From Richelia sp. CSU_2_1 (GTDB taxonomy: Bacteria; Cyanobacteriota; Cyanobacteriia; Cyanobacteriales; Microcoleaceae), in assembly GCA_012034575.1 (NCBI GenBank), contig JAAUPF010000034.1, positions 1 to 46,720 of the forward strand: a stretch of 46,720 nucleotides of DNA. The letters are read 5' to 3'. The notes under the pieces were generated by a model, which worked only from the letters and a program-made list of their open reading frames with translations, ran no database searches and was not told the DNA's origin. Below, piece after piece: positions 1-46,720 of the stretch. Numbering within the stretch: position 1 is the first letter of the stretch; each line of letters starts with the position of its first letter. Both the position numbers and the translations under genes were made by a program.

Positions 1-120
1 TCCCTCTTTTTAAGGGGACTGGAAGACTCTTGCTCCCTCTTTTTAAGGGGACTGGAAGACTCTTGCTCCCCCCTTCTTAAGGGGGGCTGGGGGGGATCTA
101 GACTTTGAAAACACGCCCTA
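1..120 (-). repeat. Tandem and dispersed intergenic repeat
   Basis: Positions 1-33 and 34-66 are two identical 33-base units, and a degenerate third unit rich in C and G follows to about 97. Positions 104-120 are the reverse complement of TAGGGCGTGTTTTCAAA, which recurs at 45240-45256 next to another run of C and G. This is therefore a copy of a dispersed repeat found at both ends of the window. No coding potential is seen. Confidence 0.7.
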
Positions 121-170
121 GAGTGGATCGAAATTAATTTGCTGTTACGCACCAGACAAAAGTTTAAGAT

Positions 171-1625
171 TCAAATTTTCAACTCTTGTTGCAGTCGATC
201 GATAATACTATTGCGCTCGATCGTGCCGAGAATTTCTTGAATTACCGTATCCTGTCCCAAAGGTCCCCAAGTGCAGCCTTTTTCTAAATAAACCTGGGCG
301 GCGCGACCCACAGCATAGGTTCCGTAAGCAGCTAAACTAGCTTGAGTAACGGCAACTCCAGCAAAGGTAGAAAACCCGATTTGCGGGGCCGCAACTGCAG
401 CACTTTTGCCGAATCCCAAGAGAAAACTGCTGCCCAACTCTCCCAGAAGTACGCCACCCGCACTCGATAAAATAGTCTGCCAAAGTTTCCCCGCTTCGTA
501 ACCCGTCATCGGCAATCCGTAAAGTCTAGATAAAGAGCGAATTAACGCTAAATCTGCAACTGTTGCTCCTAAAATATCTAAAAAAGCAACAGGATTTAAA
601 CCGACAGCTATGGCTTTGTATTTAGCAAATTGCCAGATCAAATCTTCGGCTTCTGTTTGTCGCAGTTTGAGCACTTGATGGGCTATAATTGCTTCGGCAT
701 CTCTAGCTTCAATCAGAGCGTTGAGCGCCATGAGCGATCGACCTTCTCTATTAAGAATTGTCAGAATTGTTTGTTGCAATTCCCCTACCTGTGCGGGCGG
801 CGCTTCCCATTCGTGGGTAACAGTTCCGTCGGGCCATTCTACCCGCACTTGCACCGGTGCGGGTTCTGCTGCTACCATAACTATTTCTAAGGGTGGGGAA
901 TTTTTAACAGCAGGTTTATTAGAGATTTTGTTGGGGCGATCGGGCAAATTTTCGCTGTTGGTTTCGTCTGTTGCTTCGGTCGATTTTTGTTCGGAATTTC
1001 CCAGCGATCGCAAGCTTTGATAAATCGCTTGCCTGTCTACTTCTGGATACAGATCTATTTTATTGAAAACTAAAATCAGCGGTTTTTGAACTTTTTGCAA
1101 TTCGCACAGCGCTTGATACTCAGTGCGGGTGATATCCCCAGAAACTACAAACAGAATTAAGTCAGCTTGGCGAGTAATTTGTTTTGCCATGTCGCCGCGC
1201 ACTTCGCCGCCAACTTCATCAATTCCAGGAGTATCGATTAACTCTACTTGAATTTTTTCGGCGCTTTTTTCGGCGCTTTTTTCCGTATCTTCGCCGGGAA
1301 CAGCAGGAATTGTCCAGCGCACGGATCTAGGCCATTGAGTGACGCCGTTGAGAGGGCCTGTTTGGAGGATTTTTTGACCTAAAAGTGCGTTTAATACGGC
1401 TGACTTACCGCGGCTGACCATACCGAACGTAGCAATGCGAATGACATTGCGATCGAGCTTTTCTGAAGTATAAGTTAAGATATCTAACTGATTTTGCAGG
1501 GCTGCTTCTAATTCAGTAGTTGAGTTTTTTTGTTTTTGGCGCAAGTAAGCATAGCGTTCCAGTGCCAGACGCAAACTGGCGCGGGCTAGGGATAAGCGAT
1601 TTTCTTGAATAGAATTATCAGCCAT
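171..1625 (-). CDS. Era-like GTPase with C-terminal DUF697 membrane domain
   Basis: A 484-residue GTP-binding protein. The P-loop GMVSRGKS is at residues 68-75, the Walker B/G3 DTPG at 131-134 and the G4 NKID at 188-191. After a charged low-complexity linker (about 205-245), the C-terminal 170 residues are hydrophobic and alanine/glycine rich and match the DUF697 type (the W-FAK-AI-GLNPV region). This fits a peripheral or integral membrane GTPase of the HSR1/Era-like group common in cyanobacteria. The substrate process is unknown. A short SAEK tandem repeat lies at 117-124. The start is the ATG just after a heptanucleotide repeat; no clear ribosome site is visible. It follows the VKOR gene on the same strand but is separated by about 245 bases of repeats, so an operon is doubtful. 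Confidence 0.85.
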   Translation of the reverse strand: MADNSIQENRLSLARASLRLALERYAYLRQKQKNSTTELEAALQNQLDILTYTSEKLDRNVIRIATFGMVSRGKSAVLNALLGQKILQTGPLNGVTQWPRSVRWTIPAVPGEDTEKSAEKSAEKIQVELIDTPGIDEVGGEVRGDMAKQITRQADLILFVVSGDITRTEYQALCELQKVQKPLILVFNKIDLYPEVDRQAIYQSLRSLGNSEQKSTEATDETNSENLPDRPNKISNKPAVKNSPPLEIVMVAAEPAPVQVRVEWPDGTVTHEWEAPPAQVGELQQTILTILNREGRSLMALNALIEARDAEAIIAHQVLKLRQTEAEDLIWQFAKYKAIAVGLNPVAFLDILGATVADLALIRSLSRLYGLPMTGYEAGKLWQTILSSAGGVLLGELGSSFLLGFGKSAAVAAPQIGFSTFAGVAVTQASLAAYGTYAVGRAAQVYLEKGCTWGPLGQDTVIQEILGTIERNSIIDRLQQELKI

Positions 1626-1633
1626 TAAGGAAG

Positions 1634-1668
1634 AGTTTTGAGTTTTGAGTTTTGAGTTTTGAGTTTTA
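1634..1668. repeat. Heptanucleotide tandem repeat (AGTTTTG)n
   Basis: About five copies of the 7-base unit AGTTTTG, the last degenerate, lie directly upstream of the GTPase start. This is the short tandemly repeated repetitive (STRR) class known from filamentous cyanobacteria. Confidence 0.8.
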
Positions 1669-1744
1669 AGTTACCAATTGAGAGTTGTCAATTTCAAAGG
1701 ATCGATCGGCCGCAACCAATTTTTAATTATTTCAGAACTTACAC

Positions 1745-1833
1745 ACTGGCTCGATTTGTAGGGTGCGCACTGCGCACCGCAAACGCCACAGACTGGCTTT
1801 ATTTGTAGGGTGCGCACTGCGCACCGCAAACAC
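1745..1833. repeat. Two copies of a 42-base palindromic repeat
   Basis: Copies at 1745-1786 and 1792-1833 have a period of 47 and are nearly identical. Each contains the dyad GGTGCGCACTGCGCACC, which could fold as a hairpin downstream of the VKOR gene on the minus strand. It is probably a dispersed intergenic repeat that may also act as a transcription terminator. Confidence 0.65.
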
Positions 1834-1871
1834 TAATAGTGTATCAAACTAATCTTTGCATAAGTCCTGTA

Positions 1872-2795
1872 TCAGTTTTGGAAGTTGCGCGGCCCGCTGT
1901 AACCAGATATCTCAGCGAGTTTTTCTAAAGATTGCGTCCCCGAATAAAACTGACCTTTAATCTCCCACGTCGGGAAACCTTTAATATTTGCAGCAACAGC
2001 TTGGCATTCTGAGGCCCGAGAATTTTGCCCTTTCGGATCGCACTCAAAATAATCAATTATTTTGGCTGCTTCTTTGCCAAACAGCATTTTTTGATCGTGA
2101 CAGTGGGGACACCAATAAGCGCCGTATTCTTTAGCGCCGATTTGTCGCAGGTGGCGGGCTAAAGCAATTTGTGCGGGCCCGGAAGTTGTGGTGACAGCAG
2201 GAGGTGCAATTCCTGGAGTATTGACAGTAGTAACAGGCGCGCTGACGCTGTTGTAAAGTCCCAAAGCGCCGATCGAACTTACCATTGCTACTAAAATTCC
2301 TGTAAATACCAACTGTCCGATATCTTCCCACTCGCGGCCGACTAATACCAGCACGAATAGCGACAGCGCAAATACAGCCGAACTGACGCAATAAATGCAC
2401 AATTCCTGAATTTCAACAGCCATTAAATACATCAAATAGCTGCTGAAAATTACCATCGCAGCAGTAATGATAAATAGCCCCTGCCAAGTCCCGTTTTCTA
2501 CTTTGGCATAAAGTCCTTTATTAGTGTCGGGATTGACATATTTGGGAGCGAGTGCCAGGAGGGCGATCGCTAAATATGCCAAAAAACCCAACAAGCTTAA
2601 AGGCACTACGCCAAAGACAGTTGCGTAGGGACTGTTGAGAACTTTATCGCAGCCGCTGGTAGGACAAAGGACTGAGCCGGTCGTGAATTTAGCTATCGTG
2701 AGATAGGCAGTTTCTAGGATGCCGATAGTTGCGATCGAGGCGATCGCAGTCCGAGACCAGCGATGAATCCAAGGTGTTGAACGTCGGCGAATCAT
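1872..2795 (-). CDS. Vitamin K epoxide reductase-thioredoxin fusion, disulfide-forming protein
   Basis: A 307-residue membrane protein with an N-terminal VKOR four-to-five-helix domain. It has the loop pair Cys44/Cys49 and the quinone-site CIYC motif Cys133/Cys136. A fused thioredoxin-like domain carries WCPHC (Cys229/Cys232) and a further pair, Cys252/Cys264. Members of this family oxidise thiols of exported or lumenal proteins and pass electrons to quinone, and the fused thioredoxin domain is the partner that oxidises substrates. I place the start at the ATG at 2793-2795 (MIRRRSTP). The open frame runs 31 codons further upstream, but that part is translated from GGTAATT-type tandem repeats and is unlikely to be real protein. 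The length suits the cyanobacterial fusion form. Confidence 0.92.
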   Translation of the reverse strand: MIRRRSTPWIHRWSRTAIASIATIGILETAYLTIAKFTTGSVLCPTSGCDKVLNSPYATVFGVVPLSLLGFLAYLAIALLALAPKYVNPDTNKGLYAKVENGTWQGLFIITAAMVIFSSYLMYLMAVEIQELCIYCVSSAVFALSLFVLVLVGREWEDIGQLVFTGILVAMVSSIGALGLYNSVSAPVTTVNTPGIAPPAVTTTSGPAQIALARHLRQIGAKEYGAYWCPHCHDQKMLFGKEAAKIIDYFECDPKGQNSRASECQAVAANIKGFPTWEIKGQFYSGTQSLEKLAEISGYSGPRNFQN

Positions 2796-2800
2796 CTTTT

Positions 2801-3070
2801 TGGTAATTGGTAATTGGTAATTGGTAATTGACAGTTGATAGTCGATAGTTGACAGTTGATAAAATTTATCTGCGTTTATCTGCGTCAATCGGCTTCAATC
2901 TGCGGTTGCAAGTTGACCGTTGACTGTTGATAGTTGAACGTTGAACTCTGCAATTTTAGATAGCTGATTTTAGAACGAAGTTATAGATCGGTTCTTCAAT
3001 TTTTCCAATCCCAAATCCCCAATCTAAAATCTAAAATCTAAAATCTAAAACTACCCATTACCCATTGCCC
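2801..3070. repeat. Mixed heptanucleotide repeat patch
   Basis: Tandem GGTAATT units at about 2801-2828, then variants of CAGTTGA/TAGTTGA (2828-2945), then ATCTAAA units (about 3017-3050) and CCCATTA units (about 3054-3070). The patch supplies the spurious N-terminal extension of the VKOR frame and the last residues and stop codon of btpA. I see no gene in it. Confidence 0.75.
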
Positions 3071-3945
3071 ATTTTACTTTTGACTTTCCCCAGTTCTGGG
3101 GCTGGCGGGCCACCGTCACGGGCATTTTTGTTGGCTTCTTTTTCTGACAAGCCCCGGCGGGCTGCTTCGACAAACTGACTGACGCGGATCGGGTCGATGG
3201 GTTGTTCGATGTGGCCCTTGCGCTTCAGCGAACTCGAAACAATTACGCCATCAGCCGCCTGCATCAAAGTAGCAATGTTTTCCCAAGAGGCACCGCTGCC
3301 GATGAAAACTGGAATGCCCGCGGCGGCTGCGCTGGCGAGTTCCAAATCTTCCAGATTGGGAGGGCTGCCCGTCGTCCAGCCGGAGAGAATTACGGCGTCA
3401 GCTAAAGCGCGCCCGATCGTCTCTTGAACTGCTGTGGTCAAGTTGGGGCTGCCTAGGGGTCGCCCGTGCTTGACTAACACGTCTGCTAATATTTTGACAT
3501 CGCTGCCCAATTCTCGCCTGTAGCGCAGTAGCTGGTGAGCTTGACCTTCGATTAAGCCCTGATCGGTAGCCATGATGCCGTTGAGGACGTTGACGCGGAT
3601 GAATTGAGCGCTGGTACAGGAGGCGATCGCGATCGCGCTGTGGGCGTCGTTGCGCAGTACGTTAATTCCGATCGGTAACGTTACCAGATTTGTCAGCCTT
3701 TCGACTACTAGCGTCATCGCGCTGACAACGGCTGGATCTACTCTGTCTTTGGCAAAGGGAGCATCGAAAAAGTTTTCAACTATGATACCGTTAGCGCCGC
3801 CAGAAGCCAGCGCTGTAGCCTCTTGTTCGGCCCTTCCGATAATAGCTTTGAGGTCTCCCCCCCATCGGGGAGAAGTCGGCAGGGGCTGTAAATGTACGAC
3901 ACCGATTATGGGATTCGGGGTTTTGAATATCTGTTTTAAGTCCAC
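3058..3945 (-). CDS. btpA: BtpA-family protein, photosystem I biogenesis
   Basis: A 295-residue protein that matches BtpA along its whole length. It starts MDLKQIFKTPNPIIGVVHL, followed by the conserved LQPLP stretch, GGANGIIVENFFDAPF, and TIM-barrel-like strands with ILADVLVKHG and AVILSGWTTG. In Synechocystis BtpA is an extrinsic thylakoid protein needed to stabilise the photosystem I reaction-centre proteins; its chemistry is unknown. The last residues (KMGNG) and the stop are read from a CCCATTA tandem repeat, so the C-terminus has probably been rewritten by the repeat. The gene is probably monocistronic, because about 260 bases of repeats separate it from the VKOR gene downstream. Confidence 0.92.
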   Translation of the reverse strand: MDLKQIFKTPNPIIGVVHLQPLPTSPRWGGDLKAIIGRAEQEATALASGGANGIIVENFFDAPFAKDRVDPAVVSAMTLVVERLTNLVTLPIGINVLRNDAHSAIAIASCTSAQFIRVNVLNGIMATDQGLIEGQAHQLLRYRRELGSDVKILADVLVKHGRPLGSPNLTTAVQETIGRALADAVILSGWTTGSPPNLEDLELASAAAAGIPVFIGSGASWENIATLMQAADGVIVSSSLKRKGHIEQPIDPIRVSQFVEAARRGLSEKEANKNARDGGPPAPELGKVKSKMGNG

Positions 3946-4152
3946 GGTTTCCTGAAACCACCAAGTTGACGCTACGGCTGCCGGCGGATTTTGACGGTAT
4001 ATTTTAGAATTCTATATCCACAGAGGCGAATCGATTTTAGATTTTGGATTTTAGATTTTAGATTTTGGAGTGTTTCATGCCAGCGATCGGGACTCCAACT
4101 ACCGGATTGCCAAACGCAAATTCTCCTTTTGACCTCCAGGATCTCAACTTCT

Positions 4153-5142
4153 ATGCTTTTACTGCTTCTGCCTTCTGCCTCCTGCCTTCTAGCAATTGTG
4201 ACGGTTAGCGCAGTATTGTTGGTGCTACTGGAATTGCTGCTGCGATTGCTGGGTTTGGGCAATCCTTTGATTTATGTTGCTGATGCGGAGTGCGGCTATT
4301 TGTTAGCCCCAAATCAAAAGATGCGCCGTTTGGGCAACCTAATTCAGATTAACGAATATTCCATGCGTACCGGGACGATCGACCCGCTTCCCGACTCCGA
4401 CACTCTGCGCGTCTTGCTGCTGGGCGATTCGGTGGCTAACGGCGGTTGGTGGACGCATCAGACAGATACCATTTCGGAACTGATGGCCCGACAGTTGAGA
4501 CAGGAATTTCAAAATTTGCAAGTACCACAAACAACCCCAAAAGTCAACTATTCTGACTTTGAAGTTCTCAATGCCTCTGCCAACTCCTGGGGACCGAGGA
4601 ATCAGCTTGCTTACGCCAAGCGGTTCGGCTTGTTTGGGTCGAAAGTTGTGGTGCTGCTGCTGAATACAGACGACTTGTTTGCGTCGGCCCCCAATGCTGC
4701 CGTAGTGGGGCGCGATCGAGCTTATCCCGATCGCCAACTCCCATTAGCTACATTAGAACTGCTAACCCGCTACTTGCTGCCAGCAGTACCACCGCCAACA
4801 GCACCCCAAACAGAAAACACCGATAAAGTGGGCTGCAACTTAGAAGCGATCCGCCAAATTAAAAGCATAGCCGAGGAAGCCAGCGTTCCGTTTTTACTGG
4901 CCCTGACCCCCAAAAAGCACGAATTCGGCAGACCGGGCCCCCGCGACTGGGAAGTCAAGGCCAGAAAGCGTCTCGCCGAACTCGTCGCCACAGAGAAAAT
5001 TACTTACATAGATTTTCTCCCGATTTTCAATTCAGCAGCGGAACTTGCAACTTTGTATCGAGACAGCATTCACTTGAGTCCTCAAGGAAATCAGTTAGTT
5101 AGTAAAACTATCAGCCATCAAATAGCAGCCCTGTTGGCATAA
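4153..5142 (+). CDS. SGNH/GDSL-family hydrolase with N-terminal membrane anchor
   Basis: About 329 residues from the chosen ATG at 4153. A hydrophobic segment (residues 1-36, Leu rich) is a signal anchor. The block-I motif LLLGDS has the nucleophile Ser near 93, NASANSWGPRN may serve the oxyanion-hole block, and DSIH supplies the catalytic Asp304/His307 pair. Such proteins are esterases or O-acyl transferases acting outside the membrane; the substrate cannot be read from the sequence. The frame is open back to 3991, but that part is a translation of GATTTTA repeats, so I reject the longer start. The gene converges on the oxidoreductase downstream, with only 16 bases between the stop codons. 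Confidence 0.8.
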   Translation: MLLLLLPSASCLLAIVTVSAVLLVLLELLLRLLGLGNPLIYVADAECGYLLAPNQKMRRLGNLIQINEYSMRTGTIDPLPDSDTLRVLLLGDSVANGGWWTHQTDTISELMARQLRQEFQNLQVPQTTPKVNYSDFEVLNASANSWGPRNQLAYAKRFGLFGSKVVVLLLNTDDLFASAPNAAVVGRDRAYPDRQLPLATLELLTRYLLPAVPPPTAPQTENTDKVGCNLEAIRQIKSIAEEASVPFLLALTPKKHEFGRPGPRDWEVKARKRLAELVATEKITYIDFLPIFNSAAELATLYRDSIHLSPQGNQLVSKTISHQIAALLA

Positions 5143-5158
5143 ATTGCGACATCGAATA

Positions 5159-6217
5159 CTAATGAACCTGCAAAGTAGGCTCCAACTCTTTCGGATTCGG
5201 ATACCAAGCTTGACCGTCAAGAGCCATTTGTTCGATGGAACTTGCAAGTCGCAGAGCTTTCAAAGCTTGCTCCCCTCCCACAGAAGGCTGGTTTCCACCC
5301 CGCACGCAATTAATAAAATGCTCCAATTCTGCATGGAGCGGCTCTATATTGCTGGTGTAAACTTTTTCGATCAACCCATCTTGACGGTAAAGCACCTGAC
5401 CGTAATCCGTCACGTAATTGGCGGTTGTTTGTCGGTGAATCAAGATTTCGTTGTTGAGAAAATCTGCCTCTGTCAGAGAATTTTTACAGTGAGCGGCTAT
5501 GGAACGAAGTTTGCGGTGCGTCACTTTGCTCGCAGTCAGAGTAGCAACAATGCCGTTTGCAAAGTTCAGCGTAGCTGTCACGTAGTCCAAATAACCTGAA
5601 TCTGATGCCCTGCTGCCGCTGGCTGTCAGTTTCACTACTTGGGAATTTGCCAATTCCAGAAGCAAGTCGATGTCGTGGATCATTAGATCCAAAACTACCG
5701 ATACGTCGTTTGCCCGATGGGAATAGGGACTCATCCGATGAGCTTCCAATGCCAGCAATTCTTCAGTTTTCAGCACTTTGCCGAGTTCCTGAAAAGCTGG
5801 GTTGAAGCGCTCGATGTGACCCACTTGCAGAATCCGGTGGGATTCTGCTGCGGCATTAACCAAAGATTCAGCCTCAGCAATACTAGCCGCGATCGGCTTT
5901 TCAATTAAAACGTGAACCCCTGCTTGGAGACAAGTCATCCCCACAGGGTGATGCAGGCGAGTTGGCACGGCGATGCAAACTGCATCGACATGGGCGAGCA
6001 AATCCCGGTAGTCTTCAAAAAAGCGAACCCGGTATTTGCTGGCTACATCAATTCCCCGCTCTACATTTATATCTGCAACGCCCACGAGCTCGATGTCTTT
6101 TAGCAAGCTCAAAACTCGTGCGTGGTGCTGGCCCATATTGCCAACCCCAATGACCCCTATGCGAAGGGGTTCGGGTTGACCTCGGTGGGCGAAAACGTTT
6201 GCGTATCCCAATGACAT
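5159..6217 (-). CDS. Gfo/Idh/MocA-family NAD(P)-dependent oxidoreductase
   Basis: A 352-residue dehydrogenase. The Rossmann motif GVIGVGNMG lies at 21-29, the family EKP motif at 106-108 and the substrate-side HDIDLL at 181-186. It is closest in style to the group that oxidises the sugar ring of UDP-linked N-acetylhexosamines or similar, but the substrate is not determined here. I chose the ATG at 6215-6217 because AGGAG lies 11 bases upstream and the Rossmann fold begins 20 residues later. The frame extends to an ATG at 6355 (398 residues), and that start cannot be excluded. About 800 bases without a clear gene lie upstream. Confidence 0.85.
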   Translation of the reverse strand: MSLGYANVFAHRGQPEPLRIGVIGVGNMGQHHARVLSLLKDIELVGVADINVERGIDVASKYRVRFFEDYRDLLAHVDAVCIAVPTRLHHPVGMTCLQAGVHVLIEKPIAASIAEAESLVNAAAESHRILQVGHIERFNPAFQELGKVLKTEELLALEAHRMSPYSHRANDVSVVLDLMIHDIDLLLELANSQVVKLTASGSRASDSGYLDYVTATLNFANGIVATLTASKVTHRKLRSIAAHCKNSLTEADFLNNEILIHRQTTANYVTDYGQVLYRQDGLIEKVYTSNIEPLHAELEHFINCVRGGNQPSVGGEQALKALRLASSIEQMALDGQAWYPNPKELEPTLQVH

Positions 6218-7017
6218 CCTATCTAGCACTCCTGGATTCTCCTCCACCACAGGAATCAAGCCAATTGGCTTCCCTAAGCTACTCACAGCCATCCAGATAG
6301 TACCACAGTCAACCGATTTGTGAAGGATTTTTAAGTTCAGTTGAGAATGCGGCATACGGCTCTCAAGCAGCAGTCACTTGCGTTGGGGCGGAGCCGGGGA
6401 GAGTTTTTAGCCGGGAATTGCGTATTGACAAAAATAATTTAGTGTGAGTGTGTGATGCGGTCGATCGCCCGCAACATTACCACAACACAAATTACGAGAC
6501 GCTATGACTGACGGACAGCCAGAAACCTAGTGTTTCGCAATATTTTGAGGTTACTGACAGATTTGGTAAAAAAACGATTGCTTTGATAAATTTGCCAGCA
6601 GATTTTCCCGCTATTTTAAAACCCGATCGCCGTCAAAGAATGACTTATAAAAGTAATAAATAATACACGATTTAAAGACTGTATAAGTAAAAGTTCGAGT
6701 GCGGAAGTTTGGCAATCTGGGAATCTCAAAAAAATATGTGAAGAGTGTGTGAAGTTACTTGCGATCGCTCCCTATCATAAACTACGCTCAAAAGTACACG
6801 TAGGTAGAAACCCCCTCCGGATCGAGTAATTATACTTAAACGAAACCCCGATCGCAAACAAAAACCGACACTGCGAAGCGCGCTTCCCAGTAAAACTATT
6901 AGTTTGACGGGCGATCGCGCTTAACAACAAACAGCTTAAGAGCAGCTTAAATAATTAAATGTCTGACAAAAATCGACAGCCAAATTTATTCAGGTTAATC
7001 TAATCAGGAGGTATCAC
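6218..7017. other. Gap with one degenerate reading frame
   Basis: This stretch holds several HIP1 sites and the possible gene remnant at 6508-6663. At 6910-6950 there is a weaker copy of the TTAAGAGC-type dyad seen after the PEP-CTERM genes. The leader just before 7018 is similar to the one before 7817. The ribosome site AGGAGGT at 7006-7012 serves the first PEP-CTERM gene. I found no convincing promoter pair and no RNA gene. Confidence 0.5.
6508..6663 (+). pseudogene. Possible small gene remnant, start frame-shifted
   Basis: An open frame of 51 codons has protein-like composition and includes RFGKKTIALINLPADF and ends RRQRMTYKSNK before TAA. It lacks a usual start codon in frame. An ATG lies at 6504 but in the neighbouring frame, where it stops after eight codons; one added base after that ATG would join it to the long frame. 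I do not recognise the family. It may be a decayed small gene or chance. Confidence 0.25.
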
Positions 7018-7707
7018 ATGAATCTGAAACAAAAACAAAGAGTGGGAAGGGCGATCGCTAGCACAATTCTCAGTTGTGCAGCTTTATCATTGGCGGTAGT
7101 TGACAAAGCACAAGCGGCGGTTCTTACTTACAATTTTCAAGTAGCAGAGAATGGTGGTAGCGGTTTCTTTAAGTTTAAAAATTCCTCGCTGGCACGCATA
7201 GGAACGGAAGAAATATCGGTTTTTGAAGGTAGATTTAATACTTCCATTACTGCTACTTTCTCTAGCCCTTACGAACTGCAAGGTAAAGAATTCTACGATT
7301 TGGCAGGGGCTACAGCGCTATTTTTTCAAGGGGAATTTCGCGGGCTGCGCGCCAGGGGAAGTGACTCATCAACCAGAGAAATTAACTTCCCTGGAGATGA
7401 ACTCGTAGGGCCTTATTACACCCGATATGATGGTGGGGCATCTTGGTCTATGGATACCGATGGGCTGCAGATTCCCGATAATAGATGGAGATCTTTGTTC
7501 TGGGGATTTAATGAGGTACTAATTACGACCGGAACTGGCAGTCAAATAATCGATCGAGGTGCGGGCAGATCGCTCCAATCTGTCCGCGTTTCTTACAACC
7601 TAGTAGATACTGCCGAACCAATTCCCGAACCGATAACATTTGCGGGTACAGCCTTAGCACTGGCTGGTTTGAGTTGGTTGAAATCTCAGAAAAAAAAGGC
7701 GGTTTGA
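7018..7707 (+). CDS. PEP-CTERM exported protein, copy 1
   Basis: A 229-residue secreted protein. A Sec signal peptide (residues 1-34, ending KAQAA) is followed by a beta-rich body of unknown function. The C-terminal sorting signal has a PIPEP motif near 203-207, a short hydrophobic helix and a basic tail (KSQKKKAV). In this class an exosortase recognises the tail, and the protein is released or anchored at the cell surface, often in matrix. The start has a strong ribosome site, AGGAGGT at 7006-7012. The next gene is a tandem paralogue 109 bases downstream, with a hairpin terminator between them. No exosortase gene is in the window. Confidence 0.85.
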   Translation: MNLKQKQRVGRAIASTILSCAALSLAVVDKAQAAVLTYNFQVAENGGSGFFKFKNSSLARIGTEEISVFEGRFNTSITATFSSPYELQGKEFYDLAGATALFFQGEFRGLRARGSDSSTREINFPGDELVGPYYTRYDGGASWSMDTDGLQIPDNRWRSLFWGFNEVLITTGTGSQIIDRGAGRSLQSVRVSYNLVDTAEPIPEPITFAGTALALAGLSWLKSQKKKAV

Positions 7708-7719
7708 CCGGTTAGATCG

Positions 7720-7747
7720 CCCCTCTTAAGCAACAGGTTAAGAGGGG
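7720..7747 (+). terminator. Hairpin after PEP-CTERM copy 1
   Basis: A perfect 10-base stem (CCCCTCTTAA with TTAAGAGGGG) and an 8-base loop, 12 bases after the stop codon. The run of T that would complete an intrinsic terminator is weak. A related hairpin follows copy 2, so the element was copied together with the gene. Confidence 0.6.
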
Positions 7748-7816
7748 CTTAATAGTTAGATATATGACAAAAAATGACAGAAAATGGCTCGGGTTAATTA
7801 GATCGGGAGGCATCAC

Positions 7817-8479
7817 ATGAATCTGAAACAAAAACAAAGAGTGGGAAGCGCGATCGCTAGCACAATTCTCAGTTGTGCAGCTTTATCATTGGCGGTAGTT
7901 GACAAAGCACAAGCCGCCGTCCTTACTTACAATTTTCAAGTAGGAGATGGTGGAGGCAATGGTTTTTTTAAGTTGAATAACTCATCGCTGACAGGCATAG
8001 GAGATGAAGAAGTTGCCGTGTCTGAGGGAAAATTCAACACTATTTTGACAGTTTCCTCCGGTAAAAATAACTACGATTTGGTAGGGGCGATCGCTTTGTT
8101 TTATCAAGGCAAATTTCGGGGATTGCAAGCAAGTGGTAGCGACTCACAGATTACGGAAATTGACATTCCTCCAGAAGTAGAAGGAGGACCTTATTACATC
8201 AAATACGATGGCAGAGCATTTTGGTCGATGGCTACTAACGGGCGATCGAGTCCTGATATTTGGAAATCCTATTTATCGGGGTATCGCGAGGTATTGATTA
8301 GTGACAGAAATCGGGTACTGGCTATAGACGGGCGTAGAATTTTCAATGATAGTGAAATTGCCTACACCCTAGTAGATACCGCAGCCGAACCAGTTCCTGA
8401 ACCGATAACATTTGCAGGTACAGCTTTAGCACTGGGTGGTTTAAGCTGGTTGAAATACAAGAAAAAAACGGCAGTTTGA
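7817..8479 (+). CDS. PEP-CTERM exported protein, copy 2
   Basis: A 220-residue tandem paralogue of the preceding gene. The first 126 bases differ at only four positions, and the sorting tail (VPEPITFAGTALAL onward, ending KKKTAV) is nearly the same. The central body has diverged strongly, with many substitutions and small gaps. The same export and exosortase route is expected; the function of the body is unknown. GGGAGG sits just before the ATG. A hairpin of the same type as after copy 1 follows the stop. The arrangement indicates tandem duplication of a unit that included the leader and the hairpin. Confidence 0.85.
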   Translation: MNLKQKQRVGSAIASTILSCAALSLAVVDKAQAAVLTYNFQVGDGGGNGFFKLNNSSLTGIGDEEVAVSEGKFNTILTVSSGKNNYDLVGAIALFYQGKFRGLQASGSDSQITEIDIPPEVEGGPYYIKYDGRAFWSMATNGRSSPDIWKSYLSGYREVLISDRNRVLAIDGRRIFNDSEIAYTLVDTAAEPVPEPITFAGTALALGGLSWLKYKKKTAV

Positions 8480-8489
8480 TGGGCGCGAT

Positions 8490-8518
8490 CGCTCTTAAAG
8501 ATTAACAATTTAAGAGCG
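8490..8518 (+). terminator. Hairpin after PEP-CTERM copy 2
   Basis: A perfect 10-base stem (CGCTCTTAAA with TTTAAGAGCG) around a 9-base loop, 10 bases after the stop codon. It is related in sequence to the hairpin at 7720-7747. A long T run is missing. Confidence 0.55.
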
Positions 8519-9183
8519 AATTAAGCCTTAGCGATTCATCTTTCGAGGACACCTTAGGACCACGCAGTGCCGTGTCCCTACTTTCCCTGGCATAGGCTTT
8601 CGATCGCATTACATACTTTATGCTTTTTGTCAACCCATTTTACTGAATTAGCGTTTTCAATGCTGCTGAGGTCGTTTGTCGATCGGCAACCTCACTCTTT
8701 CCTCACTCTTTGTGTAGAATTGTTAAGCATAGCGCTCAAAAATCCGTAAAAGCCGGAAACCCTGTGTTATCTTATATAGTAAGGATTTCAACAATTCCAT
8801 ACATTAAGTACAGCTAGATCGGCAGGCAGCTCGAGCGGTGTCTGTAAGAGCTTGGTAGAGCCAGCCTTGTTAGTCCGATCGCAGCCGAAACTTCTGACAT
8901 AAATTTTCAGCTTTTGCGGGGAGAAAATTGTCAGAAGTTAAGAGTAGGGCATTTTGCGTGCACGTTAGCTCGCCGTAGCTAAAGTGGACTACTTTCGGCT
9001 GTGCAAGCATGAGCAAAGCAGTAAATCAAGCAGTAAATAATTGTTGGTAGGAAACAGCTAGTTGTTTCCTCAAGCTCGATATGGAAAAGCACACTACAGA
9101 GCCCGAACTCGGTTTGGCGCGCTGACTGAATGTAGCAGGTTTTGAACGAGTCCTCCCCTACTCGACACGATGCTCCTCGACTT
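8519..9183 (+). ncRNA. Gene-free stretch with strong hairpins, candidate structured RNA
   Basis: No convincing protein frame. A long stem-loop lies at 8889-8939: outer arms AACTTCTGACA and TGTCAGAAGTT pair over 11 bases and, past a 3-base bulge, ATTTTC pairs with GAAAAT. Further perfect stems are at 8965-8982 (TTAGCT/AGCTAA) and 9049-9070 (AGGAAACA/TGTTTCCT, 6-base loop). This could be a small RNA or a long structured leader of the miniprotein gene at 9184. I do not recognise tmRNA, RNase P RNA, SRP RNA or a tRNA in it. Confidence 0.35.
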
Positions 9184-9315
9184 ATGGCTATGACTATGAT
9201 TTATCGCGATATTCCTCTAATTATTCCCATCCTAGCAGCGGGCTATGTAATGACTATTTATCTGCTGCTGATGCTAGCAGAACGCACCGCCAAAATCACC
9301 CGACTCGGGGAGTAA
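9184..9315 (+). CDS. 43-residue single-helix membrane miniprotein
   Basis: A short frame starting ATG at 9184 or 9196. It encodes a charged start (MIYRD), a hydrophobic helix of about 24 residues (IPLIIPILAAG onward) and a polar basic end (AERTAKITRLGE). The pattern is that of the small one-helix subunits common in cyanobacterial membrane complexes, but I cannot assign it to a known photosystem, cytochrome or NDH subunit. A palindromic hairpin follows 90 bases later. No strong ribosome site is visible, which lowers confidence. Confidence 0.5.
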   Translation: MAMTMIYRDIPLIIPILAAGYVMTIYLLLMLAERTAKITRLGE

Positions 9316-9404
9316 CCCTGGCGGGAAGCAAAATCCCCACCCTGGGGACGGCAACTCAAAGCTCAATCAAAACTGAATAATTCCTAATTATCAATATTAC
9401 AAAC

Positions 9405-9448
9405 CATAACCCTGCCTTGAATGCGATCGCATTCAAGGCGGGGTTATG
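9405..9448 (+). terminator. 44-base near-perfect palindrome centred on HIP1
   Basis: Two 22-base arms with one T/G mismatch, centred on GCGATCGC, run from CATAACCC to GGGTTATG. It would fold as a very stable hairpin between the miniprotein and the giant kinase gene. It is likely a transcription terminator, although an AT-rich stretch rather than a clean T run follows. Confidence 0.6.
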
Positions 9449-9600
9449 ATTTAAATAGAAGGCTGTGATTTTCTGGGGTGCGCCCGATCGACAAGTGCAG
9501 GAATAGCGGGTCAGTCGCTGCTACAAAAACCAGCGACTACACTAAAATAAACGCTACTGTTGCGCAACTTGCTCAACCGTCTCCATCAAAAACTACAGCT

Positions 9601-12600
9601 ATGCTCCACCTTCCCGGCTACAAAATTTTCCGGAAAATCTATGAAAGCGATAAATGCCTAGTGTACCGCGGGGTGCGATCGCGCGACGGAATAGCTGCAA
9701 TTTTCAAGGTACTCAAACAAGACTATCCGACTCCGGCAGAACTAGCCCGCTACAGACAAGAATACGACATCTTGCGCAGCTTAAATCTCAAAGGAGTTGT
9801 GACAGCTTACAGCTTAGAAAACTACGAGCGGACTCTGGCAATAGTTTTAGAAGATTTCGGAGGCGAATCCTTAAAAAGGCTGATGCAAGAGCGCAACTTT
9901 ACCCTGCAAGAAATACTGAGCATCGCCATTCAAATAGCCGAAATTTTAGGCGAAATTCATGCTGCAAATGCGATCCACAAAGATATCAACCCTGCCAACA
10001 TTGTTTTTAACCGCAACACCAAACAACTTAAAATCATTGATTTTGGCATTTCTGCTGTATTAAAGCCGCAAAAAATAGCGTCGCCCCCCCCCACAGAATT
10101 CCCAGAGTCCAGGAAAAATACCAATGTTTTAGAAGGCACGCTCGCCTATATATCTCCAGAACAAACTGGCAGAATGAACCGTTCTCTCGACTACCGCACG
10201 GACTTTTACTCTTTCGGCGTAACGCTGTATGAAATGTTCGCTAAAAAACTGCCCTTTGCCAACACCGACCCCAGAGAACTGGTACACTGCCACATTGCCA
10301 AACAGCCAATAGCACCAGAGAAAATCAATCCAGAAATTCCGCTGGCGCTGTCTGAAATCGTCATGAAGCTGTTAGCAAAAAATCCAGAGGAACGCTACCA
10401 AAGCGCCTGGGGTATCAAAGCAGATTTAGAAGAATGTTTAAACCAGTTGCAAAGATGCGGAACCATATCAGAATTTAGCCTCGGGAGTCGAGATATTTTC
10501 GACAAATTTCAGATTCCTGAAAAACTCTACGGACGGGAGAAGGAACTTGCAACTTTACTGGCAGCATTTGAGCGAATTAGCCAGCCTGCTGAAAATAAAA
10601 ATTCCACTGCCATGAAGCGCAGGGAGATGATGTTGGTAGCAGGTGATTCCGGCACGGGCAAGTCGTCGCTGGTTAAAGAAATTCAGAAACCTGTTACCGA
10701 AAAACGGGGCTATTTCATCGCAGGAAAATTCGATCGATTGCAGCAAAATATTCCTTATAGCGCCCTAGTTAAAGCCTTTCAGGGATCGATCCAGCAAATT
10801 TTAACAGAGAGCGAAACAAAGTTTCAAGAGTGGCGATCGAAATTATTAACAGCTCTCGATAATAACGCCCAAATCATTATTGATGTGATTCCCGAAGTAG
10901 AATCTATTATCGGTAAACAGCCTGCTGTGGAAGAATTGGGAACAACCGAGTCTCAAAATCGTTTTAATTCAGTTTTTCAAAAATTCCTGGGCGTATTTGT
11001 TTCTCAGGAACATCCCTTAGTAATTTTCTTGGATGATTTGCAGTGGGCAGACTCCGCTACGCTGCAATTAATCCAACTGATGATGGCTCGGGGAATGAGT
11101 GAGGAAGACAGTGAAAATTGTGATGTTTCCGAACCTAGAGCGGCGAGCAAATCATCTTCCGCATCCTCAGAATACCTGCTGGTAATTGGGGCATATCGCA
11201 ATAAAGAAATCGGTGCCGAGCATCCTTTGCTATCTGTAGTGGAAGAACTGCGAAAAGACGGGGTAAGGGTCGATCGAATTACATTACTTCCTTTAACAAT
11301 AGCGCAGGTTACTAATTTAATTGCTGATACATTGCGCAGCGACAATGTATCGGTAAAACCGCTGGCAGAATTAGTAATGCGGAAAACCAACGGCAATCCT
11401 TTTTTTGTGAGCGAATTTTTGAAGACACTGCACGCGCAAAACTTGATAACTTTTAACTTTCCTTACTGCATTCAGTCTGTTGATAATGCTGCTTCCTGTC
11501 CGAATTCGGAGCCCGAATGTACGGATAATTGGGACGGCTGTCAATGGGGTTGGCAGTGGGATATTGCTGAAATCGAGAAGGTGGGAATTACCAGTAATGT
11601 GGTGGAGTTGATGGTAAACAAATTGAAGCAATTGCCGGAGGCGACGCAGGAGGTTTTGCGCTTAGCCTCTTGTATGGGAACGGATTTTGATTTGCCAACA
11701 CTTTCGATTATTTGCCAAAAATCCGGGCAGTTAATTTCTGACACCCTCCAAGCTGCACTTGAGTCGGGTTTGATTTTGCCGGTGCCTGAGTTAAAGGGGA
11801 AATATAAGTTTTTGCACGATCGAGTGCGGCAAGCGGCTTATGCTTTAATTGAATCAAAAGATAAAAAAATATTTCACTTGCAAATAGGTTGCTTGTTGTG
11901 GGATAAATGCGATCCTGCTTTGCTGGCTGATGAAATCTTCAAAATTGTCGATCGTATTAATATAGGCATCACAGATAAGTGGATTTTAAAAACTCTAATT
12001 GTCGAGCAAGAAGAGCGAGATAAAATAGCTAATTTGAATTTAATTGCTGGCAAAAAAGCTAAGGCTTCAGGGGCTTACGGTGCTGCTGTCAAGTATTTAA
12101 CCGTAGGTCGGGAATTGCTGGCCGGTTCTAGCTGGCAAGAGCAGTATGAATTAACGTTAAATATTTATGTAGAAACGATAGAGTCAGCCTATTTAAGCGG
12201 CGAATTTGAGTTAGTGGAAAAGTTGGCAGATGCGGTAATCGAACAAGCTCAAACATTGACAGACAAACTCAAGGTTTATGAGGTAAAAATTAAATTATTT
12301 GCGGTACAAAGAAGATATCGAGAGGCGATCGCGATCGCCCTGCAAGTCCTCAACCGAGTCGGATTCAGCTTTCCCAAGGCTCCGAACCCGTCAGACATCC
12401 TGCGAGAGATGGAACAAACAGCCGTTAATTTAACAGGCAAAAATATCGACGACTTAATTAATTTACCCGCCATGAATTGTCCCGACAGGCTAGCAGCGAT
12501 GCGGATCGGAGCAAGTATAGTGCCGGTGGCTTTTCACGCTGCCCCGCAACTATTTTCCCTGCTGATTTTGTCGCAAGTTAATTCTTCAATTGTTGGGGGA

Positions 12601-15600
12601 AATTCACCCGTTTCGGCAGTTTTTGACGCGATTTACGGCGTGCTGTTAAATGGAGCATTTCAAGAATTTGAATCTGCGGAAAAATTTGGCAACTTAGCTT
12701 TAAACTTAGCATCTAAATCTACTGCCAAAAATCTCAAATGTCGCATATTGTATGTAATTGCTGTTGGTATCGTTCACGGCAAACATCATGTGAGGGAAAG
12801 TTTGTCAATGCTGCAAGAAGGCGATCGAACTGCCCGAGAAATCGGCGATTTAGAAATTGCCAGTTATTGCGCTAAAGAAAAGTTTCAATATTCCTATTTT
12901 GCAGGGCAGGAACTAACCAAATTAGAATTGGAAATAGCCGACTCCAGCCGCACGCTAACTAAACGAAAACAATCCCATAATTTGCTGTGCAACCAAATAT
13001 GCCATCAGGCTGTTGTTAACTTGCTAGGCGAGGCAGAAAATCCCTGCGAATTATCGGGTAAAGTTGTTGAAGAAGCCAGCCTGTTATCGCTGCTGGCTGC
13101 AGCGAACGATCGCACTGGATTTCACTACTTTTATTTGCACAAACTCATACTCTGTTATTTGTTTGGCAGCGGGCAGCAAGCACTAGAAGTTGCCGAAAAA
13201 TTCAGGAAATATTTAACCCAAGGAACTGGTTTTTTCACTGTACCTGTGTTTTATTTTTACGAGTCTTTGGCAGCACTAGCAGGCTATCCAGAAGCGGATA
13301 GCTTGGCACGAATTGCCCTGCTAAAGAGGGTAGAAAAAAATCTGGAAAAAATGCAGCAATTTGCCCAACATTCACCCGCAAATCACCTGCACAAATATTA
13401 TCTAGTAGAAGCAGAAAAGCATCGGGTGTTGGGAGAGAATTTCGAGGCGATGGAAAAGTACGATCGCGCCATTTCCCTAGCCAAAGAAAACAAATATATC
13501 AACGAAGAAGCCCTCGCTAACGAACTTGCAGCAAAATTATATCTCGACTGGGGGAAAGATAAAATCGCTCGAGTTTATCTAGCTGACGCTCACTACTGTT
13601 ACACTCATTGGGGGGCTAGGGCAAAAATTGATGAGTTAGAAATACGCTATCCTGCATTTTTAATCCGAGTTAATGCAACAACCAGCATTAACAGCGAATC
13701 CACCACAATTACTAATATTTCCAAAAGCACTCATACCGAAAAAACTTTCGATTTAGCGGCGGTGATGCTGGCATCTCAAACAATCGCTAGCGAAATCGTG
13801 TTAGATAAGCTGCTGGCAAAATTAATGAAAATTGCGATCCAAAATGCCGGAGCTCAAAAGGGATTTCTAGTTTTGGAAAACAAAGGTAGATGGCTGGTAG
13901 AAGCTTCGGGAACAATAGATGCCGATCGCATTGCCGTATTGCAGTCAATTCCGATCGAAGAATGCCTGCCAGTTGCCATAATTAACTACGTTGCCCGCAG
14001 CAAACAAAGCTTGGTCAAAACTAATGCTGCCAAACACGGAAAGTTTACCAGCGATCCGTACATCAAAAAACACCAGTCTAAATCGATTTTGTGCGCGCCG
14101 TTGCTGAATCAAGGTCAATTAATTGGAATCATTTATTTAGAAAACAATCTCATAAGTAGGGCTTTTACTGACGATCGCGTGGAAGTTTTACAACTGCTAT
14201 CGACGCAGGCGGCTGTATCGATTACTAATGCCAAGCTTTACGCAGAATTGCAGGAAAGTGAAAGCAAATTGACGCAATTTTTAGAAGCCGTACCCGTGGG
14301 AATAACCGTACACAACCCCAGCGGAGAAGTATCATATATCAATCAAACCGGACAGCGTTTGTTGGGTCAAATTGGAGCACCTCAAGCGACGATCGAACAG
14401 CTAGCATCGACTTGTCCGATTTACATAACAGGCAGCGAGAAACCTTGCGCGATCGAACAACTGCCAGCTTTGCGGGCTCTCCAGGGAGAAAATGTGACTG
14501 CTGACAATTTAGAAGTGCGCGGGGACAGCAAAATTGTTCCCTTAGAAATGCACTCGCAGCCGATTTTTGACGACAAAAACAATATCGTTTATTCGATTAC
14601 CGCTTTCACCGACATTAGCGATCGCAAACAAGCTGAAAAACTGCTAGCAGAGTACAACAGAACCTTAGAAATTCAAGTAGCCGATCGCACTCACGAACTC
14701 TCGCAAGCCCTGCAAAACCTGCAAGCAACCCAACAAGAACTGATTCAATCAGAGAAAATGGCAGCCCTGGGACAACTCGTTGCCGGAGTTGCCCACGAAA
14801 TAAATACCCCTCTCGGTGCGATCCGATCGTCCGTTGATAATTTGGCCGATTTCTTCAATCAAAAAATCTACGCTATGGCCGATTTTTTCCAAAGTTTGTC
14901 CCCAGAAGCTTACTCGGATTTGTTAATGCTGCTGCCCCAATCCCAAACGCAGTCGATCGGCATTTCTAACCGGGAAAAACGCCAATTTAAAAGAGCTTTG
15001 GCGCGGCAGCTAGCCAAAAAATCCGTACCGAATTGCGACACAGTAGCTGATACTTTAGTTGACCTCGGAATCTACGACAAAATTGAATCAATCTTGCCCT
15101 TACTCCAAAACCCCGATCGCGCCCATATTTTACAAAAAGCTTACCAACTTGCCACCCTGCAAAAAAGCACCAATACTATTATCACAGCTACAGATAGAGC
15201 GGCAAAAGTAGTATTTGCTTTGAAAAAATACTCTCGTTACAACTGTGCTGGCGAAAAGGTATCGGCCAGCATTACAGAAGGGATTGAAACAATTTTAACT
15301 CTTTACTACAATCAAATCAAACACGGAGTAGAAGTTATCAGAAATTATCAAGATTCTTTGCCCCCAGTCCTCTGCTATTCCGACGAATTAAATCAAGTGT
15401 GGACAAATCTGATTCACAATGCTTTGCAAGCAATGGAATATCAAGGGACTTTAACAATTGATGTCGGACAAGAAGGCAACAGCGTATCAGTTAGCGTTAC
15501 CGACAGCGGTAAAGGCATAGATCTGGAGATTATGCCCCGAATATTCGATCCTTTTTTTACTACAAAACCCGCTGGAGAAGGCAGCGGTTTGGGATTGGAT

Positions 15601-15699
15601 ATTGTGAGAAAGATTGTCGAAAAACATTCGGGTAAAATAGCAGTAACATCGGTGCCAGGTAAAACTACGTTTGTGGTGTCAATTCCGATCGCAGCTTAG
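9601..15699 (+). CDS. Ser/Thr kinase-AAA ATPase-GAF-PAS-histidine kinase
   Basis: A 2032-residue trifunctional signalling protein. The N-terminal eukaryotic-type kinase has HKDINPAN (Asp128) and DFG (147-149). An AAA-type ATPase has a Walker A with Lys354 and a Walker B LDDLQWAD near 477. A long helical repeat region follows to about 1380, then a GAF (about 1390-1550) and a PAS (about 1556-1675). The histidine kinase has an H-box AHEINTP (His1732), an N-box with Asn1940, and the G-box SGLGL. The segment between the H-box and the ATP domain is unusually long. I chose the ATG at 9601 because family members start with an L-P-G-Y motif and the GTG at 9478 lies too close to the palindrome. It opens the signalling cluster; no transmembrane segment is seen. 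Confidence 0.9.
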   Translation: MLHLPGYKIFRKIYESDKCLVYRGVRSRDGIAAIFKVLKQDYPTPAELARYRQEYDILRSLNLKGVVTAYSLENYERTLAIVLEDFGGESLKRLMQERNFTLQEILSIAIQIAEILGEIHAANAIHKDINPANIVFNRNTKQLKIIDFGISAVLKPQKIASPPPTEFPESRKNTNVLEGTLAYISPEQTGRMNRSLDYRTDFYSFGVTLYEMFAKKLPFANTDPRELVHCHIAKQPIAPEKINPEIPLALSEIVMKLLAKNPEERYQSAWGIKADLEECLNQLQRCGTISEFSLGSRDIFDKFQIPEKLYGREKELATLLAAFERISQPAENKNSTAMKRREMMLVAGDSGTGKSSLVKEIQKPVTEKRGYFIAGKFDRLQQNIPYSALVKAFQGSIQQILTESETKFQEWRSKLLTALDNNAQIIIDVIPEVESIIGKQPAVEELGTTESQNRFNSVFQKFLGVFVSQEHPLVIFLDDLQWADSATLQLIQLMMARGMSEEDSENCDVSEPRAASKSSSASSEYLLVIGAYRNKEIGAEHPLLSVVEELRKDGVRVDRITLLPLTIAQVTNLIADTLRSDNVSVKPLAELVMRKTNGNPFFVSEFLKTLHAQNLITFNFPYCIQSVDNAASCPNSEPECTDNWDGCQWGWQWDIAEIEKVGITSNVVELMVNKLKQLPEATQEVLRLASCMGTDFDLPTLSIICQKSGQLISDTLQAALESGLILPVPELKGKYKFLHDRVRQAAYALIESKDKKIFHLQIGCLLWDKCDPALLADEIFKIVDRINIGITDKWILKTLIVEQEERDKIANLNLIAGKKAKASGAYGAAVKYLTVGRELLAGSSWQEQYELTLNIYVETIESAYLSGEFELVEKLADAVIEQAQTLTDKLKVYEVKIKLFAVQRRYREAIAIALQVLNRVGFSFPKAPNPSDILREMEQTAVNLTGKNIDDLINLPAMNCPDRLAAMRIGASIVPVAFHAAPQLFSLLILSQVNSSIVGGNSPVSAVFDAIYGVLLNGAFQEFESAEKFGNLALNLASKSTAKNLKCRILYVIAVGIVHGKHHVRESLSMLQEGDRTAREIGDLEIASYCAKEKFQYSYFAGQELTKLELEIADSSRTLTKRKQSHNLLCNQICHQAVVNLLGEAENPCELSGKVVEEASLLSLLAAANDRTGFHYFYLHKLILCYLFGSGQQALEVAEKFRKYLTQGTGFFTVPVFYFYESLAALAGYPEADSLARIALLKRVEKNLEKMQQFAQHSPANHLHKYYLVEAEKHRVLGENFEAMEKYDRAISLAKENKYINEEALANELAAKLYLDWGKDKIARVYLADAHYCYTHWGARAKIDELEIRYPAFLIRVNATTSINSESTTITNISKSTHTEKTFDLAAVMLASQTIASEIVLDKLLAKLMKIAIQNAGAQKGFLVLENKGRWLVEASGTIDADRIAVLQSIPIEECLPVAIINYVARSKQSLVKTNAAKHGKFTSDPYIKKHQSKSILCAPLLNQGQLIGIIYLENNLISRAFTDDRVEVLQLLSTQAAVSITNAKLYAELQESESKLTQFLEAVPVGITVHNPSGEVSYINQTGQRLLGQIGAPQATIEQLASTCPIYITGSEKPCAIEQLPALRALQGENVTADNLEVRGDSKIVPLEMHSQPIFDDKNNIVYSITAFTDISDRKQAEKLLAEYNRTLEIQVADRTHELSQALQNLQATQQELIQSEKMAALGQLVAGVAHEINTPLGAIRSSVDNLADFFNQKIYAMADFFQSLSPEAYSDLLMLLPQSQTQSIGISNREKRQFKRALARQLAKKSVPNCDTVADTLVDLGIYDKIESILPLLQNPDRAHILQKAYQLATLQKSTNTIITATDRAAKVVFALKKYSRYNCAGEKVSASITEGIETILTLYYNQIKHGVEVIRNYQDSLPPVLCYSDELNQVWTNLIHNALQAMEYQGTLTIDVGQEGNSVSVSVTDSGKGIDLEIMPRIFDPFFTTKPAGEGSGLGLDIVRKIVEKHSGKIAVTSVPGKTTFVVSIPIAA

Positions 15700-16657
15700 T
15701 TCTCTAGTTCGGGAAAATTTCAATCTAAAATCTGTAGCAGGAGTTAGGAGTTATCTGGAAAGCAGATCCAAGGTTTCAGCAATTATTAATGCCCGAATTG
15801 CCCTGGCAATTGCTATAAAATATAAGCAGCATTGCGTCCGCCATGTGGTGATGGTAGGCGAGGAGGGATATTTAGCCGGAGTCGTAACGCCAAATAACCT
15901 GCTGCACGCTTTAGATCCGGTAGAAATGCACGCTAATGTTGAGCTGTTAGAACACACAGTAGCCGAACAAACCCAGGAGTTGATGACAGTGAACGAACGA
16001 TTGCAAAAAGAAGCGATTTTAAGAACGGAAGTAGAGGAACAGTTGCGGCTTTTAAACGAAAATTTAGAAGAACAAATTAAGCAACGCACTTTAGAATTAA
16101 TTCGTGCCAACAGCCAGTTAAAGCAGGAAATCGCAGAGCGGGCAATTGCTGAATCAGAAGTACGCCGCCTCAATGCCGAACTCGAACAGCGAGTCGCAGA
16201 ACGCACGGCACAACTAGCAGCCAGCAACGCAGAATTGCAACAAGAAATTAGCGAACGCCGATTGCTAGAAGAAAAACTGCATTTTTCGGAAAATAAAGTG
16301 CGCGCCATTTTTGAAGCGATGACCGACATCGTACTCGTGCTCGATCGCCGCGGTAATGTCGAAGTTTTGCCCACAAATACGGCGGCTTTTGGCGAAGCAG
16401 ACCTAGATCTAGTCAACCAGACGATCGCGCATTTTTTTGATGACGAAAACCCAGATAACTGGTGGCTGGTAATTCAGCAAGTTTTAGACACCCGAGAAAC
16501 GTTCAATTTCGACTACAGCTTAAAAGTTGGCGGTCGAGAAGTTTGGTTTGCAGCCTGCATTTCTGTACTCTCAAAAGATGCAGTGATTTGGGTAGCCCGC
16601 AATATCAGTCTCCGCAAATTAGCAGAGTCAGCCCTGTGCAAAAAAATGAAGAACTAG
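15671..16657 (+). pseudogene. CBS fragment-coiled coil-PAS, 5' part of a split histidine kinase
   Basis: This frame starts with no good initiation codon (TTG at 15671, inside the previous gene). It encodes the end of a CBS domain (VRHVVMVGEEGYLAGVV), a long coiled coil with repeated AERT and QEIAER-like units (about residues 95-205), and a PAS domain. It ends at a TAG just after an A7 run at 16640-16646. One extra A there would continue without interruption into the kinase frame that follows. The first CBS half appears to be missing as well. It is likely the front of a CBS-PAS-histidine kinase broken at both ends, unless the A7 run allows slippage. Confidence 0.7.
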
Positions 16658-17661
16658 CTAACACTTTGCAAGAACTGCAACGCACCCAGCAAGAACTCGT
16701 TCAATCGGAAAAAATGGCAGCCCTCGGACAGCTAATTGCCGGAGTCGCCCACGAAATCAATTCTCCCCTAGGGGCAATTCGATCGTCCGTTCAGAACATT
16801 GCCGACTTCTGGGTCGAAAACTTGCAACAATTGCCGGCATTTTTCCAGAAACTATCCCCAGAAAGGCAGCAAGATTTCTTTGCCCTACTGCGCAGGTCGA
16901 GCCAAGAAGGCGATACATTATCCAGTAAAGAAAAGCGCCAGGTGAAAAAAGCAGTCCAGCGCCAATTAGAAGCAGAAAAAATTGACGGTGCTGACAGCTT
17001 GGCCTGCACTTTATTAGATATCGGTATTGTAACGGAAATCGCAAGTTTTTTCCCTTTGTTGAAAGACAGGGACAGTGCAAATATTTTACAAACCGCTTAC
17101 CTATTTGCCTCCGTGCAGCAAAGCACTAAAAATATTGCTACAGCTACCGATCGCGCCGCCAAAATCGTTTTTGCTTTAAAAAGTTACTCTCGTTACGACC
17201 AATCCGGCAGCAAAGTCCTCGCTAATATTACTGACGGCATTGAAACTGTTTTAACACTTTATCACTACCAAATCAAACAAGGCGTTGAAGTAGTCAAAAA
17301 ATATGGTAACGATCTGCCCTCTGTGTTATGCTATCCTGATGAACTAAATCAAGTTTGGACAAATTTACTTCACAATGCTTTACAAGCAATGGGCAACAAG
17401 GGGGTATTAACAATTGATGTAAAACAGCAAGCAAGCAGTATTTGCACCAGCATTACCGACACAGGTGGAGGCATACCTCCCGAAATTATGCCGAGAATCT
17501 TCGAGCCATTCTTTACCACTAAGCCCCCTGGCGAAGGCAGCGGATTGGGATTGGATATAGTGCAGAAGATTGTTGAAAAACATCAGGGCAAACTGCAAGT
17601 CGAGAGCGCGCCGGGAAAAACCAAATTTACTGTTGAATTACCCATTAAAACTAGCGATTGA
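16636..17661 (+). CDS. Histidine kinase module, 3' part of the split gene
   Basis: A 341-residue kinase core from a GTG at 16636, which overlaps the end of the upstream frame by 22 bases. The frame is open back to 16462, but that part is a shadow of the upstream PAS. Coiled coil, H-box SEKMAALGQLIAGVAHEIN, a long helical insert, N-box NLLHNALQAM, and G-boxes DTGGGIPPE and GEGSGLGLD are all intact. It closely resembles the kinase end of the preceding giant protein, including the insert, so the two modules are paralogues. It could be made by reinitiation at the GTG or by slippage at A7. Otherwise it is a silent remnant. A lone receiver gene follows 53 bases later. Confidence 0.75.
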   Translation: MQKNEELANTLQELQRTQQELVQSEKMAALGQLIAGVAHEINSPLGAIRSSVQNIADFWVENLQQLPAFFQKLSPERQQDFFALLRRSSQEGDTLSSKEKRQVKKAVQRQLEAEKIDGADSLACTLLDIGIVTEIASFFPLLKDRDSANILQTAYLFASVQQSTKNIATATDRAAKIVFALKSYSRYDQSGSKVLANITDGIETVLTLYHYQIKQGVEVVKKYGNDLPSVLCYPDELNQVWTNLLHNALQAMGNKGVLTIDVKQQASSICTSITDTGGGIPPEIMPRIFEPFFTTKPPGEGSGLGLDIVQKIVEKHQGKLQVESAPGKTKFTVELPIKTSD

Positions 17662-17714
17662 CTGCGGTCGATCGCTGCAATAAAACCGCAACTTTAGCAA
17701 AGGAACAAAAATAA

Positions 17715-18113
17715 ATGCCCAAGCCAGTAATTTTATGTGTGGATGATGAAGTGGTAGTTTTAAACAGCTTAAAAATCCAACTAAAAAAAGAGTTTGGCGA
17801 CGATTACCTGTATGAAGTAGCAGAAAATGCCGATGAAGCTCTCGAAATAATTGAAGAACTGAAAGAAGAAGAAGAAAGCGATATTCTGGTGATAGTATCG
17901 GACTGGTTGATGCCCGGTCTCAAAGGAGATGAATTTCTAATCCGCGTCCACAAAAAGTATCCCAAAATTGTGAAAGTCATGCTGACAGGTCAAGCAGACG
18001 AAGTAGCAATAGAACGGGTCAAAAAGCAAGCTAATTTGCACCGCTGCTTGTACAAACCGTGGGACGGCAAAGAATTAGTTGAAACTATCAAATCCGGTTT
18101 AGAAAAAATATGA
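17715..18113 (+). CDS. Single-domain response regulator
   Basis: A 132-residue receiver. It has the acidic pair Asp10/Asp11, the phospho-acceptor Asp63 (VSDWLMPG), the switch Thr in MLTGQ and Lys in YKPWD, so it should be phosphorylatable. There is no output domain, and a very acidic helix (EELKEEEESD) precedes the acceptor strand. Its sequence is similar to the first receiver of the next gene. It shares ATGA with the next start, which indicates translational coupling. It is likely the receiver for the kinase module just upstream or a relay into the hybrid kinase downstream. Confidence 0.88.
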   Translation: MPKPVILCVDDEVVVLNSLKIQLKKEFGDDYLYEVAENADEALEIIEELKEEEESDILVIVSDWLMPGLKGDEFLIRVHKKYPKIVKVMLTGQADEVAIERVKKQANLHRCLYKPWDGKELVETIKSGLEKI

Positions 18114-21100
18114 ACAATAAACCCACGATCGTCTGCGTAGATGACGAGCCGATCATCCTGGAAAGTTTGAAAATTGAGTTAAAAAAAGCCCTGGGAGATG
18201 AACTTTTAGTAGAAACCGCCGAAGGTGGTGAAGATGCTTTAGAATTATTGGAGGAATTGCTAGCAGAAGGCTGCGAAATAGTGGCAGTGATTTCCGATTA
18301 CTTGATGCCCCAAATCAAAGGAGACGAACTGCTCAAGCAGATTCACATAATTTCGCCGAAAACTGTCAAAATCATGCTCACGGGACAAGCAGACCTCGAA
18401 GCAGTGGCGAATACGATTAAATATGCCAAATTGTACCGCTACATATCGAAACCTTGGCAGTCAGAAGATTTGAAGTTGACTGTCACCGAAGCTGTCAACA
18501 GCTATTATATGGAGAAACAGCTAGCGGAACAAAACGATAAACTCCTGCATCTGAATCAAGAATTGGAAACTTTAGTAGAAAAACGGACGGCTCAATTGCG
18601 TTTGTCTGAAGAAAAGTTTGCGAAAGCTTTTCGTTCTTCTCCCAATCCCATTACAATTACTCGATTAAAAGATGGCTGTCACGTAGAAATCAACGAGGCT
18701 TTTTGCCAAACAATAGGTTATTCGGCAGCAGAAATTCTCGGTCGCACCGCGCTGGAGTTAAATCTTTGGGTAAGTAAAGAAGCGCGGCGAAAACTATTTG
18801 AAATGTTAAAGGAAGACGGCATAGTTCGCAACTACGAATTTGACTTTCGCACCAAAGCCGGCGAAGTAAGAACCGGACTTTTGTCAGCAGAAATTATAGA
18901 CATTCACGGCGAAACCTGCGTGATTTCTGTCAGTCAGGATTTTAGCGATCGCAAATTAGCCGAAGAAAAACTCCGCGCCTCAGAAGCTTCTCTAGCAGCG
19001 GCCCAAAGAATTGCCCGCGTCGGTAATTGGGAATGCGATTTATCTGCCAATACCACTGTTTGGTCGGAAGAATTGTTCCGCATTTTCGGTATCGATTCAA
19101 GCCAGCCACCGCCGACGCTAGCTGAGTTTCCCCAGTACATCCATCCTGACGATCGAGAAGGCTGGGAAACCACAACCAACGCGGCGATCGCTAGCGGCAA
19201 TCCCTATACATTAGAATATAGAATCCTGCGACCGTCACCGGCAATTGCTGCGGATAATTTACCTGCTAAAATCGGCGAAGGCGGTTTTATTCGCTACATT
19301 GAAGCTAGGGCAGAACCCGCAGTCGATAGTTCGGGGAAAGTGACAAAAATCTTCACAACTTTGATGGATATCACCCCCCGCAAACTAGCAGAAATAGCCC
19401 TAGCGGAAAGCGAAGAAAAATACCGCAATTTAGTTGAAACTTCCCAAGATATTATCTGGTCTTGCGACGCAGCAGGTCACATTACCTTTGTCAACCAAGC
19501 AGTCAAACAAATCTACGGTTACGAACCCGAAGAAATGATCGGCTGTTCCTTCAGCGACTTTTTAGCCCCCGGACAAACAGACCCGAATCGGGAATTGCAG
19601 CAGCGGTTGCTGACAGGAGATTCCGTCTTCCAATACGAGAGTGTAGTATTAGCAAAAGACGGCAGACCGATCGACGTAAATACCAAGGCGATCGCCCGCC
19701 TGGATGCCGAAGGAAAGATCGCAGGTACCACCGGTACAGCCAGCGACATTACCGAGCGCAAACAAGCAGAAACAGCCCTGCTAGAAGCCAAAGAAGCGGC
19801 CGATCGAGCCAACAGGGCAAAAAGCGAATTCCTCTCCAACATGAGCCACGAATTGCGCACTCCCCTCAATGCAATTCTCGGTTTCAGCCAACTGCTAGCC
19901 CGCGATCCGAGCCTCAATTCCGACCAACAACAACACCTGGGAATTATCACCCGCAGCGGCGAACATTTGCTCGAACTAATTAACAGCATCCTGCAAATGT
20001 CGAAAATTGAAGTCGGGCTGGTGACGCTCAACAACAGCACTTTTGACCTGCACCGACTGCTAGCTACTACTGAAGAAATGCTGCGACTGCAAGCCGACAA
20101 AAAAGCCTTGCAGTTAATCTTTGACTGCGCCCCCAACCTGCCGCGGTATGTAGAAGCAGATGAAATGAAACTGCGCCAAGTTTTAATTAACGTTATCGGC
20201 AACGCTATCAAATTCACCTCGGAAGGCGGCGTTACTTTAAGAATTAAAAATGAAACAATTAACAGTAAAAAAAATTGCCGCTTGCTGTTTGAAGTAGAAG
20301 ATACCGGGCCGGGGATTTCGGGTGCAGAAATGGAGAATTTATTTAAGCCTTTCGCGCAAACCGAAAGCGGCCGCAAAGCTCAAGAAGGAACGGGTTTGGG
20401 TTTGCCGATCGGCAAAAAATTCGTACAGTTAATGGGGGGTGATATGACTGTCACCAGCATCCTGGGTGAGGGCAGTATTTTTAGATTTGATGTCACAGTC
20501 AGCATCCCCGATACGGTGGAAATTCAAGCTACCCAAACCGCCCGCCGCGTCGTCGGTATCGAACCCGGACAGCCGGAATACCGCATTTTAGCTGTGGACG
20601 ATCGCCTCGAAAGCCGCTTGTTATTAGTGAAAATGCTAGCATCTCTCGGTTTCTCGGTGCGCGGTGCCGAAAATGGTTCTCAAGCTGTGGAAATGTGGTC
20701 GAGTTGGGAACCTCATTTAATTTGGATGGACATGAGAATGCCGGTGATGGACGGCTACGAAGCTACCAAACGCATCAAAGAACATTTGAAAGGTCAAGCA
20801 ACGGTAATTATTGCGCTGACGGCGAGTGCTTTTGATGAGGAGAAATCGGTCATTTTGTCAGCAGGTTGCGACGATTTTGTAGCGAAACCTTTTCGAGAAC
20901 AAGTAGTGCTGGAAAAGATGGCAAAATATTTGGGAGTTCGCTACGTTTACGATCGACCGAATTCGGTGACGCCTGATGAAAGTGAGTGTTTGTCTCCTGC
21001 TGCATTCACCGGCGGCGCTGCGGAAAACGCTGTTGCAGAACCTTTTGTTTTGAGTGCTGCATCGTTTCAAATTATGCCGTCCCAATGGGTAGACGAACTC

Positions 21101-21259
21101 TACAAAGCAGCCGATGCGGTTGATAACGAGTGGATTTTCCGGCTGATTGCGTCGATTCCTCCCGTTCATGCTAGTTTTGCTAGCGCGATCGCCGATTTAG
21201 CAGACAATTTTCGGTGCGATCGGATTATCGATCTAATTGAAGAGTTGAGAAGTTTTTGA
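18110..21259 (+). CDS. Hybrid kinase: receiver-3xPAS-histidine kinase-receiver
   Basis: A 1049-residue hybrid kinase. The N-terminal receiver has Asp63 (ISDYLMPQ). A short coiled coil is followed by three PAS domains at about 165-280, 285-425 and 430-550. HisKA has His580 in [16 protein letters not shown]. The ATPase domain has an N-box NVIGNAIKFT and a G-box TGLGLPIGK, and a second receiver has Asp874 (WMDMRMPVMDG). After it comes a helical tail of about 65 residues also found in the next gene. The start overlaps the previous stop by four bases. No membrane segment is seen, so it is expected to be cytoplasmic. The order suggests input from a phosphorylated receiver as well as from PAS ligands. 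Confidence 0.9.
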   Translation: MNNKPTIVCVDDEPIILESLKIELKKALGDELLVETAEGGEDALELLEELLAEGCEIVAVISDYLMPQIKGDELLKQIHIISPKTVKIMLTGQADLEAVANTIKYAKLYRYISKPWQSEDLKLTVTEAVNSYYMEKQLAEQNDKLLHLNQELETLVEKRTAQLRLSEEKFAKAFRSSPNPITITRLKDGCHVEINEAFCQTIGYSAAEILGRTALELNLWVSKEARRKLFEMLKEDGIVRNYEFDFRTKAGEVRTGLLSAEIIDIHGETCVISVSQDFSDRKLAEEKLRASEASLAAAQRIARVGNWECDLSANTTVWSEELFRIFGIDSSQPPPTLAEFPQYIHPDDREGWETTTNAAIASGNPYTLEYRILRPSPAIAADNLPAKIGEGGFIRYIEARAEPAVDSSGKVTKIFTTLMDITPRKLAEIALAESEEKYRNLVETSQDIIWSCDAAGHITFVNQAVKQIYGYEPEEMIGCSFSDFLAPGQTDPNRELQQRLLTGDSVFQYESVVLAKDGRPIDVNTKAIARLDAEGKIAGTTGTASDITERKQAETALLEAKEAADRANRAKSEFLSNMSHELRTPLNAILGFSQLLARDPSLNSDQQQHLGIITRSGEHLLELINSILQMSKIEVGLVTLNNSTFDLHRLLATTEEMLRLQADKKALQLIFDCAPNLPRYVEADEMKLRQVLINVIGNAIKFTSEGGVTLRIKNETINSKKNCRLLFEVEDTGPGISGAEMENLFKPFAQTESGRKAQEGTGLGLPIGKKFVQLMGGDMTVTSILGEGSIFRFDVTVSIPDTVEIQATQTARRVVGIEPGQPEYRILAVDDRLESRLLLVKMLASLGFSVRGAENGSQAVEMWSSWEPHLIWMDMRMPVMDGYEATKRIKEHLKGQATVIIALTASAFDEEKSVILSAGCDDFVAKPFREQVVLEKMAKYLGVRYVYDRPNSVTPDESECLSPAAFTGGAAENAVAEPFVLSAASFQIMPSQWVDELYKAADAVDNEWIFRLIASIPPVHASFASAIADLADNFRCDRIIDLIEELRSF

Positions 21260-21319
21260 ACGGTTGGCAGTTGACAGCAAATATTTTTTATCAAAAAAAG
21301 CAGCCCGTCATAAAAAAAT

Positions 21320-21327
21320 GCTATAAT
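21320..21327 (+). promoter_or_regulatory. Extended -10 promoter element
   Basis: TGCTATAAT at 21319-21327 combines the extended -10 TG with a consensus TATAAT, about 57 bases before the next start codon. No good -35 box is at the usual distance, as is common for extended -10 promoters. The same TGCTATAAT occurs at 28528-28536. It suggests that the second part of the cluster has its own transcription start. Confidence 0.5.
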
Positions 21328-21383
21328 ACCGAGCCAAGCAACAGTTAATTACTGCAATTTATATCGATCGAAGTTAGAAAAAA

Positions 21384-23354
21384 ATGGCAGAAGATCAAAT
21401 AGGCGATCGAATGGAAGATCGGAAAGGCAACATATTAATTGTTGACGACACTCCAGAAAATTTGCAAGTTTTATCGGCAACTTTATCAGATCGCGGCTAC
21501 AAAATTCGCGGCGTAATTAACGGTAAAATGGCACTCAGAGCAGCGCGATCGGCAGCTCCCAACTTAATTTTACTCGACATCAGAATGCCGGACATGGACG
21601 GCTACGAAGTCTGCAAGCAACTGAAATCCGACTCGCAAACTTCGGAAATTCCGGTAATTTTTATTAGCGCCTTAGACGAAGTATTAGACAAAGTAAAAGC
21701 TTTTCAAATCGGCGGAGTAGATTACATCACTAAACCGTTTCAAGTTGAAGAGGTTTTAGCAAGAGTCGAACATCAAATCACAATTCAAAGACTGCAAAAA
21801 CAATTGCTCGATCGCAACATCCAACTCCAACAAGAAATCGTAGAACGCAAAAAAGCGGAAGAAGCAGCCGCCGCCGCTTCCCTGGCAAAAAGTCAATTTG
21901 TTGCCAACATGAGTCACGAATTGCGGACTCCCCTCAACGCCATTTTGGGTTTTACCCAAGTGATGAGCCGCGACTCTTTACTCACGAGCGAACAAATCGA
22001 AAACCTGAGAATTATTAACCGCAGCGGCGAACATTTGCTAGAACTGATTAACGATGTTTTAGATTTGTCCAAAATTGAAGCCGGAATAATTGCTTTAGAT
22101 GAAAGCAGCTTTGACCTCTACCAACTCCTCGACACTCTAGAAGAGATGTTTCAAATCAAAGCCGAAGATAAGAGATTGCAACTTAGCTTTGCAGTAGAAT
22201 CCAATGTGCCTCAATATATAAAAACTGACGAAAAAAAACTGCGCGTCTGCTTAATTAACCTGTTGGGAAATGCCATAAAATTTACCAACAACGGCGGCAG
22301 CATCTGGCTGCGTGCGAGGCTGGAAAACCAACCCCAGCAAGCAAGAGCGGAAATAATTCCCGATTTGAACTCGCCGGAGGAATCTTATCTTGCCTTTGAA
22401 GTTGAAGATACGGGAGTCGGCATTGCCGCCGCAGACATTGGCACTTTATTTGATGCTTTCGTGCAAACTGAAGCGGGCAAAAAATCTGCTGACGGTACGG
22501 GATTGGGTTTGACAATTACCAAAAAATACGTGGAGATCGCGGGGGGAGATATTCAATGCAGCAGTATTTTAGGTGCGGGAACAATTTTCAAATTTAATAT
22601 TAAAATAGCCCCCGCAAATTCGTCGGAAGTAACTGTTACGAGATTGCAGCGCGCGATCGGACTCGAACCGAACCAACCCATTTATCGAATTCTAGCAGTT
22701 GACGACAATCAAGAAAATCGGCTGCTGTTAATTAAAATCCTGCAACCCATAGGTTTTGAAGTCAAAGAAGCAGAAAACGGCCTGCAAGCAGTGGAAATCT
22801 GGGACAACTGGCAGCCCCATTTAATTTGGCTGGATACGCGAATGCCGGTCATGAACGGCCTGGAAGCAGTCAGACAAATTAGATCTAAAGAGCAAGAGCG
22901 ACAGCAAAACCAACCAGCTCGGCCTCGGTGTATAATTATTGCTCTAACTGCCAGCACTTTTGAGGAAAATAGAGGCGAAATTATTGCAGCAGGCTGCGAT
23001 GATTTTGTCCGCAAACCTTTTCAAGAACAAATCATTTTTGAAAAGATGGCTAACTACTTGGGAGTGCGCTACATCTATCAAGAATTGCCCGCCCTAGTAG
23101 CAGCGAGGAACAGGGGATATGCTGTTACTACAGAACAACCTGATTCATTTTTCTTGCCGCTGCTTGCCGAGATGCCTCACAATTGGGTAGAAGAACTTTA
23201 TCAAGCAGCTAACGATGTTAACGAAGAATTGACTTTCAAAATTGTCGATCGAATCTCTGCCAGCCATCCAATTTTAGCTGAGGGTTTAAAGGGTTTGCTC
23301 GAAAATTACAGGCTCGACAGGATAGTGCATTTAACTCAAACGATTTTAGAATAA
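21384..23354 (+). CDS. Hybrid kinase: receiver-histidine kinase-receiver
   Basis: A 656-residue hybrid kinase without PAS. Receiver 1 has Asp65 (LLDIRMPDMDG) and the family-typical Lys in YITKPFQ. A coiled coil leads into HisKA with His178 ([16 protein letters not shown]). The ATPase domain has NLLGNAIKFT and GTGLGLTIT. Receiver 2 has Asp484 (WLDTRMPVMNG). A helical tail (PHNWVEELYQAAND onward) resembles the tail of the upstream hybrid kinase. The stop is followed at once by the ATG of the next gene, so the two are surely cotranscribed. It is probably an intermediate in a phosphorelay, since it lacks any sensor other than the receiver. Confidence 0.9.
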   Translation: MAEDQIGDRMEDRKGNILIVDDTPENLQVLSATLSDRGYKIRGVINGKMALRAARSAAPNLILLDIRMPDMDGYEVCKQLKSDSQTSEIPVIFISALDEVLDKVKAFQIGGVDYITKPFQVEEVLARVEHQITIQRLQKQLLDRNIQLQQEIVERKKAEEAAAAASLAKSQFVANMSHELRTPLNAILGFTQVMSRDSLLTSEQIENLRIINRSGEHLLELINDVLDLSKIEAGIIALDESSFDLYQLLDTLEEMFQIKAEDKRLQLSFAVESNVPQYIKTDEKKLRVCLINLLGNAIKFTNNGGSIWLRARLENQPQQARAEIIPDLNSPEESYLAFEVEDTGVGIAAADIGTLFDAFVQTEAGKKSADGTGLGLTITKKYVEIAGGDIQCSSILGAGTIFKFNIKIAPANSSEVTVTRLQRAIGLEPNQPIYRILAVDDNQENRLLLIKILQPIGFEVKEAENGLQAVEIWDNWQPHLIWLDTRMPVMNGLEAVRQIRSKEQERQQNQPARPRCIIIALTASTFEENRGEIIAAGCDDFVRKPFQEQIIFEKMANYLGVRYIYQELPALVAARNRGYAVTTEQPDSFFLPLLAEMPHNWVEELYQAANDVNEELTFKIVDRISASHPILAEGLKGLLENYRLDRIVHLTQTILE

Positions 23355-25205
23355 ATGGATAACAGCGAAATTAAAATATTGGTGGTTGACGACCAACCGA
23401 TCAATTTGCGGTTTTTATCTAATTTGTTGACCGATCGGGGATACACCGTTTACAGGGCTATCTGCGGCCAACTGGCGCTGAATGCTGCAGCCACTTATTC
23501 CCCGGATTTGATTTTGCTCGATATCAGAATGCCGGGAATGGACGGCTACGAAGTTTGTCAAAAACTGAAAGCCACCGCAGCAACCGCACAAATTCCAGTT
23601 ATTTTTTTAAGCGTATTGGATGACGTGAACGATAAATTGCAGGCTTTTCGTGTCGGCGGCGCTGACTACATTGCCAAACCATTTCAAGTAGAAGAAGTTT
23701 TAGCGCGCATCGACAAACAAGTTGCCCTGCAAAAACTGCAACAGCAACTAAAAGAACAAAATGCCAAACTGCAACAGTCGCAATTGCTGCTAGCCAGCGT
23801 CTTGAATAGTTCCATAGACGGCGTAGCGGCTTATGCCGCCGCACGCAACAGCGAGGGAGATATTGTTGATTTCAAGTGGCTGCCGATCGATCGGGCTGCT
23901 GCAAAAATGTCCGATCGATCTTTTAATGAATTAATTGGCAAGTCTTTGTTAGCAGAAATGCCCCAAATCCGCACCAACGGATTGTTCGATATGTACGTTT
24001 CTGTAGTAGAAACAGGAGAAAGTGTAGACAGGGAATTTTATTGGAAACAGGACGGCGACAATAGCATCTGGCTGCATATTGTCGCAGTTAAATTAAACGA
24101 CGGCCTGGCAGTAACATTTCGCAACATCACCGATCGCAAGCGGGCAGAAATTGCTTTGCGAGACAGCGAAGAACACTTCCGCGCGATATTCGAGCAAGCG
24201 GCTGTGGGTATAGCAAAAACAACTCTTTCAGGTCAGTTCCTGCGAGTAAATCCAGGATTTTGCCAAATTGTCCGCTACGACGCATCAGAATTGTTGCAGC
24301 TTCATTGGGCAGCAATTACTCATCCAGACGACATCGCAGCCGATCGAGAATACCTGCGCTTGCTGTTAGCTGGAGACATTCAAAATTTTTCGATGGAAAA
24401 GCGCTTGATCTGCAAAGACGGTCAAGTACAGTGGGTGAATGTTACTGTTTCAGTAATGCGCTCTGCCGAGGGGATGCCGCAGTATTCAATCTGGGCGATC
24501 GAGGATATTTCCGAACGCAAGTTAGTCCAAGAATTGCTGGAAGCGAGTTTGGCAACTCAAACCCGTTACGCCAGAGAATTAACTCGTTCTAATGCCGAAC
24601 TCGAACAGTTTGCTTACGTCGCTTCCCACGATTTGCAAGCTCCTTTGGGAACGATCGTCGGTTACGCTCAATTGTTAGAAAAGCGCTGCAACAACATCCT
24701 AGACGCACCAACTAATAAATTTATTACCAACATCGTTAATTCCTGCGAGCGGATGCAGGCTTTGATTGACGATCTGCTAGAGTATTCGCGAGTTGGCAAG
24801 AGTCAGAAAGTTTTTGAACTCGTAGATTGCAATCGAGTTTTTGAGGAGGCTTGTGCTAATTTGCAGGTAGAGATCGGCAAAAATCAAGCTGTTGTTACCC
24901 GCACCGATTTGCCTGCAGTTACGGGCGATCGCTTTCAATTGGTGCAACTGTTTCAAAATTTAATTAGCAATGCTCTCAAATACCGCAGGGACGAGCCGCC
25001 GATCGTCCGCGCCAGCGCTACCCTTGATGGGGATAATTGGCTGTTTTCTGTGCAAGATAACGGTATTGGCATTGCCGAAGATTTCTACCCGCGCATCTTT
25101 CAAATTTTTCAGCGCTTGCACACTCAAAGGGAGTATTCGGGAACGGGTATCGGTTTAGCTATTTGTCAAAAGATTGTCGAGCGCCACGCGGCCGCATTTG
25201 GGTAG
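23355..25205 (+). CDS. Receiver-PAS-PAS-histidine kinase, C-terminus frame-shifted
   Basis: A 616-residue kinase. It has a receiver with Asp56, two PAS domains (about 145-260 and 265-390), and a phytochrome-type HisKA with His425 in SHDLQAPLGTIVGYAQLLE. The ATPase domain reaches GTGIGLAICQKIVERH and then ends abnormally in AAAFG. The lost end is readable in the next frame: IWVESALDRGSTFYFSLPHF, to a TAG at 25268-25270. One G missing near 25188 explains this. The catalytic boxes are upstream of the break, so activity may persist, but the last ATPase strand is gone. It abuts the previous gene (stop TAA, then ATG). Confidence 0.88.
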   Translation: MDNSEIKILVVDDQPINLRFLSNLLTDRGYTVYRAICGQLALNAAATYSPDLILLDIRMPGMDGYEVCQKLKATAATAQIPVIFLSVLDDVNDKLQAFRVGGADYIAKPFQVEEVLARIDKQVALQKLQQQLKEQNAKLQQSQLLLASVLNSSIDGVAAYAAARNSEGDIVDFKWLPIDRAAAKMSDRSFNELIGKSLLAEMPQIRTNGLFDMYVSVVETGESVDREFYWKQDGDNSIWLHIVAVKLNDGLAVTFRNITDRKRAEIALRDSEEHFRAIFEQAAVGIAKTTLSGQFLRVNPGFCQIVRYDASELLQLHWAAITHPDDIAADREYLRLLLAGDIQNFSMEKRLICKDGQVQWVNVTVSVMRSAEGMPQYSIWAIEDISERKLVQELLEASLATQTRYARELTRSNAELEQFAYVASHDLQAPLGTIVGYAQLLEKRCNNILDAPTNKFITNIVNSCERMQALIDDLLEYSRVGKSQKVFELVDCNRVFEEACANLQVEIGKNQAVVTRTDLPAVTGDRFQLVQLFQNLISNALKYRRDEPPIVRASATLDGDNWLFSVQDNGIGIAEDFYPRIFQIFQRLHTQREYSGTGIGLAICQKIVERHAAAFG

Positions 25206-25270
25206 AATCAGCCCTCGATCGAGGCTCGACTTTTTACTTTTCTCTGCCGCATTTTCCAGCGATCGACTAG

Positions 25271-25678
25271 ATAAGCTCTGGCTTTTTCCCGCTCTCCTGA
25301 ATAACTCCAGCTTTCCTGATTCCTGATTTCTTACTTTTGCCTTCTACCTCTCGATGCACTTTTACTTAATCTTTAAATATCTTCATAATTCCTTTACAAA
25401 ATTACGCAAAAAATGTAGCATATTCACTGATGACACTCCGTCACAAATCGCTCATTATAAATCTATTAGAACGATCGCTATCAAATTCAAATATCAACGG
25501 TGTGCTTTAAACTGACCATTTTATTTCAACTAGCAGAAGCCACAAATAAATTGCGGCTGCACGAGCTGAGCTTTTTTAGTTTCATCGATCGCATTCTGGC
25601 TGCAGGTACGGGCAGTCAACCCGGATGTTTTCCCAAGTTGGGCTGCATCGCCAAGGCGATCGCGAGCGAGGAAAGGCC
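25271..25678. other. Gap of about 400 bases, nothing recognised
   Basis: AT-rich sequence with HIP1 sites. No frame with coding character, no clear hairpin terminator and no RNA gene. GAGGAAAGG just before 25679 is the ribosome site of the next gene. Confidence 0.5.
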
Positions 25679-26134
25679 GTGAATCTTCATCCTAAAAAAT
25701 TCACTATTTTAATGGCGAACGACGACGAGGACGCGCGTTTTTTAGTGGAGGAAGCGCTGCGGGAAGTCAGAGTTAGTATTAGAAGTAAATCTGTGGAAAA
25801 TGGAGAACAAGTGCTAGATTATTTGTACCGTCGCGGTCAATATGCTACATCGAGTAATTGGCACCGCCCCGATTTAATTTTGTTGGATCTAAATATGCCC
25901 CGGCTGGACGGGAGAGAAACTCTAACCCTGATTAAGTCTGACCCAGATTTGCAGCCGATCCCGATCGTAATTTTAACCACCTCGCAGCGCGGCCCAGATG
26001 TTTGGCGGTGCTACCAGCTAGGGGCTAATTCCTTTATCCCCAAACCAGTTACTTATGAAGGATTGGTTAAAGTAATGAACGCTTTGTGCGAGTATTGGTT
26101 TGAAATTGTCGCGCTGCCGCCGGAAAGTTTTTAA
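25679..26134 (+). CDS. Rcp1-like single-domain response regulator
   Basis: A 151-residue receiver of the type that pairs with cyanobacterial phytochromes and PAS/GAF kinases. It has acidic residues Asp15/Asp16, the insertion VLDYLYRRGQY typical of Rcp1, phospho-acceptor Asp70 (LLDLNMPRLDGRE), Thr in LTTSQ and Lys in IPKPV. I chose the GTG at 25679 because GAGGAAAGG precedes it; the frame is open back to 25625. The stop lies within the first unit of a 15-base tandem repeat, so the repeat defines the C-terminus. It is probably the output partner of one of the kinases nearby. Confidence 0.88.
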   Translation: MNLHPKKFTILMANDDEDARFLVEEALREVRVSIRSKSVENGEQVLDYLYRRGQYATSSNWHRPDLILLDLNMPRLDGRETLTLIKSDPDLQPIPIVILTTSQRGPDVWRCYQLGANSFIPKPVTYEGLVKVMNALCEYWFEIVALPPESF

Positions 26135-26200
26135 CCAGCAAGTTTTTAACCAGCAAGTTTTTAACCAGCAAGTTTTTAACCAGCAAGTTTTTAACCAGCA
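26126..26200. repeat. Five exact copies of a 15-base repeat
   Basis: AGTTTTTAACCAGCA occurs five times without change. The first unit supplies the TAA of the response regulator gene. Exact identity means recent expansion. Confidence 0.9.
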
Positions 26201-26300
26201 AACAGTTGGCAGCGAGAATTTCAAACCGTTGACAGTTGACACTCTATTAGTTAGAAGTGCTAAATATAGGGGCAATTCCCCACTAACTGGCAGGCTCGGC

Positions 26301-26383
26301 AAATTTATCTGAAAATTTATCTGAAAATTTATCCGAAAATTTATCTGAAAATTTATCCGAAAATTTATCCGAAAATTTATCCC
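26301..26383. repeat. Seven copies of a 12-base repeat
   Basis: Units of AAAATTTATCYG, alternating T and C at one position (first unit one base short). It lies just upstream of the diguanylate cyclase gene. A sister repeat (GAAAATTTAGCG) sits in frame inside the kinase gene at 33951-33998. Confidence 0.85.
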
Positions 26384-26446
26384 AGATCGAGATCTTGAGC
26401 TTGCGATAAAACTCGATCGACTTGAAGTCAATCGCCGTCAAGTATA

Positions 26447-28198
26447 ATGGTTAGGTTCATCCTTAAGCAAATTAGCCCGATCGCCCGCATCCCTCTGGAA
26501 ACTAAAATTTGCCGTCCACCCAACACAATCGCTCTAAATGTGTTCAAGCCTAGCCAATCCCTGAAAATTCTGTTGGTTGAGGACAACCTCGCAGATGTGG
26601 CGCTGATGGAAGACCTGTTAGGGTCGTTCAGTTATCCACTGTTTAGCCTCAAAACTGTTAAGTCTGTGGATGCTGGGGTAAAGTGCTTGCAAGCATCGGG
26701 CTTTGACGCGGTATTGTTAGGCTTGTGGGTCCCCGACAGTTGGAGGGAAATCAATGCGATCGCGACTCTGAAAGCTGCAGCCCCCGCTATCCCAGTTATC
26801 GTACTGACAGATATCGACGACGAAAATGCAGCGCTGTCGGCCCTGCGCGAGGGTGCTCAAGACTGCTTGATTAAGGGAAGATTTCAAAGAACTCTGCTGG
26901 TGCGGGCAATTCACTACGCCATCGAACGCCAGCAAATAGAAGAAAAACTGCGCCAGCAAGCCGAAAGAGAACGCCTGCTGACTCAGACGATCGAAAATAT
27001 CCGATCGTCGCTCGATCTGGTAGATATTCTCCAAAATACAGTCGCGGGAGTGCGAAAATTTCTCAAAGCAGACCGCGTGTTAATTTATCGGTGTCACAAT
27101 TTGCCGGCAAACCCGACAGCCAATGACCCCAAAAGCGCGATCGCGGCCGATGACGGCGATCCAAATTTGTGCCAGGAAAAAACTCAAAATATTACCGATG
27201 CTTTGGCCGTGTCGTGCTTGTTGCTTGCCCGATCCGATTCACCAGAAGTAGTGGAAAATGTCAGCGAAGCCGAACTCGATCTCAGTTTCAAACAACTGCT
27301 GGCCGAGTTGGGAATCGCAGCAGTTTTGAGCGTGCCAATTTGGCAATCCCAAGACAGGTTTGCTACCAGCGAAGTATTGCCAGCCGAAGCCTGGGAAGCA
27401 GAAAAAAATGAAGGCGCTCTTTTAGATGCCAACTCGCTCCTGGCTGCCGAAAAAACGCATTTAGAGCAAATAAATGCTGCTAATTGTCAAGATAAAAAAC
27501 GTAATTGTTTGTGGGGAATGCTGACAGCATATAATTGCAGCAGTGCGAGGCACTGGCAGGAGTGGGAAGTTGAGTTTTTGAAACATTTAACTTTTCAAGT
27601 ATCGATCGCGATCGAACAATCTCAACTTTACCGCCACCTAGCAGCAGCCAACGAAAAATTGCAGCAGTTAGCTACTACAGACGGACTCACCGGTATTGCC
27701 AACCGCCGCCAGTTCGATCGGATTTTAATATTGGAGTGGCGCAGGTTGGCGAGAGAGAAATTTCCCCTATCTCTGATCATGTTTGACATCGACTTTTTTA
27801 AACTTTACAACGACTTTTACGGCCACCTCGCCGGTGACGACTGCTTGCGGCAAGTTGCGCGCGCGATCGCCTCGGGAGTCAGGCGTCCTGCCGATTTGGC
27901 GGCCCGCTACGGCGGCGAAGAATTTGCCGTAGTCCTGCCGAATACGGCTGCTGGGGGTGCGATCGCTGTCGCCCGCACAATTTGCGATCGCATCTCGAAC
28001 CTCAAACTCCCCCACGATCGTTCCCCGATCGGGCCCTGCGTTACCCTTAGTGTCGGCATTGCCACCACTGTTCCACTTACCCAGGAATCTCCCGCATCTT
28101 TAATTTCCCGTGCCGACAGCGCCCTCTCTCAAGCTAAAGCCGCAGGTAAAAATCGCATTTTTCAGGCGACTGATAACTCTCAACCTTCAATCAAATAG
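26447..28198 (+). CDS. Pseudo-receiver-GAF-GGDEF diguanylate cyclase
   Basis: A 583-residue protein predicted to make c-di-GMP. The GGDEF domain has the active GGEEF at 489-493 and an inhibitory RxxD site (480-483) five residues before it. The N-terminal receiver has ILLVEDN but Gly92 where the phospho-acceptor Asp should be (VLLGLWVPDS), so it should not be phosphorylated. The GAF resembles the cyanobacteriochrome type, yet Ser occupies the place of the chromophore Cys and a long polar insert follows. The ATG at 26447 overlaps a TATAAT (26443-26448). A GTG at 26540 is an alternative start that would give a receiver of normal length. Confidence 0.88.
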   Translation: MVRFILKQISPIARIPLETKICRPPNTIALNVFKPSQSLKILLVEDNLADVALMEDLLGSFSYPLFSLKTVKSVDAGVKCLQASGFDAVLLGLWVPDSWREINAIATLKAAAPAIPVIVLTDIDDENAALSALREGAQDCLIKGRFQRTLLVRAIHYAIERQQIEEKLRQQAERERLLTQTIENIRSSLDLVDILQNTVAGVRKFLKADRVLIYRCHNLPANPTANDPKSAIAADDGDPNLCQEKTQNITDALAVSCLLLARSDSPEVVENVSEAELDLSFKQLLAELGIAAVLSVPIWQSQDRFATSEVLPAEAWEAEKNEGALLDANSLLAAEKTHLEQINAANCQDKKRNCLWGMLTAYNCSSARHWQEWEVEFLKHLTFQVSIAIEQSQLYRHLAAANEKLQQLATTDGLTGIANRRQFDRILILEWRRLAREKFPLSLIMFDIDFFKLYNDFYGHLAGDDCLRQVARAIASGVRRPADLAARYGGEEFAVVLPNTAAGGAIAVARTICDRISNLKLPHDRSPIGPCVTLSVGIATTVPLTQESPASLISRADSALSQAKAAGKNRIFQATDNSQPSIK

Positions 28199-28508
28199 CA
28201 ATTACGCAAAAAACCTAAGTAGCAGAAATAACCCCTAAAAGTTTATTGTTTCGATCGTACATTGCCGGACAAACTAAAACACCCCGATCTTTCAAGATCA
28301 ATTATCTAATGTTTTGGTACATTGTTCAAGCAGTGCTTGGAACGGTTCTGTGAGTCTCCACGGAATTCTTTTTAAGATATTCTCAGAGTCGGATAAGATT
28401 TTTTTTGGGTAAAATTCCCCGCTCGTTTAAGAGCGATCGGTCATACCAAATCTGAGTTAAGTATCCCCTGGATAAATCCTAACTCTCAACTCTCAACTCT
28501 CAACTATT
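28199..28508. other. Gap with short repeats before the large split kinase
   Basis: No gene seen. It contains a small perfect dyad (GATCTTTCAAGATC near 28288) and three AACTCTC units at 28481-28501, just before the promoter. Confidence 0.5.
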
Positions 28509-28536
28509 TTGACATCAATTTTTTGTATGCTATAAT
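28509..28536 (+). promoter_or_regulatory. Sigma-70 consensus promoter
   Basis: TTGACA at 28509-28514 and TATAAT at 28531-28536 with a 16-base spacer and an extended -10 TG. This is the best promoter in the window. Because it overlaps the first possible ATG of the following frame (28523), translation must begin further down, at 28574. Confidence 0.7.
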
Positions 28537-28573
28537 AGTGATTCCGAGTGCCTTAAGATCGACAAGTAGATAT

Positions 28574-30736
28574 ATGATATCTGTTTTGAACCCGATAGCC
28601 GAGCGAAACGGTTTTAAAGTTCTCATAGTTGAAGACAATCGAGCTGAAGGGGATCTGATTGAGGAATTATTATTAGAAACCAATGCAGCCAGACAATCGG
28701 CTCGCAGGCTGGCAGAAAAATTTTCAGTAGGTCGCGCTTCCCGTCTCAGCGAAGCTTGCGATATTTTAAGGGCAGAAAAATTTGATGTCATTTTACTAGA
28801 CCTTTCCCTGCCAGACAGCCAAGATTTTAGTACAATTGTCAAGATTCAACAATATAGCATAAATACTCCGATCGTCGTGCTCACCGCCCGCAACGACGAA
28901 GAACTAGCAGTACAGTCAATTCAAGCTGGGGCGCAGGATTATTTAGTAAAAAGAAACATAGATAGCGAAGTATTGAGGCGATCGATCCGCTACGCAGTCG
29001 AGCGCCACTACAATCAAGAAGCCCTGCGCAAAAGCGAAGAAAAATATCGATCGGTAGTTGAGAATTCCCTAGTCGGCATTGCCATAATTTCCCCGCCTAT
29101 TTTGCGCTCCCAAATCCATAATTGGCAGTGTTTGGAAGTTAACGACGCCCTGTGCAATTTGCTCGGATACGATCGCGAAGAACTGCTGCAGATGAATTGG
29201 GAAAATTTGAGTTTTACGGAGGAATGGCAAGCCAGCTTAGAACAATTAAATAGAATTATTTCCGGTGAAATCGACGGCTACGTTTTAGACAAAAGGTGGC
29301 GCAGAAAAGACGAGAAAATAGTTTACACGCGAGTTTCCCTGCGCTGCATCCGCCGCCCGGACGGATCGATCGACCGGATAATTAAAGTAATCTTAGACGT
29401 GAGCGATCGCCAGCGCTACGAAATCCAACTCAAAGCATCGAAACAATTTTTAAAACACACAATTAATGCCACTCCCGACCCTATATTTGTTAAAGACGAG
29501 CGGCACCGCTGGATCGTATTGAACGACGCTTTTTGCGAGTTGATGGGCAAACCGCGACACGAACTGATCGGCAAGTCGGGCTACGACTTTTTGCCCGCCA
29601 CGACAGCCGAAATTTTTTGGCAAAAAGACGAAGAGATATTTCAGACCGGCATCCCCGACAAAACCGAAGAAAAATTTATCGATCGCGCAGGCAAAGAACG
29701 CATCATCTCCACCAAAAAAACGGTATTCCAAAAAGCAGACGGCAAAAAAATGTTAGTCGGCACAATTCGCGATGTCACCGAATATAAGCGGCAACAAATA
29801 GCCTTAGAAAACAGCGAATCTCGGCTGCAAAACATCGCAGTCAACCTGCCGGGAATGATTTATCAATTCCGATTGGATGCGAGCGGAAATCAATCATTTG
29901 ACTGCGTTTCTTCGGGCAGCAAAAATCTCTATCATTTAGACCCAGAAGAAATCGAAAACAATCCCGATCTACTATTTAGGTGCATTCATCCAGACGACCT
30001 TTCAAACCTGCACCAATCGATCGAAATTTCAGCAGCCACGTTGCAACCCTGGTACCACCAGTGGCGGCATATCGTATCCGATCGAGTGAAATGGCTGCAA
30101 GGTGCATCCCGCCCGGAAAAGCAAGCCAATGGCGATATAATTTGGGACGGTTTGGTAATGGATGTTACCGAATTAAAACAAACCCAGCAAGAGCGCGATC
30201 GGCTGTTTAGCATCTCCCTAGACTTACTCTCCATTTCTGGTTTTGACGGCTATTTCAAGCGCTTAAACCCCGCTTGGGAAAACGCATTTGGTTACAGCAG
30301 GGTCGAATTTCTCGCTCAACCTTTCATCGAATTCGTACATCCAGAAGATCGAGAAAACACCCGCACTACATTAGAAACACTCAAACTCGGCAATCCCATA
30401 ATAAACTTTGAAAACCGCTATCTTTGCAAAAACGGCAGTTATAAATGGCTGTCGTGGACGGCATCGCCATTTGCAGAAGAAGGTTTAATCTATGCCGTAG
30501 CCCGCGACGTGACAGCGAGCAAACAAGCCGAAGCAGAATTGCGCAAAAGCGAAGCTACCAACCGCGCTCTTTTAGATGCCATACCAGACATGATGTTTCG
30601 GTGTCGGGCAGACGGCACTTTAATCGACTTCAAACCCGCAAAAGACTTCCAGGAAACCGTACCGCAAAACATATTTATCGGCAAAAAAGTACAAGATGTA
30701 TTGCCGCAATTTTGCCGATCGAATCGTTTCAAGTAA
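28574..30736 (+). CDS. Receiver and PAS array, 5' part of a frame-split sensor kinase
   Basis: 720 residues: a receiver with intact Asp76 (LLDLSLPDS), then PAS domains beginning near 158, 290, 415 and 540, and the first half of another near 665. The reading frame leaves the PAS fold at [12 protein letters not shown] and stops. The next frame picks up the fold exactly (FADRIVSSN, then the YQLQVKG strand). A run of TTTT at 30710-30713 has one T too many for a single frame; with three T residues the two parts join into one protein of about 2150 residues. It is either a real split, a pseudogene or a base-call error. The start was chosen because the promoter covers the earlier ATG. Confidence 0.85.
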   Translation: MISVLNPIAERNGFKVLIVEDNRAEGDLIEELLLETNAARQSARRLAEKFSVGRASRLSEACDILRAEKFDVILLDLSLPDSQDFSTIVKIQQYSINTPIVVLTARNDEELAVQSIQAGAQDYLVKRNIDSEVLRRSIRYAVERHYNQEALRKSEEKYRSVVENSLVGIAIISPPILRSQIHNWQCLEVNDALCNLLGYDREELLQMNWENLSFTEEWQASLEQLNRIISGEIDGYVLDKRWRRKDEKIVYTRVSLRCIRRPDGSIDRIIKVILDVSDRQRYEIQLKASKQFLKHTINATPDPIFVKDERHRWIVLNDAFCELMGKPRHELIGKSGYDFLPATTAEIFWQKDEEIFQTGIPDKTEEKFIDRAGKERIISTKKTVFQKADGKKMLVGTIRDVTEYKRQQIALENSESRLQNIAVNLPGMIYQFRLDASGNQSFDCVSSGSKNLYHLDPEEIENNPDLLFRCIHPDDLSNLHQSIEISAATLQPWYHQWRHIVSDRVKWLQGASRPEKQANGDIIWDGLVMDVTELKQTQQERDRLFSISLDLLSISGFDGYFKRLNPAWENAFGYSRVEFLAQPFIEFVHPEDRENTRTTLETLKLGNPIINFENRYLCKNGSYKWLSWTASPFAEEGLIYAVARDVTASKQAEAELRKSEATNRALLDAIPDMMFRCRADGTLIDFKPAKDFQETVPQNIFIGKKVQDVLPQFCRSNRFK

Positions 30737-33700
30737 CAAATTAAATGTCAAAATTGGCGAAATTCAAATCGTAGAATACCAACTGCAAGTGAAGGGCAAA
30801 CTGTGCGATTGTGAAGCGAGAATTGTCTTGTGCACGGAAGACGAAATTATCGCGATCGTCCGCGATATTACCGAACGCAAACGATCGGAATCAGAATTCC
30901 AGCGGCAAGCAGCAGCGATGGCCGCAGCTTCCGACGGCATCGGCATCATCAACGATCGCTCGGAAGTAATTTATGCCAACGCAGCTAAACTTAAAATTTA
31001 CGGCTACGAATCCGCAACAGAAATGTTGGGCAAAAGCTGGAAAATATTTTACCAAGGCGAAGAATTGCAAAGGTTCGAGCGGGAACTCATGCCCGATTTA
31101 GCCCGCAAAGGATACTTGAGCACGGAAGCTATGGGATGCCGCCGCGACGGTTCGGAATTCCCCCAAGAAATTTCCTTAACAATGCTTTCAGGCGGCGAAA
31201 TAGTTTGCATTGTCCGCGATATTTCCGCCAGAAAAGAGGCAGAAGAACAACTGCGATCGAGCCAGCGGTTCGCCCAACAAATTGCAGAAGCCAGCCCCAA
31301 TATTTTGTACGTTTATGACATCATAGAACATAAAACTATCTATATTAATGCTTCGGTCGAACAGATTCTCGGCTACACCGTAGAAGAAATTCAGTCAATG
31401 GATACCGAGATGATGGCATCTTTAATGCACCCCGAAGATTTAAGAAAAATGCCCAGTTATCTGCAGCAAGTAGAAACCGGTAGTGAAGGCGATATCTTTG
31501 AAATCGAATACCGCATGAGACACAAAGACGGTTCTTGGCGCTCGATAGTCAGTCGAGATACCGTATTTGAAAAAACTGCAGGCGGCAAATTAAAACAAGT
31601 TCTCGGTACGGGAACGGATTTTACAGAAAGCAAGCAAGCAGAAGACGAAATTAAGTTGCTGTTGGCGGCAACTCAAGCAATTAGCGAATCGGTAGATTTC
31701 GAGAATGCGATCGCCGATATTTTGCGGTTGCTGTGCAATAAAATTGGTTGGAATTTTGCCGAAGCTTGGATGCCGGCACAGGACGGTACAGTATTGGAAC
31801 TGAGTCAGAGTTGGTACGCAGGCGATCCGGAGTTGGAGAAATTCGGACGCGAAAGCAAACTGTTTGCCTTCGGGCCGGGAGTCGGAATGCCGGGACGAAT
31901 TTGGCTGACCAAACAAATAGAATGGAAAGCAAATGTTTCCGATGCCGAAAATTCAGTTTTCTTGCGATCGCAAATAGCACAGGGATTCGGATTGAAAGCG
32001 GCCTTCGGAGTGCCAATTCGGGCCGGTACAGAGGTGATGGCAGTTTTAGTATTTTACAAGCGCGATACCTCCACCCTAGAACCGCGTTTGGTAGAATTGC
32101 TCAAAGCAGTAGCAACTCAGTTGGGTTCCCACATCCAGCGCAAACAAGCAGAAGAAGAATTGCGCAAAAGTGAAGAACGCTGGCAGTTAGTTCTTAAGGG
32201 CAATCAAGACGGAATTTGGGATTTGAACCTCAAAACAAATCAAGCTTTTCGATCGGCCCGCTGGAAAGAAATTATCGGTTATTGCGAGGAAGAAATCGAC
32301 ACCTGCAATACCGAATGGACTGGGTGCATTCACCCCGAGGATGCCGAACAAGTGCAAGCAGCCATCAAAAATTACCTCGATCGCCAGACCCCAAATTACG
32401 CCGCCGAATACCGCTTGCTGTGCAAAGATGGCACCTACAAATGGGTGCTCGCCCGCGCTCAAGCCGTGTGGGACGAAGCTGGAAATCCCCTGCGCATGGT
32501 AGGTTCCATGACCGATATCAGCGATCGCAAACAAGCAGAATTAGCCCTGCTGCAAGTCACTCAAGCTGTTGAAAGTACCAGCGACGCGATCGCGATCGCC
32601 GACTTGAAATGGCGGTCTATTTACCACAACCAAGCCTTTATCCAGCGCTACGGCTACACTGTTGAAGAACTCAATGCAGCCGGAGGTTCGGCGGTGATGC
32701 ACTCCGGGCGCAAACTTTGGAAGCAGGTATTAAAAACCATCCGCAGCGGCCTGTCCTGGTGCGGCGAAATCGAACTCAAAACCAAGGACGGCGAAGCAGT
32801 AACTGCTCTCGTGCGAGCTGACAGCATCAAAGATAAAAATCACAATTTAATCGGCTTAATTAGCGTGATTACCGATATCACCAAACGCAAAGCAGCAGAA
32901 GTAGCTTTGCACCAGCAAGTAAAGCGGGAACGGCTGGCAGTCGCCATGCTGGAAAGGATTCGCTCTTCTTTAAATTTAGAAGAAATTTTGACTAAAGCTG
33001 TGGAAGAAGTGCGCCATTTCTTGCAAGTAGACCGCACTGTTATTTACAGATTTAACCCCGATTGGAGCGGGTTTATAGCTGTGGAATCGGTTAGCGAAAA
33101 TTGCTTCTCAATCGCGGGAATGGAAATTTACGACCCCTGTTTTGGAGAAGGCTACGTTCCCCTCTACAAAGATGGGAGAATTCGAGCAACAGAGGATGTT
33201 CATAATGCCGGCATTGCCGACTGCTATTTAAATTTGTTGGTCGGGCTCCAGGTAAGGGCGAATCTGGTAGTACCGATTTTGCAGGGCGAAAAATTGTGGG
33301 GGTTGTTAATCGCCCACCACTGCGCGGGCCCCCGCCCCTGGCAGCAATTTGAGTCAGAGTGCCTCAAACAGTTGGGGGTGCAGTTGGCGATCGCGATCCA
33401 GCAATCGACGCTGTTTGAACAAGCACAAAACGAAATTGCCGATCGCAAGCAAGCAGAAATTGCCCTGCAATTAGCAAAAGAAGCTGCCGAAGCTGCCAGC
33501 AAGGCTAAAAGCGAATTTCTTGCTAACATGAGCCACGAACTGCGAACGCCCCTCAACGGCATTTTAGGATACGTTCAACTGCTAAAAACTGATAAAAATT
33601 TAACTGTCGAGCAACAGGAAAATCTGAACAGCGTCCAGCACTGCGGCGAACATTTGCTGACACTAATTAATGATGTTTTAGACTTAGCAAAAATCGAAGC

Positions 33701-34994
33701 TAGCAAAATGGAACTTGCACCGTCTGAGGTGAATTTCCCCGGCTTTGTCAAAAGTATTGTCGCTCTGTTCCAAATGCGGGCAGCTCAAAAAGGCATTGCG
33801 TTTACTTGGGTCCAAGTATCTTCACTGCCAGACTGCATTTTAGCTGATGAAAAAAGGCTGCGCCAAGTTTTGATTAATTTGCTCGGCAATGCAGTTAAAT
33901 TTACTAAAAGCGGTGGGGTGACATTTAAAGTCGGCTATGTAGATAGTTGGGAAAATTTAGCAGAAAATTTAGCGGAAAATTTAGCGGAAAATTTAACAGG
34001 TCGATCGGCCGCAACCGCAGCAAATTCCGGCGAATCTCCCCCCCGCGCAATTCGCTTTCAAGTCGAAGATACCGGCATCGGTATCCCACAAAACAAACTG
34101 CAAGAAATATTTTTGCCCTTCCACCAAGTGGGCGATCGCAGCAATTTCGTTGAAGGCACCGGACTGGGACTTTCCATCAGCCAAAAATTAGTCAAAATGA
34201 TGGGCAGCGAAATTCGAGTCCGCAGCAATCCCGGCAAGGGCAGCACATTCTGGCTGGACATAGAGTTGCCCCCAATTGCCCAATGTTCTGAACTCGCCAC
34301 CGCCCAAGAAAAAAGGCGGCTAGTCGGTTTTGTCGGCCTCAAACGCAAATTGCTAGTGGTAGACGATCACGAAGTCAACAGATCCATGTTGCACAGGCTG
34401 CTTTCTCGTTTGGGCTTTGAAATCGCCCTCGCCAGAGACGGCGAAGACTGCTTGCACCAAGCACTTGAATTTCGACCCGATCTGATTTTAATGGACTTGC
34501 TGATGCCCGTAATGGACGGTTGGGAAGCTACCAGGCGGCTGCGACAGTTGCCGGAATTTAAAAATGTGGTTATACTCGCACTTTCAGCTAGCGTTTACGA
34601 GGCAACCAGACAGGAAAGTATGCTTGCAGGCTGCGATAATTTTCTCACCAAGCCCATTCAAACCAGCCAGCTTTTAGAATTGTTGCAAGTGCATTTGGCC
34701 CTAGAATGGGTTTACGAAGACGGGTCAGGAGGCAAAAAGCGGAAATCTCCAAATCTCAAAGCACCATCAGACCTCTCTGCTGCTGCAACGGCAATGGTCT
34801 CTCCAGATGCCCAATCAGTCTTGACTTTGTTAAGATTGGCTGCAATGGGCGACATTGAAGCTATTTGGGAGGAAAGTGCTAAACTTGAAAATTGCGACCC
34901 GCAATTAGTACCTTTTGTCAACCACCTGCGCCAACTTGCTAAAGGATTTCAGCTCAAGCAAATTAGAGATTTTCTGAAGCAACATTTACCTTAG
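30696..34994 (+). CDS. PAS-GAF-DXCF cyanobacteriochrome hybrid kinase, 3' part
   Basis: 1432 residues. They comprise the end of the split PAS, two PAS domains (about 60-190 and 190-315), a plain GAF (320-480) and two more PAS (490-620, 625-750). A cyanobacteriochrome GAF (about 755-920) follows, with DPCF Cys815 and chromophore-site Cys843 (DCYLNLL). HisKA has His947 ([15 protein letters not shown]), the ATPase domain has GTGLGLSIS, and the receiver has Asp1267 ([11 protein letters not shown]). A helical tail closes the protein. The GAF should bind a bilin and sense light. Four in-frame ENLA units lie in the ATPase domain. Without repair of the frameshift, this part could only start at the overlapping ATG 30696. 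Confidence 0.88.
33951..33998 (+). repeat. Four in-frame copies of a 12-base repeat in a kinase gene
   Basis: Units of GAAAATTTAGCG encode ENLA repeated (the last is ENLT), between the N-box and the first G-box of the ATPase domain. The unit is a close relative of the repeat at 26301-26383. Confidence 0.85.
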
Positions 34995-35048
34995 AACCGA
35001 CTTTTTGAAGGCGATTAAAACTCACAATTTACAACGTTTAAGTTCCCC

Positions 35049-36263
35049 GTGAATATGAACGAAAAAACATCAGAAAGAAGTATCATACTAATTGTCGATG
35101 ACAACCAGACCAATCTGGATGTACTTTTCGAGCTGTTAAGAAACTACGGGTTTAAAGTATTGGTGGCTCTCGACGGCGAAAGCGCGATCGAGCAAATTGA
35201 ATACATCCATCCAGATTTAATTCTGTTGGATATCATGATGCCGGGAATAGACGGCTTTGAAACTTGCCGCCGCTTGAAAGCAGAACCGCAAACCCAAGAC
35301 ATTCCCATCATATTTATGAGCGCCCTTTCTGATACCCTCGATAAAGTCAAAGGCTTTCAGACCGGTGCCGTCGATTACATTACTAAGCCGTTCCAACACG
35401 AAGAAGTTTTGAGCCGCATTGAAACTCACCTGACAATCCGCAGCTTGCAAAAAAAACTTGAAGAAAAAAACGCCGAACTCGCCCACCTCAACCAAAATCT
35501 GGAAAGACTTGTCGAACAAAAAACCAAGCAACTGATCGATCAAGAAAAAACAGCGATCGTCGGCCGCCTGACTCAGGGTATGGTTCACAATCTGAAAAGC
35601 CCGTTGCAAGTTATTCAAACCAGCATTGATTTGATCGACACGAGAGCTACAAAAATCAATGAAGACTCCTTAATCAAATACACGAAATATATCATGCAAG
35701 CTGTTGCCAAAATCAATCAGATTATGGACACTTTGATGATGAAAAGCAGAAAGGAACAAAAGCAAGATTTGCAGCTTGTCAATATTAACGATTTAGTACA
35801 GCGAGAAATTCAGCTATTGGACGGTAATTTGTATTTTAAAAACAAGATTAGAAAAAAATATTTTTTTGACAACAATATAGAGAGTTTGCCCTTAATGTAT
35901 TCTTATATTTCTCAAGTATTTTACAATTTAATTAACAACGCGATGGATTCGATGTGGGACAAAAAAGTCAGGGAACTGACGATCGTTACTCGGCAGGATG
36001 AATCGAAAATATACATGGATATTGCCGATACGGGATGCGGCATAGCCCCTGAGGACTTGTCAAAGCTGTTTGACCCTTTTTATACGTCAAAGCCCGCTAA
36101 AGGCGAGGAAAATAAAGAGGGAGAACCGACAGGAACGGGGCTGGGACTTTATACTTGCATCGAACTTTTAAAACCTTTTAACGGCGAGATTGCTATTAGC
36201 AGCAATCCCGGCAAGGGCAGCGTGTTTACAGTTGTGCTGCCGAAATCTGGAAAGACTGTTTGA
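35049..36263 (+). CDS. Receiver-histidine kinase with unusual HNLKSP box
   Basis: 404 residues. The receiver has Asp61 (LLDIMMPGIDGFE), then a coiled coil (EEKNAELAHLNQNLE), a kinase with His180 in MVHNLKSPLQVI, and an ATPase domain with N-box NLINNAMDSM, DTGCGIAPE and GTGLGLYTC. The H-box HNLKSP departs from the common HEIR/HELR form but is known in a minor kinase class. Start GTG at 35049 or ATG at 35055; no strong ribosome site. It lies 54 bases after the large kinase and is probably cotranscribed. The stop is directly followed by a GGAAGAA repeat tract. Confidence 0.88.
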   Translation: MNMNEKTSERSIILIVDDNQTNLDVLFELLRNYGFKVLVALDGESAIEQIEYIHPDLILLDIMMPGIDGFETCRRLKAEPQTQDIPIIFMSALSDTLDKVKGFQTGAVDYITKPFQHEEVLSRIETHLTIRSLQKKLEEKNAELAHLNQNLERLVEQKTKQLIDQEKTAIVGRLTQGMVHNLKSPLQVIQTSIDLIDTRATKINEDSLIKYTKYIMQAVAKINQIMDTLMMKSRKEQKQDLQLVNINDLVQREIQLLDGNLYFKNKIRKKYFFDNNIESLPLMYSYISQVFYNLINNAMDSMWDKKVRELTIVTRQDESKIYMDIADTGCGIAPEDLSKLFDPFYTSKPAKGEENKEGEPTGTGLGLYTCIELLKPFNGEIAISSNPGKGSVFTVVLPKSGKTV

Positions 36264-36441
36264 AGGAAGAAGGAAGAAGGAAGAAGGAAGAAGGAAGAAG
36301 GAAGAAGGAAGAGGGAAGAGGGAAGAAAGGGAGAGGGGGAGAGGGGGAGATTTTAGATTTGAGATTTTAGATTGGGAGATTTACCAATTACCAATTACCA
36401 ACTGTCAACTGTCAACTGTCAACTGTCAACTGTCAACTGTC
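36264..36441. repeat. GGAAGAA, GATTTTA and AACTGTC repeat tract
   Basis: Purine-only AGGAAGA units follow immediately after the kinase stop to about 36350, then GATTTTA-like units, then six exact AACTGTC units at 36400-36441. The remaining bases up to 36712 hold no gene that I can support; a short CAATCCC/ATCTAAA repeat precedes the next start. Confidence 0.8.
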
Positions 36442-36712
36442 ATGAGGATTTTTGGGCGCGAGTGTCCTTCATGTTACTTTTGCTGTTGCAGTGTTAAACG
36501 CTGTGAATTAAAATGAGTTGAGAGGCTTCTGACTCAATTATTTTTCTGTAGCTTACTACGCAGCGCCCGCACCTCTGGCAGGCAGTTAAATGCACGATCG
36601 AAAGCGGTAATTAGTTATAGCTTCCACTAAGTTGTTTGTGCTTTATCCTCCATCATAAATTCCTAATTTAATATCTCAAATCGTCAATCCCCAATCCCCA
36701 ATCTAAAATCCT

Positions 36713-39700
36713 ATGATTTCCGTTCTTCAGACAAATTCAATAGGTGCTGGCTTGAAAATCCTGTTAGTAGAAGAGAGTGCAGAAGATACCGAATTAATTC
36801 GCGAAATGCTGGGAGAAAACACTAGAGTACCGTCAATTGATGTGACTGCAACTGTTGGTTTCAGCGAAGTTGACGCAATTTTAAATCGGGAAAATTTTGA
36901 TGTAATATTGTTAAATATACCGCAGCCTGAGGGTCAAGAATTTGATAATTTTTTCAGGATGCTAGAGAGCAAGATAGATATTCCGATCGTCCTTTTAACA
37001 CTCCCCGAAAATGAAGAACTAGCCATCGAGTTGATTGCTGCGGGGGCTGAAGATTATCTGATAAAAACCGAAGCAGACAACCGACTGCTAGTGCGATCGC
37101 TGCGGTGCGCTTGCGCTCGCTACAAAATGCGGGTAAAACGACAGCTAAGTCAAGAAAAATACCCGGCGGCTGTTGACAATCTCCTGCCAGAAGAGACGAC
37201 AGAAACTATCAAAGATATTACCGCGCAACTTTTAGCTGCACAGGAACTGCAAGTTAGTAAAAACCTTTTAAATTATACGATCGATGCAGTCGATGACTCG
37301 ATTTTTGTCACAGACGAACAGCACCGCTGGATACTATTAAATGACGCTTTTTGTAAGCTATTTGGCAAGCAGCGCGAAGAACTGCTGGGCAAGTGCGATC
37401 GCGACTTTTTACCGCAAACAGAAGCCGCTATTTTGGGGCAAAGTGACGCACAGGTATTTATGACGGGAGAAGCACGCGACAGCGAAGAAATATTTACTGA
37501 TTTTCGGGGCCAACAGCACATTTTATATACAAAAAAAACCGTATTTAAAAATAACGACGGCAGTCAACTTTTAGTGGGAACTATCCGAGATATCACTGAA
37601 GAAAAAAATCAGCAAATCGCGCTGAAAAAAAGTGAAGAGAGGTTGTCGCATCTAGCAGCCAGCTTGCCGGGAGTAATCTTTCAATTTTTACTCGCAAAAA
37701 ACGGTCAAAAATCTTTTATTTACTTATCTCATGCCTGTCGGGAATTGTATGAAATAGCAGCAGAAGAATTTATGCAAAATTCGGAGATTGCTTTTAAATT
37801 AATTCATCCAGACGACCGCCAAAAATTTGAAGAATCTATGAGAATTTCGGCACAACATATGCAACCTTGGCAGCATGAATGGCGCGCGATTATGCCTTCA
37901 GGAAAACTTAAGTGGCTGCAAGGATTTTCGAGACCGGAACGAGTTAAGTTTGCATCAGAAATAGCCCAGAAAGGGGATATAATTTGGGAAGGTATCGTGC
38001 TGGAAACTACAGCGTTAAAACAGGCAGAAGCAGCTTTGCGGGAGAGCGAAGAAAGATTTCGATCGCTCGTGGAAAATATCCCCGGCGCTATCTACCGGTG
38101 CCTGTACGATGCTGGTTGGCAGATGGAATTTATTAGCGATGAAATAGAGACAATTAGCGGCTATCCGGTAGGGGATTTTATTCGCAACAGGCGGTTGAGT
38201 TTTACCAGCATCATCCATCCAGAAGACTCGGAAACGGTCGATCGCGCGGTCGGAAAAGCGGTAGATTCGAGACAGCCTTACTATGTGGAATACCGGATCG
38301 TTCGCGCTGACGGTGCAGTGCGGTGGATATCGGAAAGAGGCCGGCCGACTTACTGTAAAGATGGGCTGCTGTTGTGGCTGGATGGAGCGATTTTTGATAT
38401 TACCGATCGCAAACAAGCCGAACTGACTTTGCAGCAAGTAACGCAAGCGATAGAAAGCGCTAGCGATGCAATTGCGATCGCCGATTTGGACGGCTATTCA
38501 ATCTATCACAATCAAGCATTTATTCACCGCTACGGTTACAGCGTTGAAGAATTAAATAATGCCGGCGGTCCCGCTGTCATGTACGTCAAATCTCAACAAT
38601 TGAGAAAGTTATTTATGACTCTGCGGAAGGGCAAATCGTGGAAAAGTGAAATCAAACTCAAAGCTAAGAATGGGGAAATTATAGATGCTCAATTGCAAGC
38701 TGACTGCATCAAAAATAGTGAGGGGCAGCCTATAGGAATGATGGCAATTATTACTGACCTCACGGAAATAAAACGCGCTGAGTCGGCACTGCTTCTCAGT
38801 CAAGAACGATTGCAGCTAGCAGTATCCAGCAGCTCTTTGGGGCTGTGGGATTGGAATATACTTACAGGTGAAACTTATTTTGATGCGCAGTGGAAAAAAA
38901 CTTTGGGTTATGAAGAAAATGACATTGAAAATAACTACTCATCTTGGGAAAGGTTGCTGCATCCCGAAGATAAAGCGCGGGTAATGGAAGCACTAAAAAA
39001 ATATTTAGAAGGTCGTACAGATATCTACGAACTTGAATTGAGAATGCTGAATAAAGCGGGTAATTGGCAGTGGATTATGGGCGTGGGCAAGATAGTCGAG
39101 TACAGCGAATTCGGCACCCCGGTGCGCATGACAGGCACTCACAAAGATATCAGCGCGCGCGTTGCAGCAGAAGCAGAAAAAACGCAGTTAATCGCATCTT
39201 TGCAAAAACTAACTTACCAGTTGCAGTCAGCACAAACAGTCGCGCGGCTGGGTAATTGGGAATTCGATGTTGAATCGGGAATGATTGCTTGGTCTGATGA
39301 ACTATTCCGAATTCACGGTAAAGTGGGAAATCAAGCACCTACCTATGAGGAATTATTACAGCAAATTCATCCCGACGATCGATCGAAATTTGCAAGTGTG
39401 GTGCAACAAGCCACGATCGAAGGAACAGCCTACGATATCGACTACCGCGTCTATCTACCATCAGGAGAAATCAAGTACATTAATGCTAAAGGAGAGATCG
39501 TTAAAAATGAATTCGATCGCGTAGTTGGCTTATTTGGCACTGCAATGGACATTACCGATCGCAAACTTGCAGAAACTGCTTTGCAAGAAAGCGAAGAACG
39601 GTTTCGGGCCGTCTACGAACAAGCGGCGATCGGGATTGTCCAAGTGCGCCCTACAGGCGAATTCTTGAAGGTAAATCAAGGGTTTTGTAAAATTGTCGGC

Positions 39701-41443
39701 TACTCGCCAGCAGAACTTAGTTTGCTAAGGATTGGAGATATTTCTTACCCGGCAGATTTAGAGGTCGATCGCGAGTCGGAAAGGCGAATGTTAGCGGGAG
39801 AAATTTTAAATTATTCTGTTGAAAAACGCTTTATTTGTAAGAACGGTGCTTTGATTTGGACGAATGTTACTGTATCTTTAGTGCGGGATATTTCTGGCGA
39901 ACCTAGTTACATGATTGGCGCGATCGAAGATATTAGCGATCGCAAGCAAGCAGAGGCAGCACTGCGACAGCAATTAAAGCGGGAGAGGCTGATAGTAGCA
40001 ATGCTGGAACGCATTCGATCGTCTCTCAATTTAGCAGAAATTTTGACAAAAGCAGTTGCAGAAGTGCGACATTTCTTGCAAACAGACCGGACAATCATTT
40101 ATCAGTTCAATCCCGATTGGAGTGGGGTGGTAGCTGTCGAATCAGTGGGTGATAATTGGCAGCAAACTGCGGGAAGTGTCATTAAAGATTCTTGTTTTAA
40201 AGATACCTACGGCTCTAAGTACAAACACGGCAGGGTAAAGGCGATCGGCGATATTTACAGCGCTCAACTACCTGAGTGTTACATTAATTTATTGGCTCAG
40301 TTTCAGGTAAAAGCTCACCTAGTAGTACCCATAGTGCAAGGCGATATGCTGTGGGGTTTGCTGATCGCTCACGAGTGCGCTGGCCCTCGCCCCTGGCTGG
40401 AATTTGAAATAGAATGCTTGAAACAAATTAGCGTGCAATTGGCGATCGCGATCCAGCAATCGATGCTGTTTGAACAAGCACAAACTGAAATAGCCGATCG
40501 CAAGCAAGCAGAAGCAGCATTGCAAGAATCCGAAGCCCGAGAGAGATCGAAAGCATTGCAGTTAGAAGTAGCAATTAACAAACTCAGAACCACTCAATCT
40601 CAGCTAGTTCAAAATGAAAAAATGGTCAGTTTGGGTCAGTTAGTTGCCGGAGTAGCTCACGAAATTAATAACCCAGTAAGTTTTATTCACGGCAATCTCA
40701 ATCCGGCTCGAAATTACGTTTTAGATTTGCTAGATTTGATTAAAATTTACCAGAATTACCTTCCCGATCCACCGATCGCAGTGTTAAATAAAATCAATGA
40801 AATCGACCTAGATTATGTAGCTGAAGATTTGCCAAAACTTTTCAATTCAATGCGAGTAGGAACCGAGCGAATTATCGAGATTGTCAAATCGCTGCGCAAT
40901 TTTTCACGCTTGGACGAATCCGATCGCAAGTTTGCCAACATTCATGAGGGAATTGAGAGCAGTTTAATGATTTTACAAAATCGCCTGAAATCCCACAACA
41001 GCCGTCCGGCGATTCAGATAGTTAAAGATTACGAAAAACTGCCAAAAATAGAATGTTTTCCCGGTCAATTAAATCAGGTATTTATGAATATTTTGATTAA
41101 CGCGATCGATGCTTTGGAAGAACGGGACAAGCTGCGGGAAGCTGAAGAGTGCAAGATTTTTCCGAGTACAGTTACGATTCGCACTTATCTTGATGATAGA
41201 GAAATTGCAGTTATATCGATTGCTGACAATGGGCCCGGAATACGGGAATCTGTAATTTCGAGGCTGTTCGATCCGTTTTTTACTACTAAACCTGTTGGGA
41301 AAGGTACGGGTTTGGGACTGTCAATTTCTCACTCAATTATAGTCGATCGGCACGGTGGCAATTTGCGCTGTATTTCTGCCCTGGGAACAGGAGCGGAATT
41401 TTTAATTGAAATTCCAGTGCGACAGAAAACAGTTGACAGTTGA
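36713..41443 (+). CDS. Pseudo-receiver-7xPAS-DXCF cyanobacteriochrome-histidine kinase
   Basis: 1576 residues. The N-terminal receiver has EES in place of the acidic pair and Asn68 for the phospho-acceptor (VILLNIPQPEG), so it is probably not phosphorylated. Seven PAS domains follow (starting near 188, 305, 445, 570, 700, 830 and 960). A cyanobacteriochrome GAF at about 1100-1265 has DSCF Cys1161 and Cys1189 (ECYINLL). The kinase has His1316 (GVAHEINNPVSFIHGN), N-box NILINAIDAL and GTGLGLSIS. There is no C-terminal receiver. Its PAS and GAF blocks are paralogous to those of the split kinase upstream. The stop codon falls in an ACAGTTG repeat. A likely light-sensing kinase that would need a partner regulator in trans. 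Confidence 0.9.
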   Translation: MISVLQTNSIGAGLKILLVEESAEDTELIREMLGENTRVPSIDVTATVGFSEVDAILNRENFDVILLNIPQPEGQEFDNFFRMLESKIDIPIVLLTLPENEELAIELIAAGAEDYLIKTEADNRLLVRSLRCACARYKMRVKRQLSQEKYPAAVDNLLPEETTETIKDITAQLLAAQELQVSKNLLNYTIDAVDDSIFVTDEQHRWILLNDAFCKLFGKQREELLGKCDRDFLPQTEAAILGQSDAQVFMTGEARDSEEIFTDFRGQQHILYTKKTVFKNNDGSQLLVGTIRDITEEKNQQIALKKSEERLSHLAASLPGVIFQFLLAKNGQKSFIYLSHACRELYEIAAEEFMQNSEIAFKLIHPDDRQKFEESMRISAQHMQPWQHEWRAIMPSGKLKWLQGFSRPERVKFASEIAQKGDIIWEGIVLETTALKQAEAALRESEERFRSLVENIPGAIYRCLYDAGWQMEFISDEIETISGYPVGDFIRNRRLSFTSIIHPEDSETVDRAVGKAVDSRQPYYVEYRIVRADGAVRWISERGRPTYCKDGLLLWLDGAIFDITDRKQAELTLQQVTQAIESASDAIAIADLDGYSIYHNQAFIHRYGYSVEELNNAGGPAVMYVKSQQLRKLFMTLRKGKSWKSEIKLKAKNGEIIDAQLQADCIKNSEGQPIGMMAIITDLTEIKRAESALLLSQERLQLAVSSSSLGLWDWNILTGETYFDAQWKKTLGYEENDIENNYSSWERLLHPEDKARVMEALKKYLEGRTDIYELELRMLNKAGNWQWIMGVGKIVEYSEFGTPVRMTGTHKDISARVAAEAEKTQLIASLQKLTYQLQSAQTVARLGNWEFDVESGMIAWSDELFRIHGKVGNQAPTYEELLQQIHPDDRSKFASVVQQATIEGTAYDIDYRVYLPSGEIKYINAKGEIVKNEFDRVVGLFGTAMDITDRKLAETALQESEERFRAVYEQAAIGIVQVRPTGEFLKVNQGFCKIVGYSPAELSLLRIGDISYPADLEVDRESERRMLAGEILNYSVEKRFICKNGALIWTNVTVSLVRDISGEPSYMIGAIEDISDRKQAEAALRQQLKRERLIVAMLERIRSSLNLAEILTKAVAEVRHFLQTDRTIIYQFNPDWSGVVAVESVGDNWQQTAGSVIKDSCFKDTYGSKYKHGRVKAIGDIYSAQLPECYINLLAQFQVKAHLVVPIVQGDMLWGLLIAHECAGPRPWLEFEIECLKQISVQLAIAIQQSMLFEQAQTEIADRKQAEAALQESEARERSKALQLEVAINKLRTTQSQLVQNEKMVSLGQLVAGVAHEINNPVSFIHGNLNPARNYVLDLLDLIKIYQNYLPDPPIAVLNKINEIDLDYVAEDLPKLFNSMRVGTERIIEIVKSLRNFSRLDESDRKFANIHEGIESSLMILQNRLKSHNSRPAIQIVKDYEKLPKIECFPGQLNQVFMNILINAIDALEERDKLREAEECKIFPSTVTIRTYLDDREIAVISIADNGPGIRESVISRLFDPFFTTKPVGKGTGLGLSISHSIIVDRHGGNLRCISALGTGAEFLIEIPVRQKTVDS

Positions 41444-41712
41444 CAGTTGACAGTTGACAGTTGGGAATTGGGAATTGGGAATTGGGAATTGGTCATCTAT
41501 CGCACAGGCTTTCGGGTGAAGCATAAGCCCTTCGGGCAGGCTTCGCCAACGGGTATAAAGCCTGAAATTTATTGCAGATATTACCGCCAGAATGCTTCAC
41601 CCCTACTGATATATACAACCATTTTACGGATAAAATCTAACTGTCAATTATTAACTGTTAACTCAAAACTCAAAACTCAAAACTCAAAACTCAAAACTCA
41701 AAACTCAAAACT
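41429..41712. repeat. Heptanucleotide repeats and a palindromic dispersed repeat
   Basis: Five ACAGTTG units (41429-41463, including the kinase stop), four GGAATTG units (41464-41491), a GC-rich segment at about 41500-41570 with the hairpin GCCCTTCGGGC, then AACTCAA units at about 41661-41712. The remaining bases to 42002 hold no gene; a stem CCCCT/AGGGG lies near 41936-41955. Confidence 0.75.
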
Positions 41713-41968
41713 CCCTCATAACTCTCTCCCTTCTTCCTTCTCCGTTACTACTACTTTCGGAAATATCGATTTCTGACTTTAGACTGATTTATTTTTCAGC
41801 TTCAACAGCGATGATTAAGCAATCAGGATGACATAACTAGAGGACAGATTTACTGCTCATCCTAATTGCACAAGTCGCGGCTGATGCAAGATAAAAGCCG
41901 ATCGAAACAAATGACCATCTAAAAATTACCAAATCCCCTGAGTAACAGTGAGGGGTACTCTTTCTGAT

Positions 41969-41980
41969 GCCTAATTAGGC
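41969..41980. promoter_or_regulatory. Perfect 12-base palindrome before the repeat-protein gene
   Basis: GCCTAATTAGGC lies 22 bases before the ATG at 42003, close to the ribosome site GGAGGT (41992-41997). It could be an operator or a small RNA stem; nothing shows which. Confidence 0.3.
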
Positions 41981-42002
41981 GCGATCTTTCTGGAGGTAAA
42001 CT

Positions 42003-45000
42003 ATGTTTGCAAGCGAGTTATTAATGTCGCCGCACATTTCAATACTTACTATGGCGCAAATGCCAGTAGAAATCGATATTCCGATCGAACATCCAAATAT
42101 CGAAGGGTTGATGTTTCTCAGCCCTCAGTTTTTTGTAGCATTAATCGCCGGAGTTATTATGGCTTTCGGGTTCCAATTTCTGCTAACAAATTTCTCGATC
42201 GCGGCTAAAATATCCAATTGGGACGAGGCTTTGCCCGATGACGATGATGAGGAATCCGAGAGTTTGGGAACGAAAATTCGCAAGACTGAAGGCTTAGTAG
42301 GAGGTTGGGTTTTAATTACTGTCAACATTGCCTTATTTTTGGCTTGTTTTTTAGCAGTAAAACTAACTTCGATCGCCAGCGTAGATGGAGCGGCAATTAT
42401 CGGAGTTGTTATCTGGTCAGCGTACTTTTTAACCCTAGTATGGCTCGGTTCTAGCGCCGTAGGTTCCTTGCTGGGTTCTTTAATTAAAACTGCATTTTCC
42501 GGCTTTCAAGGTGTCATAGGAACGGCCGGTACAGCGATTAGCGGCAAGATGGCGAGCGATCGAATGGTAGATACTGTAGAAGCATCTGTAGCCGCCGTCC
42601 GCCGCGAATTGAGTTCGGCTGTAGACCCCGACAGCATTCGCGAAACGCTGCAAGATTATGTCGGTTCTTTGCAATTACCGAAGCTGGATGTTAAGGAAAT
42701 TCGCAGTCAATTTGAAAAGTTGTTGGGCGACCCAGATCTCAAATCTTTGGCAGGAAGTGATGTTTTAAAAAATGTCAACCGCCAGACTTTTGTAGATTTA
42801 ATTAGCAGTCGCACTGACTTTTCTCAAGAGGAAGTAGAGCGCATTGCCGACCAACTTCAAGGCGCTTGGCAGCAAACATTTGGCAAGCAGCAAAAAGATG
42901 CAAATTTGGAATTAATTGATTTTCTCAAATTTGCGGCTCCCGATTTGCTCAAATCTGACGAACTTAACGCTAAACTATCTCAAATTTTGGAAAGTAGAGA
43001 TAGCAAATCGCAGTCCGGCAGCGGCATGAAACAAGCAATGCAGTTGGGTGTTGAGACTTTGGTAGGAACGGTTTTATCGCGCACAGATCTGTCAGATGTG
43101 GATGTGGAAAAAATTTCCGGGCAGTTGCAAAAACTGACAGCAAAAGGCACTGAAACAGCTAAATCTTTGGCTGCTCAAGTCGGCGACAAAGTTCCTGCTT
43201 TACCTTTCAATACAGCTAAGGCTGATGTGGAAAACTATTTGATGAACGCTCAACCTTGGCACTTAAATAGAGAAACCATCAAGCAGGAATTTAGGGATGT
43301 AATTTACGACCCCGAAGCATCTCCGGGAGCTGTTTTGCGCCAAGTAGAAATGTTGAATCCCGACTATTTTGCGGGAATTCTCGGCCGTCGCGAAGGATTC
43401 AGTCAAGAACAGGTGGCGGAAATTGCCGAACAACTTGAAAGCGTCCGCCAAGAAGTTTTAGAAATCCTGCGCGATGCTGCGGGTCAAGAACAGTCTCAAG
43501 ATTTGCGCAGTCGGATTGAAAATTACTTGCGATCGACTGGCAAAGAAGAATTGAATCCTGAAGGTATCGAACGGGATTTTCAAGCACTTTTGGAAGATAG
43601 AGATGCCGGATTTGAAGCTTTGCGCGATCGCCTTTCGCAATTCGATCGCGATACTTTGGTACAGTTACTCGGTCAGCGAGAAGATTTCAGCCCCGAGGAA
43701 GCAGACCAATTAATCGGTCGCCTGGAAAGTACGCGCGATCGGGTAATTTCTCAAGCCCAAGAATTGCAAGAACAAGCGAAATCTAAAGCACAAGAATTGC
43801 GGCAAAGAGTAGAAGAATACCTGCACAATACTAACAAGGAAGAACTCAATCCGGAGGCGATCGAACGCGAATTTCAAACGCTATTTAGCGACCCGCAAGC
43901 CGGATTTAAAGCTTTGAGAGAACGCTTATCTCAATTCGATCGCGATACTCTGGTACAGTTGCTTTCGCAGCGCCAAGACCTCAGCGAAGAGCAGATAAAT
44001 CGGGCGATCGATCGCATCGAATCCGCGCGCGACAGCATCATTCACGCGCCGCAAATCGCTGCCGATAAAGCCAAACAGCAGTACGAAGAAATCACTGCTA
44101 AAATTGGCGAATATTTGCGGAATACTAACCTCGAAGAACTCGATCCTGAAGGCATCAGTCAGGACTTGAGCAAATTGTTGGAAAATCCCAAAGAAGGTGC
44201 TTTAGCGCTGCGAGAAAGACTTTCTCAAGTCGATCGCGAAACCTTGGTAAAACTGCTCGCACAACGGCAAGATTTGAGCGAAGAACAGATAAATCGCACG
44301 ATCGATCGCGTGCAAGATGCGATTCGCAGCATCGTGAAATCTCCCCGCCGCTTGGCATCTCGCGCTCAAACCCAAGTCCGGGATTTCCAAAGCAGTTTGG
44401 AAAATTACTTGCGGAATACCGACAAGGAAGAACTCAATCCCGATGGCATCAAACGCGATTTGCAGTTGTTGTTTAACGATCCGTCCGTGGGGATGCAAAG
44501 TTTGACTGAAAGGCTCAAGCATTTCGACCGATCGACTTTGGTAGCCCTTCTCTCGCAGCGCGAGGATATTTCCGAAGAGGAAGCTAACGAAATTGCCGAT
44601 CGAATTGAATCCGTGCGCAACCAATTTGTCGAACAAGTTCAAATGGTGCAGGACAAATTTCAGTCAGCAATGGACAGCATTTTTGCAAAAATTCGGGATT
44701 ACCTCAATTCGCTCGATCGGCCGGAACTCAACTACGAAGGTATCAAGCGGGACATCCGCAAAGTATTTGACGACCCGCAAAGCGGATTGGATGTAATTAA
44801 GGAACGTTTGAGTCAGTTTGACAGACAAACTTTAGTTGCCTTAATTAGTTCGCGCCCCGACATTTCCGAAGCCCAAGCCAACAAAATTATCGACCAAATC
44901 GAAGGAGCTCGGGACAGCGTTTTGTCGCGATCGGAGCGCCTGCAAATGGCAGCGAAAAAACGCATCAAAGAAGTCAAGCAAAAGGCCAAGCAGCAAGCAG

Positions 45001-45125
45001 AAGACGCGCGGGAAGCAGCCGCCGCTGCTGCCTGGTGGCTGTTCGGTACTGCACTGACTTCTGTAGTTGTTTCAGCTTTGGCCGGTGCGATCGCCGTAGG
45101 CGGTATTTCCGGTTTGTTTGGATAA
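42003..45125 (+). CDS. Membrane-anchored protein with 98-residue helical repeats
   Basis: 1040 residues. Three predicted membrane helices are near 42-62, 100-120 and 130-150, with an acidic loop (LPDDDDEESES) between the first two. A long soluble part follows, then a last hydrophobic Gly/Ala segment (about 1015-1037). The soluble part has five clear repeats starting near 506, 604, 702, 800 and 898. The period is exactly 98, with the pattern ENYL, EELNPEGI, RLSQFDRDTLVQLL and a DLSEEQ helix. More diverged copies lie near 410 and 225-290. Repeat ends are coiled-coil like. I do not recognise the family; transport annotations would be unsupported. The start has GGAGGT five bases before the ATG. 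A terminator follows. Confidence 0.85.
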   Translation: MFASELLMSPHISILTMAQMPVEIDIPIEHPNIEGLMFLSPQFFVALIAGVIMAFGFQFLLTNFSIAAKISNWDEALPDDDDEESESLGTKIRKTEGLVGGWVLITVNIALFLACFLAVKLTSIASVDGAAIIGVVIWSAYFLTLVWLGSSAVGSLLGSLIKTAFSGFQGVIGTAGTAISGKMASDRMVDTVEASVAAVRRELSSAVDPDSIRETLQDYVGSLQLPKLDVKEIRSQFEKLLGDPDLKSLAGSDVLKNVNRQTFVDLISSRTDFSQEEVERIADQLQGAWQQTFGKQQKDANLELIDFLKFAAPDLLKSDELNAKLSQILESRDSKSQSGSGMKQAMQLGVETLVGTVLSRTDLSDVDVEKISGQLQKLTAKGTETAKSLAAQVGDKVPALPFNTAKADVENYLMNAQPWHLNRETIKQEFRDVIYDPEASPGAVLRQVEMLNPDYFAGILGRREGFSQEQVAEIAEQLESVRQEVLEILRDAAGQEQSQDLRSRIENYLRSTGKEELNPEGIERDFQALLEDRDAGFEALRDRLSQFDRDTLVQLLGQREDFSPEEADQLIGRLESTRDRVISQAQELQEQAKSKAQELRQRVEEYLHNTNKEELNPEAIEREFQTLFSDPQAGFKALRERLSQFDRDTLVQLLSQRQDLSEEQINRAIDRIESARDSIIHAPQIAADKAKQQYEEITAKIGEYLRNTNLEELDPEGISQDLSKLLENPKEGALALRERLSQVDRETLVKLLAQRQDLSEEQINRTIDRVQDAIRSIVKSPRRLASRAQTQVRDFQSSLENYLRNTDKEELNPDGIKRDLQLLFNDPSVGMQSLTERLKHFDRSTLVALLSQREDISEEEANEIADRIESVRNQFVEQVQMVQDKFQSAMDSIFAKIRDYLNSLDRPELNYEGIKRDIRKVFDDPQSGLDVIKERLSQFDRQTLVALISSRPDISEAQANKIIDQIEGARDSVLSRSERLQMAAKKRIKEVKQKAKQQAEDAREAAAAAAWWLFGTALTSVVVSALAGAIAVGGISGLFG

Positions 45126-45161
45126 AGTTTTAACGAGTTTCCATAGCAGTTCTCCTGATTT

Positions 45162-45192
45162 TAGGCTGGCTAAAAGCTGGCCTATTTCTTTT
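45162..45192 (+). terminator. Intrinsic terminator of the repeat-protein gene
   Basis: The stem TAGGCTGGC pairs with GCTGGCCTA (two G-T wobble pairs) around TAAAA and is followed by TTTCTTTT. It lies 37 bases after the stop codon. Confidence 0.7.
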
Positions 45193-45239
45193 GAATGGGA
45201 AAACTATCACCGCTGGTAAAAATCTCAAAGGCGGACGAT

Positions 45240-45318
45240 TAGGGCGTGTTTTCAAACTACTCCTTAAGATCTCGATCCCCCTAAATCCCCCTTGAAAAGG
45301 GGGACTTGAAGACTTTTT
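45240..45318 (+). repeat. Second copy of the dispersed edge repeat
   Basis: TAGGGCGTGTTTTCAAA at 45240-45256 matches the reverse complement of 104-120 and is followed, as there, by GATC and C-rich/G-rich runs (CCCCCTTGAAAAGGGGG type dyad). Confidence 0.65.
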
Positions 45319-45411
45319 ATGCCCTTAAGTTCCTCCTTTTAAAATCAAATATTCAAAATCAGGAATTATACGCATCATCCCAAATAAACCGGATTTTTTG
45401 CAGAATTTTTG

Positions 45412-46119
45412 TTACTGTTTGTACCAAGCTTTTCGCCACTCTTTCATTTGCGCGATTTCTTGCTTTTGCGAAGTCAAAATCTCTTGAGATAATTTCTTCA
45501 TTTCGGGCCTTTTTGACTTCTGCAAAGCATCTTGAGCCATCACCAAAGCTCCTTCATGGTGGGGAATCATCGCATTGAGAAACCGCAGGTCAAATTGGTC
45601 GCCACCAGTACCTAAATCCGCACTCATCATCATATTTTCCATTTGTTCGGGAGTCATTTCCATCATGTGACCCGCTTGAGCGTGATAAGCCATCGGCGTA
45701 CTGCTAGCTTTCGGATACCAAGTTTTTCGCCACTGTTTCATTTGCTCAATTTCACGTTTCTGAGCCGCAATAATGTTATTAGCTAGCTGTTTCATTTCCG
45801 GGCGTTTGGATTTTGCCAGCACCTCATTTGCCATATTTACAGCACCTTGATGGTGCACTGTCATCCCATCAATAAATCGCAAATCATAATCAGCATCAGC
45901 CGGGCCTAAATCCATTGACATATCGTGATTCATGCCACTCATTCTGTGACCTGTTGCTGGAGTTTTATTGCTGCTAGTTTCAGTTGCTGCGGTAATGTTT
46001 GGAGATTGAGTTTGGCTGGTAGAATCTTTTGAACAAGCTGCCAGCATTGTGCTGCTGGTGGCGACTGCTGCGGTTAATGTCAGCGCTGCGAAGCTGGATT
46101 TTAAGGCAACTAATTTCAT
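45412..46119 (-). CDS. DUF305 lipoprotein, probable copper-binding
   Basis: About 235 residues from the ATG at 46117-46119. A signal peptide with lipobox LAAC (Cys29) predicts a lipoprotein outside the cytoplasmic membrane. Two DUF305 half-repeats each carry DLRF, HHxGA and KSKRPEMK followed by an EIxQMKxWRKxWY end; the family folds as a ferritin-like helical bundle. Met/His-rich stretches (HRMSGMNHDMSMD, GHMMEMTPEQMENMMM) suggest soft-metal binding, most likely copper. AAGAAGAG before the ATG could serve as ribosome site. The frame runs back to 46218, but that start would bury the signal peptide. It is divergent from a metallochaperone gene, which supports a role in metal handling. Confidence 0.88.
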   Translation of the reverse strand: MKLVALKSSFAALTLTAAVATSSTMLAACSKDSTSQTQSPNITAATETSSNKTPATGHRMSGMNHDMSMDLGPADADYDLRFIDGMTVHHQGAVNMANEVLAKSKRPEMKQLANNIIAAQKREIEQMKQWRKTWYPKASSTPMAYHAQAGHMMEMTPEQMENMMMSADLGTGGDQFDLRFLNAMIPHHEGALVMAQDALQKSKRPEMKKLSQEILTSQKQEIAQMKEWRKAWYKQ

Positions 46120-46308
46120 GAATTTTCTCTTCTTAAAACACCAAGTAAGAATTATTTTTTCACATCTCCATGAAATTAGGATGAAATTTTTGAAGAGCGC
46201 TTGTAAACATTTGTTCATAATAGCAAATATTTATAAAATTGGTAGAAGGTAATATGCGTGCTGCTGGCCTGACTATTCCAATTTAAGATTTATTTCAGAA
46301 TTTACTAC

Positions 46309-46338
46309 TTGACTCTCCATCTAACTGGAGACTATAAA
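46309..46338 (+). promoter_or_regulatory. MerR-type promoter with dyad operator
   Basis: TTGACT (46309-46314) and TATAAA (46333-46338) are 18 bases apart, or 20 if TAAAAT is used. The dyad TCTCCA-N6-TGGAGA (46314-46331) fills the spacer. A dyad between over-spaced -35 and -10 boxes is the mark of promoters controlled by MerR-family metal sensors such as CueR. No regulator gene is in the window. Confidence 0.55.
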
Positions 46339-46388
46339 ATCTAAATAATTCATCTATAAAAAAAGTAATTTCTGCTGAGGTTGAAGCT

Positions 46389-46583
46389 ATGAATTTACAG
46401 TTAACAGTTCCCAAAATGGCTTGCTCTGCTTGCGCGAATACGATCGCAAAAGCAGTGCAAGCAGTAGACTCAAGCGCTACAGTTGCAGCCGATGTCAAAA
46501 CAAAACTGGTGACAATTAAAACGGTTAAACCGGAAAGCGAAGTTAGGCAAGCGATCGCATCTGCTGGTTATCCAGCTATTTAA
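46389..46583 (+). CDS. Heavy-metal-associated domain protein, copper chaperone-like
   Basis: 64 residues forming one HMA domain. The metal site MACSAC (Cys12 and Cys15) follows the first strand, and the fold ends with a glycine-tyrosine-proline turn (SAGYPAI) typical of Atx1/CopZ proteins. Such chaperones deliver Cu(I) to P-type ATPases. GAGGTTGAAGCT precedes the ATG. A candidate MerR-type promoter lies about 50 bases upstream. The divergent neighbour is the DUF305 lipoprotein. Whether the metal is copper or another soft ion cannot be decided from the sequence. The stop is followed at once by AGTTGAC repeats. Confidence 0.9.
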   Translation: MNLQLTVPKMACSACANTIAKAVQAVDSSATVAADVKTKLVTIKTVKPESEVRQAIASAGYPAI

Positions 46584-46585
46584 AT

Positions 46586-46720
46586 AGTTGACAGTTGACA
46601 GTTGACAGTTGACAGTTGACAGTTGACAGTTGGTAATTGGTAATTGGTAATTGGTAATTGGTAATCGTTTCTTCCTTCTTCCTTCTTCCTTCTTCCTTCT
46701 CCTCTCTTCTTCCTTCTTCT
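46586..46720. repeat. Terminal heptanucleotide repeat tract
   Basis: Six AGTTGAC units (46586-46627), about five GGTAATT units (46631-46664) and pyrimidine CTTCCTT units up to the end of the window. Confidence 0.85.

Follow-up and report, generated by a model that had tools for sequence, protein, structure and literature searches.

The window (the whole 46,720-nucleotide stretch of DNA analyzed) carries on its forward strand a hybrid histidine kinase with a predicted cyanobacteriochrome GAF domain. The kinase lies in two reading frames, and a related GAF domain is located in a second kinase ORF farther downstream. Residues are numbered either by ORF 30696-34994 or by GAF position, where GAF position n corresponds to ORF residue n + 749. 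The locus is organized as follows.

28523..30736, + strand: 5′ part of the kinase, containing REC and PAS domains and read in a different frame from the 3′ part
30696..34994, + strand: 3′ part of the same hybrid histidine kinase (1432 aa), with PAS repeats, GAF_2, PAS, the cyanobacteriochrome GAF, HisKA, HATPase_c, and REC (Pfam)
32943..33461, + strand: predicted DXCF-type cyanobacteriochrome GAF domain (Pfam GAF, PDB sequence matches, AlphaFold, Foldseek)
33132..33143, + strand: DPCF motif, whose Cys (the second Cys) is residue 815 (codon 33138-33140), aligned to D492-P-C494-F495 of TePixJ
33222..33227, + strand: canonical Cys843 (codon 33222-33224) and Tyr844 (33225-33227), forming a CY pair at the place of C522-H523 in TePixJ
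33261..33263, + strand: Asn at GAF position 107 (ORF residue 856), at the place of TePixJ N535, near ring D
33504..33701, + strand: HisKA, directly 3′ of the GAF (Pfam PF00512, 83.9 bits)
33846..34271, + strand: HATPase_c (Pfam PF02518, 89.6 bits)
34353..34685, + strand: C-terminal receiver domain (Pfam PF00072, 87.6 bits)
39998..40513, + strand: paralogous DXCF GAF (DSCF, ECY) in the kinase ORF 36713-41443, 70% identical to the first GAF

The earlier note had described the kinase as split. Two frames are indeed present in this genome, but the break is absent at that place from all 15 relatives with enough upstream DNA, in which the 5′ part, the GAF, and everything up to the 3′ end share one stop-free frame of about 2160-2200 aa. 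Near position 30709, the window has two bases fewer than the four relatives compared. The contig comes from a draft assembly (370 contigs, 86% complete, 6.6% contamination), in which a sequence error and a real mutation would look the same at this site. The frame break, unique to the window, could mean that the kinase is a decaying pseudogene here and that the GAF has a role in relatives only. We regard this as unlikely: the 3′ part extends over its full length without a stop, the dN/dS of the GAF is about 0.11 against the ortholog L031 (0.11-0.15 against five relatives), and an assembly error is possible. The 3′ piece alone carries the GAF, HisKA, HATPase, and REC. Upstream DNA is truncated in three relatives; among them, L047 shows a separate frame change, located 3′ of the GAF. 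Along the orthologous kinases of L031-L047 and L077, identity jumps between blocks in the ten pairs compared, which suggests, for these chosen pairs, a mosaic kinase gene shaped by recombination between strains.

The Pfam GAF match spans residues 760-901 of ORF 30696-34994 and agrees with the position previously given for the domain (32925-33420). The DPCF motif comprises residues 813-816. As the earlier note had claimed, Cys815 and Cys843 are exactly 28 residues apart, and they are the only pair with this spacing among the 23 Cys of the ORF. The available text of PMC6955287 describes Cys494 and Cys522 of TePixJ, likewise 28 residues apart, as both bilin-linking, with C522 attached to C3-1 and C494 to C10 of phycoviolobilin. 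The asserted match to this spacing is borne out, as the stretch from DPCF to Cys-Tyr aligns with TePixJ (PDB code 3vv4) without a gap. A search of all six frames of the window with the pattern D.CF.{26}C[HY] gives two matches, the first GAF and the paralogous GAF (at 40187).

We compared the GAF with solved structures by sequence and by predicted fold. Among the best 60 of the 107 distinct PDB sequences found by phmmer at E ≤ 0.001, the top matches are 6oap (180 bits), a dual sensor histidine kinase that we take to be PPHK, and miRFP670nano (137 bits); TePixJ (118 bits) follows after miRFP670nano and two of its derivatives. An AlphaFold2 model, calculated with 22 other sequences as input (the paralog in the window plus 21 sequences of relatives), reached a pLDDT of 89.8 and a pTM of 0.86. 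In Foldseek, this model superposes with 6oap at a TM score of 0.83 (46% identity), with AnPixJ (PDB code 3w2z) at a TM score of 0.85, and with TePixJ (PDB code 4glq) at an rmsd of 1.2 over 141 columns. The best 50 of 415 Foldseek matches (E ≤ 0.001) are bilin-binding structures of cyanobacteriochromes or phytochromes, or engineered derivatives thereof. The predicted fold is thus of the phytochrome/cyanobacteriochrome GAF type.

TePixJ, the comparison chosen by the earlier note, holds for the motif and the Cys spacing, but it is not the nearest relative; the solved structures with the best scores are 6oap and miRFP670nano. Like the window GAF, TePixJ (PDB codes 3vv4, 4fof, and 4glq) has DPCF and a Cys pair 28 residues apart, shares the equivalents of D492, F495, R507, L527, and N535, and lacks the trapped-twist Phe residues by our own mapping. 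The two differ in that TePixJ has CH instead of CY, shows 34-39% identity in the Foldseek alignments, and is named a methyl-accepting chemotaxis protein in the PDB, whereas the output of the window GAF is a histidine kinase. The GAF of 6oap is also part of a sensor histidine kinase, but has DQYF without a second Cys, and CH at the canonical site. miRFP670nano shares Cys-Tyr with the window GAF, but has DRYF and no second Cys.

A tree of 114 GAFs, built from seven PDB references (TePixJ being the sole DXCF reference), GAFs of the same genome, and relatives, joins the window GAF to its orthologs in a group of 19 rows (support 100/98). The paralogous GAF and its own relatives come in at the next level (26 rows, 100/95), and the enclosing group of 76 rows (92/85, not a starred branch) contains none of the seven PDB references. 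A TePixJ lineage is unsupported: the branch of TePixJ is long and unresolved, and the window GAF does not group with it. By sequence, the window GAF appears to belong to an Oscillatoriales group without any of the seven PDB references; it is DXCF by motif, with a lineage not tied to a characterized protein, TePixJ being the only DXCF reference.

Three other cyanobacteriochrome classes were considered and rejected. The extended red/green class (XRG), defined by WXDXXL and the lack of the DXCF Cys, has its signature at the place where the window GAF shows IYDPCF, and the window GAF also falls outside the tree group of NpR6012g4 (presumably 6bhn), AnPixJg2, and Slr1393g3. Insert-Cys cyanobacteriochromes carry a loop insertion with the second Cys before DXCF; no insertion is seen at that place against TePixJ or within alignment A1. 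RcaE, of the green/red RcaE-CcaS type, groups with L010 and L026 of the same genome (99/74, not a starred branch), and the canonical site there is Cys-Leu, as opposed to Cys-Tyr in the window GAF. The DXCF type named by the earlier note is the class best supported by the sequence and structure tests run.

Within the pocket, the alignment shows that D492, C494, F495, R507, C522, L527, and N535 of TePixJ are kept in the window GAF, whereas H498, W499, H523, and Q526 are replaced by Gly, Tyr, Tyr, and Leu, respectively. Roles for most of these residues are given in the available parts of PMC6955287 and PMC7504144. Phe residues at the β1 notch, in β2, and in helix 4 are described as trapping a twisted ring D (PMC5240096, available text). 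We mapped these places by the residue numbers of that text and our alignments, with a helix-position count that is one off for UG2. The window GAF has V33 (β1 notch), I45 (β2), and L102 (helix 4) there. With all three Phe absent, a teal photoproduct is unlikely and a TePixJ-like one likelier; by this published rule, a green-to-orange photoproduct is predicted. An assignment of CY as one of the BV4 biliverdin residues was dropped, as comparison of 5zoh with 3w2z puts all four changes elsewhere.

The Tyr that follows the canonical Cys possibly changes the color, as the earlier note had suggested. As far as the available text of PMC9378818 goes, CY in red/green GAFs is tied to strong fluorescence, and no photoconversion was detected for NpF2164g5 and miRFP670nano, both CY. 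NpF2164g5, set beside the window GAF by its description, likewise has a natural CY and lacks the helix Phe (PMC9378818 and PMC6121604, in part), but belongs to the red/green lineage and has the β2 Phe (PMC6121604). The portion of PMC6336887 at hand reports that miRFP670nano was obtained from NpR3784 in 17 rounds of evolution, carries H87Y and N99I, and has the Tyr of H87Y stacked on the chromophore; its substitution list gives His87 and Asn99 for the wild type. Tyr844 might similarly stack on the bilin and lock it, so that the window GAF would bind bilin with no or poor photoconversion. The parallel extends to GAF position 107, whose counterpart is changed in miRFP670nano by N99I.

We consider such locking decidedly improbable for the window GAF. 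The published CY effects, as far as these partial sources describe them, all concern red/green-type GAFs, NpF2164g5 and miRFP670nano included. The C448S_CY variant of SPI1085g3 still gives a photoproduct, with slow dark reversion (PMC9378818, available text), which argues that CY alone does not abolish photoconversion. Moreover, both Cys are kept in His and Tyr orthologs alike (28/28), and a photolabile second Cys would serve little purpose without photochemistry. Open-literature searches, covering titles and the openings of abstracts, found no characterized DXCF GAF with CY.

The conservation of the Cys pair was followed in two partly overlapping samples. A scan of genome contigs for relatives of the GAF, with seeds that included MEIYDPCF and HNAGIADC, gave 416 relatives, the best of which, 78 distinct loci, were analyzed. 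DPCF and the canonical Cys are present in all 18 loci with at least 80% identity, where the next residue is Tyr in 10 and His in 8. At 54-80% identity, 58 of the 60 loci retain the motif Cys and 56 the canonical Cys, counts that are biased upward, as the seeds held both motifs. The 18 close loci are invariant at 98 of 172 GAF columns, including two further Cys, so that conservation of the pair among close orthologs is modest evidence. When 61 genomes of the family were searched at the protein level, 28 of the 29 genomes of the genus and none of the 32 outside it gave a match (E of 1e-85 or better); DPCF and the canonical Cys are present in all 28 genus orthologs, among them the window, with 17 Tyr and 11 His. 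Many genomes are common to the sets of 18 and 28. Those near relatives that carry names belong mostly to Microcoleus and other Microcoleaceae.

In the wider family, the canonical Cys is replaced by Pro (L099, L100, and L103) or Ser (L071), and the motif Cys by Gly (L068) or Trp (L056); some of these members are probably not two-Cys light sensors, and the fold alone is thus no proof of a light sensor. The same genome also encodes L004 (G000:C37 26723-27277), 58-61% identical to the window GAF, which has lost both Cys (DIFF, KNH) and is perhaps a blind member of the family. These losses, together with the two other invariant Cys of the 18 close orthologs, would fit a GAF that binds no bilin and whose two Cys persist through ancestry or serve to sense redox state or metals. 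That reading is very improbable for the window GAF, where the Cys positions, Asp, Phe, and spacing are all as in DXCF cyanobacteriochromes; the Cys are mostly kept in the deeper relatives (in the seed-biased counts given above), and genes of a bilin pathway are present in the genome.

The genome contains one Pfam match to heme oxygenase and three bilin reductases, each above its NCBIfam cut-off: a phycocyanobilin:ferredoxin, a 15,16-dihydrobiliverdin:ferredoxin, and a phycoerythrobilin:ferredoxin oxidoreductase. We take these to be PcyA, PebA, and PebB. At G000:C246 45855-48364 (L026, L109, and L111), two reductase genes of the phycoerythrobilin pathway adjoin the Cys-Leu GAF that groups with RcaE, an arrangement reminiscent of a chromatic acclimation locus.

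The window GAF is quite probably a DXCF-type cyanobacteriochrome that switches the hybrid histidine kinase by a putative two-Cys photocycle. This explanation builds on what the analysis shows: which residues are present and how well they are conserved, the fold predicted for the domain, the order of the domains, and the bilin pathway genes. Phycocyanobilin would be made from heme by the enzymes of the cell and bound by Cys843 at ring A, and may then be isomerized to phycoviolobilin, as in typical DXCF GAFs. In the dark state, Cys815 would add reversibly to C10 to give a blue-absorbing 15Z form. Light would isomerize the C15=C16 bond, and breakage of the Cys815-C10 bond would yield the photoproduct at longer wavelength, presumably green to orange rather than teal. 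The change could be relayed via the C-terminal helix to HisKA and alter autophosphorylation and phosphotransfer. Against this explanation stand the four TePixJ pocket residues that differ, the best-scoring solved relatives, which are single-Cys GAFs, the loss of one or both Cys in relatives that share the fold, and the frameshift of the kinase in this genome.

The paralogous GAF lies 7 kb downstream of the first and has His at the place of the ring-D Asn. Both GAFs are found on one contig in four relatives (L035/L048, L039/L049, L043/L051, and L077/L050). In the group of the second GAF, which has seven members, L049 (DSCL/QCD) and L056 (DSWF) depart from the motif, and the alignment gives L060 an additional residue there; for the first GAF, the motif is kept in every ortholog seen. 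The region around the kinase encodes several two-component proteins, along with a GGDEF protein that also has REC and GAF domains. At 42003-45125, a 1040-aa ORF has weak Pfam matches only (bacterial DNA-binding, apolipoprotein-like helices). At 9478-17661, a 2073-aa protein with Ser/Thr kinase, AAA, GAF, PAS, and histidine kinase domains is followed by two ORFs that overlap each other, 15671-16657 and 16462-17661, of which the second has HisKA and HATPase_c; we would guess that this is perhaps another gene broken by a change of frame.

That Tyr stands in place of the commoner His, as the earlier note had pointed out, is true of the window protein, but Tyr is unexceptional. It follows the canonical Cys in 28 of 83 DXCF GAFs (55 have His), a set that leaves out the 31 of the 114 rows without D-x-C-F plus the canonical Cys; by this alignment, CY appears common rather than exotic. 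Among the DXCF GAFs of the same genome, Tyr is found in 2/8, both in the window (30 of 43 GAF matches were readable). In the 19 ortholog rows, Tyr is encoded by TAC or TAT (TAT in the window) and His by CAC, and TAC is one transition apart from CAC. Merging of rows whose GAF DNA is identical reduces the 46 orthologs to 29 distinct ones, with Tyr in 17 and His in 12.

The residue at GAF position 107, the ring-D Asn, varies along with this exchange: it is Ser in 13/17 Tyr and 0/12 His orthologs (n = 29), with the window GAF combining Tyr95 with Asn107. In Fisher tests against Tyr95 over 119 testable columns of the 83 DXCF rows, columns 56, 107, 103, and 102 rank highest, but columns 170, 15, and 136, far from the pocket, are nearly as associated (p of 9e-6 to 6e-5), which points to kinship behind much of the coupling. 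When independent pairs are counted, the distant columns fade (0.2 with and 0.2 against for column 136), whereas columns 56, 107, and 103 persist. For column 107, the wide set gives 7 independent pairs (means of 4.2 in favor and 0.5 against; median p 0.22), the 19 orthologs 4/4 on the kinase DNA tree (p 0.125) and 2/2 on the GAF DNA tree, the 29 orthologs 3/3 (p 0.25) and 2/2, and the 28 orthologs 2/2 and 1/1. These sign tests, on data sets that overlap, all run in the same direction, and none is significant.

By parsimony on the midpoint-rooted backbone tree of 29 rows, all five Asn-to-Ser changes fall on Tyr branches, which account for about 73% of the total branch length, and none on His branches; two returns from Ser to Asn fall on branches that change from Tyr to His. 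The GAF tree places five Asn-to-Ser changes on Tyr branches and one on a His-to-Tyr branch. Tyr and His changed into each other at least 2 to 5 times among the orthologs, depending on the tree and data set. The GAF protein tree, which includes the trait columns, splits Tyr and His rows more than the kinase tree does; together with the mosaic kinase gene, this difference suggests that the two forms may have spread from strain to strain by recombination. The AU tests run with GAF DNA did not decide the matter (p 0.052 and 0.104), and a third group for such testing already forms one side of a branch with support 62/76. The sister pair L036 (His, Asn107) and L047 (Tyr, Ser107) differs at 11 of 172 GAF residues, both sites included.

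Positions 95 and 107, which vary in nature, are by alignment the same two that directed evolution hit in miRFP670nano as H87Y and N99I. Tentatively, and with considerable doubt, we propose that the GAF of this genus exists in natural pocket forms, His95/Asn107 and Tyr95 often with Ser107, that interconvert at least partly by coordinated changes and may set the color optimum, photoproduct lifetime, or bilin preference while the kinase stays unchanged.

DXCF cyanobacteriochromes are already well known, and the window GAF adds one from a group without the seven PDB references. Its point of interest is the Tyr/His exchange, possibly coupled to the ring-D Asn. Close strains such as those of L036 and L047 provide a natural His/Tyr series in which one could directly measure what CY does within a two-Cys photocycle.
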